Assembly: GCF_038066715.1 (NCBI RefSeq)
Contig: NZ_JBBUKT010000001.1
Coordinates: 930,001 to 994,000 of the forward strand
DNA length: 64,000 nucleotides
DNA from: Luteolibacter sp. Y139
Lineage (GTDB): Bacteria; Verrucomicrobiota; Verrucomicrobiia; Verrucomicrobiales; Akkermansiaceae
Direction of reading: 5' to 3'
A program made the position numbers and the translations under genes. Of this stretch, positions 1 to 64,000 are shown one piece after another; the first letter of the stretch is position 1; each line of letters begins with the position of its first letter. Below the pieces are notes generated by a model. That model made no database searches. It saw nothing but the letters and a program-made list of their open reading frames with translations, and had not been told where the DNA came from.

Positions 1-881
1 TCAGCTTCGCCCAGGAAGGCTTCATACACTGCTGCAGTCGTCAGCGTCGCCGCCATCGGCATATAGCCGCCGGTCAGCCCTTTCGCGAGGCACAGGAAAT
101 CCGGGATCACCTCCTCATGCTGGCACGCGAACATTTTCCCCGTGCGCCCGAAGCCGGTCATCACTTCGTCCAGCATCAGGTGGACATCCTGGGCATCACA
201 CCATTCTCGCAGCTCCCGCAGCATGCCAGCCGGCCACGGACACATCTCGTTCACCCCTTGGATCAGCGGCTCGATCACTACGGCTGCCGAGTCCTTGATC
301 GTTTCCGCGGGCAAGTGACGCAACGCTTCCATCCCGGAGACAAATGTCACCGGCGCACCATGGCGGCGGAAGCGCTCATGAAAGCGTGATACACCACCGA
401 GCGATGCCGCGCCCATGGTATCGCCGTGGTAGGCCTGATCGAAAGCGATGAATCCCATCCGCTCCGGCTCGCCCGTCTGCTGGCGATACTGGATCGCCAT
501 TTTCATCGCACACTCGATCGCCGTGGAGCCGTCGTCGGAAAAGAACACGCGCTCCAGCGTGCCAGTCGGGAAGAAACCACACAGCCGCTCCGCCAGTTCG
601 CTCGCCCGCGGATTGGCGAAACCGAGATAAGACGTGTGGGACACCTCACCGAGCTGGCGGACGATCGCCGCATTCAGCACCGGATGGTTGTGGCCATGGA
701 TGTTCGTCCAGATGGAGGAATTCCCGTCGAGATACTTGCGCCCTTCCGAGTCCCACAGCCATGCGCCCTCGCCGCGCACGAGCACCAGCGGCTCGCCCTC
801 CACCCACGTTTGTTGGGGCGTGAAAGGATGCCAGCAGTGCTTCTTGTCGGCCTCGATCCAGCGTCGGGTGTCGTCGCGCAT
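1..881 (-). CDS. bioA: BioA, adenosylmethionine-8-amino-7-oxononanoate aminotransferase (partial, C-terminus missing)
   Basis: PLP-dependent class III aminotransferase of biotin synthesis that transfers the amino group of S-adenosylmethionine to KAPA to give DAPA. The gene runs off the left edge, so only the first 293 residues of an expected 420-440 are present. Visible marks are the N-terminal WHPFTP segment (residues 17-22), the cofactor-site [12 protein letters not shown] (238-249) and the PLP lysine K267 in [11 protein letters not shown] chose the ATG at 881; a TTG nine codons upstream in frame is an alternative, and no strong ribosome site decides between them. It is separated from the ABC permease upstream by about 210 bp that contain a hairpin, so it is probably its own unit. 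No other bio gene is visible in the window. Confidence 0.93.
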
Positions 882-1022
882 CGCCGCCAGTTTCGGGCGC
901 AAATGACCGGCTGGAAAGCAAAGTTCGGGACCTACGCGATCATGGAATATCGAAAACCAGGGGAGCGTGCGAATCTGTCCACGTTCGGCAACGAACCAGT
1001 TCGGAAAAAGATCTCCCTCTCT

Positions 1023-1080
1023 GCGGGCGATCGGCGACTCCCAGGGACGGCGACCCCTAGGATGGATGCCGGTCGCCCGC
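1023..1080 (-). terminator. Hairpin downstream of the ABC operon
   Basis: A 13-bp stem pairs 1023-1035 with 1068-1080 (one G-T pair) around a 32-nt loop. It lies just after the stop codon of the ABC permease and before bioA on the minus strand. There is no clear T-run after it, so it may be a Rho-dependent end or an mRNA 3'-protecting structure. Confidence 0.35.
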
Positions 1081-1094
1081 TGTGTTTTCCGGGG

Positions 1095-1943
1095 TCACGT
1101 CTTGAAATCCCGCAGCCGGAACGCCGTGTAGCCAATCAAGAACAGCGTGGCATTCAAGCCGAAGAGGAAAACGTAGCTCCCCGCCAGCTTCGGCCACGAG
1201 ATCACACTCTCCAGCAGGTAGACCCACGAGCTCATCCGCCACGTGACGAAGTACTGCTCGTACGGTTTGAAGAACGGAAACTCCTGCAGGACCATGTCCA
1301 CGAACAGAATGCTCAGAGCCATGATGGTCGCCGCGGCAGGCTTCATCTTGAAGCAGGAGAACATGAAGGCGATCGACGACAGCGTGATCATGCTCAACCC
1401 GATTCCCACCGCCGAAAGCCCAATCCTCCCAATCCCCTCTCCCCACGTGGGAAAGGCCGAGAACACCTTCATCTTGTAGTTCCACACGAAAAGCCCGCCA
1501 TCCCAGCCAAGCGCTGCCACTGACATGGCGTATCCGGTGACCCCCACGAAGAGCACGAAGGTCATCGTATAGATCGACACTGCGCAATACTTCAGCAGCA
1601 GGATGCGCAGCCGCGAAACGGGCCGAGCGAGAACGAGCCGCAAATTCCCATCCTCCGACTCCTTGGCGACGATGTCCCCCGCCACCAAAGCGAAGTAAAT
1701 CGAACCGAGCAGGAACATGCTCAGCCCCATCACCATATAGGTCACGGTCAGCGAACTGTAGTAGCTATCGAAGCCGAAGCCATTCCGCTCAATGAGTTCG
1801 CGCATGCTCCGCTGGCTGCCTTCCAACTTGAAGACGAACAGGATGATCGCCTCCATCACGAGAAAGACCCCATACCCGAGATACGTCCTCGGGCGCCCGA
1901 AAAGCTTGGAAAGTTCGCCGCGGAGCTGACGGAGAAAATTCAT
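1095..1943 (-). CDS. ABC-2 type transporter permease
   Basis: Membrane subunit of an ABC exporter, 282 residues, with about six hydrophobic segments (for example residues 20-38, 68-90, 108-135, 170-195, 203-222 and 252-275). It contains the typical ABC-2 stretch around residues 90-105 (AGDIVAKESEDGNLRLVL) that precedes a transmembrane helix. Its ATG overlaps the stop codon of the ATPase gene by 4 nt, so the two are translationally coupled and should form one transporter. The substrate cannot be told from sequence. It is the last gene of a unit that begins near 3987 and includes a pseudopilin-like protein. Confidence 0.9.
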   Translation of the reverse strand: MNFLRQLRGELSKLFGRPRTYLGYGVFLVMEAIILFVFKLEGSQRSMRELIERNGFGFDSYYSSLTVTYMVMGLSMFLLGSIYFALVAGDIVAKESEDGNLRLVLARPVSRLRILLLKYCAVSIYTMTFVLFVGVTGYAMSVAALGWDGGLFVWNYKMKVFSAFPTWGEGIGRIGLSAVGIGLSMITLSSIAFMFSCFKMKPAAATIMALSILFVDMVLQEFPFFKPYEQYFVTWRMSSWVYLLESVISWPKLAGSYVFLFGLNATLFLIGYTAFRLRDFKT

Positions 1944-2833
1944 GTGCCGGAGCGGTTCATCGTGATTTCCAAATACAAATCCTCCAGAGACCGGCGCACC
2001 GGAGCGAAGGCGGACACGCGGATTCCACAGCCAACCAAAGCAGCGACCACTACTGCCGGATCGGCATCAGACGGCAACGCGATGCGCCCCGGAGAAAGGA
2101 TCTGCACGCCATTCAGCTCCAGAAAGGTCTTAGCGTGCCCCCATGGCTCCAGATCCACCTCATACACCGGCGCTTCCTCGCGCAGCTCATCCAGTGATCC
2201 CTCGTGCACCAGGCGGCCCTCGCGGAGGATCGTCACGCGATCACACATCTGCTCGACCTCGGCAAGCAGATGCGAATTGAAAAGCACCGTCATTCCCCGG
2301 TCCTTGCGCAGATCGAGAACGAAGTCCCTGAACCACTTGATGCCCTCTGGATCAAGCCCATCGGTCGGCTCGTCCAGCAGCAGCACCTTAGGCTCCGGCA
2401 GCAATGCTTGGGCAAGCGCCAAGCGCTGCCGCATCCCGTGCGAATAGCTGCCGACCTTTGAGCGGATGCGTTTCGTCAACCCCACGCGCTCCACCACCTC
2501 CACGGCTGCCTTCTCATCGAAGCGCCCCGAGTAACCCGCTAGGATGCGAAGATTCTCCCAGCCACTCAGGTAGTCATAAAATGCGGGACTCTCAAAGATC
2601 GCGCCGACTTGCCGCAAGGCCTCGGCATGATTCTCCTGCACGGACACTCCGCCAATCCGCGCCTCGCCGCGATCCGGCTCTACCATCCCGAGGATGATGC
2701 CGAGCGTGGTGCTCTTCCCCGCTCCATTGTGGCCGAGCAATCCATGGATCTCGCCACGCTTCACCTCGAAGGTGACATCGTGCAACGCCGGCTTGCCGCC
2801 GAAGGATTTGCAAAGTCCGGTGACAGTGAGCAT
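1940..2833 (-). CDS. ABC transporter ATP-binding protein
   Basis: Cytoplasmic ATPase subunit, 297 residues, partner of the overlapping ABC-2 permease. Walker A is GHNGAGKS (34-41), the ABC signature region is YSHGMRQRLALAQ (130-142) and Walker B with D-loop is VLLLDEPTDGLDP (150-162). The arrangement and sequence match the CcmA/NatA-like group that pairs with ABC-2 permeases in drug, antibiotic or polysaccharide export. The C-terminal 80 residues form the usual accessory domain. It starts 6 nt after the stop of the pseudopilin gene and has no obvious separate ribosome site, which favours co-translation. Confidence 0.95.
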   Translation of the reverse strand: MLTVTGLCKSFGGKPALHDVTFEVKRGEIHGLLGHNGAGKSTTLGIILGMVEPDRGEARIGGVSVQENHAEALRQVGAIFESPAFYDYLSGWENLRILAGYSGRFDEKAAVEVVERVGLTKRIRSKVGSYSHGMRQRLALAQALLPEPKVLLLDEPTDGLDPEGIKWFRDFVLDLRKDRGMTVLFNSHLLAEVEQMCDRVTILREGRLVHEGSLDELREEAPVYEVDLEPWGHAKTFLELNGVQILSPGRIALPSDADPAVVVAALVGCGIRVSAFAPVRRSLEDLYLEITMNRSGT

Positions 2834-2839
2834 GAGCGT

Positions 2840-3373
2840 CTAACGATTCACTCCGAAGTCGACCCTGCTGGATGCGGAAAGATCCGCATAGAGGAAATTC
2901 ACGCCCGACTCACCGGGATGCCAGGCCTCCTTGTCAGTGACCAGCGGAATCCGCCGGTCATCGCCCTCCTTGCCGAAGAAGGCGAGCTTCAAGCGATTGC
3001 GACCGCTTTGGCTGGAGTTCCAAATATAGCTGCAGCCGGACGCCGCGAAGCACTTGCCGTCGGCAGGACAATGAAAGGATTCCGGATTGGAAAGATAGCT
3101 CGCGAGCTCGGTCTCCAGCACCGGCGTGTCCTCGTTCTTGCCCTTCCGCCCCGCAGCGATCTCCGGCATGGTTTGCGCATGATCCTGCAAGTAGGTCTCC
3201 AGTCCGGTGCCGATCTGCCGGAGGTTCGATAGGCAAGTGGCGGTGCGCGATCTCGCCATCACCGATCTCCCGACTGGAACCGCGATGCCTGCAAGCGCCA
3301 CAATGATGGCGAGCACGATCAGCACCTCGGTGAGAGTGAAGCCCGGACACCGGTGATGAGGGAAAAGCTTCAT
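2840..3373 (-). CDS. Type IV pilin-like / pseudopilin protein
   Basis: 177 residues with a type III (prepilin) signal: positively charged leader MKLFPHHRCPG followed by FTLTEVLIVLAIIVALAGIAV, so a prepilin peptidase is expected to cut after G11. The conserved E5 of mature pilins is present. After the helix comes SNLRQIGTGLETYLQDHAQTMP, usual in verrucomicrobial and planctomycetal pseudopilins. Cys residues near residues 102, 108 and 113 could form disulfides. The start overlaps the stop of the upstream gene by 4 nt and the stop lies 6 nt before the ABC ATPase. A pseudopilin joined to an ABC exporter is unusual; its role here is unknown. Confidence 0.85.
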   Translation of the reverse strand: MKLFPHHRCPGFTLTEVLIVLAIIVALAGIAVPVGRSVMARSRTATCLSNLRQIGTGLETYLQDHAQTMPEIAAGRKGKNEDTPVLETELASYLSNPESFHCPADGKCFAASGCSYIWNSSQSGRNRLKLAFFGKEGDDRRIPLVTDKEAWHPGESGVNFLYADLSASSRVDFGVNR

Positions 3374-3987
3374 CGCGGCGGCTGTCCGAATTCTTGCCCT
3401 CGCAGCCCCTGCATCACCTCGTTCATCGACTCCATCAGCGGTGCCAGATCCAGCTTGGTGTCGGCGCTGGCCTTTTCGAAATACGCGCGCATGCCTTCGC
3501 CAGCGATCGTCTCCAGCAGATCGTCCCCCAGCTCTTGCGCCTTGGACATATCCGCTCCGGTCTTGCCGCTCTTGATCTCGCGCAGCCCTTGTTGCACGAA
3601 TTCCTTCCGCTTCTCCGGCGGCAGCGCATCGATCGCCTCCATGAACTTGCCCATCGACTCGCGGACCGTGAGGTCGATGAACAGCTTCTTCTCATCCCCG
3701 CTCAAGCGGCGGAAAAGCTCCTCGGTCGGTTGGTCATCCCGGGTTTTCTGACGTTCTGCGAAATCGAGCCGGTTGATGAGGCCCGCGATTTCGCGCAGCT
3801 TCTTCTCCCGCTTCGCATCCGTCCCACTCCGGCCCGACCAGTCATCTAACCCGGCCGCTTCGATCTCATGGGCCACCTTCTCCGCAGTCACCTGCTTCGA
3901 CCCTGCGAAAGCCCGCAAAGCGGCCACACCACCCCAAATCAAGGCGAGCAGCAGGACGGTCTGGAGCAGTATGCGGTTGCGGCGCAT
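3370..3987 (-). CDS. Hypothetical membrane-anchored protein
   Basis: About 205 residues, no family recognised. One N-terminal hydrophobic segment (about residues 5-25) follows a basic MRRNR start, so it is likely a signal anchor with the rest outside the membrane. The remainder is charged and predicted helical, rich in E, K and D. I chose the ATG at 3987; a GTG four codons upstream (3999) is possible. It is the first gene of the unit with the pseudopilin and the ABC exporter (4-nt overlap with the pseudopilin start), so a shared role in envelope export or assembly is a guess from context only. Confidence 0.7.
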   Translation of the reverse strand: MRRNRILLQTVLLLALIWGGVAALRAFAGSKQVTAEKVAHEIEAAGLDDWSGRSGTDAKREKKLREIAGLINRLDFAERQKTRDDQPTEELFRRLSGDEKKLFIDLTVRESMGKFMEAIDALPPEKRKEFVQQGLREIKSGKTGADMSKAQELGDDLLETIAGEGMRAYFEKASADTKLDLAPLMESMNEVMQGLRGQEFGQPPR

Positions 3988-4045
3988 GGAATGGATCACA
4001 GCCTAGGCGGGATCCTAACACACGCAAGCAGCCAACCCTTTCAGA

Positions 4046-5080
4046 CTATGCCTGCGGAGACGAAGCCCGCCTCAGCCGGTCCATGATCGCCACCCCGAGA
4101 CCGGTCTCACTGACCGGCTCGGCCACGATCGCATCCAGCCCCTGCTCGTCCAGGTGGCGCATCACGTAGAACAGCCGCACCGCCGCCTCGATCAGCTTGC
4201 CGCTGCCCGGACTGAGCTCCTCCACCACCTCCCATTCGTGGCGGTCGATGTAGCCGGCCTTCGGGTCGCCCCGGTAGCTGAGCAGCCCGTACCTCTTCCC
4301 TGGCTCGGGCCGGAAATCCTCCGGCTTTTCAAACATCAGCAGCGGCGTCAGCGGCGCGTAGTGGCTTTCGAGCTGTCCCGGCGCATCCGGCTGATCGGTG
4401 ATCCGCTTTTTCTCGATGACCACCTTGCCGAATTTCTGCAGGTCCTCCTTCGTCACCGGCCCCGCCCGCAGCACGTGAATCAGCGGACGCTGTTCACCGC
4501 GCGACTCGATCTTCACGATCGTGCTCTCCAGCCCTTCGCTACAGGCACCGCCATCGATGATTAGCGGAATGCGCCCATCCAGCTCCTTCATCACCGCACC
4601 CGCAGACGTCGGTGAAATCCGGCCGAAGCGGTTCGCACTGGGCGCGGCGATCGGACGGCCGAGAGCCTTGCCGATCTGGCGGAAAATCACGCTGCCACTC
4701 TGCCGCACCGCCACCGTCGGCAAGCCGCTGGTGACGATATCCGGCACCTTGTCCGTCTTCGGCAGCACGATCGTCAGCGGCCCCGGCCAAAAGGCTCCCG
4801 CCAGGCTTTTCACCACCGCGGCAATATCCTCCGGCAGCTCCGCCACCTCGGCCAACTCCTTAAGGGACGAAATATGAACGATCAGCGGGTCAAAAGCCGG
4901 CCGCTCCTTGGCCGCGAAGACCTTGGCCACCGCGTCCGGATTGAAGGCATCGGCCGCGAGGCCATACACGGTCTCGGTTGGCACGGCGACGATTTCTCCG
5001 GCGGCGAGCAAGGCGACGGCCTCGCTCACGGCGGTCTTCATGTCTTCTTCGTCGACGGACAGGATGCGGGTCTCGGGCAC
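4046..5080 (-). CDS. L-threonylcarbamoyladenylate synthase (Sua5/YrdC/YwlC family)
   Basis: Makes threonylcarbamoyl-AMP from threonine, bicarbonate and ATP, the first step of the t6A37 tRNA modification. The YrdC domain occupies roughly residues 10-205 with the PTETVYGL motif near residue 33, KxRP in KERPAFDPL and SAPSAN as APSANRFGRISPTSA. A C-terminal Sua5 domain follows, giving 344 residues, as in long Sua5 proteins. The open frame extends further upstream to 5629, but that part is antisense to shikimate kinase and unrelated to the family. The GTG at 5080 (VPETRILSVDEED) gives the family's normal N-terminus; an ATG at 5041 is less likely. Confidence 0.92.
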   Translation of the reverse strand: MPETRILSVDEEDMKTAVSEAVALLAAGEIVAVPTETVYGLAADAFNPDAVAKVFAAKERPAFDPLIVHISSLKELAEVAELPEDIAAVVKSLAGAFWPGPLTIVLPKTDKVPDIVTSGLPTVAVRQSGSVIFRQIGKALGRPIAAPSANRFGRISPTSAGAVMKELDGRIPLIIDGGACSEGLESTIVKIESRGEQRPLIHVLRAGPVTKEDLQKFGKVVIEKKRITDQPDAPGQLESHYAPLTPLLMFEKPEDFRPEPGKRYGLLSYRGDPKAGYIDRHEWEVVEELSPGSGKLIEAAVRLFYVMRHLDEQGLDAIVAEPVSETGLGVAIMDRLRRASSPQA

Positions 5081-5179
5081 GGCGCGAGCTTGGCAACGAC
5101 CGGCGGGACGGGCCAGCCCGTATTTACATTTGCAGGATTGGACCTTTTCGCACCCGCCCGCCACGGTTACGCTTCTGCC

Positions 5180-5743
5180 ATGCAACCCGCCGACGGCCTT
5201 CCCAAGAACATCGTGCTGATCGGCTTGATGGGCTGCGGGAAGACCACCGTGGGCCGGAAACTCCAGGGCCTGCTCGGCTACCCGCTGGTCGATACCGACC
5301 ACCTCATCGAGGAAAAGGCCGAGATGACGATCAACGAGATCTTCGCCCGGCGCGGCGAACAGTCCTTCCGCGAGCTGGAAAGCGCGGTCCTCAACGAGCT
5401 TTCCGCCCCGAATACGCCGCGTCGCATCATCGCCACCGGCGGCGGCATCATCGGCCGCCGAGCCAACCGCAAGCTGCTCTCGAAGCTGGGCTACGTCGTC
5501 TGGCTCCAGGCACCCGTGGACGTCATCCTCCAGCGCACCGCCCGGAACCGCGACCGCCCGCTGCTCCAGACCGAAAATCCGCGCGAAAAAATCGAAAAGC
5601 TCCTCACCGACCGCAGCCCGCTCTACCACGAGATCGCCGATCTAGAGCTGGAGACAGCGGGCCTGGAGACCGAAGAAATCGCCTGCGGTATCCTGGAAAG
5701 CGCGCGCTACCACTTCGCCGCCAACCGCGAGGCGAACGCCTAG
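5180..5743 (+). CDS. aroK: Shikimate kinase
   Basis: ATP-dependent 3-phosphorylation of shikimate in aromatic amino acid synthesis. 187 residues from the ATG at 5180. Walker A GLMGCGKT (15-22), the shikimate-binding DTDHLIE (about 39-45), TGGGII (about 90) and the lid region RNRDRPLL (about 122-129) are all present. The open frame upstream of 5180 is antisense to the Sua5 gene and does not fit the family. It is divergent from Sua5 with about 99 bp between starts. Its stop codon lies inside a CTAG shared with the convergent uvrB stop. Confidence 0.95.
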   Translation: MQPADGLPKNIVLIGLMGCGKTTVGRKLQGLLGYPLVDTDHLIEEKAEMTINEIFARRGEQSFRELESAVLNELSAPNTPRRIIATGGGIIGRRANRKLLSKLGYVVWLQAPVDVILQRTARNRDRPLLQTENPREKIEKLLTDRSPLYHEIADLELETAGLETEEIACGILESARYHFAANREANA

Positions 5744-7932
5744 CGTTTCCGTCGCCCGCCGCCCTTCGGATACTTCACCGGCTTCCGCTCGGCCCCTCCG
5801 CCAGCCGCCACCGGCGTTCCGTCCTTCAGCGCCTTGATCTGGTCGCGCAGGTGAGCCGCGCGCTCGAACTCCAGTCTCGACGAGGCTTCAAGCATCTCCT
5901 TCTCCAGCTCGGCGATGACCTTGACCTTGTTGTAGACGGCCTCGTCTTCGGAAACCATCGAGCGCTCCAGCTTGTCAGCCTGCTCCCGTTGGTTTGAGTA
6001 AAGCTGCAGGCTCTCTTGCACCGCGCGCTTCACGCTCTGTGGCGTGATGCCGTGCTTCTCATTGTGCTCCATTTGCCGGCTGCGGCGATACTCGGTCACG
6101 TCGATCAGGCGCTGGATCGAATCGGTCACCGAGTCGCAGAAGAGCACGCAATGCCCATTGAGGTGACGCGCCGCGCGACCCGCGGTCTGGATCAGGCTGG
6201 TCTCATTACGCAGAAAGCCCTCCTTGTCCGCATCGAGGATGCACACCAGCGACACCTCGGGCAAATCCAGCCCTTCCCGCAGCAAATTGATCCCCACCAG
6301 AATGTCGAACATCGCAGCGCGCAACTGCCTCAAAATCTCCACCCGCTCCACCGTATCGATATCCGCATGGATGTAGCGCACCTTCAGGCCGGTGCCTTGC
6401 AGGTATTCGGAAAGATCTTCCGCGGTCTTTTTTGTTAGAGTGGTGACCAGCACCCGCTCGCCCGCCTCCACCCGCTGGCGGCACAGCTCGATCGTCTCGT
6501 CGATCTGATGCTTCAGCGGGCGCAGTGTCAGCGTGGGATCCAGCAATCCCGTCGGCCGGATGATCTGCTCGACCACCAATGCTTTTCCCGGCTTCTCGGG
6601 ATCGAAGCTTCCCACCGGCTCGGCACTCCCACTCGGAGTGATGCGGAGCTGCTTCAGATCGATGTGAGTAAAGCCGCGATCATCACCGCGTCCCTTCACC
6701 GGAATGAAGCGGCGGTTCTCCGGCCGCGAATTGACGATCTCGAACGGCCCCGGCGTCGCGGAAACGTAGAGCCGCTGCTTCGTCATGTGCATGAACTCGT
6801 CGAAGCGCAGCGGACGGTTATCGAGCGCACTCGGCAGGCGGAAGCCGTGTTCCACCAGCACCGTCTTCCGGCTCTTGTCGCCCTCATACATCCCGCCGAC
6901 CTGCGGGATGGTGACGTGGCTCTCGTCCATCATCAGCAAGTAGTCGTCGGGAAAGAAATCCAGCAGCGTGTGGGGCCGCGACCCCGGCGCACGCCCCGTC
7001 AGGTGCCGCGAGTAGTTCTCGATCCCTTGGCAGAAGCCCATCTCCTGCATCATCTCGATGTCGTAGTCGGTCCGCATCCGCAGCCGCTGCGCCTCGATCA
7101 GCTTCCCTTCCTTTTCAAAGGCCGCGACCGACGCCTCCGCCTCCTTGCGGATCTCCACGATCGCCTTCTTCATCTTGTCCCCCGGCGTCACGAATTGCTT
7201 CGCTGGGAAAAACGTGTGCTTGTCCACTCGATCGATCGTCTTGCCCGTCAGCGTGTCGATCGTGGTGATGCGGTCGATCTCATCGCCGAAAAACTCCACC
7301 CGCACCGCCGTCTCATCGAGATACGCCGGATGCACCTCGACCACATCGCCACGCACCCGGAACTTGCCGCGGCCAAAGGCGATGTCATTCCGCTCGAACA
7401 GAATCGCCACCAGCGCCTGCAACAAATCATCGCGCCTGATCTGCTGCCCCACCCACACCGGCACCATCATCCCCTCGTAGTCATCCGGCGAACCCAAGCC
7501 GTAGATGCAGGACACCGAAGCGATCACGATCGTGTCCTCGCGCGTCAGCAGCGAACCCATCGTCGAGAGCCGCAAGCGCTCGATCTCATCATTGATCGAC
7601 GAATCCTTCTCAATGTAAGTGTCCGTCCGCGGAATGTAGGCCTCGGGCTGGTAGTAATCGAAGTAGCTGACGAAGTACTCGACGGCATTGTGCGGGAAGA
7701 AATTCTTGAACTCCGAGTAAAGCTGCGCCGCCAGCGTCTTGTTGTGGCTCATGATCAGCGTCGGTTTCCCGATCTGCTCGATCACGTTCGCCATCGTGAA
7801 GGTTTTCCCTGAGCCCGTCACCCCCAGCAAGGTTTGGTGCGTGTTCCCGGCACGAATCGATTTCACAAGCTTTGCAATCGCCTGGGCCTGATCGCCTTGG
7901 GGAGAGTATTCGCTGGAAAGTTGGAACGGCAT
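5740..7932 (-). CDS. uvrB: UvrABC system protein B
   Basis: DNA helicase-like damage-verification subunit of nucleotide excision repair. 730 residues, slightly longer than the common 670-690 because of a basic C-terminal tail. Walker A GVTGSGKT (37-44), the beta-hairpin YYQPEAYIPRTDTYIEK (about 93-109), the DEAD-like DESH and the helicase motif QTAGRAARH are visible. A UVR motif (EKEMLEASSRLEFERAAHLRDQI) closes the conserved part and should contact UvrC. The gene overlaps the convergent aroK by 4 nt. No other uvr gene is in the window. Confidence 0.98.
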   Translation of the reverse strand: MPFQLSSEYSPQGDQAQAIAKLVKSIRAGNTHQTLLGVTGSGKTFTMANVIEQIGKPTLIMSHNKTLAAQLYSEFKNFFPHNAVEYFVSYFDYYQPEAYIPRTDTYIEKDSSINDEIERLRLSTMGSLLTREDTIVIASVSCIYGLGSPDDYEGMMVPVWVGQQIRRDDLLQALVAILFERNDIAFGRGKFRVRGDVVEVHPAYLDETAVRVEFFGDEIDRITTIDTLTGKTIDRVDKHTFFPAKQFVTPGDKMKKAIVEIRKEAEASVAAFEKEGKLIEAQRLRMRTDYDIEMMQEMGFCQGIENYSRHLTGRAPGSRPHTLLDFFPDDYLLMMDESHVTIPQVGGMYEGDKSRKTVLVEHGFRLPSALDNRPLRFDEFMHMTKQRLYVSATPGPFEIVNSRPENRRFIPVKGRGDDRGFTHIDLKQLRITPSGSAEPVGSFDPEKPGKALVVEQIIRPTGLLDPTLTLRPLKHQIDETIELCRQRVEAGERVLVTTLTKKTAEDLSEYLQGTGLKVRYIHADIDTVERVEILRQLRAAMFDILVGINLLREGLDLPEVSLVCILDADKEGFLRNETSLIQTAGRAARHLNGHCVLFCDSVTDSIQRLIDVTEYRRSRQMEHNEKHGITPQSVKRAVQESLQLYSNQREQADKLERSMVSEDEAVYNKVKVIAELEKEMLEASSRLEFERAAHLRDQIKALKDGTPVAAGGGAERKPVKYPKGGGRRKR

Positions 7933-8036
7933 CCGGCCGAGGTGTAGCCCCGGAGACGCCGGCCCGCAACCGGCCCGTTCGCGAAATCGGCGACAATCGG
8001 GCTTTCCGGCGGCTTTTCCGTCAGGAGGTTCTCTTC

Positions 8037-9239
8037 ATGAAGAAATTCCTGCTGTCCATTTGCCTGTCGCTCGGAACCAGCTTTGCCGCGGAAACGCCGG
8101 AAGCGGCAGTCACCCTACGGGTTGAAAAGTCCACTAAAAAAGAAGGCCGGCATGAGCTCGTCATCGTCAATCGCTCGGACCGTAACTTTTCGTGCACCGG
8201 CTATGACTACCCAAAACGCACCGATCCTCCGAGATGCTGCGTCCACTATTCGACGCAGCTTGTTTACTGGGGAAAATGGAAGGATGGCACACCCCAGTGG
8301 CGCCCGGAGGACACCGTCCCTCTCGATCTGCCTGGAGGGCAGACCCTGCGTCAGGAATTCGAGCAGCCTACAGGCTCCGAATCGCCCTCCCCGTTTCGCC
8401 TGACGGTGCGGCTTCAGGAAGGCACGGCGAAGGACTGGAAGCCGGAAGCGAAGGGAATCGTCATCGCATCACCGATGTATCTCCGGGACGGCACGACCTA
8501 CCGCGAAGTCATCTGGGGGGAGACCGGAGCCATACCACCGGAAGCCTACAAGGGAGTGGCACCATCGTGGAAGCGGTTACGATCCATCCGGGACGCGGTC
8601 AATGTGGCGAGCGTATTGGAACATGCAGGTCGCGGAAAAGCCCCATTGGATGCATTCATGACCTTGTTCCCACCCCGCTACCCCAAGTCGAAAGTGATGG
8701 TATTTCCCGCCGACAGCATGGTGGGGGCATCTGGATTCGGGAGGCCTCCCGTGAGTCCGCGCTGGAACGCAAAGGTTTCAATCATCGAAGGGAAACCCGC
8801 GATCCTCGAGTCGATCCGTGAAACATATCATCCCGCCGGAGCGGAACCGGCCAAGTTGGAGCGGATCGCGGAGGTCCCGGAAATCGACGCCACCCTTAGC
8901 GTTTGGTACCTCTACTCCCAAGAGGATGCCGTCGATGGATCGTGGCCACTTGAGGCAGATCCTCCGCCTCTTCACGTGCAAACCATCTCTTTCAGCTACG
9001 ATCTCTCCGGGCTTCGCGAAAGCGCGCACGACCTCAAGGGGCTTGTTCTGGCCGCACCGCCTCCTCGTTTTCCCGTCACCGGATACATCGGATGGTACGG
9101 TCCCCGCATCATGCCCACCAGCTTCGACCTGATCATTCGGGATGGGCGCTATGAGGTGGATTCGGACCGCGGAACCCAAGGCGACAGCTTCTCCTATACC
9201 TGGCGCAATCCTTTTCCCGCCCTGCCGGAGGATCGTTAG
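8037..9239 (+). CDS. Secreted protein of unknown function
   Basis: 400 residues, no family recognised. The ATG at 8037 is chosen because AGGAGG at 8023-8028 sits at good spacing and because it is followed by a signal peptide (MKKFLLSICLSLGTSFA, likely cut after AxA). The open frame upstream to 7872 overlaps uvrB and is not supported. The mature part has few cysteines and many P/R/D residues, with beta-rich segments such as residues 20-50 (VTLRVEKSTKKEGRHELVIV), so it may be a periplasmic or surface beta-sandwich protein. It stands alone between uvrB (divergent) and the SEC-C remnant. Confidence 0.75.
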   Translation: MKKFLLSICLSLGTSFAAETPEAAVTLRVEKSTKKEGRHELVIVNRSDRNFSCTGYDYPKRTDPPRCCVHYSTQLVYWGKWKDGTPQWRPEDTVPLDLPGGQTLRQEFEQPTGSESPSPFRLTVRLQEGTAKDWKPEAKGIVIASPMYLRDGTTYREVIWGETGAIPPEAYKGVAPSWKRLRSIRDAVNVASVLEHAGRGKAPLDAFMTLFPPRYPKSKVMVFPADSMVGASGFGRPPVSPRWNAKVSIIEGKPAILESIRETYHPAGAEPAKLERIAEVPEIDATLSVWYLYSQEDAVDGSWPLEADPPPLHVQTISFSYDLSGLRESAHDLKGLVLAAPPPRFPVTGYIGWYGPRIMPTSFDLIIRDGRYEVDSDRGTQGDSFSYTWRNPFPALPEDR

Positions 9240-9302
9240 CCGGACCGTCCCTTCAGGAGGTACATGCCGGTATCCATCCTCAGGGAGACACCGACCCGGT
9301 CG

Positions 9303-9478
9303 TCAGAGACAGCACTTCTTGTATTCTTTCCGCTCCCGCAGGGACACGGATCATTTCGCCCGACTTTACCGGTCGCGGCTGGCGGCTTCGCCGGCGATGG
9401 AAGGCCTTCAAAAAGGTCATGGTAGTCCCCGATGGAGTCGGTCGGGCCGAAACCGCCGAGCCCGCTCGAGATCTTCCT
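9303..9478 (-). pseudogene. SEC-C motif protein remnant (frameshifted, truncated)
   Basis: On the minus strand the frame ending at 9303 reads KEYKKCCL-stop, while the frame just upstream reads VGRNDPCPCGSGK. Joined, they give the SEC-C zinc motif GRNDPCPCGSGKKYKKCC at the extreme C-terminus, with the usual preceding DYHDLFEG-type linker. One base is missing near 9324-9326. Upstream the frame is closed by a TAG at 9479-9481, so only about 50 codons remain. This looks like the tail of a decayed SEC-C protein; a sequencing error could account for the frameshift but not for the upstream stop. Confidence 0.6.
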
Positions 9479-9749
9479 CTACATCGAGCCCCATTCCTCG
9501 CGCGACGGCTTCCGAGTGATGGAAGACTACGTGGCTGGCCTGCCAGCAGGCGAGGCCGGCCGCGCCCTCGCCCGGGTGCTGCGGCTGCCCAAGCCCTTTC
9601 GCTCGTTCAAGGACACCCTGTTTGATTTCCCCGAAGAGAGGGAAGCGTGGCTCGCCTTTCAAGGCCAACGCCAGCGCCAGGCGGCAATCCGGATCCTGGA
9701 AGCTAACCAGGTGCCATGGGTAGAGGTCTCGTGGCCGAAGGAAAATTGA
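9432..9749 (+). CDS. UPF0158 family protein
   Basis: 105 residues. The segment RVMEDYVAGLP...RSFKDTLFDFPEEREAWLAF (about residues 28-80) matches the UPF0158 pattern of a phenylalanine-rich helical protein with FRxFKD and a WxxFxD-like ending; function unknown for the family. Most family members are longer at the N-terminus. An in-frame TAG at 9423-9425 forces a start at or after 9426, so this copy is short. The first codons overlap the antisense SEC-C remnant, so the 5' end may be rebuilt or truncated. It is convergent with the Rrf2 regulator (17-bp gap). Confidence 0.65.
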   Translation: MESVGPKPPSPLEIFLYIEPHSSRDGFRVMEDYVAGLPAGEAGRALARVLRLPKPFRSFKDTLFDFPEEREAWLAFQGQRQRQAAIRILEANQVPWVEVSWPKEN

Positions 9750-9766
9750 CTCTCCCACCGGCAAAA

Positions 9767-10195
9767 CTATCCCTTCTCCAAAGGCTTTCCATGCCCCACG
9801 AAGGCTCCGAAATTCGCTCCCTTGAGCTGGCTCGCCGCAGACTCGCTCATGTCGGCAAGCAAGTGATGCATCGGACAAGGATCGCCGACCCCACACCAAC
9901 CCGGCCCGAAGGGGCAAGCGCTGGGGTCCCGATGCCCCTCGAACAAATCCACCACGTCAAACAACGTGATCTCCCGCGGCGCCCGCGCCAACCGGTAGCC
10001 ACCACCGGGCCCGCGCGTGCCTAGGACCAAGCCAGCCTGGGAAAGTACTGTCAGCACCTTCGCCACCAGCGGCTGCGAGAGATTCCGCGATTCGGCGATC
10101 TGGTGGGAACTGAGCTGCAGTTCGTCCGCATGGCATTCCGCCAGCGCACTCATCGCCGCCACTGCGCAACCGCTCATTTTTCCGTAGCCGAACAT
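9767..10195 (-). CDS. Rrf2-family transcriptional regulator (NsrR/IscR-like, likely Fe-S)
   Basis: 142 residues from the ATG at 10195; a longer frame to 10246 exists but the Rrf2 fold begins here. It contains the winged-helix DNA-binding region (SSHQIAESRNLSQPLVAKVLTVLSQAGLVLG, about 29-59) and the wing RGPGGGYRLAR (61-71). Three cysteines C94, C101 and C107 (C-x6-C-x5-C) are at the place where NsrR and IscR bind an iron-sulfur cluster. It is divergent from a truncated globin gene, so a nitric-oxide or redox sensing role as in NsrR is inferred. The perfect inverted repeat between the two genes is a candidate operator. Confidence 0.85.
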   Translation of the reverse strand: MFGYGKMSGCAVAAMSALAECHADELQLSSHQIAESRNLSQPLVAKVLTVLSQAGLVLGTRGPGGGYRLARAPREITLFDVVDLFEGHRDPSACPFGPGWCGVGDPCPMHHLLADMSESAASQLKGANFGAFVGHGKPLEKG

Positions 10196-10252
10196 CGGGT
10201 CTCGTGTCCGCCATGCTTGGCGCAAAGCGGCCTTCGGTCGACTCAATTCCCA

Positions 10253-10269
10253 AATAAAGAAACTTTATT
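10253..10269. promoter_or_regulatory. Inverted repeat AATAAAG-AAA-CTTTATT, candidate Rrf2 operator
   Basis: A perfect 7-bp inverted repeat with a 3-bp spacer in an AT-rich patch between the divergent Rrf2 regulator and the globin gene. A second overlapping dyad, AAAGAA/TTCTTT, spans 10256-10273. Size and position suit an Rrf2-family operator, but the bases do not match the usual NsrR consensus, so the assignment is by position only. Confidence 0.45.
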
Positions 10270-10329
10270 CTTTAATAAGTCGTAACCCTTGCTAAGAAGA
10301 GTCAGCGAGCCACCACGGCTCCCATCGCC

Positions 10330-10785
10330 ATGACCACCACCGACATCCTCGGCCGCGAGGAAATCGTCCGCCTCGTCGATCGCTTCTACGAAAAGGTCCG
10401 CGAGGACGAAACCCTCGGCTTCATCTTCGACAAGGTCGCCGCCATCGATTGGCCCTCACACCTGCCGAAGATGTATGCCTTCTGGCAAACGGTGCTCTTT
10501 CGCGACGGCGGCTTCCGTGGTGACCCGATTGGCAAGCATGCCCGACTCGTCCCCCTCACCGCCATGGGCCGCGAGCAGTTCGACTGCTGGCTCGCCCTCT
10601 TCGAAGAAACCGTGGATGAACTCTTCACCGGCGAAAATGCCGCCCACATCAAGCGCTGCGCCGCTGACATGGCAAACGTGATCCACGCGAAGATCAATGC
10701 CGTACCCGACGAACGCTTCGACCCTATGAAGATCACCGCGGAGCAACGCGCCCGCTACGCCGCGTATCGTTCTGCGGCACCTTGA
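10330..10785 (+). CDS. Group III truncated hemoglobin
   Basis: 151-residue small globin. The heme-ligand histidine is H70 in DPIGKHARL, and the group III pattern is seen in LVDRFYEKVREDETLGFIF (N-terminal helices) and MYAFWQTVLF. Group III globins have been linked to nitric oxide or peroxide chemistry. It is divergent from an Rrf2 regulator with cluster-type cysteines, which supports an NO-responsive pair, though the chemistry is inferred. The ATG at 10330 gives a normal N-terminus. Its stop is only 8 bp from the convergent VOC gene. Confidence 0.9.
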   Translation: MTTTDILGREEIVRLVDRFYEKVREDETLGFIFDKVAAIDWPSHLPKMYAFWQTVLFRDGGFRGDPIGKHARLVPLTAMGREQFDCWLALFEETVDELFTGENAAHIKRCAADMANVIHAKINAVPDERFDPMKITAEQRARYAAYRSAAP

Positions 10786-10793
10786 AGGCCCCT

Positions 10794-11225
10794 TCAGCCC
10801 TTTCCAAAAAGCAGCGCCCCGTCGTCGGTGAAGTCAAACATCGGCCCCCAGACGACTTCCCAATGATAGCCATCGGGATCGGCGAAGTAGCCGCTGAAGC
10901 CGCCCCAGAAAGTATCCTGAGCCTCCTTCACGATCGCCGCACCCGCAGCCCTCGCCCGTTCGAGCACCGCGATCACCTCGTCCTTCGTCTTCACGTTGTG
11001 GGCGAGGGTCACGCCGCTGAAGCCGCTGCGGGTCTTCGGCACTTCCGGTGAAATGTCTTCCGCGAGATGACCCAGCGGAAAGAGCGAGATCCAGCAGCCC
11101 GGCAGCGGGAAAAAGCAGACACCGTCGTGGTCACGGTTCGGCGGCGTGTCGAAGATCCCCGAGTAAAAGCCGGCGGATGCTTCGAGATCGGCGACGCCCA
11201 GGGTGACTGCAGTGAGGCGATTCAT
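10794..11225 (-). CDS. VOC (glyoxalase/bleomycin-resistance fold) family protein
   Basis: 143 residues in the two-module VOC fold: TAVTLGVADLEASAGFYSGIF at the N-terminus and GGFSGYFADPDGYHWEVVWGP near the C-terminus, with the DPDGxxWE signature containing a metal-ligand glutamate. Substrate unknown. Its start overlaps the stop of the DUF6157 gene by 4 nt, so the two are coupled. The same order continues upstream to a secreted beta-propeller protein. Confidence 0.85.
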   Translation of the reverse strand: MNRLTAVTLGVADLEASAGFYSGIFDTPPNRDHDGVCFFPLPGCWISLFPLGHLAEDISPEVPKTRSGFSGVTLAHNVKTKDEVIAVLERARAAGAAIVKEAQDTFWGGFSGYFADPDGYHWEVVWGPMFDFTDDGALLFGKG

Positions 11226-11626
11226 GAGGCCCTCTTGTTGCGCATGGCCAGCACTTGATCCAGCCGCGAATCGGCAGCGAGTTTTGCATACGAAGCCGAA
11301 CCCGCGGAATGGACCCCGATCTTCCCGTCATCATCGAAGTGAAATCCCCAGCCATAGCGCTTCGCGAGCGGCGAGCAACGCAGGCAAGGCAATGGCTTCG
11401 AACGGATGCGGGAAAGAATCTCCGCACGGGTCTCACCGGTCGGTGGCTCCCGCAGCAGCTCGCTTTCCACCACCAACGACTCGTGGGTGAAGTGATGCGG
11501 TGCCGACCGCAACAGCTCCAGCTGGATGAGATGCACCGGCTTCTTTCCCCCGCGAGAGGCCGGCTCGATGCCAGCGCTCTCCGGGCAATCGGCAGCGATG
11601 CGGACGAATGTATTGCGGAAGGTCAT
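11222..11626 (-). CDS. DUF6157 family protein
   Basis: 134 residues from the ATG at 11626, preceded by GGAGG at good spacing; the frame upstream of this is not family-like and overlaps the next gene. The pattern FRNTFVRIAADCPES, QLELL, and CLRCSPLAKRYGWGFHFDDDGKI matches the DUF6157 family of small uncharacterised proteins. No catalytic residues are known. The gene lies 19 bp downstream of a beta-propeller gene and overlaps a VOC gene by 4 nt, so the three probably form one transcript. Confidence 0.75.
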   Translation of the reverse strand: MTFRNTFVRIAADCPESAGIEPASRGGKKPVHLIQLELLRSAPHHFTHESLVVESELLREPPTGETRAEILSRIRSKPLPCLRCSPLAKRYGWGFHFDDDGKIGVHSAGSASYAKLAADSRLDQVLAMRNKRAS

Positions 11627-11645
11627 CGGGACGACCTCCCCACTT

Positions 11646-12584
11646 TCACCGGATGCTGCCGAAATGCACGTCTTCAGGAACGACAGCCTTGTCAAAAAAC
11701 TGGATGGTGGTCGACGGTCCCAGGGCGAGCGGGGCTTTCCACTCGCGGAGCGTCCACGTGATTTCCTTCGCCGGCGTCACCTCAAATGCCTGCGCCGGAG
11801 CGGTCTCGACATCGATCGGCCCATCCCAAGAATTGACCCAGTTGTTGATCAGCGTGCTGCCATTGGGCAATCGGGTGGCGATCTGAAAGCTGCGGATCTC
11901 CTGACCCTTCAGATCGCCTGGCAAGCATTCCCACACCGTCTCACCCGCCGGATTGACCTCACGGGCGAGTTTGGAGGCACACATCAGCGTGTTGCCGTTT
12001 GGCAGGCGCGAGGCCGACCAGGCACCCGGAAATTTCACGCTCCACACCTCTTTGCCATTCTCGTCGTATTCGATGACTTTCCCGAGGTCCATGTGCGCGA
12101 CCAGCAGGGTCCCGGCAGTGGTCAGGCGGGCATGACGGAACTGGCCGTGGGTCCCCTTTTTGTTGCCGACTTCCAGCGGGAATTCACGCTCGGTCTTGCC
12201 GGTGGTGATGTTCAATACACAGGCCTTCGGCTCGGGACCATTCTGGATGAAGACCAGGCGCTCCTTGCCGATCGGCTGGGCCGTATGGGTTTCGCAGCCT
12301 TCCGGGGCGTCGTATTTCCACAGAACCTTCTTCGCGGAATCGATCCACGTGATACCGAACTGATGGGCGAAGAGCACGCTGCCATCCGAGAGCAAAACCG
12401 CGTCGCTGATCTCGCCGCGGCTGCCCGGGTTGTGAAACTCCCAGGCAATCTTCCCACCCTTCACCACATACATGTCCTGGGTCTTGGCCTCCCCGGCATA
12501 GAAAAAGTCATGGCGATCCGCTTGGGACCAGGCTGATGACAGTCCGGCGACGGCTACGAAAAAAGTGGCGGCGTGGATTTTCAT
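11646..12584 (-). CDS. Secreted PQQ-like / beta-propeller protein
   Basis: 312 residues from the ATG at 12584, which opens a signal peptide (MKIHAATFFVAVAGLSSAWSQ). The mature part holds repeated blades of the kind V-L-W-x-D ... xLPNGxTLx (for example SRLPNGNTLMCA and TRLPNGSTLINN), as in quinoprotein-like or arylsulfotransferase-like propellers. PQQ ligands cannot be assigned. The open frame upstream of 12584 is not convincing. It leads a three-gene unit with DUF6157 and VOC proteins; the link between their roles is unknown. Confidence 0.75.
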   Translation of the reverse strand: MKIHAATFFVAVAGLSSAWSQADRHDFFYAGEAKTQDMYVVKGGKIAWEFHNPGSRGEISDAVLLSDGSVLFAHQFGITWIDSAKKVLWKYDAPEGCETHTAQPIGKERLVFIQNGPEPKACVLNITTGKTEREFPLEVGNKKGTHGQFRHARLTTAGTLLVAHMDLGKVIEYDENGKEVWSVKFPGAWSASRLPNGNTLMCASKLAREVNPAGETVWECLPGDLKGQEIRSFQIATRLPNGSTLINNWVNSWDGPIDVETAPAQAFEVTPAKEITWTLREWKAPLALGPSTTIQFFDKAVVPEDVHFGSIR

Positions 12585-12650
12585 GAGACGATCAAACCCG
12601 CCTTTAACTTCACTTCCAGACCTCAGCAAGGTCCCGTTTGAGTAGTATGG

Positions 12651-13160
12651 CTAGGAAGCACCAGAACGCTCCCGCCGTGCCGCCTGCTGCTCGAGAATCC
12701 ACGGGCGGAGCACTTCAAGGTCGGAATCGGTGCGGGCCATTGCCAGCATGGTCTCAGGATCGATCGACACCGCCTTCCCTAGCAACCGCAGCGCCTCCTC
12801 GATCTTCTGCTGGACGCACGAGTAGCAGGCGAGATTGTAGAACATCAGCGCATTCGCCGGGTGGCGGGTGAGTCCGGCGCGAAGGATCATCTCGGCTTCC
12901 TGGATCGAACTCGCCCTTCGCTGGGCATAGGCAGCTTGGATCCACCAGCCGGGATCGGACGGCTCCTGCTCGGTCATCGGCAGGCAAATCGCCGAGGCAT
13001 CCTGCCAGCGCTGCAGGCGGAAGAGCGCGTCGACCCTCAGGTGGAGGGCGATGGAATTCGTAGCCGTCAATTCATCGAGATCCGCCAAGGCATCTTCCGG
13101 CATCCCGAGTTCCAGGAAACCCAAGGCGCGGCGGCACACAGCATCGATGTCGTCGGTCAC
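12651..13160 (-). CDS. Tetratricopeptide-repeat protein
   Basis: 169 residues with TPR-like helices across residues 5-145, for example ALGFLELGMPEDALADLDEL and LMFYNLACYSCVQQKIEEALRLL. No signal peptide, so a cytosolic protein-binding role is likely. The GTG at 13160 is used; it lies 10 nt after the YheT-type hydrolase stop, so the two are co-transcribed. The C-terminus carries an ILEQQAARRERSG basic tail. Confidence 0.75.
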   Translation of the reverse strand: MTDDIDAVCRRALGFLELGMPEDALADLDELTATNSIALHLRVDALFRLQRWQDASAICLPMTEQEPSDPGWWIQAAYAQRRASSIQEAEMILRAGLTRHPANALMFYNLACYSCVQQKIEEALRLLGKAVSIDPETMLAMARTDSDLEVLRPWILEQQAARRERSGAS

Positions 13161-13170
13161 GATGGCAGTT

Positions 13171-14148
13171 TCACCCGTTCAACGGATTTGGCCAAGCATC
13201 GCCTGCGAGAAACTCCGCGGCGCGAACTTCTGCCCAGCTCTCCCCGCCCCCGTTGGAAAAGCCGCAGTGCCCACCGCCTTCAGGGACTTCCAGATGAAAG
13301 AGCGCACTGTTCTCAGCTTCCTCCCTGGGAAAGCAACCTGGACCGAGGAAAGGATCATTCGCCGCATTCACCAGCAACGCCGGGATCGGAATCCGACTCA
13401 CAAACGGTCGCGAACTACTACGAGCCCAGTAATCAGCCGCATCCCTGAAACCGTGGAGGGGTGCCGTGAAGCGATCATCGAAGCCACGGAAGTCGCGGAT
13501 CCGCCAGGCGCCACGCAAGTCGATCTGATCGGGAAACCGCGGCCTCTTCTCCACCAGCTTCCTTCTCAGCGAGACCAGGAAGCGCCGCATGTAGAGATTG
13601 CGATTGATCGGCGATGACAACCGCTCCGACGAGCAGGCGAGATCACACGGCACCGAGAAGGCCACAGCCCGATGGAGTCGCGGCACAGCCTCGCGCTCAC
13701 CGAGATACTTCAGCGTCATATTGCCTCCCAAACTGAAGCCAACGAGGTCAACCTGTGACGCCGGATGCACTTCGAGCGCGTGCCGCACGACATGATCGAG
13801 ATCATCCGAGGCCCCGCTGTGATAGAATTTCAGCAGCCGGTTCGATTCCCCACCGCAGCCACGGTAATTCCACGCCAGGACGTCCCAACCACGACGTTGC
13901 AAGGCACCCGCCATCCCTTGGATATAGGTGGCCTGCGAATTCGCCTCCAGCCCGTGCGAGAGGATCACGAGGCGATCACTCCCACTCGTCGCCCAATCGA
14001 GATCCAGGAAATCGCCATCGGAAAGCTCGATGCGCTCCCGCCGCGTCGTGACCTGCGGAACCCGCCGGAACAAGGCCGGCACGATCGTCTGCAGATGCCC
14101 GCCACGAAGCCAGACTGGGGCTCGATAGCTGGACGGGACGACGGGCAC
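13171..14148 (-). CDS. YheT-family alpha/beta hydrolase
   Basis: 325 residues in the AB_hydrolase_4/YheT group of predicted esterases. The start sequence MPVVPSSYRAPVWLRGGHLQTI is typical of the family and supports the GTG at 14148. The nucleophile is S139 in GFSLGG, the acid is likely in VNAANDPFLG, and the histidine in GGHCGF. Substrate unknown. It precedes a TPR gene by 10 nt and is divergent from the HIT protein. Confidence 0.9.
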   Translation of the reverse strand: MPVVPSSYRAPVWLRGGHLQTIVPALFRRVPQVTTRRERIELSDGDFLDLDWATSGSDRLVILSHGLEANSQATYIQGMAGALQRRGWDVLAWNYRGCGGESNRLLKFYHSGASDDLDHVVRHALEVHPASQVDLVGFSLGGNMTLKYLGEREAVPRLHRAVAFSVPCDLACSSERLSSPINRNLYMRRFLVSLRRKLVEKRPRFPDQIDLRGAWRIRDFRGFDDRFTAPLHGFRDAADYWARSSSRPFVSRIPIPALLVNAANDPFLGPGCFPREEAENSALFHLEVPEGGGHCGFSNGGGESWAEVRAAEFLAGDAWPNPLNG

Positions 14149-14239
14149 GCGGCGGATCTAGAGGAACCAGGAAGCCAGCGCGATGAAAATGGTCCGGGCC
14201 AGACTTGCCGCGAGCCGTCGCAGGGCGTTTCGATTCCGC

Positions 14240-14647
14240 ATGTCCTTCACCCTCCACCCCCGCCTGGCAGCCGGCACCTTCGAACTGGGCGAGATTCTCG
14301 GCTGCCGCGTGCTCCTGAAGAACAACGCGATCTTCCCGTGGATCCTCATCGTACCGGAGCTGGAAGAAGGCATCGAAGATCTTCACCAACTCCCGCCCGA
14401 CCAATACGGCGACGTCGCTATCGCCATCCGTCTCGTCTCGCAGTTCGTCAGCGACCACTTTCACCCGGAAAAGCTCAACGTCGCCTGCATCGGCAATCAG
14501 GTCCGCCAGATGCACATCCACGTCGTCGGCCGCTCGACCGACGATCCCGCCTGGCCCGGCGTCGTCTGGAGCTTCGAAGGGAAGAAGGCCTACCGCCCCA
14601 CCGAAGTGGAAACGATCCGCGCCGCCTGGGAACTGCACGTCGGGTGA
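14240..14647 (+). CDS. HIT-domain protein
   Basis: 135 residues from the ATG at 14240 (MSFTLHPRLA). The histidine-triad region reads QMHIHVVGR, so the first histidine of H-x-H-x-H is glutamine (Q90) while H92 and H94 are kept. This Q form occurs in a known bacterial HIT subgroup with a following DDPAWPGVVW, also present here. Expected activity is nucleotide hydrolysis or transfer, unproven. Its stop is 4 bp from the convergent manA stop. Confidence 0.88.
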   Translation: MSFTLHPRLAAGTFELGEILGCRVLLKNNAIFPWILIVPELEEGIEDLHQLPPDQYGDVAIAIRLVSQFVSDHFHPEKLNVACIGNQVRQMHIHVVGRSTDDPAWPGVVWSFEGKKAYRPTEVETIRAAWELHVG

Positions 14648-14651
14648 CCGC

Positions 14652-15596
14652 TCAGGACGGCAGCGTCGTCCGCAGCACCACCGAGTCGATCTCCGCCCGG
14701 AGCTGCCCCGCGCCCTTCGGCAGCAGGAAAAAGTCCCCCTTGGAGAACCGGCTTCCTTCACAAATCACCGCCCCCTCGGCCACCGAGAAAATCGAGAACC
14801 GGCTCACATCCCGGTTGCCCGCGGTCTCACTCGTCGCCAGCGTCAGCTTCTCCACGCGGAAGTATTCGCACTCCGCGATAACCGTCCCATTCGGCTCGTC
14901 CATCCCCGGCTCGAAGTCCTCGAAATCGATGCTCGCCAGCGACTCGGCCACATGGAGTTCCCGCGGCTTGCCATCCAGCCCCATACGATTCCAATCAAAG
15001 ACCCGGTAGGTGGTATCGCTGTTCTGCTGGATCTCGTGGATCAGAAAACCCGCGCCGATCGCATGAAGCCGCCCGGAAGGAATAAAGATGGAATCCCCCG
15101 CCTTCGGTTCGATCGCGTGGACGCTTCCGGCCACCGCGCCGCTCTCGATCGCCTCTTCAAAGCTCCCCCGGGTCGCGCCCCTCTTCAGCCCCACGTAGAG
15201 CTTCGCACCTGCGTCCGCCCCCGCGATGTACCACATCTCCGTCTTCGGCTCCCCACCCAGCCCCGCCGCAAGGAGAACCGGCGGATGAACCTGAATCGAG
15301 AGGTCATCCCGGGCATCCAAAACCTTGATCAGCAACGGAAAACGATCGCTATCCGGCAACCCGGCGCCGAACACCTCATCCCGGTGCCCCGTCCACAGCT
15401 CATGCAGCGATTTTCCCGCAAAACTGCCCCCCTTCACCACCGATTGCTCCTTCTCCCGATCCACGATTTCCCACGACTCGCCGTAGGGAGCATCGTCCGG
15501 AAGATGCCGGCCATATTGCCTTTCCAGTTCGCGTCCGCCCCAGACGCGCTGCATGTAGAGGGGCTCGAAAACGATCGGTTCCACGCCGCGGACCAT
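14652..15596 (-). CDS. manA: Mannose-6-phosphate isomerase, class I
   Basis: Zn-dependent interconversion of mannose-6-phosphate and fructose-6-phosphate, feeding mannose use and GDP-mannose synthesis. 314 residues from the ATG at 15596 (MVRGVEPIVFEPLYMQRVWGG), the short form common outside enterobacteria. Metal-site motifs QVHPP, KTEMWYI and the GRLHAIGAGFLIHEIQQNSDTTYR stretch are present. Upstream codons to 15620 or a GTG at 15584 are alternatives. It is divergent from ftsK. Confidence 0.93.
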   Translation of the reverse strand: MVRGVEPIVFEPLYMQRVWGGRELERQYGRHLPDDAPYGESWEIVDREKEQSVVKGGSFAGKSLHELWTGHRDEVFGAGLPDSDRFPLLIKVLDARDDLSIQVHPPVLLAAGLGGEPKTEMWYIAGADAGAKLYVGLKRGATRGSFEEAIESGAVAGSVHAIEPKAGDSIFIPSGRLHAIGAGFLIHEIQQNSDTTYRVFDWNRMGLDGKPRELHVAESLASIDFEDFEPGMDEPNGTVIAECEYFRVEKLTLATSETAGNRDVSRFSIFSVAEGAVICEGSRFSKGDFFLLPKGAGQLRAEIDSVVLRTTLPS

Positions 15597-15745
15597 GCCC
15601 CGACAAGCTCCCCGGCGCAAAGAACGTCGTGCACAAAACGGGTCAGCAGCCTCAAAACTAAGGATTTCCAGACTTTCCAGACCACGAAATCAATCTTGCC
15701 CCCCGGTCCCTTGCGGGGGATGCTCGCGCGGGGAGAAATCTGGCA

Positions 15746-18208
15746 ATGGCAAAGAGTGACAACCGCAAGCGGGGCGAAGTGCCCGAAGCCCCCCGATGGT
15801 CCAATGAGGTCATCGGGATCATCCTGATTTGCGCCGGGCTGCTCGCCTTCCTGTCCGTCATCTCCTACACCTCCGAGGATTTACCGGCGGACTGGGGACG
15901 TTGGACCGATATTTTTGGCAAGAAGAGCCACAATTTCATCGGAGGCCTGGGGGTCGGGCTTGGCTTCCTGCAAAAGAGCTTGTTCGGCTCTGCAGCCTTT
16001 GTCGTCCCCCTCGCACTCATCTGGTTCGGCATCGCGAAGCTGGTCTTCGATGCCCGGCTTTGGCCTAGGACGATGCTCGGCTTCGCCGTGCTGGCCCTAA
16101 GCGGCGCCGCCTTCATGCACGTCCTCAACGGTGCGGTGAGCCCCTTCACCGGCCCCGGCGGCGTCACCGGCTACCTGCTCGGTGAGTTCGTGTTCCTGCG
16201 GCTGATTGGAAAGGTCGGCTCGCTGATCCTTCTCGGCGGCACCTACATAGTAGCCCTGATTCTACTCACCGGCCAAAAACCCATCGGCTTCGTCAAGGGC
16301 TGCTCACGCATGCTCGCCGACCTCATCGCCCGCTTCCGCGAACGGCGCCAGCAATCGAGCCTCGAAACCGCCAAGGAAGAACTCCGCACCACCGAGCGCG
16401 AGCGTGACCGCGAACGCCGCCGCAAGGAACGTGAAGCCGCGAAGTCCAACACGACGGCGCCCGCACCGGAACCCGAAGCCGAGCCCAACCCGCAAGCGGA
16501 ACTCCCGCTCCGCGAAACACCCGCTCCGCAGATCATCGATGCCTCCCAGCGCCGCATCGCAGCGACCCAGCCGGGTGCCAAGCCATTCGATCACAAGTCC
16601 GCCGGTCACCTCTCTCTCTCCACCGCCGGTTTCGAAGACTACGACCGGCCCGGCTTCGATCTGCTGGATCCTCTTCCCGAAGAAGAAGCGCCCGAAACGA
16701 ACCGCGACGAGCTCCTCGCCACCCAGCGCACGATTGTCGATACCTTGCGCGCCTTCGGCATCGAGGTGACCGCGGGCGACATCACCCGTGGTCCGACCAT
16801 CACCCGCTACGAGATCTATCCCTCCACCGGCCTGCGCGTTTCACGCATCTCGCAGCTTGAGGCCGACCTCGCCCGCGCTACCCGCGCCGAGCGCATCAAT
16901 ATCCTCGCCCCGATTCCCGGTAAGGACACCGTCGGCATCGAGCTCGCCAACTCACAGAAGGTTTCCGTCCCATTGCGCGAACTCCTGGAAGACCCGGAGT
17001 TCAGTTCGGCGAAGAAAAAGATCCCGCTCGCACTCGGCAAGGATGTCTACGGCAAGACCGTCATTGGCGACCTCGCCGCGATGCCCCACTTGCTCGTCGC
17101 CGGTGCCACCGGTTCGGGCAAGTCGGTCTGTATCAACTCGATCATCGCCTCGATGCTCTTCAAGTTCGGGCCGCATGAGCTGCGCTTCATCATGGTCGAC
17201 CCGAAGGTCGTCGAGATGCAGATGTACAACAAGCTGCCGCACCTTGTTGTCCCGGTCGTCACCGATCCGAAGAAAGTCGTCGCCGCCCTCAAGTGGGTGG
17301 TGAATGAAATGGAGAAGCGCTACCGCGTCTTCGCCAAGACCGGCGTGCGGAATTTCGACTCCTTCAACAACCGCGTCCGCCCGGAGAAAACCGACACCCC
17401 TGCCGAAGAGGCCGCGGAAGACACTCCTCCTTGGAATGCCGATGAGGAAGTGGACATGGAATCCATCGAGTCCATCGCCTCAGCTCTCGAATCTGGCGAA
17501 CTCGGCCCCGAAGCGGACGAAGACGAGCTTCCGATCGAGGAAGAGAAGATCCCGGATCGCTATCCTTACATCGTCGTGCTCATCGACGAGTTGGCGGACC
17601 TCATGCAGACCGCGCCGGCCGATGTCGAAATGTGTATCGCGCGTATCGCTCAAAAAGCGCGTGCCGCCGGCATCCACCTCATCATCGCGACCCAGACGCC
17701 ACGCGCCGACGTCGTCACCGGCATCATCAAGGCGAACATCCCTTGCCGCATCGCCTTCCAGGTTTCGTCACAGCTCGACTCGCGCGTCATCCTCGACACC
17801 AAGGGCGCAGACAAGCTCGTCGGCAAGGGCGACATGCTCTACCTCCCGCCCGGCTCCGCGAAACTGGAGCGCTCGCAAGGCGCCTTCGTTTCCGACGAGG
17901 AAGTCGAGCGACTCGTGAATCACTGCGCCGCCCAGGCCGAACCGAACTTCGAGGTCGATATCCAGCGCTCCATCGACAACGGTGGTGACGACGGCGACGA
18001 CGAGGACGACATTTCACCGGCCGATGAAGAGCTCATCATGAAGTGCATCGACGTCGCACGTCAGGAGCAGAAGTGCAGCACCTCCCTCCTCCAGCGCCGC
18101 CTGCGCCTCGGCTACACCCGCGCCGCCCGTATGGTGGACATCCTCGAGGCCCGCGGCGTCGTCGGCCCCGGCGACGGTGCCAAGCCCCGCGAAGTGTATC
18201 TTAAATAA
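15746..18208 (+). CDS. ftsK: DNA translocase FtsK/SpoIIIE
   Basis: 820 residues. The N-terminal membrane part (about residues 20-185) has four or five hydrophobic segments that anchor it at the septum. A charged linker rich in R, E and P (about 190-280) follows. The motor contains Walker A GATGSGKS (about 453-460) and Walker B near VVLIDELADLM, and an acidic insertion (about 545-600). The C-terminal winged-helix gamma domain (SLLQRRLRLGYTRAARMVDILEARGVVGP) recognises polar DNA sequences. It pumps chromosome dimers or trapped DNA during division. It is convergent with the lipoate ligase-like gene across a small hairpin. Confidence 0.96.
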   Translation: MAKSDNRKRGEVPEAPRWSNEVIGIILICAGLLAFLSVISYTSEDLPADWGRWTDIFGKKSHNFIGGLGVGLGFLQKSLFGSAAFVVPLALIWFGIAKLVFDARLWPRTMLGFAVLALSGAAFMHVLNGAVSPFTGPGGVTGYLLGEFVFLRLIGKVGSLILLGGTYIVALILLTGQKPIGFVKGCSRMLADLIARFRERRQQSSLETAKEELRTTERERDRERRRKEREAAKSNTTAPAPEPEAEPNPQAELPLRETPAPQIIDASQRRIAATQPGAKPFDHKSAGHLSLSTAGFEDYDRPGFDLLDPLPEEEAPETNRDELLATQRTIVDTLRAFGIEVTAGDITRGPTITRYEIYPSTGLRVSRISQLEADLARATRAERINILAPIPGKDTVGIELANSQKVSVPLRELLEDPEFSSAKKKIPLALGKDVYGKTVIGDLAAMPHLLVAGATGSGKSVCINSIIASMLFKFGPHELRFIMVDPKVVEMQMYNKLPHLVVPVVTDPKKVVAALKWVVNEMEKRYRVFAKTGVRNFDSFNNRVRPEKTDTPAEEAAEDTPPWNADEEVDMESIESIASALESGELGPEADEDELPIEEEKIPDRYPYIVVLIDELADLMQTAPADVEMCIARIAQKARAAGIHLIIATQTPRADVVTGIIKANIPCRIAFQVSSQLDSRVILDTKGADKLVGKGDMLYLPPGSAKLERSQGAFVSDEEVERLVNHCAAQAEPNFEVDIQRSIDNGGDDGDDEDDISPADEELIMKCIDVARQEQKCSTSLLQRRLRLGYTRAARMVDILEARGVVGPGDGAKPREVYLK

Positions 18209-18212
18209 GGGG

Positions 18213-18233
18213 GTGTCGACGTTCCGTCGACAC
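18213..18233. terminator. Perfect 8-bp hairpin between ftsK and the lipoate ligase-like gene
   Basis: GTGTCGAC (18213-18220) and GTCGACAC (18226-18233) flank a GTTCC loop five bases after the ftsK stop. It is symmetrical and could serve both convergent genes, but it lacks a T-run on either side, so terminator function is only suggested. Confidence 0.4.
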
Positions 18234-18254
18234 GACGCGGCACGTCCATGCTCC

Positions 18255-18896
18255 TTAGCACCGCTCCTGCCACGCATCACTGGCATAGCGCGTCGCCGCC
18301 GTCTCCGCGATCCAGGCAGCCTCCGGGAAAAGCTCTCCCTCCACCACCTGCTCCGCCAGCGCCGCTGCCAGAGCCCGCGGACAAGCCTCCGCCATGACCG
18401 ACCCTTGGTGTAGCAAGCCACGTGAAGTCCGGCGCTGGCCAGCCCCGGCAATCTTCCTTCCCGTCACATCCATCACATCGTGCTCCACCGGCTGGAGAAA
18501 ACATTCCCCCCCGATCGCCGGCGGCATCTCTCCGGAGAGCCGCGCCTCTACCCCTGCATCCCGCAGCGCCGAAACCAGCGCCGCATGGATGACCCGGTAA
18601 CTTTCCCCACCCCGTGCCTCCGCTAGACCGAACCCGCTCGGCACGAATAAAGTGTAGGTCCAATCCGCGCGGTGATCGACGATCCCGCCACCCGTCCAGC
18701 GCCGCACCCAATGCAGCCCATAGGCTGGCAGATCAGCGGTTTTCACAAAGTAGCCTAGGCTCCCCCACCCCGGCAGCCACCGGTAGCTCCGCAGCACCGG
18801 CACCTCGCAGTTCTCCGCCAACCATTGATCCACGGCCATGTTTTCCGGCCCGTCACGCGGGACGGGATCGAGCCAAAGCTGGAGCTGGGGAAGCAC
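18255..18896 (-). CDS. Lipoate-protein ligase A / LipM-like protein
   Basis: 213 residues of the biotin/lipoate A/B ligase fold, expected to attach lipoyl or octanoyl groups to lipoyl domains. RRWTGGGIVDHRADWTYTL and GRKIAGAGQRRTSRGLLHQGSV carry the substrate loop and likely catalytic lysine. Start chosen at the GTG 18896, giving VLPQLQLWLDPVPRDGPENMAVDQWL, which is the normal family N-terminus; a TTG at 18938 would add 14 residues that do not fit. Ligase or octanoyltransferase cannot be separated here. It is divergent from cbiX. Confidence 0.8.
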   Translation of the reverse strand: MLPQLQLWLDPVPRDGPENMAVDQWLAENCEVPVLRSYRWLPGWGSLGYFVKTADLPAYGLHWVRRWTGGGIVDHRADWTYTLFVPSGFGLAEARGGESYRVIHAALVSALRDAGVEARLSGEMPPAIGGECFLQPVEHDVMDVTGRKIAGAGQRRTSRGLLHQGSVMAEACPRALAAALAEQVVEGELFPEAAWIAETAATRYASDAWQERC

Positions 18897-18985
18897 GGGC
18901 GAAACGTGGGGCTCGCAGCGGGAACTTCCAAGCGCCAAGGAAACACAGGCTTGCCTGAGGCCCCGTCCCGCGCACCCTTCGGGGC

Positions 18986-19807
18986 ATGCCCTTCACGCCC
19001 AAGCCGCACGCCGCCCTGCTCATTGTCGGCCACGGCTCGACCGAGAATCCGGATTCCTCCACGCCCTACTTCGACCACGCCGACGAGATCCGCCGGCTGG
19101 GTGCTTTCGGCGAAGTCCACTGCTGCTTTTGGAAGGAAGAGCCTTCCATGCGTGAGGCGGAATACCTCATCGACGCCGACGAGGTCTATGTGGTGCCGGA
19201 TTTCATCAGCGAGGGCTACTTCACCCAGGACGTCATTCCCCGGGAACTGCAGCTCGAAGGCCCCACCACGAGTCGCGCCGGAAAAACCTGGCACTACACG
19301 TTGCCGGTTGGCGTGCATCCCTCGATGACCGGCCTGCTTCTCCGCCGCGCCAGGGAAGTCGCGCCCGATGCCGATCCCGCGCAGACCACCCTCTTCATCG
19401 TCGGCCACGGCACCGGGTTGAATCAGAACTCGACCAAGGCCATCAAAGACCAGGCCGCACTCATCAAGGCTTCTGGCGCGGGTTACGCCGAAGTGCTCGA
19501 CGCCTACATGGAAGAGCAGCCGTTCATCGCCGAATGGGCCGCCCTCGCCACCACGCCGAATGTCGTCGTCGTGCCATTCTTCATCGCCGATGGCCTTCAC
19601 AGCTATCAGGACATCCCCGTGCTGTTAGGCATCGAGGCAGAACCCGGCGAAGCCGCCAGCCAGCGCGAGGTCTTCCGCCACAATCCACATCACGTGCGTG
19701 GCAAGACCCTCTACTACTCTTCCGCCATCGGGACCGAGCGGCACCTTGCCGATGTCATTCTCGATCAGGTCGCCGATTTCGACGCGAAATATCATGAAGC
19801 TCGCTGA
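18986..19807 (+). CDS. CbiX-family sirohydrochlorin chelatase
   Basis: 273 residues with two chelatase-like halves, each with a conserved histidine: H16 in IVGHGSTENP and H141 in IVGHGTGLNQN. This fold inserts cobalt or iron (nickel in some) into sirohydrochlorin on the way to cobalamin, siroheme or F430. Metal is not predictable here and no other cob or cys gene is near. The next gene overlaps it by 14 nt in another frame and encodes a DR2241-like cysteine protein, so the two are expected to work together. Confidence 0.88.
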   Translation: MPFTPKPHAALLIVGHGSTENPDSSTPYFDHADEIRRLGAFGEVHCCFWKEEPSMREAEYLIDADEVYVVPDFISEGYFTQDVIPRELQLEGPTTSRAGKTWHYTLPVGVHPSMTGLLLRRAREVAPDADPAQTTLFIVGHGTGLNQNSTKAIKDQAALIKASGAGYAEVLDAYMEEQPFIAEWAALATTPNVVVVPFFIADGLHSYQDIPVLLGIEAEPGEAASQREVFRHNPHHVRGKTLYYSSAIGTERHLADVILDQVADFDAKYHEAR

Positions 19808-20447
19808 ACGCCTTTCCGCCGCCGTCGCCGGAGGCATCCGCCGCATCGGTCAGATCGCCATCCGTCCACAGGACGGTGTCTACTTGCTGTGTCACATCGA
19901 CGACGAGAACAGCGACGCCTCCTTGTTAGAAAAATTCGAGGGCTCTGCCACTGCACGCGATCTCTCCACGTGGGCGGAAGATGGCCACTATCGCTTCACC
20001 AAGGGCGAGCTCTCGCTCAAGCGCGGCTGGCTGCTCCAGCTCTCCTCATCCGAAGAACTCCGGCAAGCGCTCGATCACTTCTACCCCGCCGCCGCCGGCC
20101 TATGGTTTGCTCAGCACGACGGCCGCCTCGAAATCGAACACCTGCGCGACAAGCTCAACCGCCAGACCGGCATGTATCGCTTCGCCCGCACCCTCAGCGA
20201 TGCCGGTGCCCAGCGACTGGTGAGCGAGGTCTGCGGACCGGGCCATTGCTGCGTGAAAAAAATCCTCTGGCAACTCGACGCGAACACGCCACTCGAAGAC
20301 AGCGAGGCCAGCCGCTTCGACGGAGTCACCGGAGACATCGATCGATCGCAAGCCATCCCCTTGTTGTGTCGCGAGGCCTGCAATCACTTCGTAGCCGAAG
20401 CACGCAAGGCCTCGAAAGCCGAGCAGGACGCCAAGGCAACTGGCTAA
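19794..20447 (+). CDS. DR2241-like 4Fe-4S protein, partner of the CbiX chelatase
   Basis: 217 residues from the ATG at 19794, inside the 3' end of cbiX. The middle is an alpha/beta domain, and the cysteines C147, C152 and C153 (VCGPGHCCVKKILW) together with C192 and C196 (LLCREACNHF) resemble the 4Fe-4S region of DR2241 of Deinococcus, where as I recall it a CbiX-like domain and this domain lie in one protein. Here the parts are two overlapping genes. The open frame upstream (from 19698) is antisense-like in composition and not used. Its stop shares CTAA with the convergent sigma gene. Confidence 0.65.
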   Translation: MKLAERLSAAVAGGIRRIGQIAIRPQDGVYLLCHIDDENSDASLLEKFEGSATARDLSTWAEDGHYRFTKGELSLKRGWLLQLSSSEELRQALDHFYPAAAGLWFAQHDGRLEIEHLRDKLNRQTGMYRFARTLSDAGAQRLVSEVCGPGHCCVKKILWQLDANTPLEDSEASRFDGVTGDIDRSQAIPLLCREACNHFVAEARKASKAEQDAKATG

Positions 20448-20998
20448 CGGACCATTGCCATGTCCGACTCCCTCAATCGCGCCTCGATGCTCTTCCTCAG
20501 ATTCTCGCGGATCTGAAAGAGGCGCGCCTTGAGCGTGCCGGGACTCCGGCTGAGATTCTCCGCATACTCCTTCAGCGGCCTGTCCGTGGCATACCTCACG
20601 AAGAGCAGCTCCTGATCGCGCGATGACAGTCGCTCCAGACAGTCCTTCAAGACATGGAGCATCGCCTCGTCGTCCACCTCGGCAGCAGGGTCGAACACCG
20701 GTGATAGATCAAGGTTCTGCCGGTCGGAGAATACCCGCTGATCACGACGCTGCTGCCTCAGTTGGTTGAGCACTTCCAAACGAGCGATGGTGAACGACCA
20801 CGCCTTGAAATTCGAACCCGCCTCGAAGTTTGCCCTCTTTTGCCAAAGGATCATATTCGCTCTCTGCAACAGGTCCTCCGCTTCATGGTGATTGGTGACC
20901 AGCGATTTGATGTAAAGCAGGAGCGATCGCTGATGCGAAATGAGCAACTCTTCAAACTCGACGGGTGTTGTCGACGGGCAACCTGGGTGAGTGGTCAT
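20444..20998 (-). CDS. ECF sigma factor, Rhodopirellula/Verrucomicrobium family
   Basis: 184 residues, sigma-70 regions 2 and 4. Region 2: EELLISHQRSLLLYIKSLVTNHHEAEDLLQRANMILWQKRANFEAGSNFKAWSF in pieces, with the RNA polymerase-contact and -10 recognition helices. Region 4: LSSRDQELLFVRYATDRPLKEYAENLSRSPGTLKARL. This matches the TIGR02989 type found mainly in Planctomycetes and Verrucomicrobia. No anti-sigma gene is adjacent. It starts 28 nt after the stop of the giant sugar-dehydrogenase protein, in the same direction, so the two may be linked. Confidence 0.9.
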   Translation of the reverse strand: MTTHPGCPSTTPVEFEELLISHQRSLLLYIKSLVTNHHEAEDLLQRANMILWQKRANFEAGSNFKAWSFTIARLEVLNQLRQQRRDQRVFSDRQNLDLSPVFDPAAEVDDEAMLHVLKDCLERLSSRDQELLFVRYATDRPLKEYAENLSRSPGTLKARLFQIRENLRKSIEARLRESDMAMVR

Positions 20999-21026
20999 GC
21001 AAAGAAAAAACGGGAGAAGGGTGATG

Positions 21027-24000
21027 TCATGGCTGGACTCTCAGCTGAAGGAACAGCCTCGACTTCCCGGCCAAGGTACCGGGGCTGATCGATAGCGTGA
21101 CGGTCTCGTAAGCGGGATCCGCATCGGGGACCGAGGCTTCCTCGGTCACGGAAAGCGGCACCCAGTCGACCAGGTTCTCGCTGCCGCGATATTCATAGTG
21201 AAGTCCCGCGGTGCCATGCATGCGCAGCCGCCGGTGACTGAAACGGAACTGACCTGCCGAAGGCTTCACCTGTAGCAGCACAGGGGTGGCGCGGGAGTCA
21301 TCCGCGAGCCCCGGATTGGTGCCGAAAGCCCACTCGCCGAGGTTATCGATTCCATCGCCATCCGGGTTCGCGGCAGGATCGCCTTGTGGTGTGGTCACAT
21401 TGCCAAACTCCGCCTCACGCCACTCTTCATAAGTCGCATAGGGATGGACATCCTGGTGGATCCATGCCGCCACAAGTTCCGCTGCTTCAAGATCCGGCAC
21501 CGTCGTCGCGAGCGGCGGCATGCGGCTGTAGCCGTTCGCTCCGGTGATGCGGTTGAAGATGATCGAATGAGGCACGTTGCCCGCTACCACGAGACGGTCG
21601 TCGGGATGCAAGGGCGCATCCACCGTAGCGCCATTGAGCAGCCCCGTCTCAAGCAGCGACAGATGAGCCCTGCCGTCCCAATTCCCCCCACCCGTCCCAC
21701 CGGCCTTGTGGCAATAGGCGCAATTCACATCAAGATACGAGCGAACCCGCGTCTCAAGGGACTGCGCGGTCTCATCCGGCCGGTAGTGCCGCGGCAGGCT
21801 CGCGGGATTACCGCTGAAGCCGGTGAGGTAACCGGTGGACGAGAGCGCACTGAGCAGATTGCCAGACACGCCTGAGATACTTCCCGGGGCATTCAGCTGG
21901 CGCATGGTGAAGGAAAGCGCATGACCAGCCTCCGGCGTATGACAGGTCATGCACGCCGCACGCGAGGGAATCTCCCAGGTCACGCTCGTCGGCGCACCGT
22001 CGAGGGTGATGCTCACCGGCACGTTCTCACCATTGTCGTTGGCAAGGACCGCGTCGGTTTGACTGCCGCCGTTGACGGCATTCCATCGATACGAGATGCC
22101 GTAGGCACCGCTGTCGTTCTTCACCAGAAAGCGCGTCTCCAGCCGGCGGCGTGGCGAACCGGCGACCGGACGCCGGTCAATGTAGCTTTGACCGTCAATC
22201 GTGCGGGTGAAGGTTTCCCACGCGACAGGATAGTCGAAATGCTTCACCCAGATCATCCCGCTGGGAAAACTCCATGGGCTATCCTGCGAGTAGCCAATGG
22301 TCTTGGTCGCATCGTTGACCAAGAACCACCTTCTCTTTTCTGCCCGGTCCGACCAGAAGCGGAGATTGGGCTGGTAGTATTGCCCGCCGGGGTTCGGCGA
22401 CAAGTCGGTGAGGTCGGCGAAGAAGTTCGTCGCAGCCAGCGTCGGGGGAAGATTGCTGTCGTCGGTTCCAATCGTGAGGCGCTTGATCCCGCCGGTGCCC
22501 TGGTTGGTGCCATTGTTACCACGGTCCAGTAGCAAGATATCGCCGGTGCGCGGATCGGGCAGCAGTCCGACAATGGCAACCTCTCCGGCCAGGCGATTGA
22601 TCACCGGTGCGCCGGACGTGCGTTGCACGCTCCAGATGTTTCCGGACACGTAGTCGGCACAGATGTACTTTCCTGTTAGATCGGGCAGAGAGGTGCCGCG
22701 ATAGACGAAACCACCCGTGATCGAGGCCCCTTCCAAACTGCCGCCACCATGCCCGTAGTCCCACAATGGCGGGGTGATCGTGGCAGCCGACTCCGGTGCG
22801 CCATTGAGGAGATCCCCCGCGCGTTGCCCCGCTGCACTGCCTTCGCGCCAGCCCCAGCCACCATTGTTGCCGGGATGGAAGACATCGACTTCCTCGCGGT
22901 TGCTGCGGCCGACATCCCCCACCCACACTTCATCCACCTTGCCGTCGCCGTTGTTGTCCTCGGCGGAGAATTGCCACGGATTGCGAAGACCCATCACGAA
23001 AATCTCGGTGCGAACCTGTCCGGGATTGAGAGCAATACCATTGAAGGTGGTGGCACCGACCAACGGATTGTCGGGAGGCACCGCATAGCGGGCAACACCA
23101 CCCGGCCGCGGAATCATCAGGTCCGCGTCGTTTCCATTGGGATCCGTGTCCGCGCCCGGATCGGCATTCGGCGGCAGGCTTCCGGGACGCTTGTCCACGT
23201 CGATGCGGATGATGCAGGACCACAGGTTTCGATCCACGTGCTGCGAATTATTGTGGCCGTCCTCTTGCGTGCCCTCGTCGCCGAAGCTGACGTAGAGGTA
23301 GCCATCCGGACCGAACTCGCAGCTGCCGATGTTGTGAATCGTATCGTCGCAATCCTGCTCGATGATGATCTCCTCGGGACCGGCAGTGAAAGGAGCGGTC
23401 GTCTGGCAAGTGAAGCGCGACAAACGCACCGAGTGGGCATTCGAATTGTAGGTGACGTAGATCTGCCCGTTGCTTGCCCAGTTCGGATGCACGGCGATTC
23501 CCTTGAAGGCCTGCTCGTTGTTGTCGTGATTCACCGAAGCGCTGATATCCAGCACCTGCACCTTGGTCGGCGCCGCCATGTCCGGAATCAGGAAAACACG
23601 GCCGTCACCTTCCGAAACGAACAGCTTCTTGTTGTCACCCGGCACCGTGCTGAATCCATGCGGCGAATCGAACGTGATGCCCGGAAAAGCATCCACCAGC
23701 CGCAGCTCACCCACCGGAGGAGTGGAGGGCATCGAGACGAATGCCGAATCGAAGCGGGGATTCGCGGTGAAGTGAATCGTGACCGTGCCGGTATCGGTCA
23801 GCGTGCTCCCCGCACCTTGGATCTTGTAGGTGAATGTATCCGTCGCAGGCGTCCCGGAGAGATGCTGATAGAGAATCGTACCGTCAGAATTCACTGTGGC
23901 CGTGCCGTGCGCGGGTGGCGAATCGATGGCGAGCGAGGGGCGCGCAATGAGACCCGTATCGTTGTCCAGCACCTTAAAGCGCGCCTTGCCGAGGTGATGC

Positions 24001-25730
24001 ATCGTGGCGCTGTCGTCATTCGCTACCGGCGGACCGTCGTTAAGGTCCGCCCACGTGTAGGCGACGCGCACATTGTCCCACTGCACCGCCCCGGTTCCCC
24101 CGGAAGCGAGCCGGATGGCTGAGGACCAATTGTCACTCGTATGAGGATAGCTCGCGATCGGAGTGTTCGATCCTTCTCCTTGGTCGAGATTGGGATTCAA
24201 ATAGAGCGCCGCCACATTCGCGTCGAAGTCCAGCTTGCCCACGAGCGTGTATTTCACCCCGGGAACGGGGGCGATGCCGGAGTAAGACCACTGGTTCGTA
24301 TTAAGATCGTGAATCGCGAATTCGCGGACACCTGAGACCGGGTTCGTCGCGCCGGGAACCCCAAAGAGATAACGCTCCGTACCGAAATCATACGAGCTCG
24401 CACCGCTCCACGTGGTATCCGCCGAGCGGGTCATCTCGAACTTGTAGTAGACCACGTGAGACACGTAGTTCCCCTCTTGGTTCACTGAACCGGCGCGTTC
24501 GTCCGATCCCGCCTGAGCACCTTCGACCGGGCCATTGTATTCCCGCTTCGCACCGCTCTCCTGAGTCACAAGCACCCCCGATGTCACCTGTGGCGAACCC
24601 GCAGTGACATCCCAATCAGAGGGCTCACCCGCGTGACCGAGAAAGGGATCGTTCTCGGTGGAATTGTCGGCATCCCAATAAAGCCCTCCGCTCTTCCCCG
24701 CGATCGGACCATCGGCATAGTCAAACCGATCCCCGCCGACGAGACCCGGCGGATGGACGGCACCAGGGTACATGATCGGGTTGAGCGGATTTGTGCCGGC
24801 CGTGACCTCCGCTCCATCGGAGAAGCCGTCGTCATCGGAATCCGGGTCCTGCGGCTCTGTCCCGCGGAGATACTCGTCGATGTTCGAAAGGCCGTCCGAA
24901 TCGGCATCGAGGAGCGAATCGTTCGTACCCACCACCAGGCCATGCGTGGCCTCCCACGCATCCGGCATCCCATCATCATCCGTATCAGGATCGGTGAACT
25001 GGAAATCATTCCACGATGTCGCCACGGTGAGATCGTCCCACTGGCACGTGCCGCCCGAGGCCAGACGGACAGCGGTCGACCAGTTGGTTCCCGTGTACGC
25101 GCCACCCGCGTCGCACGAGTTGGCCCCCGTCGCATCGGTGTAAAAGTCGTTCGCGTCGGGATCAACCCACAGGCCGATGAAGTCCCGGTCGAAATCAAGC
25201 ACCGTCACGATGGTGCGCGTCGTATTGCTGACAGGAATGCCGCTGGAGTAGCGCGTCCCGGCCCCGGTGATCTCGCAACCATATTCCGTGGCTCCGCTGG
25301 GAACGCCGAAGAAAACCCGTTCCGTGCCGAAGTCATACGAACTGGCGCCGCTCCACGAACCACCGGAAACACGCGTCAGATTGAAGCGATAGAACACCCG
25401 CCCCTGCGCGCGTACCGCGCCGCTGCGCTCGTGATTGTCCTGGCCATCGTTGGAAGCATTGCCTGCTCCTTCGATGGTCCCGTTATACTCACGCTTGGCT
25501 CCCGAATTCGCCGTCACGAGCTTTCCCGAAACAACGGCCGGCGCGCCGACGACATTGTCCCAGTCCGACGGAAACGCGGTGGCAGTTCCTTGAAAGAGAT
25601 CACGGTTGAATCCCGTGCCACCGGTCTTTCCCGCGATGGCGCTGTTGTCTGGATAGGCGAAATCCTCCTTGCCGATCTCGAGCGCGTGAACCGGCGCGGC
25701 AACAAGCAGCGGCAAAAGAAGGAATCTCAT
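21027..25730 (-). CDS. Giant secreted protein: repeat modules, glucose/sorbosone dehydrogenase and diheme cytochrome region
   Basis: 1567 residues from the ATG at 25730 (signal peptide MRFLLLPLLVAAPVHA). Approximate order: module of unknown fold (20-265), thrombospondin-3 DxDxDG repeats (270-325), second module (330-563), cadherin-like NDDSA...VLDNDTG segment (570-655), a PQQ-type glucose/sorbosone dehydrogenase propeller (about 675-1090), then a region like the SO_2930/TIGR03806 diheme cytochromes with WSDRAEKRRW and two heme sites CMTCH (about 1257) and CAYCH (about 1335), and a C-terminal tail with EYRGSENLVDWVPL. An extracellular oxidase passing electrons to its own hemes is inferred. The frame to 25790 adds no signal peptide and is not used. 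Confidence 0.85.
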   Translation of the reverse strand: MRFLLLPLLVAAPVHALEIGKEDFAYPDNSAIAGKTGGTGFNRDLFQGTATAFPSDWDNVVGAPAVVSGKLVTANSGAKREYNGTIEGAGNASNDGQDNHERSGAVRAQGRVFYRFNLTRVSGGSWSGASSYDFGTERVFFGVPSGATEYGCEITGAGTRYSSGIPVSNTTRTIVTVLDFDRDFIGLWVDPDANDFYTDATGANSCDAGGAYTGTNWSTAVRLASGGTCQWDDLTVATSWNDFQFTDPDTDDDGMPDAWEATHGLVVGTNDSLLDADSDGLSNIDEYLRGTEPQDPDSDDDGFSDGAEVTAGTNPLNPIMYPGAVHPPGLVGGDRFDYADGPIAGKSGGLYWDADNSTENDPFLGHAGEPSDWDVTAGSPQVTSGVLVTQESGAKREYNGPVEGAQAGSDERAGSVNQEGNYVSHVVYYKFEMTRSADTTWSGASSYDFGTERYLFGVPGATNPVSGVREFAIHDLNTNQWSYSGIAPVPGVKYTLVGKLDFDANVAALYLNPNLDQGEGSNTPIASYPHTSDNWSSAIRLASGGTGAVQWDNVRVAYTWADLNDGPPVANDDSATMHHLGKARFKVLDNDTGLIARPSLAIDSPPAHGTATVNSDGTILYQHLSGTPATDTFTYKIQGAGSTLTDTGTVTIHFTANPRFDSAFVSMPSTPPVGELRLVDAFPGITFDSPHGFSTVPGDNKKLFVSEGDGRVFLIPDMAAPTKVQVLDISASVNHDNNEQAFKGIAVHPNWASNGQIYVTYNSNAHSVRLSRFTCQTTAPFTAGPEEIIIEQDCDDTIHNIGSCEFGPDGYLYVSFGDEGTQEDGHNNSQHVDRNLWSCIIRIDVDKRPGSLPPNADPGADTDPNGNDADLMIPRPGGVARYAVPPDNPLVGATTFNGIALNPGQVRTEIFVMGLRNPWQFSAEDNNGDGKVDEVWVGDVGRSNREEVDVFHPGNNGGWGWREGSAAGQRAGDLLNGAPESAATITPPLWDYGHGGGSLEGASITGGFVYRGTSLPDLTGKYICADYVSGNIWSVQRTSGAPVINRLAGEVAIVGLLPDPRTGDILLLDRGNNGTNQGTGGIKRLTIGTDDSNLPPTLAATNFFADLTDLSPNPGGQYYQPNLRFWSDRAEKRRWFLVNDATKTIGYSQDSPWSFPSGMIWVKHFDYPVAWETFTRTIDGQSYIDRRPVAGSPRRRLETRFLVKNDSGAYGISYRWNAVNGGSQTDAVLANDNGENVPVSITLDGAPTSVTWEIPSRAACMTCHTPEAGHALSFTMRQLNAPGSISGVSGNLLSALSSTGYLTGFSGNPASLPRHYRPDETAQSLETRVRSYLDVNCAYCHKAGGTGGGNWDGRAHLSLLETGLLNGATVDAPLHPDDRLVVAGNVPHSIIFNRITGANGYSRMPPLATTVPDLEAAELVAAWIHQDVHPYATYEEWREAEFGNVTTPQGDPAANPDGDGIDNLGEWAFGTNPGLADDSRATPVLLQVKPSAGQFRFSHRRLRMHGTAGLHYEYRGSENLVDWVPLSVTEEASVPDADPAYETVTLSISPGTLAGKSRLFLQLRVQP

Positions 25731-25776
25731 CGGATGCAGGCAAGGCATATCGGGAAGACGTGACGTTTGGACGAAA

Positions 25777-25805
25777 GGCCCGCCCTGCATCGAGCAAGGC
25801 GGGCC
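25777..25805 (-). terminator. Hairpin terminator after the 1085-residue surface protein gene
   Basis: Perfect 8-bp GC stem GGCCCGCC (25777-25784) / GGCGGGCC (25798-25805) with a 13-nt loop, 24 bp past the stop codon at 25830, followed on the minus strand by TTTCG. Probably ends transcription before the sugar-dehydrogenase gene. Confidence 0.65.
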
Positions 25806-25829
25806 ATATGAAGTAACCGTTCGCTTTGA

Positions 25830-28800
25830 TTACGGCGAGGCCGGACCGTCTTCCGCGCGGAAGAACACCTTCGGCGTCGTGCCGGGAGTCACCGGAATCA
25901 CAAACGGCTGCGGCGTGGTGCTGTCGAAGTTGAAGGCCGGGACCAGCGGCACGAACGACTGCAGGTTCGTGGAACTGCTCAGATGGTAGGTCTTGCCCGC
26001 CGGGATACCCGTCGCCGTGATGCTCATCGTACCGGCTCCAGCATTCAGGTTTGCGACCGAGAGATGGACCGGGCTGGGTGGCTCGCCAATCAACTGCCCC
26101 CAGGTCGTCGCCACCACCACGTCATCCCACTCGGTGTCGCCGGTGCCCGTGGAGGTGAGGCGAATGCCCGTGGCCCAGTTGGTGCCCGCATAGGTTCGGG
26201 TGACCAGGGCAGCGTTGGACGCTTCTGGTGTTGTCAGACTCGGGTTGACCCAGAGGGTCAGCATGTTTCCGGGATGATCCAGCTTGCCCACCACCGTGTA
26301 GGTTTGATCCGTCGCAATCGCCAGCGCGCCACCATCGGTGCTCACTGCCGCTCCTTCGCGGATACCCCACTGCGGGACTCCTGCATTGTCCACGATGCCA
26401 AAGGCCAGGCGCTCCTGATTGAAGTCATCGGGACCGAAGACACTCAGCGTCGCTCCCGCGCGCCGGGTCATCGTCGTCTTGAAGTAGACGACCGCGGACT
26501 TGAAGTTCGCCGCGTCATCGATGAATGCGCCCAATCGTGCTCCGGTGGGAGACGCATTGGAGCCTGCTCCTTCTTCCGGACCATTGAAGTCGCGATACGC
26601 GTTGGTTTCGCGCGTCACCAGTTTGCCCCCCGTGACTGTCGCCGTGCCATCCCAGTCGGATGGGGTCGAGTCGTGACCGAAAAAGGGTCCATTGAAGACC
26701 GCGTTCTCGTAGTCGAAATAGGTGCCGCCGGTGAGACCACCAACAGCTCCATCCGAATAGGAGAAGTTCTCGATTCCGATGAGTCCCAGCGGTGCGCCGA
26801 TCGTCGCGTTCGGATTCGTGGGGCTGGAGGTATTGCCACCGGTTCCTTGGACCTCGCCACCATCGGTCTGACCGTCATTGTCGGTATCCACCTTCAATGG
26901 ATCGGAGTGGTAGGTGAGGACTTCGTCTCCGTCGTTCACTCCGTCGCCATCGGTGTCAGCATTCAGCGGAGAGGTTCCCGCGGCGGCTTCAGCACCGTCT
27001 TTCAGTCCGTCGTTATCGCTGTCGTCATCCGTGGGATTGGTTTGAGCCACATACTCCTGGAGGTTCGTGCTACCGTCTGAATCCGCATCCGCACCAGCGT
27101 CATTCACGTTGGGATCGAAGCCCCACAGGATCTCGTAGGCATCCGGCATGCCATCGCCATCGCTGTCGGAAGGCAGCGAAGTCAGCGTGCTCCAGGTGTT
27201 ACCCACCACGAGTTGGTCCCAGCCGGTCGTCCCGGTGCCACCGGAGCCGAGGCGGAGGGCCGTCGCCCTCATTCCGGCCGGCGTCACGTTCAAGGTGGCC
27301 AGGATCGGAGAGGAGGCCTGCGGCTGATTGAGATTGGGATTCACCCAAAGGTCCACGCGGTCCGCCACGAAGTCATATCGCGCGACCAACGTCGCCGGGG
27401 TTCCCGTGATCGGTGCGACTCCGGAATAAACCGTGCCGACTCCTGTCTGCTCGACGCCGTACTCACGCACTCCCGAGATCGGGCTCGTTCCGTTAGGCAC
27501 CCCGAGGAAGATCTTCTCAGCACCGAAGTCGAAAAGGCTCAAGCCGCTCCACGAGGCACCCGCCTGGCGGTTGATGTTCACCTTCACGTAGAGCACATCA
27601 CTGCCATTGACTCCTGTCGCGGCCGCGTCTTCACGGTAGTAGCCGGACTTCTCCCCCACCACAGCCAGATTGCTGTTAGAGCCGGCGTGGAAGGCACGCT
27701 TCAAGGAACTCTCCTGGGTCAGCAGCGTGCCGGATTGGATCATCGGATTCCCGGCAAATGCGGTCCAACTGCTGCTCATCGTGGTGTGACCGAGGAAGGT
27801 TTCACCAAGCGCGCTGTTGTCGTAGTCCCAGCCCAAGCCATCGGAGAGTCCATTGGCCGGGCCATCGGCGTAGGTGTCGAAAAACTCCAGTGCGATCAGG
27901 TCCATGTTGCCATTCGTCGTCGGATCATCGCCGGCGTGGCCCGTCAAGGGCGAGGTTCCGAGCGCGATCTCCGTCGAGTCGGCGGTCCCGCCACCGTCGG
28001 TATCGGCGTTCAAGGGGTTGGTGAAATACACGTCGACCTCTTCACCATCGGTGAGATTGTCGCGATCCGTGTCCGCGAGGGTCGGGTTGGTGCCGGCGGT
28101 CTTTTCCCTCTTGTCGTCCAAGCCGTCTCCATCCGTATCCCCGGCAGTGGGAGATGTCCCATCAGTGAACTCGACCGAATTGGCGATCGTATCGCTATCG
28201 GGATCGCCCAAGGCGCCATTCGGGCCATTCTTGGCACCCGGCGAGGTTTCCCCGACGGTCCCATTGTCATGGTCGTCCAGGTTGTAGAGCGCTTCCCACG
28301 ATGCTGGCAGACCATCCTGGTCCGCATCCACGAAATCCTTGAGGCCAATGCTCACCGGATCGAGAGCCACCGTAAGATCGTCCCAAGTGCAGGTATTGCT
28401 GGAAGCAAGGCGCACCGCGGTCGACCAGTTGTTAGGCGTGTAGGCGCCGCCGGCATCGGCCGAGTTGGAGCCATCCACCGGATCGTAGTAGTCCGTGGCG
28501 GAAGGATCGACCCACAGGCCCATGTAATCGCGATCAAAGTCGAGGACCGCGACGAAGGTATGGGTCAGGTTATCGGCAGGAATCCCGCTGCGATAAGTCG
28601 TGCTTCCGGCGATCTGGCAGCCCCATTCGATCTGCCCCGAGACACCGTTTCCACCGGGTGATCCAAAGAACGCCCGCTCGGTGCCGAAGTCGTAGCTGCT
28701 GGCACCGGCCCAAGTCGTACCCGCGCCACGGGTCAGCGTGAAGCGGTAGAAGACCCGGCCCGCACCGCGCACCGCACCGGCCCGCTCGGTCTCATTGCCA

Positions 28801-29087
28801 TCACCACCAGCCGAGCCCTCGGTCGTGCCGTTATATTCGCGCTTCGCTCCACTGTTGTTGGTGGTCAGGGCATTCGAGGCGACCGTCGGCGTTCCACCGG
28901 TGTTGTCCCAGTCGGACTTGATCGTGGTGTGGGCTTTGGTGAGGTTGTTGAAGTCAAAGCCGGTGCCTCCGGTCTGGTTGGCGATGTTGCCGTTGGCGTA
29001 GGTAAAGTTCTCGGTTCCGACCACCTGGGCGTGGAGTGGAACGGCCGCCGCCCCTGACAGGAGGACGGGAAGGATCGTTTTTTTCAT
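25830..29087 (-). CDS. Large secreted protein with three repeat modules and thrombospondin-3 repeats
   Basis: 1085 residues, signal peptide MKKTILPVLLSGAAAVPLHA. Three copies of the shared module lie at about 20-245, 396-635 and 767-1002, each with the hallmarks GTENFTYANG-type start, KREYNG, ASSYDFGTERAFFG or FNQERLAFG, LWVNPSL and a closing W-D-x-L/V. Between them are calcium-type DxDGDG...DxDxDG thrombospondin-3 stretches (about 260-390 and 645-765). The last 80 residues (THLSSSTNLQSFVPLVP...VFFRAEDG) resemble the tails of neighbouring proteins. Role unknown; likely cell-surface or matrix. The leader upstream carries the repeated intergenic element. Confidence 0.8.
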   Translation of the reverse strand: MKKTILPVLLSGAAAVPLHAQVVGTENFTYANGNIANQTGGTGFDFNNLTKAHTTIKSDWDNTGGTPTVASNALTTNNSGAKREYNGTTEGSAGGDGNETERAGAVRGAGRVFYRFTLTRGAGTTWAGASSYDFGTERAFFGSPGGNGVSGQIEWGCQIAGSTTYRSGIPADNLTHTFVAVLDFDRDYMGLWVDPSATDYYDPVDGSNSADAGGAYTPNNWSTAVRLASSNTCTWDDLTVALDPVSIGLKDFVDADQDGLPASWEALYNLDDHDNGTVGETSPGAKNGPNGALGDPDSDTIANSVEFTDGTSPTAGDTDGDGLDDKREKTAGTNPTLADTDRDNLTDGEEVDVYFTNPLNADTDGGGTADSTEIALGTSPLTGHAGDDPTTNGNMDLIALEFFDTYADGPANGLSDGLGWDYDNSALGETFLGHTTMSSSWTAFAGNPMIQSGTLLTQESSLKRAFHAGSNSNLAVVGEKSGYYREDAAATGVNGSDVLYVKVNINRQAGASWSGLSLFDFGAEKIFLGVPNGTSPISGVREYGVEQTGVGTVYSGVAPITGTPATLVARYDFVADRVDLWVNPNLNQPQASSPILATLNVTPAGMRATALRLGSGGTGTTGWDQLVVGNTWSTLTSLPSDSDGDGMPDAYEILWGFDPNVNDAGADADSDGSTNLQEYVAQTNPTDDDSDNDGLKDGAEAAAGTSPLNADTDGDGVNDGDEVLTYHSDPLKVDTDNDGQTDGGEVQGTGGNTSSPTNPNATIGAPLGLIGIENFSYSDGAVGGLTGGTYFDYENAVFNGPFFGHDSTPSDWDGTATVTGGKLVTRETNAYRDFNGPEEGAGSNASPTGARLGAFIDDAANFKSAVVYFKTTMTRRAGATLSVFGPDDFNQERLAFGIVDNAGVPQWGIREGAAVSTDGGALAIATDQTYTVVGKLDHPGNMLTLWVNPSLTTPEASNAALVTRTYAGTNWATGIRLTSTGTGDTEWDDVVVATTWGQLIGEPPSPVHLSVANLNAGAGTMSITATGIPAGKTYHLSSSTNLQSFVPLVPAFNFDSTTPQPFVIPVTPGTTPKVFFRAEDGPASP

Positions 29088-29207
29088 GGGTTTTGGGTTT
29101 CGGGGTTTTTTGGGAGGAAATGGGAAAAGCCACCGCGGACATCGGCGCCGGGAAAGGGCGACCGCACGGTGGCAGGGAAACGGAAGATCAGGCGCGACGG
29201 CGCATCA

Positions 29208-29455
29208 TCGGGTTCGTTCGGAATGGGTTTCTCGGATCCGGCACGTCTCCACATGCCGGGGAGGGCACGTGGGTTCGTGCGTCTCCCATCCGGAGTCCGA
29301 CGTTTCGAAACGAACCCCGCCAAAAAAAATCAGGAACTTGCTAAACCCTCATAACCGCAGGCTCAGCGGTGAATGCGCGGGCGGAACCCGATCCGCCCGC
29401 GCATCCGCTCCGACCTCCGGCAGAACCCAATTTGCCGGAAGCGGGAAACTTATGA
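29208..29455 (-). repeat. Intergenic repeated element, copy A (upstream of the 1085-residue surface protein)
   Basis: About 250 bp, clearly alignable over its length with copy B at 34314-34558. In the minus direction: hairpin TCCGGCA/TGCCGGA, a perfect 13-bp stem at 29373-29404 (ATGCGCGGGCGGA, 6-nt loop), a GGGTTT stretch, then the motif with eight Ts and GGCGGGGTTC at 29313-29330, a conserved CGAAACGTCGGACT stretch, and a small hairpin near 29242-29256. It lies 5' of the gene starting at 29087. Nothing coding is seen in this 430-bp gap. Confidence 0.75.
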
Positions 29456-29474
29456 TGATCCACCTTGCCTTAAC

Positions 29475-29499
29475 GCCGGGCCGCCAGCGACGGCCCGGC
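29475..29499 (-). terminator. Hairpin terminator after the autotransporter-repeat gene
   Basis: Stem GCCGGGCC (29475-29482) / GGCCCGGC (29492-29499), 9-nt loop, 19 bp past the stop codon at 29519. No T-run follows, but the position favours a transcript end. Confidence 0.5.
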
Positions 29500-29518
29500 T
29501 TCGAGCAGAGACACCGGC

Positions 29519-32500
29519 TCAGTTCGGAGTCACCAGGAGATGAACGAACAGCTTGGCGTTGCCCGTGGGCAGCGTGTAGGAAACCGAGCTTCCATTATCC
29601 ACCGCGGAACCGGTCACGTCGGTCCAGCTAGTGAGATTGGTGGAGGTTTCGACGCGGTAGGTGCCACTGAAGCCCGCGGACTTCGGCCAGGTGATCTGAC
29701 CAGCCACCACGCTTGGATTCGCGGTGAACCCGGATCCCGTTTGACCCATGAAGTACTCGATGCCGTTCTGCACCCCGTCGCCGTCATAGTCCTGGCTTTC
29801 CGTCTGCCCACCGGCATTGGTCGCAGCCCATGAGCTGTATCCGCCAGTCGCCACCTGGACGGTCAGGACGCCAGTGCTCTGGGTGAAGGTCCACAGGTTT
29901 CCACCGGCAGTCTTGGTCCAGACGCCGGAGCTATTAGTGAAGCCAGCGACGCTGAAGGTGCCACCGTAGGTTTCGGTGAGCGATCCCACGTCCACGAGCG
30001 TCCAGCTGTTGCCAGCGGTCGTGTTGGCCGCGGTGGTGTCGATGTTGAAGCTGCCATCCAATTGCACCGAACCCGTTCCCGTCACCTTGTTGCTGACGCC
30101 GTTCGCCCCGATGACAAATCGCAGCTGGCCTGAAGCAGACAGGGTGAGCGTCCCACCGTTGACGGTGGTGTTCCCGGTGTAGGTGTTGGTTCCAGCAAGG
30201 GAAAGGATGCCCGCCCCCTGCTTGGTCAGCCCGCCACCCGTGCCGCCATCGAGCAGTGACGGATTAATGGTGATGTCATGGCCATCCGAGTCGATGACCC
30301 CGCCGCCGGACTTGACGGTCACGGTGTCGACGCCATTCATGAAGACGGCGTTCGCCGCGGAGCCAGCCTTGAGCAGTCCTCCATTGAAGTTGAAGGCGCT
30401 GGTGCCCGAGGCGCTGTCGAGGATGGCATTGGCGGTAAGCGTGCCGCCGTTGAGGTTCACGGTGCCACTGCTGTCCGCTGCGTCCCCGATCAGGAGACCG
30501 GTGGTGGATGCCGCGACAAAGGAACCGGTGCCCGAGATGGTCAGCGTGCCGCTTCCCAATTCGCCGACGTGCATGAAACGAGCGGCCGCAGCCTGTGTGA
30601 ACGTGCCGCCGGAAATCGAAAGCGTGCCGCTGCCGCCAGCAACGCGCCCGATGGCCATCCAGCCGTTGCCGGTGATTGTGCCGCCGGTCTGCGTGACGGT
30701 TCCCTGACCCCCGCTTCCGACCCGGAATTCCTGCTCGCCTGGGAGAGTGATCGAAGCCGAGTCCTGCACGGTCAGATTGCCGACCGAGCCGGCATTTCCT
30801 CCGACATACACACGGTTCGTGACGGTGGCCGTGGAGCTGTCCTTCATCACCATCGTTCCGATGGAGCCGCTGTTGATGCCGACGTTCACCTGCTGGAGGT
30901 TGAGGGCGGAAGTTCCGTTCAGGGTCACGTTGATCGTGGCACCATTGCTCTCGCCGAAGTTTCCGGTCGGCCCGCTGAACGTGGAATTGTTCATCGTCAG
31001 CGAGGAGATCGCCGAGTAGCCAACAACCCCGCCGTCGTATCCGAGCGAAATGCCACCGCCATTGGCGGTGATGGTGGAGCCGGTAAAGGTCACATCAGAG
31101 TGAAGTCCAGTGCTTCCGTTTCCGATGCCAATGGCGATCCAGTTTCCAGTGGTGAGGTTCGAGTTAGTGACCTCAAGCGCGGAGTTGATCGTGGAAGCCG
31201 GATTACCGAGCCACAGCTCGGCCGCCACGCTGTTCGCGCCGGTACCGGTGAAGGAAACCGTGCCTTCATAGATCCGGAGACCCTTGTTGACGGTGCCGAT
31301 GGCCTTCGCCGCGGTGCCGCCGAAGCCGAGCTTGCCCGCGCCGGTCTTGATCAGGTTGGAGGTCGGATTGGAAACGACCTCACCATCGAAGCGGATGTCA
31401 GCCGTAGTGGTGATGGCCGTGTCGATCGCCCCGAGCGTGAAGCCGCGATCGGTGGTGGTGGAGGAACCGGTGTAGGTGAGGCTGCCTCCGGTGAGGAGGA
31501 GGTTGGCAGCGCTCGCGGAAGCCGCACCGATGGAGCTCGGGCTGCCAGCGTTGGCGATACTGCTGATCGAGGTGGTGCCGCCCTTGAGCTCGGTGACGCC
31601 GGTGTAGCCGTTGGTGGTATTGAGCACCAGGGATGCGGTTCCCCGTTTCAGGACTCCCGTGGTGCCGTTGATGCTTCCAGTGCCGTTGAGCGTGTAGGGC
31701 ACCAGGGTGTTGTCGAAGGTCAGCGACGTCGGCGTGACGCCGATGTTCAGGGTCACGTCGCCTTGGGTCAGGCCGGTGACACCATCGTCGAACTGCGTGA
31801 CCCGTCCGTTGGTGTAGGCCGTCGGGCTTCCCGCGTTGAGCCAGTTGACCGTGGAGGTGTCCCAGATGCCGTTGACGGTGGCATCCCATTTGGGCTGGGC
31901 GAGGCCGGTGACTTGCAGCGAAATCAGACCCGTGCCGTTATCAACCACGGTTGCCGTGACTCCATTGGGAAGAGAGCCGGGCGTGACCAAGACGCTTCCG
32001 GAGCCGGACTTGGAGGTATACTCCACGAGCGGGATGCTGCCGAGGGTGATGTTGCTGTCCGCGATATTGATCGTGACCGGGCCGTTGAGAGCCAGCGATG
32101 CCACCTTGAGCGGAGCATAGTATGGATTGTCGAGTTCGTTCCCGAGATCGAAGCTCAGCGTGGTAGCTCCACTGGAGCCCAAGGTCAGCGAGTTCAATTC
32201 GCGAACGTCGAAATTGGTGATGGAGGAAACCTTGAGTGCAGCCGAATCCGCGACCGTGTAGTTCGCACCGCCGTATTTGGCGGCTTCGATCGCCAGCGTA
32301 CCACCGTTGACCGAGACGCTGCCGGTAAAGGCCGCGTTGACACCACTGAGTGCCAGGGTACCAGCGCCGGACTTGATGAGAGTTCCTGTGCCGCTCAGTT
32401 CCTGGGGAACCACGAGAGACTTGCCGCTGCTGTCGATCTTCAGGCCGCCGCCCTGGATTTCAGCGGTGGACAGGTTGCTGATGAAAGTGGCGGAGTCCGC

Positions 32501-34066
32501 CTTGGGCACGATCTTGGTGCCGTTGAAATAGGCATTTCCGGTGCCGGCGGTTCGGGTAATCGTGCCCACCTCGAGGGTGCCTCCGTTGAAGTTTGCCGTG
32601 CCCGTACCAGTGCCCGTCGCAAGGACCAGCTGGGTGGTGCGGAACTCCGCCGTGTTCGACAGGGTCAAGGCTCCGATCCCGCCATTGTTACCGACCACCG
32701 TGATACCACCGGTCACATTGAACAGGCCGCCGGTCATCGCGACGGTTCCATTGGCGGTGGCGCTATCGGCACCGATCACCACGTTGTTCGATCCACCCTT
32801 GGTGATCGTCCCGCCGCTCATGTTGAGGGTTCCCACGCCGCTTCCGTTGCGTCCGACCACGAACCACGTGTCGGAGCTGAGCGTTCCTCCGCTCATGGTG
32901 TAGGTGGCGGTCGAGGTGGAGCCCACCCAGAACTCGCCGTTCACGGTGATCGCCCCGCCCGTCTGGCTCAGGGTGCCGCCACCTCCGTTCCCCACCGCAA
33001 ATGCAGTGGCGTTGTTCGTCTTGTTCAGGGTACCACCCGAGATGTTGACCGTTCCGGTCGCGCTGGCGGCGTTGCCGATGAAGAATGAGTTGGCGACGGC
33101 AATCGTGCCACTATCGAGGTTCAGCACACCGGTGCTAGCCTGGGTGCCGACATGGAGCGGCCCGGTGACGGTGAGCGTTCCCGAAGTGTTCATGTTCATC
33201 GTCCCGGAGCCGCCCGAGCCGGCATCACCACCGCCGAGACGGTAGTTCCCCGAGACATTCATGCTTCCCGAGCTCAGGCCGAATCCCGTGAGAGTGCCGC
33301 CGGTCGTTCCGGTGTTGGCGAGGTTGATGATGCCTGATCCACCATTGTGGCCCACTTTCATCCAGCCGGTGCTGGTGACGGTGCCAGCCGAGATATCAAG
33401 TCTTCCGCTGCCACCGGCGTTAGCATTGCCCACATAAATATCGCCGTTGCTGGTGATCGTGCCACTTTCGAGATTGAAGCGTCCATTGCTATTGGTGGTT
33501 GCACCCACATGGACCTGAGCGGCGGTGATGGAGCCGGTAGTGTTCATGTTGAAGGTGCCGGTATTGCCCGTGCCACCATCTCCCGCCCCCACGCGGATCT
33601 GGCCGAAATTCCCGGTGGCACCCGCCGTCAAGCTGCCGGTGCCTTGGGCGAATCCGGAGATGCCCGTACCCACCACGGCGGTATTGGCCAGGTTGTAAAC
33701 GCCGGTGCCGCCATTGTTGCCGACTTTGATCCAGTTCCCGGTACCGCTCTGCGCCGTGCCTGCAGTGTGGTCCACCCGGCCACTGATTCCGGCGCCGTTG
33801 CCGACCAGAATGTCCGTCGGGGTTGCCGAAATGTTCGCTGAAATGGTGGCGATCGCACCCGTGTTGGTGATGATCACCGCCTGATCGTTGAAGCCGGTCT
33901 TGATGGGCACGCGGCCCGTGCTCCAGTTGGTCGCCGTGTTCCAATCCGCGGTGCCGGTATTGAGCCAGTTGGCAGCCAAGGCAACGGGTGCCGAGATCCC
34001 GGTGTAAATGATGGCGACGGAGGACGCGGAAAGGATTGCTCGGCGGTTTATTTTCGTGGGCTTCAT
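29519..34066 (-). CDS. Giant secreted protein with autotransporter-type beta-strand repeats
   Basis: 1515 residues from the ATG at 34066, which starts a signal-like segment (MKPTKINRRAILSASSVAIIYTGISAPVALA). The frame extends to 34219 without support. The body is G/T/S/N-rich and built of repeats of the form GxLxLSGxxxYTGxTxVNGGTL and TQTGGxITxxGxxxIGxxxGGxGTLxxSGG, matching the autotransporter-associated beta-strand repeat (TIGR02601) that forms beta-helices. No C-terminal autotransporter barrel is present. Near the end are DYDGDGVQNGIEYFMG (calcium-type) and ETSTNLTSWTDVTGSA, then a hydrophobic tail ending VHLLVTPN. Divergent from a Ser/Thr kinase; surface adhesion or matrix role inferred. 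Confidence 0.88.
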   Translation of the reverse strand: MKPTKINRRAILSASSVAIIYTGISAPVALAANWLNTGTADWNTATNWSTGRVPIKTGFNDQAVIITNTGAIATISANISATPTDILVGNGAGISGRVDHTAGTAQSGTGNWIKVGNNGGTGVYNLANTAVVGTGISGFAQGTGSLTAGATGNFGQIRVGAGDGGTGNTGTFNMNTTGSITAAQVHVGATTNSNGRFNLESGTITSNGDIYVGNANAGGSGRLDISAGTVTSTGWMKVGHNGGSGIINLANTGTTGGTLTGFGLSSGSMNVSGNYRLGGGDAGSGGSGTMNMNTSGTLTVTGPLHVGTQASTGVLNLDSGTIAVANSFFIGNAASATGTVNISGGTLNKTNNATAFAVGNGGGGTLSQTGGAITVNGEFWVGSTSTATYTMSGGTLSSDTWFVVGRNGSGVGTLNMSGGTITKGGSNNVVIGADSATANGTVAMTGGLFNVTGGITVVGNNGGIGALTLSNTAEFRTTQLVLATGTGTGTANFNGGTLEVGTITRTAGTGNAYFNGTKIVPKADSATFISNLSTAEIQGGGLKIDSSGKSLVVPQELSGTGTLIKSGAGTLALSGVNAAFTGSVSVNGGTLAIEAAKYGGANYTVADSAALKVSSITNFDVRELNSLTLGSSGATTLSFDLGNELDNPYYAPLKVASLALNGPVTINIADSNITLGSIPLVEYTSKSGSGSVLVTPGSLPNGVTATVVDNGTGLISLQVTGLAQPKWDATVNGIWDTSTVNWLNAGSPTAYTNGRVTQFDDGVTGLTQGDVTLNIGVTPTSLTFDNTLVPYTLNGTGSINGTTGVLKRGTASLVLNTTNGYTGVTELKGGTTSISSIANAGSPSSIGAASASAANLLLTGGSLTYTGSSTTTDRGFTLGAIDTAITTTADIRFDGEVVSNPTSNLIKTGAGKLGFGGTAAKAIGTVNKGLRIYEGTVSFTGTGANSVAAELWLGNPASTINSALEVTNSNLTTGNWIAIGIGNGSTGLHSDVTFTGSTITANGGGISLGYDGGVVGYSAISSLTMNNSTFSGPTGNFGESNGATINVTLNGTSALNLQQVNVGINSGSIGTMVMKDSSTATVTNRVYVGGNAGSVGNLTVQDSASITLPGEQEFRVGSGGQGTVTQTGGTITGNGWMAIGRVAGGSGTLSISGGTFTQAAAARFMHVGELGSGTLTISGTGSFVAASTTGLLIGDAADSSGTVNLNGGTLTANAILDSASGTSAFNFNGGLLKAGSAANAVFMNGVDTVTVKSGGGVIDSDGHDITINPSLLDGGTGGGLTKQGAGILSLAGTNTYTGNTTVNGGTLTLSASGQLRFVIGANGVSNKVTGTGSVQLDGSFNIDTTAANTTAGNSWTLVDVGSLTETYGGTFSVAGFTNSSGVWTKTAGGNLWTFTQSTGVLTVQVATGGYSSWAATNAGGQTESQDYDGDGVQNGIEYFMGQTGSGFTANPSVVAGQITWPKSAGFSGTYRVETSTNLTSWTDVTGSAVDNGSSVSYTLPTGNAKLFVHLLVTPN

Positions 34067-34182
34067 GCGATTCAAAGGTTCTGGGTCGGGGTTGGGAGAG
34101 AGAGGGAAAGCCACCGCCACCCTTCGCACCCAAAGCGGGCGATCGGCGGAGCGGTGACGGAAAGTCGGCTCAAATGCGCCGG

Positions 34183-34196
34183 CACATGGCCATGTG
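34183..34196. promoter_or_regulatory. 14-bp perfect palindrome CACATGGCCATGTG
   Basis: A perfect palindrome about 120 bp upstream of the autotransporter-repeat gene, in the divergent gap shared with a Ser/Thr kinase. Such dyads often bind homodimeric regulators, but no protein can be named and a chance palindrome of this length is not excluded. The rest of 34067-34313 shows no gene. Confidence 0.3.
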
Positions 34197-34313
34197 GCCG
34201 CGGTGCGCGCCATGATCACTCGTCACCAACACGGTGGCAGACGGCACGGCCTGACTCGTCACGGGCAGCAGGCCGGAGATGATCAAGGTGGGGAGCTGAG
34301 GGTTCTTCACTTG

Positions 34314-34558
34314 GGTTCGTTCAACTTGGGTTGGCCCGGACCAGACGCGTCTCCGCGTGCCCGGGAAAGCGCATGGGTCGTGCGCGTCCATTCCGAAGTC
34401 CGACGTTTCGGAAAGAACCCCGCCAAAAAAATGCGGGAACTTTGAGAAACCCTCCGCCTTGCGGAATCCGAAGGTGAATGCGCGGGCGGAAACCCGATCC
34501 GCCCGCGCATCCGCCCGACCTCTGGCAGAACCCAATTTGCCGGACGCGGGAAACTCGT
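34314..34558 (-). repeat. Intergenic repeated element, copy B (upstream of the autotransporter-repeat gene)
   Basis: Second copy of the element at 29208-29455. The 13-bp stem ATGCGCGGGCGGA is identical (34478-34510, 7-nt loop), the T-run/GGCGGGGTTC motif is at 34416-34432, and the CGAAACGTCGGACT stretch is kept. The remaining gap 34559-34785 up to the kinase start holds no gene I can support. It sits between a plus-strand kinase and the minus-strand surface gene; orientation of all copies points to the surface genes. Confidence 0.75.
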
Positions 34559-34785
34559 GATCCAGTGCACGGACGCTCGCGCGAAAGCGATACCGCTTCC
34601 ACGCGATCGCCGGGGATCTACTCCATGAGTCCGCCATCCGGCAGCATCTCCCGCCAACAAAACACCGCGCTGACAATTTTCCTCCCCACGGTTCGTCATC
34701 AACGGAGCCGCCGTCGATTGAGCTTGCGCGACGAAACCCCGATGCCTACCCCAGAAAAAAGGGAACCATTCCCGGCTTGCAGCCC

Positions 34786-37002
34786 GTGAACGAAGAAAGC
34801 CATCACGACGAGGAGATCAGCGGGGCGATCATGGAGGTCGCACTCTCGCTGGACGATCCGACCGCGCGACAGGCTTTCCTCGAGCGGGTCTTCATGAACA
34901 ACGAGGCTGAGAAGGAGGAAATGACCCTCCTCCTCAAGGCGACCGACGAGGCGGCAACGTTCTTCCTCGAGGCTCGCGAACAGCGGGCCAACCTCACCGC
35001 AACGATCCTCTCCGAAACACAGCAAGGTCGCCCACCCGGACCGCGCCGCTTCATCGATGGCGATGCGCCACCGGAGAAACTCGGCCCTTACCGATTGATC
35101 GCCCGGCTCGGTGAAGGTGGCGGCGGCGTGGTCTACGAGGCCGAGCAGGAACACCCGATCCGCCGGCGTGTCGCCCTCAAGATCGTCCGCATGGACGTCG
35201 AGAACAAGAGCGCGCTGGCACGCTTCGACATCGAGCGCCAGGCACTCGCGATGATGGATCACCCGAACATCGCGAAGGTCTTCGACGCAGGCACCACGCC
35301 TTCGGGGAGGCCTTACTTCGCGATGGAGTTGGTCACCGGCGAGCCCATCACGAACTACTGCAACCACCGCCAACTGGATTGCGTGGCTCGTCTCGAACTC
35401 TTCGTTCTCGTCTGCAATGCCATCCAGCACGCTCACCAGAAGGGCGTCATCCACCGCGACATCAAGCCGTCGAACGTTATCGTCACGCTTCAGGACGGCG
35501 TACACGTCCCGAAGATCATCGACTTCGGCATCGCCAAATCCGAGACGGGCGAATCGATCACCGCGCACGACCAGTTCTTCGGAACCCCGGCGTACATGAG
35601 TCCCGAGCAGGTGGCCCTCACTGGCATCGACGTGGACACCCGGAGCGACATTTTCAGCCTCGGCGTCCTGCTCTACGAGCTCCTAACAGGTTCCACCCCG
35701 CTCGATCGCTCGACCTGTCCCGACCTCAGCTTTTCCCAGATCCGCAAGTCGCTGCTCACTTGGGAAATGCTCCGCCCTTCCGAGCACCTCGCGAAGCTCG
35801 CCCCGGAAAAGCTGCGTTCGCTTGCGGACGAGCGGGGCACGCAGCCGGCTGGCCTCACCGGCTACGTGAAAGGCGATCTCGACTGGATCGTGATGATGGC
35901 ACTCGAGAAGAACCGGATGCGCCGCTACCAGACCGCCAACGGCCTGGGCGTCGATATCAAGCGCTTCCTGACCCAACAGCCGATCGCCGCGCATCCGCCA
36001 TCGAAGACCTACGTGCTCGCCAAGTTCGTCCGCCGGAATCGCCTGGCATTCGGCACCTCGGTTCTGCTCGTGACCTTGCTCGTCGGAGGCCTCGCCACCA
36101 CCGCCACGCTCTATGAACGCGAGCGCTCGGCCGCGGTCGAGCAGCTCCGGCTCAAGAACGAAGCCCAGGCGGCACGCCATGAAGAAAGCCGCCTCCGCGT
36201 TGAAGCGGATGCGAGGTCGAATGTCGCCCGCATTGCCTTCCTGCTCGATCAGGGCCTCATTGATGAAGCGGACGCGCTGCGCCAGCGGTATCCCCTCACC
36301 TCGATCGAGCCATCGCTCGAAGCAGCGGCGGTGTTCCGCTCACTCGGCGACTGGAACGCCGAGCACGGCCGCTGGACCCAGGCACTCCAGTGCTATCAGC
36401 TCCTGCGACAGGCCAATCTTTCCGGGGCCCCTCAGAAGATCCTGAACGGACAGGATCTGATGGCCATCACCGCGGCACTGCTCAAGAAGGAGCCTAACAG
36501 GTATCCGGAGTTTCGCGATGAAATGCTGAGGACCTATGCGCCTGCCGTTGGCACCGTCAACGCGGAGCATCTGCTGAAGGTCTGCCTGGTTCATCAGGCG
36601 GACTCAAGAATCCTCGGAGCTCTCCGTCCCGACGTGGACACGCTGGGCGATCCACGCAGCGCCACATTCCCCGCTTGGACGGCACTCTCCCTCTCGCTGT
36701 ACCAGCTCCGCAACGGAGACTGCGGCCATGCCCTCAGAACCTGCCAGTTCGGCCTAACCAGCCCGGAACGCAAGAGCTCGTGCGAGGCCTCGCTCGAAGC
36801 AGTCTCCGCCCTGACCCTCGCGAGGATGGGTAGCGTCGGGCCGGCGAAGGAAGCATTCGCCCGCGCTCGCGATCTGGCGAAGCGCTGCGATGGCAAGGAC
36901 TTCCAGCGCGGAGTGCCGGTCGGCCCGTGCTGGTTCGACTGGGAGATCGCGGAGCTGTTGATCAAGGAAGCGGGCCTGAGGGTTCAGGCTCTCTCGCGCT
37001 GA
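34786..37002 (+). CDS. Transmembrane Ser/Thr protein kinase (kinase 1)
   Basis: 738 residues from the GTG at 34786, chosen to match the start of its paralog at 41362 (M-N-x-x-HDEEIS). An N-terminal helical stretch (5-75) precedes a Hanks-type kinase domain (about 95-400): GEGGGGVVYEA, VALKIVRM (ATP lysine), HRDIKPSN catalytic loop, DFGIAKS and GTPAYMSPEQ. One transmembrane helix (about 417-438, FGTSVLLVTLLVGGLATTATLY) is followed by a helical, TPR-like outer or C-terminal part of about 300 residues. Clear overall similarity to kinase 2, but without an ECF sigma gene upstream. It probably phosphorylates unknown targets in response to an envelope cue. Confidence 0.92.
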   Translation: MNEESHHDEEISGAIMEVALSLDDPTARQAFLERVFMNNEAEKEEMTLLLKATDEAATFFLEAREQRANLTATILSETQQGRPPGPRRFIDGDAPPEKLGPYRLIARLGEGGGGVVYEAEQEHPIRRRVALKIVRMDVENKSALARFDIERQALAMMDHPNIAKVFDAGTTPSGRPYFAMELVTGEPITNYCNHRQLDCVARLELFVLVCNAIQHAHQKGVIHRDIKPSNVIVTLQDGVHVPKIIDFGIAKSETGESITAHDQFFGTPAYMSPEQVALTGIDVDTRSDIFSLGVLLYELLTGSTPLDRSTCPDLSFSQIRKSLLTWEMLRPSEHLAKLAPEKLRSLADERGTQPAGLTGYVKGDLDWIVMMALEKNRMRRYQTANGLGVDIKRFLTQQPIAAHPPSKTYVLAKFVRRNRLAFGTSVLLVTLLVGGLATTATLYERERSAAVEQLRLKNEAQAARHEESRLRVEADARSNVARIAFLLDQGLIDEADALRQRYPLTSIEPSLEAAAVFRSLGDWNAEHGRWTQALQCYQLLRQANLSGAPQKILNGQDLMAITAALLKKEPNRYPEFRDEMLRTYAPAVGTVNAEHLLKVCLVHQADSRILGALRPDVDTLGDPRSATFPAWTALSLSLYQLRNGDCGHALRTCQFGLTSPERKSSCEASLEAVSALTLARMGSVGPAKEAFARARDLAKRCDGKDFQRGVPVGPCWFDWEIAELLIKEAGLRVQALSR

Positions 37003-37017
37003 GCGGAATCATTGCAA

Positions 37018-37041
37018 ATTCTTTGGCGGGTTTCTCCCGCC
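37018..37041 (+). promoter_or_regulatory. TTTGGCGGG motif (site D) with small hairpin upstream of the halogenase gene
   Basis: ATTCTTTGGCGGGTTT at 37018-37033 is the plus-strand relative of the T-run/GGCGGG motif of copies A, B and C. GGCGGG (37025-37030) and CCCGCC (37036-37041) can also pair as a 6-bp hairpin 22 bp after the kinase stop. It lies 95 bp before the halogenase ATG; a 17-codon open frame (37068-37121) between them may be a leader peptide or chance. Confidence 0.4.
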
Positions 37042-37127
37042 ATTGACGGATTCTTTTCGATAAACCCATGAAGCCCACACCTCCCGTGCTTGCCGCGACT
37101 CCGGCGTGCCGCCTCCCGTAGCACGCC

Positions 37128-38639
37128 ATGCAGAAACCCATCTCCACCATCGTCGTCCTGGGCGCGGGATCCGCAGGACTGCTAGCCGCCTTGACCTTGA
37201 AGAAGAAGCTGCCGGCAATGGTGACGGTGCGGATTCTGCGCAGTCCCCGCATCGGCATCATCGGCGTCGGCGAAGGCACCACGCCGAACTTCCCGTCCTT
37301 TTTGTTCGACTACCTGAAGCTCGATCAAGAGCGGTTCTTTCGCGAAGTGCATCCCGTCTGGAAGCGCGGCATCCATTTCATCTGGGGACCCCGCGGTGAG
37401 TTCCCCTATGCCTTCGGGAATCACTACAGCGTCTCGGACACCGGCTTCAGCCGGTCCAATGGCTTTTATTCGTGGGAGAAGCCCTACGAATCCGGCTTCA
37501 TCGGCCGTCTCATGCAGCAGCGAAAGGTATTCCTGCCGGATGAAAACAACCAGCCCAGGATCGATGATTCATACGGCTTTCATCTGGAGAATCCCCGCCT
37601 CGTTGCTTGGCTGGAAGGCGAAGCCAAGCGGGCCGGCGTGACGATCACCGATGCGGAAATCACCGATGCTGCCCGGGATGGCGAACACATCACTCATCTC
37701 ACGCTCGAAGATGGCGGCACCGTACAGGCGGACTTCTACGTGGATGCCTCAGGCTTCCGCAGCGAACTCTTGCGCGGCATCTTGGAAGAGCCCTTCGAAT
37801 CCTTCGCTGACAGCCTGATCTGCGACCGTGCGGTGGTGGGCGGTTGGGAACGTCAGGAGGGCGATCCCATCCAGCCATTCACCACGGCCGAGACCATGCC
37901 CGCGGGATGGAGCTGGCGGATCGATCACCGGCACCACGTCAACCGCGGCTACGTCTACTCCTCCGCCTTCACCAGCGACGAGGAGGCCGAGCGCGTCTTC
38001 CGGGAGCGGAATCCCTTGGTGAAACAGACGCGTGTGGTTCCCTTTATCTCCGGTCATTACCGACGGTCGTGGGTGGGAAACGTCTGCGCCGTCGGCAACT
38101 CCGCCGGATTTGTGGAACCCATGGAAGCCACCGCGCTGATGGTGCTCTGCATGGAGCTGCGCGCTCTGGCCGCCAGTCTGTTAGAGGGCCGGCTGGAAGT
38201 GAGACAAACCTTGGCTGATCTCTACAACCGTTTCTCTGCAAGCGTCTGGGAGGAAATCCGTTCCTTCCTGATGATCCACTACAAGTTCAATACGCTGATG
38301 GACACGCCGTTCTGGAAGCACTGCCATGAACTACCCCTGTCGCCGGACGCCGCCCGCATGGTGACCTTCTACCAGGAGAACGGCCCGAGTTCATTCGCGC
38401 ACGATATGCTCCTGCCCCGTGCCTCCCAATTCGGCATCGAAGGCTGGTGGGCACTACTCGTCGGACAACGCGTGCCGTGGAAAAACCAACCGGTCTCACC
38501 TCAGGAGCGCCAACGCTGGGCAGAGCGCCAGCTACGGCTCGAGCGGGCAGTGCAAATGTCACTCACCACCGAACAGGCGCTCGCGATCGTTGACGACCCC
38601 GCCTATTGGCAGGCAGCCGCAACATCGCAGGTTGCTTAG
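37128..38639 (+). CDS. Flavin-dependent halogenase (tryptophan 7-halogenase family)
   Basis: 503 residues. FAD-binding GAGSAG (12-17) and IIGVGEGTTPN fit the flavin halogenase family. Lysine K78 (VWKRGIHF) and glutamate E332 (VEPMEAT) align with the catalytic Lys79 and Glu346 of PrnA. The WxWxIP motif is altered: W260-S-W262-R-I264-D265, so the proline is aspartate. Expected activity is chlorination or bromination of an aromatic substrate with a flavin reductase partner not seen here. Substrate unknown and no biosynthetic cluster is around it. It follows kinase 1 and its stop overlaps the convergent surface gene by 4 nt. Confidence 0.88.
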   Translation: MQKPISTIVVLGAGSAGLLAALTLKKKLPAMVTVRILRSPRIGIIGVGEGTTPNFPSFLFDYLKLDQERFFREVHPVWKRGIHFIWGPRGEFPYAFGNHYSVSDTGFSRSNGFYSWEKPYESGFIGRLMQQRKVFLPDENNQPRIDDSYGFHLENPRLVAWLEGEAKRAGVTITDAEITDAARDGEHITHLTLEDGGTVQADFYVDASGFRSELLRGILEEPFESFADSLICDRAVVGGWERQEGDPIQPFTTAETMPAGWSWRIDHRHHVNRGYVYSSAFTSDEEAERVFRERNPLVKQTRVVPFISGHYRRSWVGNVCAVGNSAGFVEPMEATALMVLCMELRALAASLLEGRLEVRQTLADLYNRFSASVWEEIRSFLMIHYKFNTLMDTPFWKHCHELPLSPDAARMVTFYQENGPSSFAHDMLLPRASQFGIEGWWALLVGQRVPWKNQPVSPQERQRWAERQLRLERAVQMSLTTEQALAIVDDPAYWQAAATSQVA

Positions 38640-40588
38640 TCGCCCTCCGAAGGCTGCGCACGCAGACTCTCCCAAGTCGTCCCAACCACCAATTCATCCC
38701 ACACGGCCGCGCCCGTGCCACCGGACCCGAGACGGACACCCGTGGCATTCATCTGTATCGGTGTGATTCGCAGCGTGGCCGCAATGGGCGAAGACGCCTC
38801 GGGAATCGAAAGATCGGGATCCATGCGGAGGTCCACCCGCGAGTCCGCGAAATCGAGCTTGGCGACAAGGGTGAAGGGAGCCCCGAAGACGGCGGCGACT
38901 CCGCTGAAAGCACGCGCCCCGGTCGATGTCTGCTCGATGGCAAATTCCTGTTTGCCCGACCGGACATTGGCAGCCGCTGGCACACCGAGGAAAATCCGCT
39001 CCCTCTCGAACTCGTAAATGCTGAGTCCGCTCCACGAAACTCCCTCTTGGCGCGTGAGGCTCACTTTCACGTAAAGCACATTGCTTCCATTGATCCCTGT
39101 GGCAGCGGCATCCTCCCGCCACGAGCCGGACCTTTCACCTACCACCGCCTTCGTGTTGGCCGAGCCTCCATGAAAAGCGCGCTTCGCCGAACCCGTGCGA
39201 GTCAACAAGGCCCCCGACTTGATGGCGGAAGCACCGACCACGTTGGTCCACGGTGACTTCAGAGTGGTATGTCCGGTGAAGGTTTCATCACGGGCGACGT
39301 TGTCGTAGTCCCAGCCCCGGCCACCCGAGAAACCGGCAATCGTCCCGTCCGTGTAGTCATCGAAGAACTCGATCCCCACGAGATCCTTGTTCCCATGCGA
39401 CGCGGGAGCATCTCCCGTCTTCCGCGGTGCCAATTTCAATGCGATCGCAGTGAAGTCCGCGGTGCCGTCGCCATCGCTGTCCGCGAGCAGTGGGTCGGTC
39501 GCATGGACATTGACCTCGTCGCTGTCGGTAAGCCCATCGCGGTCGGTGTCCGGATTGAGCGGATCCGTCCCCAACGCCTTTTCGCGGGCATCGTCCAAGC
39601 CGTCCAAATCGGAATCAGCCTCGTTCGGGAAGGTGCCGTCATCGTATTCCACCAGGTTGCCGATTTTGTCTCCATCGGGATCGCCCAAGGCACCATTCGG
39701 GCCGTCCTTCGCACCGGGCGAGCTTTCCCCCGAGGTCCCGTCGTCGTGATCGTCCAAACCATGGAGAGCCTCGAATGAGGCAGGCAGTCCGTCTCCGTCC
39801 ACATCGCTGCCATCCCTGAGACCCACCGAGATCGGATCAAGCGCTACCGAAAGGTCATCCCACGCTGTGGGACCGCCGGGACTCGAGCCGAGTCGCACCG
39901 CCGTGGACCACAGCTCCGCGGTATAGGGACCACCCGCATCCACCGAGCTCGAGCCATCCACCGAATCGTAGTAATCCGTCGCAGTGGGATCGACCCACAT
40001 GCCGATGAAGTCATGGTCGAAATCGATCACGGTCACGATCGTGTGCGGAGCCGTGTCGGCAGGGATCCCGGTAAAGTAGTAGTTTCCATTGCCGACACAC
40101 GCGACACACCCGAATTCCACGGATCCCGTGGTGGGACCATTGCCTCCCGGCACACCGAAAAATACCCTCTCGGCGCCAAAATCATAGCTGCTCGCACCGC
40201 TCCACGTGGTCTCCGGCCCGCGGGTCATGGTGAAGCGATAGAAGACGCGGCCGACGTTCCGGATCGCACCACTGCGCTCGTGATCATCCTGACCATCGTT
40301 CTCCCCCTTTCCGATGCCCTCCACCGGGCCATTGTACTCGCGCTTCGCGCTGCTGTTTTCGGTTGTGAGCACGTTGCCCACGACCAGCGGAACGCCGACG
40401 ACATTGTCCCAGTCCGAGGTGCCCGCCGTCACCGTCTTGTCGAACTGGTCGCGATTGAACCCGGTGCCGCCCGCTCGATTGGCAATCGGTCCATTGGGAT
40501 AGGCGAAAGCCTCGGTCCCGATCAGCTGCGCCTGCAAGGGAAGGCCAGCCCCGCAAATCGCCACGGAACAAAGAATCTTGCCATTCAT
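38636..40588 (-). CDS. Secreted paralog with two repeat modules and thrombospondin-3 repeats
   Basis: 650 residues from the ATG at 40588 (signal peptide MNGKILCSVAICGAGLPLQA). Module copies at about 19-250 and 404-645, with ASSYDFGAERVFFG and LSIYEFERERIFLG, separated by DxDGDG calcium-type repeats (about 265-400). It ends directly after the second module and lacks the STNL...W tail of its relatives, so it may be truncated or differently anchored. The frame to 40675 has no signal peptide before this Met. The stop overlaps the halogenase stop; upstream lies motif site C and then the divergent ECF sigma gene. Confidence 0.82.
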   Translation of the reverse strand: MNGKILCSVAICGAGLPLQAQLIGTEAFAYPNGPIANRAGGTGFNRDQFDKTVTAGTSDWDNVVGVPLVVGNVLTTENSSAKREYNGPVEGIGKGENDGQDDHERSGAIRNVGRVFYRFTMTRGPETTWSGASSYDFGAERVFFGVPGGNGPTTGSVEFGCVACVGNGNYYFTGIPADTAPHTIVTVIDFDHDFIGMWVDPTATDYYDSVDGSSSVDAGGPYTAELWSTAVRLGSSPGGPTAWDDLSVALDPISVGLRDGSDVDGDGLPASFEALHGLDDHDDGTSGESSPGAKDGPNGALGDPDGDKIGNLVEYDDGTFPNEADSDLDGLDDAREKALGTDPLNPDTDRDGLTDSDEVNVHATDPLLADSDGDGTADFTAIALKLAPRKTGDAPASHGNKDLVGIEFFDDYTDGTIAGFSGGRGWDYDNVARDETFTGHTTLKSPWTNVVGASAIKSGALLTRTGSAKRAFHGGSANTKAVVGERSGSWREDAAATGINGSNVLYVKVSLTRQEGVSWSGLSIYEFERERIFLGVPAAANVRSGKQEFAIEQTSTGARAFSGVAAVFGAPFTLVAKLDFADSRVDLRMDPDLSIPEASSPIAATLRITPIQMNATGVRLGSGGTGAAVWDELVVGTTWESLRAQPSEGD

Positions 40589-40684
40589 GGGCGGGGCAAG
40601 AGACGGGGTTTCAGGAAACTCGGGATCATCGCGTCGGACCGGCCCGGACATCAGGCCATGAGAAGATTTCGCCATCCCGCTACC

Positions 40685-40701
40685 AAACCCGCCAAAAAAA
40701 T
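40685..40701 (-). promoter_or_regulatory. T-run/GGCGGG motif (site C)
   Basis: Minus-strand ATTTTTTTGGCGGGTTT, about 97 bp before the start of the two-module surface protein and in the divergent gap with the ECF sigma gene. A GGGTTTAG stretch lies upstream as in copy A, but the 13-bp hairpin is missing, so this is a partial copy. Confidence 0.5.
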
Positions 40702-40797
40702 CTGAAGTGCACGAAATTTCCCGACTAAACCCTTCCCCGCGAGCGGGGCTACGATTCCGCTTGCGCCCGAAATCCCAGCGACTTACCCGAACAAGGG

Positions 40798-41349
40798 ATG
40801 GGAACGACGACCCAAGGTCCCGAAATCAGAGCGGACGAGTTTTGCTTCTCTTCCGCCGAATTGCTGCCCGTCGTATACGACGAGCTGCGGCGCTTGGCCG
40901 CGTTCCGCCTGGATCGCGATAGCGCCAGCAAGACGCTCCAGCCCACCGCGCTCGTCCACGAGGCGTGGATCCGGCTTTCCGAGATCGATGGGAAGATGTG
41001 GCAGAGCAAGGAGCACTTCTTCAATGCCGCCGCGCAGGCCATGAGACGCATCCTCGTGGACCGCGTCCGGGCCCAATCGCGGCAGAAGCGGACACGCCCC
41101 CCCGAGAACCTGGACGCCGGCGTGTTCGAAGACGACTCGCACATCCTCCTGATCCACGACTGCCTGACCAAGTTGGAAAAGATCGACCCCTACTCCGCGA
41201 AGGTCGTGCTGTTGAAGTTCTACGGCGGACTGAGCAGCGAGGAGATCAGCGAGGTCACCGGCCGCAGTATGCGCTCGGTGGAACGGCAATGGATGTTCGC
41301 CAAGGCAAAGCTCTATCGCCTGATTCAGGAAGATCAGCAGAAGGAATAG
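40798..41349 (+). CDS. ECF sigma factor paired with a Ser/Thr kinase (PF07638/TIGR02999-like)
   Basis: 183 residues. Region 2 (ELLPVVYDELRRLAAFRLDRDSASKTLQPTALVHEAWIRL) and region 4 (KIDPYSAKVVLLKFYGGLSSEEISEVTGRSMRSVERQW) are typical of the ECF group often encoded directly before protein kinases in Verrucomicrobia and Planctomycetes. Its stop is 12 bp before the ATG of kinase 2, so the kinase probably controls it or is co-expressed with it. It is divergent from a surface protein gene whose upstream DNA carries site C, a possible target promoter region. Confidence 0.92.
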   Translation: MGTTTQGPEIRADEFCFSSAELLPVVYDELRRLAAFRLDRDSASKTLQPTALVHEAWIRLSEIDGKMWQSKEHFFNAAAQAMRRILVDRVRAQSRQKRTRPPENLDAGVFEDDSHILLIHDCLTKLEKIDPYSAKVVLLKFYGGLSSEEISEVTGRSMRSVERQWMFAKAKLYRLIQEDQQKE

Positions 41350-41361
41350 CCTCCGGTGCCC

Positions 41362-43581
41362 ATGAACGCGAACGGCCACGACGAGGAAATCAGCAGCGCC
41401 ATTCTGGAAGTTGCCCTCTCGTTGGACGATCCGGATGCGCGCCGGGCTTTCCTCGATCGCGTCTTCGAGAACCGTGATGCCGCCAGGCACGAGATGACGA
41501 GGCTCCTCGAAGCCACCGATGGCGCGGCAACCTTCTTCCTCGAAGCCCGTGAAGAGCGAGCCCAGGTCACCGCGAATATCCTATCCGAAACCAAGCCCCC
41601 CTCGACGCTGCCAGCCCGCTTTCCCGACGAGGAAAGCATGCCCGAGAAACTCGGCCCCTATCGCCTGATCTCACGCCTCGGCGAAGGCGGCGGCGGTGTG
41701 GTCTACGAGGCGGAGCAGGAACATCCCATCCGCCGGCGGGTCGCCCTGAAGATCGTCCGCATGGATGCCGAGAACCCGGGCGCGCTCGTCCGCTTCGACA
41801 TCGAGCGGCAAGCGCTCGCGTTGATGGATCACCCGAACATCGCCAAGGTCTTCGAGGCCGGCACCACACCGTCGGGAAAACCGTTCTTCGCGATGGAACT
41901 CGTCACCGGCGAGCCGATCGTCCGCTATTGCAATCGCCACAAGCTCGATTGCGTCGCACGCCTTGAGCTGTTCGTGCTCGTCTGCAATGCCATCCAGCAC
42001 GCTCACCAGAAAGGCGTCATCCACCGCGACATCAAGCCGTCGAATATTCTCGTCACCCTGCAGGACGGCACGCACGTCCCGAAGATCATCGACTTCGGCA
42101 TCGCCAAGTCATCCGGCGTCACCCGAGGCGAAGCGATCACGGCGCATGACCAATTCTTCGGGACTCCCGCCTACATGAGTCCCGAGCAGGTCGCCCTGAC
42201 CGGCATCGACGTCGATACCCGCAGCGACATCTTCAGCCTCGGCGTGCTGCTCTACGAGCTACTAACAGGAGCCACGCCCATCGATCGCTCCACCACCGCG
42301 GAACCCACTTTTTCACAGATCCGGAAATCTCTGCTGACGTGGGAAACGCTCCGGCCATCCGAGATCATCTCGAAGCTGCCGCCCGAGAACCTGCGCACGC
42401 TCGCCGCCGAGCGCAGCACTGACTCCTCCTCTCTAGTGAGCTTCGTGAAAGGCGATCTCGACTGGATCGTGATGATGGCGCTCGAGAAGAACCGCATGCG
42501 TCGCTATCAGACCGCCAACGGGCTTGCGACCGACATCAAGCGCTTCCTCACCCATCAGCCCATCGCAGCGCGGCCACCCTCGGGTGCCTATGTGCTGACC
42601 AAGTTCGTTCAGCGCAATCGCTTCGCTTTCGGCGCCGGAGTGCTGCTCGTGATGCTACTCATCACCGGCCTCGCCATCACGGCTGCCATGTACGAGAGCG
42701 AGCGAAAGACCGCGATCGAACAACTCCGGCTGAAGAACGAAGCCCAAGCCGCCCGCAATCAGGAAAGCCGGCTCCGCAAACAGGCGGATGCCAGATCGAA
42801 TGTCGCCCGTGCAGCCTTCCTACTCGATCAGGGACGCATCGACGAGGCGGACGCCCTGCGACGAGACTACCCCCTCGAATCCATCGAGCCCTCGCTCGAA
42901 GCCGCCGCCGTCTTCCGCTCCCTCGGTGACTGGAATTCCGAGCACGGCCGCTGGAATCAATCCCACCAATGCTTTCAGCTTCTTCGCCAGGCCAATCGCC
43001 AGGATAACGCGCAGAAGATCCTGCAAGGTGACGACCTCATGGCCATCTCCGCCGCACTGCTGCGGGAAGATGCAGCACAATACCGGGAGTTTCGCGATGA
43101 AATGATGGATCGCTACACTCCCGCCGAAGGGCAACAGAAGGCGGAGCACCTCCTGAAAGTCTGCCTCCTCCAGCCTGCGGACTCCGCCATTCTGGAGAAG
43201 CTACGCAAGGACGTGGACACCATGGGCGATCCCCGTAAAACGCCCTGCCCTGCCTGGTCTTCACTATCACTGTCGCTCTATTGCCTCCGGAACGGCGACT
43301 ACGATGAGGCTCTTGATGCCTGCGAAATGGGCATCACCAGCCCCGAGTGCAAGAGCTCCTGCCAGGCATCCCTTGAAGCCGTCGCCGCCATGGCTCACGC
43401 CAATGCGGGCCATGCCGACTTGGCAGGAATTTCTCTCCGCAAGGCCCGCGACATCGTCAGGAATTGCGACGGCAAGGACTTCGAACGTGGCAAACCCATC
43501 CGTCCCTACTGGTTTGATTGGGCGATCGCCGAGCTTTTGACCAAGGAAGCCGGCGAACGCGTCGAGACCGCCTCGCGGTGA
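41362..43581 (+). CDS. Transmembrane Ser/Thr protein kinase (kinase 2)
   Basis: 739 residues; the ATG at 41362 is preferred to a GTG two codons earlier. Layout equals kinase 1: N-terminal helices, Hanks kinase domain (about 95-400) with GEGGGGVVYEA, the ATP lysine in VALKIVRM, HRDIKPSN, DFGIAKS and GTPAYMSPEQ, a transmembrane helix (about 418-440), and a C-terminal helical region with repeats of the kind AAFLLDQGRIDEADALR and EAAAVFRSLGDWNSEHGRW. Its gene is coupled to the ECF sigma gene in front. It is convergent with corA (9-bp gap). Pairs of this kind are thought to transmit envelope signals to the sigma factor; target not known. Confidence 0.93.
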   Translation: MNANGHDEEISSAILEVALSLDDPDARRAFLDRVFENRDAARHEMTRLLEATDGAATFFLEAREERAQVTANILSETKPPSTLPARFPDEESMPEKLGPYRLISRLGEGGGGVVYEAEQEHPIRRRVALKIVRMDAENPGALVRFDIERQALALMDHPNIAKVFEAGTTPSGKPFFAMELVTGEPIVRYCNRHKLDCVARLELFVLVCNAIQHAHQKGVIHRDIKPSNILVTLQDGTHVPKIIDFGIAKSSGVTRGEAITAHDQFFGTPAYMSPEQVALTGIDVDTRSDIFSLGVLLYELLTGATPIDRSTTAEPTFSQIRKSLLTWETLRPSEIISKLPPENLRTLAAERSTDSSSLVSFVKGDLDWIVMMALEKNRMRRYQTANGLATDIKRFLTHQPIAARPPSGAYVLTKFVQRNRFAFGAGVLLVMLLITGLAITAAMYESERKTAIEQLRLKNEAQAARNQESRLRKQADARSNVARAAFLLDQGRIDEADALRRDYPLESIEPSLEAAAVFRSLGDWNSEHGRWNQSHQCFQLLRQANRQDNAQKILQGDDLMAISAALLREDAAQYREFRDEMMDRYTPAEGQQKAEHLLKVCLLQPADSAILEKLRKDVDTMGDPRKTPCPAWSSLSLSLYCLRNGDYDEALDACEMGITSPECKSSCQASLEAVAAMAHANAGHADLAGISLRKARDIVRNCDGKDFERGKPIRPYWFDWAIAELLTKEAGERVETASR

Positions 43582-43590
43582 CCGGCCAGC

Positions 43591-44511
43591 TCAGAACTTC
43601 TTCCACCGGACCATCACGAACACGGACATTCCCGAAAGAATCGCCAGGACGATCACGATCCAAAAGCCGACAGCTCCGTGACTCTCGTTGATCGGCAGCT
43701 TTAAGTTCATGCCGAAGAGGCTGAACACCGCGGTGGGCAGCATCAGCCCGATCGTCACGATCATCAGCCGCTTCATCAGCACGTTGAGATTATTGCTCAC
43801 CACGCTGACCCGCGCACCCACGAGACTGGCAAGCACCTGGCTGTAGGTATTCGCCATTTCGTGGCACTGGGCGTTCTCAATCGTCAGGTCATCGAGGAAC
43901 TCCACATCCTCGGTCGTGAACCGGAACCGGGTCGCCAGCGCCTTCAGCTTCTCGATCACCCGCCCGTTGCTGCTGATTGCATTGAGGTAGTACACGAGGC
44001 TCTTCTCGAGCGTGAACATGTGCAGCAGGTGCTTGTTCTCCATCGAGAGGTTCACTTTGTGCTCCAGCTCCTCGGCGATCATGTTGAAGACCTTGAGGTG
44101 CTCCTCGAAGTGCCAGATGCAGCGGAAGACCACCTTTAGCAGCAGTTCCTCCAGGCTGTTGATCTGCTGGAAATGCTTCCCCTCGAAGCGCAGGTTGTCC
44201 TCCGCCACCACGAACACCAGCCGCTCCCGGAATAGGAAGATCCCCACCGAGCTGATCTTGAAGAAGAAGTTGTCGTCCGCGCAGTACTGCTTCGGCCGCT
44301 TGAAAATGATCGCCGCGTGATTGGGCTCGAATTCGACCCGCCCGAGCTCATCCGGGTCACTCGCCGATGTCAGCGTGTGGGGATCGATTCCAAGCTCATC
44401 CGTCAGATACTTCCGCTCCGCCTCATCCGGCGCAACGTAGAGTAGGATCCGCGCATCCTCCGCATCCGTCTCCGACAAACGGCGATTGAGAATTTCCAAG
44501 CGTCGGAGCAT
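43591..44511 (-). CDS. CorA-family magnesium/divalent cation transporter
   Basis: 306 residues from the ATG at 44511; the frame upstream to 44739 is antisense to the rpoC terminator and not used. A large soluble N-terminal funnel domain (1-240) is followed by two C-terminal helices with the pore signature GMN in FSLFGMNLKLP (about 267-269), then the final helix and basic tail VRWKKF. Homopentameric inner-membrane channel for Mg2+ or other divalent ions. No Mg riboswitch is visible upstream. The gene sits after the rpoC terminator in the same direction. Confidence 0.93.
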   Translation of the reverse strand: MLRRLEILNRRLSETDAEDARILLYVAPDEAERKYLTDELGIDPHTLTSASDPDELGRVEFEPNHAAIIFKRPKQYCADDNFFFKISSVGIFLFRERLVFVVAEDNLRFEGKHFQQINSLEELLLKVVFRCIWHFEEHLKVFNMIAEELEHKVNLSMENKHLLHMFTLEKSLVYYLNAISSNGRVIEKLKALATRFRFTTEDVEFLDDLTIENAQCHEMANTYSQVLASLVGARVSVVSNNLNVLMKRLMIVTIGLMLPTAVFSLFGMNLKLPINESHGAVGFWIVIVLAILSGMSVFVMVRWKKF

Positions 44512-44578
44512 GCCACTAACAAGCCCGGCGAAGCGGGAAATGTCAACGCAGCGGCCAGCAGCAGAGAACCAAGACCCC

Positions 44579-44616
44579 ACAAAAAAGCCCGGCCGCACTC
44601 TCGCACGGCCGGGCTT
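44579..44616 (-). terminator. rpoC intrinsic terminator
   Basis: Perfect 11-bp stem AAGCCCGGCCG (44585-44595) / CGGCCGGGCTT (44606-44616) with a 10-nt loop, followed on the minus strand by a run of six Ts. It lies 24 bp after the rpoC stop and is the clearest intrinsic terminator in the window. Confidence 0.95.
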
Positions 44617-44639
44617 GGAATGATTCGATGACGAACTGA

Positions 44640-48791
<4,152 letters not shown>

Positions 48792-48835
48792 GATAATCTC
48801 TAGCTTGTTAGGTTATCGGTTCGTGGTTCGGGCTA

Positions 48836-52720
<3,885 letters not shown>

Positions 52721-52872
52721 GGCTGGTAGTGGTGCTTCTTGCGAGTTGAGCCCGGACCGCAAGCGGCACCGGGCGAATGAGATTCAGAGAATGGAAAGGG
52801 AATCCGGGATCGGCGGAAACGGTCGCTGGTTGGGAGGATTTCGTGACGGCTTCCGCCGGTTCCGGAGAAGAC

Positions 52873-52906
52873 TTCGCGACCCCGCTTTGAAACGGGGCCG
52901 CGAAGC
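52873..52906 (-). promoter_or_regulatory. rplL-rpoB intercistronic hairpin (attenuator or processing site)
   Basis: 13-bp stem pairing 52873-52885 with 52894-52906 (one G-T pair) and an 8-nt loop, 17 bp after the rplL stop. No long T-run follows, so partial termination or RNase cutting, which lowers rpoBC against rplJL in E. coli, fits the place. The remaining gap to rpoB holds no gene. Confidence 0.6.
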
Positions 52907-52922
52907 AAATCCGGGAACTGGA

Positions 52923-53294
52923 TTACTTGAGGTCGACCTTGGCGCCGGCTTCTTCGAGCTTCTTCTTGGCGGCTTCGGCGGCGTCCTTCGAGACACCTTC
53001 GAGCACCTTGGCAGGAGCGCTTTCGACGACCTTCTTCGCGTCGGCGAGACCGAGGCCCGGCGACACTTCGCGGACGGCCTTGATGACGGCGATCTTGTTC
53101 GCACCACCGTCGGTGATGACGACGTCGAATTCGGTCTTTTCTTCAGCGACTTCAACCGGGCCAGCGGCCACGGCAACGCCGACAGGAGCTGCGGCGGAGA
53201 CGCCCCAGGTTTCTTCCAGCTTCTTCACGAGGTCAGCAGCTTCCAGAACGGTAAGCTTGCCGAGTTCTTCAACGAGTTGTTCGATATTGGCCAT
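52923..53294 (-). CDS. rplL: 50S ribosomal protein L7/L12
   Basis: 123 residues. N-terminal dimerisation helices ([29 protein letters not shown]) are joined by an Ala/Val/Pro hinge ([19 protein letters not shown]) to the C-terminal domain ([24 protein letters not shown]...[10 protein letters not shown]), which binds translation GTPases. A ribosome site GGAG lies just before the ATG. It follows rplJ across a 135-bp gap that can fold into three hairpins. Confidence 0.98.
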
Positions 53295-53322
53295 TGTATT
53301 TCTCCTTTGCGGTATCGTCGCA

Positions 53323-53412
53323 CCCGGAGGCTTCCGGGCATTTGAGAGTGGCGGCCGCCACTCCGACGAGGAACCATTGTGGGTTCAGGCCGCGGCGGGA
53401 GACGCCGCGGCC
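53323..53412 (-). promoter_or_regulatory. Three hairpins in the rplJ-rplL gap
   Basis: In transcript order on the minus strand: a perfect 10-bp stem GGCCGCGGCG (53388-53412, 5-nt loop), an 18-bp perfect palindrome GAGTGGCGGCCGCCACTC (53346-53363), and a 6-bp stem CCCGGA/TCCGGG (53323-53338). All end shortly before the rplL ribosome site. They may stabilise or set apart rplL mRNA, whose product is needed in several copies per ribosome. Confidence 0.5.
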
Positions 53413-53429
53413 ATCTATTCAGATTCTTA

Positions 53430-54005
53430 TTAGGCTTCGGCGGCGGGTTCTGCTGCTGCTTCGGCCACGGGCTCGGCGGCAGCTTCGGCAGCCGGAGCTT
53501 CTTCGGCTGCTTCGTCCTTCTTGGAGTCGGCGTCCGGGTTGAACTTCTTCTGGATGACGCGGGCAATCCGGGTGGACGGCTCGAGGATCGTCGCCAGAAG
53601 CTGGGAAAGGACAGCTTCGCGGGACGGGATGTCGGCGATTGCCTTGAGCTTGTCAGCGTCGAGGACGGCGTCACCGAGGATGCCGACCTTCATTTCCGGC
53701 TTCTTGAACTCCTTTTCGAAGTTCTTGATGGCCTTGGCGGCGGCGAAGACTTCGCTCTCACCGGTCACGAAGGCGGTCTGGCCGACCAGCGACTCACCGA
53801 TGTCCGGACGACCGGCTTCGGCGAGAGCTTTCTTCACGTAGGTGTTCTTGGCGACGTGGCACTCGGCACCGGCCGCACCCAGGCGGTTGCGCAGCTCGGA
53901 GAACTGCGGCACGGTCATGCCGGTGTAATCCACCACGAGCACGTAAGGCGAGGCGTTCACCTTTTCGAGCAGAGCGTCGATGATGACTTTCTTGTCGGGA
54001 TTCAT
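53430..54005 (-). CDS. rplJ: 50S ribosomal protein L10
   Basis: 191 residues, longer than the usual 165-175. The N-terminal rRNA-binding domain (NPDKKVIIDALLEKVNASPYVLVVDYTGMTVPQFSELRNRL) is normal. The C-terminal helix that carries L7/L12 dimers (about 135-165) is followed by an Ala/Glu tail (EEAPAAEAAAEPVAEAAAEPAAEA) of about 30 residues. It starts 14 bp after rplA, so the long L10-binding leader seen before rplJ in E. coli is absent here. Confidence 0.97.
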   Translation of the reverse strand: MNPDKKVIIDALLEKVNASPYVLVVDYTGMTVPQFSELRNRLGAAGAECHVAKNTYVKKALAEAGRPDIGESLVGQTAFVTGESEVFAAAKAIKNFEKEFKKPEMKVGILGDAVLDADKLKAIADIPSREAVLSQLLATILEPSTRIARVIQKKFNPDADSKKDEAAEEAPAAEAAAEPVAEAAAEPAAEA

Positions 54006-54019
54006 GGTCGTGGAAAAAG

Positions 54020-54721
54020 TTAGACGGACTTGGTGTAAACGCTGGATTCCAGCGGGATGCCCGGGGACATCGAGGCGGCGACCGTCACGCTGCGGACAAA
54101 GTTGCCCTTGGCCGACGGCGGCTTGGCGCGCACCACGCTGTCGATGAAGGCGCGGGCATTGTCGATGAGGGCTTCTTCGGTGAAGGAGGCCTTGCCGACA
54201 GCGCCGGAGACGTTGCCATTCTTATCGAGCTTGTAGTCGATACGGCCTGCCTTGACTTCCTTGATGGCCTTGGCGGTGTCGTCGGTCACGGTGCCGGTCT
54301 TCGGGTTCGGCATGAGGCCGCGGGGACCGAGGACACGGGCGATCTTGCGGACTTCGGTCATCGCATCCGGCGTGGCGATCGCCACGTCGAAGTCGGTGAA
54401 GCCACCTTGGACGCGCTTGATGAGTTCTTCGAAGCCGACGAACTCCGCACCGGCAGCCTCGGCTGCTTCAGCGGCGGCACCAGCGGCGAAGACGGCGACG
54501 CGGACGTTCTTACCCGAGCCGTGAGGCAGGGCGACGGAGCCACGGACCATCTGGTCGCTCTTGCGGGGATCCACGCCGAGGTGGAAGGAAACGGTGACGG
54601 TCGGGTCGAACTTCGGCGCCGGGAATTTCTTCACGGTGCCGACAGCTTCTTCCAAGCCGTAGGACTTGCCGGCCGGCACGAGGGCGGCGGCTTTTTCGTA
54701 GCGCTTGCTGCGGTTCTTCAT
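54020..54721 (-). CDS. rplA: 50S ribosomal protein L1
   Basis: 233 residues, normal length. Two-domain rRNA-binding protein of the L1 stalk: TVSFHLGVDPRKSDQMVRGSVALPHGSGK and MPNPKTGTVTDDTAKAIKEVKAGRIDYKLDKNGN are conserved signatures. In many bacteria L1 also represses its own operon by binding mRNA. It is separated from rplK by 82 bp with a hairpin. Confidence 0.98.
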   Translation of the reverse strand: MKNRSKRYEKAAALVPAGKSYGLEEAVGTVKKFPAPKFDPTVTVSFHLGVDPRKSDQMVRGSVALPHGSGKNVRVAVFAAGAAAEAAEAAGAEFVGFEELIKRVQGGFTDFDVAIATPDAMTEVRKIARVLGPRGLMPNPKTGTVTDDTAKAIKEVKAGRIDYKLDKNGNVSGAVGKASFTEEALIDNARAFIDSVVRAKPPSAKGNFVRSVTVAASMSPGIPLESSVYTKSV

Positions 54722-54773
54722 GTTTCGTTTTTGCAGTGCTGGCGGACTTGAAGCAGCCCTCCTGCGGTTTCTT

Positions 54774-54795
54774 GCGGCGCTCCGGAGAGCGCCGC
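54774..54795 (-). promoter_or_regulatory. rplK-rplA intercistronic hairpin
   Basis: Perfect 9-bp stem GCGGCGCTC (54774-54782) / GAGCGCCGC (54787-54795), 4-nt loop, 8 bp after the rplK stop. No T-run. Possible L1 target or RNase site; neither can be decided here. Confidence 0.45.
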
Positions 54796-54803
54796 GGAAA
54801 GGA

Positions 54804-55232
54804 TTACATGCCTTCGATTTCCAGACCCATCTGGCGGGCGGTGCCAGCCAGGATGCGGGCGGCAGCCTCGGGGTCCTTGGTGTTCATGTCGGGCATCTTG
54901 ATGGCCACGACTTCCATGAGCTTGGCCTTGGTGATCTTGCCGACCTTCACCTTGTTCGGCTCCTTGGAGCCGGAGGCGAGACCAGCGGCCTTCTTCAGCA
55001 GGTTGCCCGCGGGGGGCTTCTTGGTGATGAAGGTGAAGCTCTTGTCCTTGTAGACCGAGATCACGACCGGGAGCACGTCGCCGGCTTGGCTTTGCGTCTG
55101 GGCGTTGAACTCCTTGCAGAAGCCCATGATGTTCACACCGGCTTGACCAAGTGCGGGACCGACGGGCGGGGACGGGTTGGCGGCTCCGGCGGGAATCTGG
55201 AGCTTGATGACTTTAACGACTTCCTTGGCCAT
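54804..55232 (-). CDS. rplK: 50S ribosomal protein L11
   Basis: 142 residues, normal length. [37 protein letters not shown] holds the proline-rich loop that meets thiostrepton and the GTPase centre. C-terminal rRNA-binding part ends [23 protein letters not shown]. It follows nusG by 39 bp. Confidence 0.98.
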
Positions 55233-55271
55233 GGTGGTAAAAGGATTGCGGGATGTGGTGCGGTTCTAAGT

Positions 55272-55838
55272 TCAGGCGCGTTCGACCTGCCAGTATTCGA
55301 GTTCCACGGGCGTCGAGCGGCCGAAGATCGTGACCGCCACGCGCAGCTTGCCGCGCTCGGGGTCGATTTCCTCGACGATGCCATTCTGGCTCTGGAACGG
55401 GCCGTCGGCCACCTTCACGGTGTCGCCGACTTCGAAACTGATGGCGGGGCGCGCATGTTCTTCGCGCTCCTTGATTTGGGAAAGCATGGCGTCCACCTCG
55501 CTCTGGCGCATCGGGATCGGACGGTCCTTGGTGCCGGCGAAGCCGATCACGCCTTCCATCTCCTTGATGAAATACCAGGTCCTCTCGACGAGCTGGTTGT
55601 CAGGCGTGAGCAGGTTCATGTTCACGATGATGTAGCCGGGGAAGAACTTCCGCTTGGTGGAAGTCTTCTTGCCGCGGCGGATCTCGGACACCATTTCGGT
55701 GGGAACCAGCACCTCGTAGATGAATTCACCCATCTCCTCGGACTCGCGCTGGCGCAGGATGCGCTCCTTCACGCGGCCTTCCTGTCCGGACAGGACATGG
55801 ACGACGTACCACTGATTCTCTGGAGACGGGGCAGGCAT
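55272..55838 (-). CDS. nusG: Transcription termination/antitermination protein NusG
   Basis: 188 residues from the ATG at 55838 (MPAPSPENQWYVVHV); upstream codons to 55955 overlap secE and are not used. NGN domain with WYVVHVLSGQEGRVKERI and FFPGYIIVN binds RNA polymerase beta'. The KOW domain has the conserved VGDTVKVADGPFQSQNGIVEEIDPERGKLRVAV. Couples transcription with Rho or ribosomes. Confidence 0.97.
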   Translation of the reverse strand: MPAPSPENQWYVVHVLSGQEGRVKERILRQRESEEMGEFIYEVLVPTEMVSEIRRGKKTSTKRKFFPGYIIVNMNLLTPDNQLVERTWYFIKEMEGVIGFAGTKDRPIPMRQSEVDAMLSQIKEREEHARPAISFEVGDTVKVADGPFQSQNGIVEEIDPERGKLRVAVTIFGRSTPVELEYWQVERA

Positions 55839-55881
55839 GACGGGATGGAAAGAGGCGGGCGGGGAAAAACGAAAAAACGCA

Positions 55882-56109
55882 TCAGTGCCCGAAGGACGTG
55901 ATGAAGTTGATGACGTAGGTGCAGAGGAAGTCCCACAGCGACACGAATCCCGCAAGCAGGACGGTGGCGATCAGCACGACCACGGTGGAATCGGTGAGTT
56001 CCTTGTACTTCTTGAAACCCTTCACCTTCGGGTCGGACTCCCAGGGCCAGCTGGCCTTGCGGAGTTCCCCTTTCACTTCGCCGACGAAACGTGAGACTTT
56101 TGAGAACAT
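55882..56109 (-). CDS. secE: Preprotein translocase subunit SecE
   Basis: 75 residues from the ATG at 56109 (MFSKVSRFVGEVKGELRKASWP); the frame to 56178 enters the tRNA. The one-helix form: an amphipathic KxxWP start and one transmembrane segment (about 42-66, TVVVLIATVLLAGFVSLWDFLCTYV). Part of the SecYEG channel. It lies just after tRNA-Trp and before nusG, the usual order. Confidence 0.95.
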   Translation of the reverse strand: MFSKVSRFVGEVKGELRKASWPWESDPKVKGFKKYKELTDSTVVVLIATVLLAGFVSLWDFLCTYVINFITSFGH

Positions 56110-56144
56110 GCCGGAGGAAACTTGAAAAACTAGGAGGGAAAGGG

Positions 56145-56220
56145 TGGCACGGAAGGTGGGACTCGAACCCACAACCAACGGTTTTGGAGACCGCTACTCT
56201 ACCAATTGAGCTACTTCCGT
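56145..56220 (-). tRNA. trnW: tRNA-Trp (CCA)
   Basis: Read on the minus strand: acceptor ACGGAAG pairs with CTTCCGT, D-loop AGCTCAATTGGTAGAG, anticodon loop CTCCAAA (anticodon CCA), T-loop GGTTCGAGTCCC. Discriminator G, and the 3' CCA is encoded. Lies between tuf and secE. Confidence 0.97.
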
Positions 56221-56297
56221 ATTGATGTTCCCTTCGTTACCGGTGGAGGCGATGGCGGGGCACCCCGGCAAAGCTGCCGAAGTGCCCCGAAATTCGT

Positions 56298-56329
56298 CCC
56301 AGCCTGATGTCGCGGGGCGACAGACTGGG
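56298..56329 (-). terminator. Hairpin between tuf and tRNA-Trp
   Basis: CCCAG...CTGGG with inner TGTCGC/GCGACA makes a 13-bp stem with a 3-nt bulge, about 20 bp after the tuf stop. No T-run. Could trim or partly end the tuf transcript before tRNA-Trp. Confidence 0.4.
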
Positions 56330-56347
56330 GGCCTACTTGAGGGTTAG

Positions 56348-57529
56348 TCAAAGAATTTCGCTGACACGACCGGCACCCACGGTGCGGCCGCCTTCGCGGA
56401 TGGCGAAGCGCATGGTTTGCTCCATGGCGATCGGCGTGATGAGTTCAACCTCAAGGTTCACGTTGTCACCAGGCATCACCATCTCGACACCTTCCGGCAG
56501 CTTGATGCTTCCGGTCACGTCGGTGGTGCGGAAGTAGAACTGCGGGCGGTAGTTCGAGAAGAACGGGGTGTGGCGGCCGCCTTCTTCCTTGGACAGGACG
56601 TAGATTTCGCCCTTGAACTTGGAGTGAGCCTTCACCGAACCCGGCTTGGCGATGACCTGGCCGCGCTCGACCTGATCCTTCTTCAGACCGCGGATCAGGA
56701 GACCCACGTTGTCACCTGCACGACCTTCGTCGAGCAGCTTGCGGAACATTTCGATGTCCGTGACGGTGGTCTTCTGGGTGTCGCGAATGCCGACGATTTC
56801 GATTTCCTCCATCTTCTTGACGATACCGCGCTCGACACGACCGGTGACGACCGTTCCACGACCTTCGATCGAGAACACGTCTTCCACGGGCATGAGGAAG
56901 GGCTTGTCGACAGCGCGCTCTGGCTCCGGGATGTAGGAGTCAACGGCGTCCATCAGCTTGAAGATGTTTTCCTTGTGGGTCGCGTCGCCGTCGAGGGCCG
57001 CCTTGGCGGAGCCCTTCACGATCGGGATCTCGTCGCCCGGGAATTCGTAGGTGGAGAGAAGGTCGCGGATTTCCATCTCGACGAGCTCAAGGAGTTCTTC
57101 GTCGTCGACGAGGTCCACCTTGTTCATGAACACCACGAGGGCAGGCACGCCGACCTGGCGGGCGAGAAGGATGTGCTCGCGGGTCTGCGGCATCGGGCCG
57201 TCAGCGGCGGACACCACGAGGATGCCACCGTCCATCTGGGCGGCGCCGGTGATCATGTTCTTCACGTAGTCAGCGTGACCCGGGCAGTCCACGTGAGCGT
57301 AGTGGCGCTTGTCGGTTTCGTATTCGACGTGGGCGGTGTTGATCGTGATACCGCGCTCGCGCTCCTCGGGAGCGGCGTCGATGTCTGCATAGCTCTTCTT
57401 TTCCGCAAATCCTTTGTCCGCGAGGGTGTTGGTGATGGCGGCGGTGAGAGTCGTCTTGCCGTGGTCAACGTGGCCGATGGTGCCGATGTTGACGTGGGGC
57501 TTGTTCCGCTTGAATGATTCTTTGGCCAT
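56348..57529 (-). CDS. tuf: Elongation factor Tu
   Basis: 393 residues, normal. GTPase motifs GHVDHGKTT (P-loop), DCPGH and NKVD are present, plus [14 protein letters not shown] in switch I. Brings aminoacyl-tRNA to the ribosome. Flanked by tRNA-Thr upstream and tRNA-Trp downstream, a common bacterial order. No second tuf is in the window. Confidence 0.99.
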
Positions 57530-57577
57530 GGTGGTGGTGGTTTCGCGATTGAGCTGCTCGTCCGGTCATGCGGCCGC

Positions 57578-57652
<75 letters not shown>

Positions 57653-57785
57653 CTTACGGCGTTGACGCTGGACCCGGACGGATGATCAAGAAGTTCGAAG
57701 GGGCTTCCATAGAGCGACAAACCCTCCGAATTTCCTGGTCGGTTCCGGGAAAAGCGGGGCGCAAGCTGACCGAAGCCGACCACCC

Positions 57786-57820
57786 TGTCAAAAAAAATAT
57801 TGATTGAAAGAAGATTTATC
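57786..57820 (-). promoter_or_regulatory. Candidate promoter of the tRNA-Thr/tuf/rpo cluster
   Basis: On the minus strand a TTGACA -35 box (57786-57791) is preceded by an AT-rich stretch with a T-run (57792-57820), like an UP element of stable-RNA promoters. No convincing -10 box is seen at 17 bp. About 134 bp before the tRNA-Thr 5' end. Confidence 0.4.
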
Positions 57821-57873
57821 GAAAACCCCGGAAAAATCATTCGGATTCAATCAGTTACACAATTTCGAAAACT

Positions 57874-58695
57874 TCACGCCGTGGCTTCCGCAGCCTGCTC
57901 CGCAGCAATCAAGCGGTTGAAGCGCGACAACTGAAGGCATCGCCCGGTCGCAGTATCGATGTCCGCGACCACGCCGCACATCCGGACGGGGCCGGTGGCG
58001 ATCGGAAAACGGGTCGGCATGCCGGTCCGGAACCGCCACACCACCGACTCCGGGGCCCGTCCCAGCACCGAGTCCTCGGGGCCGCACATCCCGGCGTCGG
58101 TCAGGCAACCCGTGCCGCCCGCCAGAATCCTCTCGTCCGCCGTCTGGACGTGGGTGTGGGTGCCCACCACCACCGAAATCTTGCCATCCAGCGCCCAGCC
58201 CATCGCGATCTTCTCGCTGGTCGTCTCGGCGTGGAAATCCAGGAAAATCACCTGCACCCCGTCCGCCCGCAGGCGCTCGGCCTCCGCTTCCACCATCAGG
58301 AAGGGATTTTCCAAGGGCGGCTGCATGAATGAGCGCCCCTGCGCCTGGATCACGGCCACCCGGCCTTTCGGAGTCTCCAAGACCACCGAGCCTTGGCCCG
58401 GCGTCTCCTCCGGATAATTGATCGGCCGCAGCAGCCGCGGCTCGGTCGGCAGGTAGTCCACGATTTCCTGCTGGTCCCACACGTGATCGCCGGTGGTGAT
58501 CACCGCCGCCCCGGCCCGGAGCAGGTCAATCGCGATGCGCGGTGTAATCCCCCGCCCTCCCGCGGCGTTCTCCCCGTTGACGATGATGAAATCGAGCGCC
58601 AGTTCTTTGCGCAGGCTTGGCAAATGCTCGATCACGGCCCTGCGACCGGGTTCACCAACGATGTCACCAAGGAAAAGGATGCGGATCGACTCCAT
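57874..58695 (-). CDS. YmdB-family metallophosphoesterase (TIGR00282)
   Basis: 273 residues with metal-site motifs in family order: FLGDIVGEPGRR, VNGENAAGG, TTGDHVWDQ, DFHAETTSEK and GTHTHVQTADE. YmdB enzymes are 2',3'-cyclic nucleotide phosphodiesterases that affect biofilm and RNA turnover in Bacillus. Cytosolic. It is divergent from the amidase (about 87 bp between starts) and not part of the tuf cluster. Confidence 0.93.
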   Translation of the reverse strand: MESIRILFLGDIVGEPGRRAVIEHLPSLRKELALDFIIVNGENAAGGRGITPRIAIDLLRAGAAVITTGDHVWDQQEIVDYLPTEPRLLRPINYPEETPGQGSVVLETPKGRVAVIQAQGRSFMQPPLENPFLMVEAEAERLRADGVQVIFLDFHAETTSEKIAMGWALDGKISVVVGTHTHVQTADERILAGGTGCLTDAGMCGPEDSVLGRAPESVVWRFRTGMPTRFPIATGPVRMCGVVADIDTATGRCLQLSRFNRLIAAEQAAEATA

Positions 58696-58782
58696 AAGAC
58701 CGGGAAATTTCGGCCGGCGCTCGCATGCCCCGGCGCGCGAGGCTTACCCCCCAAGCGTCCCTTGCGCCAAGCCTATTCCCCG

Positions 58783-60048
58783 ATGACCCCCCGCTCCGCC
58801 CCGCTTTGGATCGTGCTTTTTCTGGCCGCCGCCGCCGCCCTCTGGTGGTGGCAAAAGCCAGCTCCCCCACCGCTCCCGCCCGCTCCAACACCCCCGCCAC
58901 CAACACTTTCCGACTTGGCCGGAGTTCCCGACTGGGCGTCCCTGAACCGCTACCAGTCGACCATCACCCGCACCGACTTCCTGCGGCTGATGGATCAGGT
59001 TTTCACCGTCTCGCCCGCGTGGCGCGATTGGATCGAGGTCGGCACCGAAGACGCGAAAATCCGCACCACCGACGGCGAATCCCTCCGCCTCCGCTTCGCC
59101 CCGGACGGCCTCGCCAGCACCCCGCCCCGCTACTGGCGGACCTTGGCCGAGCTCCCGCCCGCACCACCGGATCGCCCGCTGGACGGCCTGAAAATCGCCA
59201 TCGACCCCGGCCACATCGGCGGCCGCTGGGGAAAGATGGAGGAGCGCTGGTTCCAACTCCCCGGCAGCAACCTGCAGGTGCAAGAGGGCGACATGACCCT
59301 CCAGGTCGCGAAGCTCCTGAAGCCGAAGCTCGAAGCACTCGGCGCCACCGTCACCCTCGTCCGCGACCAAACCGAGCCGGTCACCACCATCCGCCCGGAA
59401 ATGCTCCAGGACGAAGCCCGCGCCAGCCAATCCGGCGAAAGCATCGCCAAGCTCGCCGAGCGACTCTTCTACCGCACCGCCGAAATCCGTGCCCGGGCGA
59501 AGCTAGTGAACGACACCATCAAGCCCGACCTCGTCCTCTGCCTGCACTTCAATGCCAACGAGTGGGGCGACCCGAAGGCTCCCACCCTCGTCCCGGCCAA
59601 TCATTTCCACATGATCCTCAACGGCGGCTACACCGATGACGAAGTCGCCCTCGCCGACCAGCGCCACGATCTGCTCACGAAGCTGCTGCAAGGCATCCAC
59701 GACGAGGAGCGCAAGCTCGCCGCCAGCGCCGCCGCCGCCTTCGTCGAGAAAACCGGCATGCCGCCCTACCTCTACAGCCCGGACAAAAGGAACAACCGCA
59801 ACGTCGACGCAAATCCCTACCTCTGGGCCCGCAATCTCCTCGCGAACCGCCTCTACGAGTGCCCGGTCGTCTACTACGAGCCCTACGTCATGAACTCGAC
59901 CGAGGACTACGCCCGCATTGAAGCTGGCGACTACGAAGGCGAGCGCGAGGTCGCCGGAAAGATGCGCCCTTCGATCTTCCGCGAATACGCCAGCTGCGTC
60001 GCACTCGGGCTTGAGCGCTATTTTCGGGAGCGCTCCCCAGTGCGGTGA
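58783..60048 (+). CDS. N-acetylmuramoyl-L-alanine amidase (Amidase_3)
   Basis: 421 residues from the ATG at 58783; the frame further upstream is antisense to the YmdB gene. N-terminal anchor or signal segment (PLWIVLFLAAAAALWWW) is followed by a Pro-rich linker (PAPPPLPPAPTPPPPT). The catalytic domain begins KIAIDPGHIGGRWG (metal histidine), then a glutamate region in EERWFQLPG and a second histidine in LCLHFNANEWG. Cuts the stem peptide from muramic acid in the wall. Set near cell division or lysis, but no partner seen. Confidence 0.85.
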   Translation: MTPRSAPLWIVLFLAAAAALWWWQKPAPPPLPPAPTPPPPTLSDLAGVPDWASLNRYQSTITRTDFLRLMDQVFTVSPAWRDWIEVGTEDAKIRTTDGESLRLRFAPDGLASTPPRYWRTLAELPPAPPDRPLDGLKIAIDPGHIGGRWGKMEERWFQLPGSNLQVQEGDMTLQVAKLLKPKLEALGATVTLVRDQTEPVTTIRPEMLQDEARASQSGESIAKLAERLFYRTAEIRARAKLVNDTIKPDLVLCLHFNANEWGDPKAPTLVPANHFHMILNGGYTDDEVALADQRHDLLTKLLQGIHDEERKLAASAAAAFVEKTGMPPYLYSPDKRNNRNVDANPYLWARNLLANRLYECPVVYYEPYVMNSTEDYARIEAGDYEGEREVAGKMRPSIFREYASCVALGLERYFRERSPVR

Positions 60049-60219
60049 AGTCGCACGCTCAACCGTCTCCACGGCGGCAATAGATCCCGGAAACCTGTCA
60101 TTACTGGATTTTGTAGGATCGCCCATTTCTCCGTTGTGAGACCGGTCGATCGCCCACCTTCATGTCTGTGGCGACCGCTGCATCGTCCTCAAACCCAAGA
60201 GGGCAAAACCCACCACCAC

Positions 60220-63200
60220 ATGCTTCCATTTCTCCGGCTTTGCCGTTCGGCAATAAGCGCTGGCGTGATCTTGCTTGGCATCAAGCCAGCACTCGCCGCC
60301 CCCATCCTCTATGAAGGATTCGATGGCGCGGTCGGCTCCGGAAACATCGTCGCCCAATCCGGAGGAACCGGTTGGAGCGGAGCTTGGCAAGCGATCGGCG
60401 GAAATGCGGACGTTTCTTCCGGCAGCATGACAGCGGGCCTCAACGGCCCACCCGGCTACGACGGTTTCTCCACCGGTCAAAGATGCTATCTGCCGAATGG
60501 TTCCCGCGTCGGCCGCAATCTCAACACTTCAGCTGGCGGCCCCTTCGGAACTCTCGGCTACCGGGATGGCAACGGAAGAATCGGAGCAGACGGAAAGACG
60601 CTCTATCTCAGCTTCCTGCAGCAGCCGAACGCAGCCAGCTACTTCTACGAGTTCGAATTCCACCGCGACGACCTCGGCGATCCCGGCCGCATCGGTGGCA
60701 TCGGCAACGACCTCTCCGGCAGCAACAACGTAAACCTGCGTGCTCCCAATGGCACTCACACCACCATTGGTCCCGGCAATACCAACGTAAACCTCTACGT
60801 CGTCAGGATCGATTTCAAGGCAGGCAACGACGACGTGCGGGTCTACATGAACCCCACGTCCCTCACCGAACCGGAGACACCCACGCTCACGAAACTCTCG
60901 GCGTCCGACATGTCGTTCAATGGGATCTCCTTCGGTGCCTATCTGAATAGCCGCACCGTCATGCACGATGAGATCCGCATGGGCCAGACCTGGCAGGATG
61001 TCGTGCCCGCTCCACCGGCAAGCACTCCGCTCGTCGGAAATTTCAACTCATCAAACGTAGCCGGCACCACAGCCACCATCACCGGCGCGGTCACTCGTGT
61101 CGGCTCTGACGTGCCGCAGGTGACTCTCTACTACGGCACCACCGACGGCGGGAACGCTCCCACAAACTGGCAACAGTCGGTTGCTCTCGGCTCACAAAGC
61201 GGAAACTTCTCGGTGCCCCTAACAGGCCTGCAACCCCGCACCCGCTACTACTACTCGGCATTCGTCCAGAATACGAGTGGCTCAAGCTGGTCTCCGGCAG
61301 GCCTCGAGTTCGCCACCATCACCGCACCACCGGTAGTCGCCAACCTGCCTGTGAGCGAACTGACCATCAACACCGCTCGCGTCGGCGCAACCGTGACCAG
61401 CACTGGCGGCCGGACGCCGGTCCTCACGCTTTATCATGGACCTTCCGACGGCGGCACCAATCCCGCCGCATGGCTGCACTCCGTGGCACTCGGTGCATCG
61501 GACACCACCGCAAGCACCGTCATAGGCGGACTCACCCAAGGCACCACCTACTACTTCCGCGTCTTCGGCGTGAATGAAGGCGGAGAGTCCTGGGCATCCT
61601 CCTCGGCCAGCTTCACGACACCCCTGCCAGCATTGCCAGTCGTCGAAAACGTGCCCGCCACCCAGATCAATGGCTTCTCCGCCACCCTCGGCGGGAACGT
61701 CGTCTCGACCGGCAATGCGCCCACCACCATCACCATCTTCTATGGCCGCACCAACGGCGGCACCAATGCTAGCGCGTGGGCCCGCTCGGTAAATGTCGGT
61801 CTTCAATCCGCGAATTTCTCCGCCCTCGTAGGCGAACTCACTACCACCGCGAACTACTTCTTCCGCGCCCGCGCCCAGAATGCGGCAGGCACCGCTTGGG
61901 CACCCGCAAGCGGCACCTTCACCACCACCAACTTCACCCCGACCACGGTCTACCTGAACGAATTCTGCGTCTCCACCAATGGAGATAACCCACACCCCTA
62001 TCCCGATTCTGACGGAGACGAAGAAGACTGGGTTGAACTCTACAATCCGGCCGCCAGCGCGGTGGACATCGGCGGCTACTACCTCACCGACAACGCAACG
62101 AAGCTCAACAAGTGGCGCTTTCCTTCCCCGACCCTCATTCCCGCGAACGGCTACCTCGTGGTCTTCGCCTCTGACAAAAATCGCGTGGTGAGCGGCCAGC
62201 AACTGCACACCAACTTCAAGCTCTCCGAAGAAGGCGAATATCTCGCGCTCGTGGAACCCAATGGATCAACGATCGTCAAAGCCTTCTCCCCCGCCTTCCC
62301 CGTGGTTCCGGAATACTGGTCCTACGGTCTCACACTCCCATCCCCGGGCGGAAACTATCTCCCTTTCCAAACCCCCACACCCGGAGCCGCCAATACCACC
62401 GCCGCAGGAACCCCGGCTGGAGTGGTGAACTTCAGCATCCCCTCCAAGGCATTCTCCACCTCTTCCATCTCGCTCACTCTCACCACCGCATCGCCGACCG
62501 CGACCATTCGCTACACCACCGACCGCTCGGAGCCTAACAGCTCATCCCCTGCTTACACCAGTCCGCTCGTGCTGAGCGCCACCACGCAAGTCAGGGCCCG
62601 CACGTTTGAAAGCGCCGTTGGCTTCGCACCGGGTCTAGTCCATTCAGAAACGTATGTGAAGCTGGGTGCAGGGGCCGGAGCCTTCACCTCCAATCTCCCT
62701 GTCGTCGTCCTCGACAACTTCGCCGGTGGACGCCCGGACTCCGACAAACAGATGGCCTGGATGCTCTACGAGCCCAATGCCGCTTCCGCCAATCGCACCT
62801 CCCTGACTAACCTCCCCGTCCTCGCCACCCGCGGTCGCATGGTCGTGCGCGGTTCCAGCTCCGCAGGCTGGCCCAAGTATTCGATGAACATCGAAGCCTG
62901 GGACGAATTCGACGCGGACGCCGACGTCTCGCCACTCGGCATGCCAGCCGAGGCCGATTGGATCCTCGGCAGCTTCTACGACACGGACCGGGCCATGATC
63001 CGCAATCCGTTCATGTATGAAATGAGCAACCGCATCGGTCGCTTCGCCTCGCGCACGAAATACGTGGAAGTCTTCGCGAATACCAATGACGGCACCGTCG
63101 ACTACCCCGGCGACTATCTCGGCGTCTACGCCCTGATGGACAAGCCGGAGCGCGGTGCCAACCGCATCCCGGTGGAGAAGTTGAAACCCAACGTGACTAC

Positions 63201-64000
63201 CGGAAACGATCTCACCGGCGGCTACATCATCCGCGTCGACCGCGTCGAACCCGGCACCTCCGGCTGGGTCACGAACCGGAACTTCCCGCTCTCCGAAGTC
63301 GCAGGCTCCGTCGGCCGCCTCGTCTACGACTATCCATCCGAAGAACCCTTCCCACTCCCTTCAATCCCAGCAGCCCAATCCGCTTACATCCGGAACTACG
63401 TGCAGGAATTCGAGGACGCCGTCGTCCAACCCAACTGGACCAACCCGACGACTGGAAAACCTTACACCGACTACATTGATCGCGGTTCGTGGGTCGACCA
63501 CGGCCTTCTCAATATCCTCTCCGCGAACGTCGACGGCCTCCGCCTGAGCACGTTCATGCACAAGCCGCGCGGCGGCAAGCTCATCGCCGGACCCATCTGG
63601 GATTTCGATCTCTCGATGAGCAATGGCAACCCGCTCAACTGGAGTTCCACCGGCGGCGACTCCACCGATCTCCTGCATTGGGGATGGTGGAAATACCTCT
63701 ATGCCGACCCGGATTTCTGGCAACTCTTCACCGACCGTTGGGCGGAACTGCGCGGCGGCACCCTGTCCGATGCGAGCATCAATTCTCTCTTGGCCCAGTA
63801 TCAAACCGAACTCACCGAAGCCGCGGGACGCAACGCCTCGAAGTGGCCATCCATGGCCTTTCGCGACGGCCCCGACGCCGGTTCAACCGCGACCTACAGC
63901 GACGAATACGACATCGTCCGCACCTGGCTCACGCAGCACACGGCCTGGATGGACACCCAATTCGTACCCAAGCCCGTGCTAACAAACGGCCCCGGGAACT
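60220..64000 (+). CDS. Secreted CotH-kinase-family protein (partial, C-terminus missing)
   Basis: First 1260 codons; the gene runs off the right edge. Signal peptide MLPFLRLCRSAISAGVILLGIKPALA. Approximate order: module related to that of the other surface proteins (EGFDG...GGTGWSGAW, 30-255), three Fn3-like repeats (about 270-565, each with LYYGxxxGG...W...V and closing TT/AT), a lamin-tail domain (LNEFCVSTNGD...DWVELYNPA, about 576-720), a chitobiase-like Fn3 (TIRYTTDRSEP, 730-810) and a CotH domain (GDYLGVYALMDKPERG, about 970; PIWDFDLSMSNGNP, about 1128-1141). CotH is an atypical protein kinase fold. Start at 60220 gives the signal peptide. Confidence 0.8.
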   Translation, partial: MLPFLRLCRSAISAGVILLGIKPALAAPILYEGFDGAVGSGNIVAQSGGTGWSGAWQAIGGNADVSSGSMTAGLNGPPGYDGFSTGQRCYLPNGSRVGRNLNTSAGGPFGTLGYRDGNGRIGADGKTLYLSFLQQPNAASYFYEFEFHRDDLGDPGRIGGIGNDLSGSNNVNLRAPNGTHTTIGPGNTNVNLYVVRIDFKAGNDDVRVYMNPTSLTEPETPTLTKLSASDMSFNGISFGAYLNSRTVMHDEIRMGQTWQDVVPAPPASTPLVGNFNSSNVAGTTATITGAVTRVGSDVPQVTLYYGTTDGGNAPTNWQQSVALGSQSGNFSVPLTGLQPRTRYYYSAFVQNTSGSSWSPAGLEFATITAPPVVANLPVSELTINTARVGATVTSTGGRTPVLTLYHGPSDGGTNPAAWLHSVALGASDTTASTVIGGLTQGTTYYFRVFGVNEGGESWASSSASFTTPLPALPVVENVPATQINGFSATLGGNVVSTGNAPTTITIFYGRTNGGTNASAWARSVNVGLQSANFSALVGELTTTANYFFRARAQNAAGTAWAPASGTFTTTNFTPTTVYLNEFCVSTNGDNPHPYPDSDGDEEDWVELYNPAASAVDIGGYYLTDNATKLNKWRFPSPTLIPANGYLVVFASDKNRVVSGQQLHTNFKLSEEGEYLALVEPNGSTIVKAFSPAFPVVPEYWSYGLTLPSPGGNYLPFQTPTPGAANTTAAGTPAGVVNFSIPSKAFSTSSISLTLTTASPTATIRYTTDRSEPNSSSPAYTSPLVLSATTQVRARTFESAVGFAPGLVHSETYVKLGAGAGAFTSNLPVVVLDNFAGGRPDSDKQMAWMLYEPNAASANRTSLTNLPVLATRGRMVVRGSSSAGWPKYSMNIEAWDEFDADADVSPLGMPAEADWILGSFYDTDRAMIRNPFMYEMSNRIGRFASRTKYVEVFANTNDGTVDYPGDYLGVYALMDKPERGANRIPVEKLKPNVTTGNDLTGGYIIRVDRVEPGTSGWVTNRNFPLSEVAGSVGRLVYDYPSEEPFPLPSIPAAQSAYIRNYVQEFEDAVVQPNWTNPTTGKPYTDYIDRGSWVDHGLLNILSANVDGLRLSTFMHKPRGGKLIAGPIWDFDLSMSNGNPLNWSSTGGDSTDLLHWGWWKYLYADPDFWQLFTDRWAELRGGTLSDASINSLLAQYQTELTEAAGRNASKWPSMAFRDGPDAGSTATYSDEYDIVRTWLTQHTAWMDTQFVPKPVLTNGPGN

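Follow-up and report, generated by a model that had tools for sequence, protein, structure and literature searches.

Why do two intergenic gaps of the Luteolibacter sp. Y139 genome resemble each other along their length, each just upstream of a large surface-protein gene? In the stretch of 64,000 nucleotides analysed here (hereafter the window), the first-pass annotation had read both gaps as copies of one undescribed intergenic element and had taken that element to be chiefly a single structured RNA. The first part of this reading holds and the second is not supported as the main one: the best conserved part of the element is a promoter-like signature of fixed spacing inside it, with a further site at copy 2. 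From the sequence comparisons below, we consider it likely that the copies serve a dedicated, probably kinase-activated ECF σ factor system as promoter regions driving surface-protein genes, with structured leaders (Table 1).

Table 1. Features of the two copies and of the gene cluster around them (window positions)
Feature	Position	Strand	Evidence and remarks
Second ECF σ factor, TIGR02989-like	20444..20998	-	EAED motif kept; end of cluster; TIGR02989 123.4 bits vs cut-off 124.55
Downstream cluster gene, 1587 aa	21027..25790	-	Cadherin/Ig-like, GSDH, TSP3; orthologues in G039, G108, G006
Surface-type protein, 1085 aa	25830..29087	-	TSP3 repeats, Pfam PF18884; downstream of copy 1
MMRRRA* tail	29188..29208	-	Resembles LVRRRRL*/LFTRRRR* tails at same place in G039 and G108
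Folded 5' leader, copy 1	29208..29295	-	Fold; downstream of P2
Proximal promoter-like site P2, copy 1	29296..29328	-	TTTTTTTGGCGGG-N12-ACGTCGGA; zero-mismatch pattern match
Double hairpin H1+H2, copy 1	29368..29441	-	Fold; 89.2 bits (model R1, training member)
Autotransporter-repeat (PATR) protein, 1515 aa	29519..34066	-	PF12951, TIGR02601; downstream of copy 2
46-codon reading frame	34170..34310	-	Signal-peptide-like start, RR-type tail; VKNPQLPTLIISGLLPVTSQA...CRRI* vs VKYALLPTLITSGLLPVASQA of G039
Folded 5' leader, copy 2	34314..34398	-	Hairpin GCGCA/TGCGC; downstream of P2
Proximal promoter-like site P2, copy 2	34399..34431	-	TTTTTTTGGCGGG-N12-ACGTCGGA; zero-mismatch pattern match
Double hairpin H1+H2, copy 2	34473..34546	-	H2 with perfect 13-bp stem; fold, pair counts; 79.3 bits (model R1, training member)
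Distal promoter-like site P1	34630..34662	-	TTTTGTTGGCGGG-N12-ATGGCGGA; zero-mismatch match, one of 4 in own genome; upstream of copy 2
Ser/Thr kinase B	34777..37002	+	PF00069; HRD, DFG; one predicted transmembrane segment (hydrophobic, near residue 423); divergent from copy 2
Promoter-like site	37023..37050	+	TTGGCGGG-N12-TTGACGGA; 77 nt ahead of halogenase gene; 3 mismatches to TTGGCGGG-N12-ACGTCGGA
Tryptophan-halogenase-family flavoenzyme	37128..38639	+	PF04820, E 2e-96
TSP3 surface-type protein	38636..40675	-	PF18884; likely start near 40588 (chosen start)
Promoter-like site	40668..40700	-	TTTTTTTGGCGGG-N12-ATGGCGAA; zero-mismatch match; between ECF gene and 38636-40675 gene
ECF σ factor, TIGR02999	40798..41349	+	PF07638; QPTA in place of DAED; proposed reader of promoters
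Ser/Thr kinase A	41356..43581	+	HRD, DFG motifs; one predicted transmembrane segment (hydrophobic); directly after ECF gene

Alignment of the two gaps covers their full length (29211-29456 against 34314-34561, minus strand; 248 positions, 80% identical, E 3.4e-53). The shared parts named earlier are all present: the T-run/GGCGGGGTTC block, CGAAACGTCGGACT, the 13-bp stem ATGCGCGGGCGGA/TCCGCCCGCGCAT, which is perfect in both copies, and the TCCGGCA-type stem, which is perfect in copy 1 and carries one C-A mismatch in copy 2. A large minus-strand surface gene does follow each copy (25830-29087 after copy 1 and 29519-34066 after copy 2), and the link of the element to surface-gene starts is seen in other genomes as well. 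Folding is stronger than in dinucleotide-shuffled controls for both copies (z -5.2 and -2.9 for copies 1 and 2, respectively; none of 200 shuffles equalled either). The base difference from T-G to C-G proposed for 29242-29256 is right only in part, because inspection and folds show that the copies use different stem registers there. As supposed, no known Rfam family matched: at gathering cut-offs the whole window gives two tRNAs only, and a relaxed threshold, applied to 34200-34780 (copy 1 lies outside this range), gave a single sub-threshold match (E 0.17), so a known Rfam RNA was set aside. A DNA search returned no third copy in the 7.1-Mb own genome, the remaining matches being scraps of 15-33 bp, and searches of 195 family genomes, with four candidates scored per genome, found little outside the genus.

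The first-pass annotation had named a recent segmental duplication as what might undo its claim, and duplication without function now seems hardly credible as the whole explanation. The copies are 5 kb apart and each apparently retains pieces of one lost gene, as this explanation would have it, yet at 80% identity overall their promoter blocks are fully conserved, and the orthologous element in G039 (genomes of relatives are given by our handles) has 74-76% identity. Five other genomes share this layout at the corresponding position (G039, G108, G019, G071, and G006; the G071 contig ends after the proximal site P2, with the downstream gene outside it), which contradicts a recent duplication as the sole origin. 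The conserved unit at copy 2 is also larger than first noted, because a second promoter-like site, P1, lies upstream, 231 bp from P2. P1 occurs at the same place in all five of these relatives, with 1-2 mismatches in G019, G071, and G006; copy 1 lacks it. Both P2 blocks are invariant across six aligned leaders.

The best conserved part of the element is a two-block DNA signature, TTTTNTTGGCGGG-N12-A(C/T)GNCGGA, which resembles an ECF σ promoter. The 166,555 bases of ten cluster loci, the same loci from which the signature had been read, contain 66 TTGGCGG words, of which 18 have the second block (1 mismatch allowed) at spacer 12, 13 of them exactly; after the same words, the 27 other spacers together give 28 second-block matches, about 1 each and never more than 4. 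A strict form, TTTTNTTGGCGG-N13-AYGNCGNA (1 mismatch allowed), has 16 matches in 18 genus genomes, against 0 for the reversed pattern, and 12 of the 16 fall in the cluster, including all 4 in the own genome. The four outside it (G079 C2, G108 C174, G071 C31, and G093 C201) were treated as chance; near G071 C31 there is only a partial match to the 21027 protein. Across 260 family genomes, the strict form gives 35 matches versus 19 reversed controls; 13 are in the cluster and 20 are unexplained, about the background set by those controls. The zero-mismatch matches all belong to the cluster (6/6). In G061, which belongs to another genus, the signature stands 70 nt before a homologue (40% identity) of the PATR protein and divergent from a kinase; of the family matches, two are in G061, one ahead of a gene with a PEP-CTERM-like tail (judged by eye) and the other, divergent from a kinase, ahead of another gene. 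The strict specificity hinges on the T-tract, because the T-tract-free pattern TTGGCGGG-N12-ACGTCGGA with at most 2 mismatches gives 11 matches in the own genome versus 5 reversed, with 3 of the 11 in the cluster. Variants of the -10 block are ACGTCGGA, ATGGCGGA, AATCCGCA, and TTGTCGCA, and the sites of G006, G079, and G133 fit only with 1-2 mismatches in this block; the G079 site is about 8 kb away from the ECF gene. Two of 24 rows in the site lists (L187 +18156 and L192 -17774) have no T-tract and 2 mismatches in the second block, and were taken as chance.

Could an activator or repressor, instead of a σ factor, bind at the signature? It is bipartite, strongly conserved, and placed at genes of one cluster, and in these respects sequence alone fits both readings. 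We nevertheless find a regulator site improbable. The signature is asymmetric, keeps to a single spacing, faces the downstream gene in every case where one is seen, and lies 64-118 nt ahead of the likely start codons; its TTTGGC-N16-CGTC core has the geometry of an ECF promoter. It also tracks one ECF gene: an orthologue of the 40798-41349 product (at least 87% identity) occurs in 6 of 18 genus genomes, the own one included, and in all six the signature is within about 350 bp of it. In the wider family, the ECF search was positive in at least 10 of 260 genomes, with up to 13 ECF candidates scored per genome. Around the seven other ECF paralogues of the own genome (97.9 kb), the second block follows none of 52 TTGGCGG words at spacer 12. 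Besides the second ECF gene, no DNA-binding gene was noticed among the cluster genes scanned, which are part of the cluster. The site lists of the cluster loci contain no signature copy pointing at the ECF gene itself. Two other promoter classes were rejected: scans found nothing σ70-like in either gap, and inspection for a σ54 site (GG-N10-GC, -24/-12) found no GC ten bases past the GG of TTGGCGGG in any of six leaders.

The double hairpin H1-H2 bears on a different question, that of how far the element acts as RNA. It lies between the tandem promoter sites in all six tandem loci and in none of eight single-site loci; copy 1, with hairpins and no distal site, stands outside this comparison and, counted as a single-site region, would make the latter figure 1 of 9. 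When only perfect Watson-Crick stems of at least 9 bp are admitted, H2 is found in 4 of the 6 tandem loci, because the H2 of G019 and G006 holds G-U pairs, and in none of the 8 single-site regions. The covariation that had been proposed as a check is there: in seven related sequences, 94.4% of H1/H2 cells are paired and the covariation score is 0.221 (0 of 500 shuffles reach either), and six pairs show changes in both partners, a number matched by 1 of 500 shuffles (mean 1.9). All of this lies beyond shuffles and would suit an element that is mainly a structured cis-regulatory RNA, a riboswitch- or attenuator-like leader whose conserved blocks are parts of the fold. The same is true of the P2 leaders, which fold with z between -1.3 and -4.7 in 6 of 6, and of the H1-H2 covariance model R1, which among the candidates scored in 18 genomes gives high scores only to the seven sequences it was trained on. 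We still judge an RNA of this kind to be a poor candidate for the main function. The blocks TTGGCGGG and ACGTCGGA recur at genes without H1/H2, in the eight single-site regions; further pair types do not exceed shuffles (449 of 500 reach the same number); and two leaders barely beat theirs (23/200 and 19/200 as good). The H1/H2 set comprises only seven sequences, all related. Of the leader figures, 23/200 belongs to copy 2 (34325-34397, z -1.3); the leader of copy 1 (29222-29294) has z -4.7, equalled by none of 200 shuffles. The minus-strand RNA that had been read from G-U pairs is favoured by H2 alone, at 3 on the surface-gene strand to 0 on the other; overall the evidence is mixed, with 4 G-U pairs on the surface-gene strand to 4 A-C cells, which would read as G-U on the opposite one.

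Model R1 finds the seven copies by construction, because it was built from them. Beyond these, it returned one weak match (E 0.01), to a terminator-like hairpin that follows a gene in G133, and opposite-strand matches on the same hairpins. As far as the scored candidates of 18 genomes go (150 of about 1,900-5,800 first-look candidates per genome, so that distant copies may be missed), H1-H2 is confined to this setting, and a generic genome-wide hairpin repeat is not supported. An intrinsic terminator was also rejected for the 13-bp hairpin, which lacks a following T-run and is absent from the terminator scans.

H1-H2 might instead work as DNA, as an inverted-repeat operator or a transcription insulator, which we regard as possible but unlikely. 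In favour of DNA, H2 keeps a narrower range of distances to the P2 -35 block downstream of it (40-69 nt, in all six tandem loci) than to P1 (48-137 nt); its core TGCGCGG is largely conserved; and the palindromes bound by dimers likewise show paired changes. The 3 to 0 count of G-U pairs in H2 fits RNA instead, and stems of 11-17 pairs, together with a second hairpin of different sequence (H1), are unusual for operators. Being upstream of the proximal promoter, the 13-bp hairpin would be in an mRNA only if P1, or read-through, fires. Under the promoter reading that we prefer, H1-H2 probably tunes the P1 transcript or separates both promoters, and the first 80-100 nt or so of P2 transcripts would form a folded leader.

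The ECF σ factor proposed to read these sites meets the family model TIGR02999 (Sig-70_X6; 158.5 bits versus the NCBIfam cut-off of 126.15), a model that is silent on promoters and targets. In σ region 2.2, at the DAED position, threonine is found in 89 of 89 ECF rows with no acidic residue there; 80 of these rows are the best 80 of 94 loci, two rows are the same loci twice, and one of the search words behind the 94-locus set, ALVHEAWI, covers the fourth residue of the motif and not the threonine, so that the rows are partly selected. We propose that an outside cue reaches a transmembrane Ser/Thr kinase (34777-37002 and/or 41356-43581), which in response phosphorylates the QPTA threonine of the ECF, and that the phosphothreonine restores the negative charge needed for RNA polymerase binding. 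The ECF would then recognise a -35-like TTTGGC, 16 nt, and a -10-like CGTC at 29296-29328, 34399-34431, 34630-34662, and 40668-40700, with a weaker form at 37023-37050, and activate the genes for the surface proteins and for the halogenase-family enzyme. Kinase B, the one nearest copy 2, lacks an adjoining ECF gene both in the own genome (G000) and in G039. Queries with kinases A and B match the same kinase genes in relatives. All seven other ECF paralogues of the own genome (E <= 1e-10) have a kinase gene beside them. One might go further and imagine a two-stage surface-display switch, in which the kinase-activated ECF acts on tandem promoters, H1-H2 between them is, within the long transcript, a new cis-acting RNA setting the ratio of long to short mRNA, and eight ECF-kinase pairs each use a private promoter code for their own giant surface proteins; we offer this only as a speculation, and a rather doubtful one.

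The closest described systems are EcfP/PknT of Vibrio parahaemolyticus and EcfK/PknS of Xanthomonas citri, Ser/Thr kinase-activated ECFs of group ECF43 with a threonine phosphosite (PMC8103513, PMC8999054, and PMC13147305, as far as their available text goes). As in these pairs, the Y139 ECF gene lies beside a Hanks-type kinase gene, and DAED is replaced by an uncharged, threonine-bearing motif. The phosphosite analogy is imperfect, because a T51A variant of EcfK is still functional according to the available text of the same papers. Whereas those systems serve a type VI system or polymyxin resistance, the predicted Y139 targets are surface proteins and a halogenase-family enzyme, and the Y139 system differs further in belonging to Verrucomicrobiota and in having tandem sites and hairpins in its promoter signature; its kinase step is proposed by analogy. 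For proteobacterial PEP-CTERM genes, a conserved DNA site in long upstream spacers has been tied to PrsK/PrsR and σ54 (Haft et al. 2006, PMC1569441, in the part available). The signature described here likewise occurs in long spacers ahead of PEP-CTERM genes and has a distribution that tracks one regulator set, but it lacks the -24 GG/-12 GC pattern, and an ECF-Ser/Thr kinase pair takes the place of a histidine kinase and an enhancer-binding regulator. We found no link of PEP-CTERM/exosortase to an ECF σ factor in the literature searched, from which subscription journals largely fall out and where an earlier report is possible; the available text of PMC7293339 draws no link between extracytoplasmic function σ and exosortase, and papers joining Luteolibacter with σ factors appear to be unrelated. 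The locus offers a concrete, testable candidate for one Verrucomicrobiota group, comprising σ factor, kinase, and promoter code, and it yields predictions of both promoter and targets for a kinase-linked ECF σ factor outside Proteobacteria.

The genes now found behind the two copies may reflect a local rearrangement. In the own genome, the control region seems to have been duplicated and the PEP-CTERM gene normally downstream of it lost, which would be why the copies now precede the PATR gene and the TSP3 gene. The 46-codon frame between copy 2 and the PATR gene may be a remnant of that PEP-CTERM gene, and the MMRRRA* tail at 29188-29208 could be what is left of a PEP-CTERM gene tail. Other parts of the cluster recur in relatives: the 25830-29087 protein has orthologues in G039, G108, G101, G019, and G006; the site at 40668-40700, whose signature lies 79 nt ahead of the likely MNGKILC start of the 38636-40675 gene, has an orthologous site in G039 (L039 3738); and a similar site stands ahead of the halogenase gene in G108.

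As read from sequence comparison, the element that occurs twice in the window is most probably a regulated promoter region that has been duplicated, carries folded leaders, and belongs to an ECF regulon, linked to kinases, that serves surface proteins. Its first-pass annotation held up in outline: the two gaps align along their length (80% identity over 248 positions, E 3.4e-53), they lie 5′ of surface genes, encoding a TSP3-repeat protein for copy 1 and a PATR protein for copy 2, each folds better than all of its 200 dinucleotide shuffles (copy 1, z −5.2; copy 2, z −2.9), and neither matches an Rfam family at the family's cut-off, the relaxed-threshold Rfam search covering copy 2 only. Sequence search gave no third copy in the 7.1-Mb own genome. 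With each copy as query against 195 family genomes (four candidates scored per genome), the element was found in two further genomes of the genus, G039 (76% and 74%, over almost its entire length) and G108 (hairpin part only), the second query also returning two short scraps in other genera; the G039 copy, used against 18 genus genomes, added a partial match in G071. Directly 3′ of the element, G039 and G108 carry a PEP-CTERM protein gene with a GTG start (called by Pfam PF07589 for the G108 protein and by eye from the tail for the G039 protein), divergent from which lie a kinase gene in G039 and an ECF σ factor and kinase in G108. The window has the same neighborhood, and this PEP-CTERM gene is absent from it. 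After copy 1 stands MMRRRA-stop, resembling the tail of the G039 protein, and we infer that the control region was duplicated and the PEP-CTERM gene lost. The 46-codon frame after copy 2 may be a remnant, or it may be translated as a leader peptide.

Features of the element and its gene cluster in the window
Feature	Position	Remark
Second ECF σ factor	20444-20998	End of cluster; TIGR02989-like, slightly below cut-off
TSP3-repeat protein, 1085 aa	25830-29087	Downstream of copy 1
Copy 1 (gap, minus strand)	29211-29456	
PATR protein, 1515 aa	29519-34066	Downstream of copy 2
46-codon frame	34170-34310	After copy 2, before PATR gene; start resembles signal peptide of G039 protein; basic tail
Copy 2 (gap, minus strand)	34314-34561	
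Kinase	34777-37002	
Halogenase-family enzyme (tryptophan-halogenase family)	37128-38639	
TSP3 protein	38636-40675	
ECF σ factor, TIGR02999	40798-41349	
Kinase	41356-43581	

Alignment of the spacers revealed a two-block signature, TTGGCGGG, then 12 variable bases, then ACGTCGGA, with a second copy upstream in six spacers (copy 2, G039, G108, G019, G071, and G006), less exact in the last three. Its TTTGGC-N16-CGTC geometry resembles that of ECF promoters. In ten loci totaling 166,555 bases, the word TTGGCGG occurs 66 times; a second block with at most one mismatch followed it at spacer 12 in 18 cases, 13 of them exact, and the 27 remaining spacer lengths from 3 to 30 together gave 28 (maximum of 4 at any one). 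These loci include those from which the signature was derived, so the whole-genome search is the more independent evidence. There, TTTTNTTGGCGG-N13-AYGNCGNA with at most one mismatch had 16 matches in the 18 genus genomes versus 0 for the reversed pattern, 12 of them in the surface-gene cluster or its orthologous loci, including all four of the own genome; an earlier pattern lacking the T-tract (up to two mismatches) had given 11 matches in the own genome, three in the cluster, with 5 for reversed controls. Across 260 family genomes the strict pattern matched 35 times versus 19 for reversed-pattern controls. Thirteen matches fall in the cluster, as do all six without mismatch; two further ones are in G061, from another genus, where one immediately precedes a gene whose product has a PEP-CTERM-like tail and the second separates a kinase gene from a divergent gene, and the other 20 are about the number predicted by the reversed control. 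The first of these two G061 genes (locus L192, 9229-10029) has no ECF or kinase match in the 20 kb covered, so that the regulon there may reach past the cluster.

The signature appears specific to the neighborhood of the TIGR02999 σ factor, since it is present beside all six orthologues (at least 87% identity; 6 of 18 genus genomes, own included) and absent from seven paralogue loci. The latter, other ECF loci of the same type in the own genome, served as negative control: in each, a kinase homologue adjoins the ECF gene, and of their 52 TTGGCGG words none is followed at spacer 12 by a second block, even with one mismatch allowed. More distant ECF relatives (60-73%) in G006, G061, G079, and G133 are accompanied by recognizable signature variants; in G079 some 8 kb separate the site from the ECF gene, and the site stands ahead of a PEP-CTERM-like-tail gene, divergent from a kinase. 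Where a proximal site is followed by an intact gene start, the signature lies 64-118 nt from the start codon, as judged by us; distances are longer from copy 2 to PATR, from copy 1 to TSP3, and at the G006 site. A similar signature precedes the halogenase-family gene, 77 nt from its start in the window and 68 nt in G108; the enzyme may act on a surface protein or on a component of the matrix. By eye, AACCC-rich stretches, with no obvious Shine-Dalgarno-like sequence, precede several start codons (29085-29125, 34070-34100, and the leaders of loci L029 and L030), which suggests a different way of translation initiation.

Between the distal (P1) and proximal (P2) sites of the six tandem loci lies a double hairpin, H1 and H2, with H2 in all six and H1 in five (none in G108). 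Neither the H1-H2 covariance model nor a perfect-stem search, which itself detects H2 in only four of the six tandem loci, found such a hairpin in the eight single-site regions (Fisher p 3e-4, with copy 1 left out and for regions that are related, not independent). Copy 1 has H1, H2, and P2 without P1, as expected for a partial duplicate. Pairing holds in 94.4% of cells across seven sequences (equaled by 0 of 500 shuffles). The covariation proposed as a check was divided for these seven: six pairs changed on both sides (1 of 500 shuffles had as many), but further pair types were not raised (449 of 500). Beyond the model's seven training sequences, no convincing copy emerged when 150 candidates per genome were scored across 18 genomes. 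G-U pairs are evenly split between the strands overall (4 versus 4) and favor the surface-gene strand only in H2 (3 versus 0). Because H2 lies 40-69 nt upstream of the P2 −35 block and 48-137 nt downstream of P1, the alternative of an operator that controls P2 has to be weighed seriously against an RNA within the P1 transcript. The P2 leaders all have negative folding z (−1.3 to −4.7; in two of the six, 19 and 23 of 200 shuffles fold equally well), and the stem sequences of their first hairpin differ between genomes.

As to activation, reviews describe the kinase-activated ECFs of group ECF43 as σ factors without the acidic DAED motif, in which phosphorylation of a Thr restores charge (PMC8103513, PMC8999054). 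The window ECF has QPTA at this position, with Thr likewise present. All 89 aligned ECF rows have Thr as the third motif residue and lack an acidic residue at any of the four positions; 80 of the rows come from the 80 best of 94 loci, two rows repeat loci, and one search word for the 94 loci overlaps the fourth residue, not the Thr. Both kinases in the window carry HRD and DFG motifs, and around residue 423 each has a hydrophobic stretch that probably spans the membrane. Phosphorylation of the ECF by a kinase would be an analogy, since the T51A variant of EcfK is described as still functional, with further sites proposed (EcfK detail in PMC13147305). Such a regulon would help to fill a gap named by Haft et al. 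2006 (PMC1569441), who saw further PEP-CTERM gene regulators and motifs as yet to be found.

The window's second ECF retains EAED, and one of its type also closes the cluster in G039, G108, G101, and G019. The seven further ECF-kinase loci of the own genome (L206-L212) suggest parallel signaling modules with separate promoter codes; five of them have weak or strong PATR/TSP3 surface-protein matches nearby.
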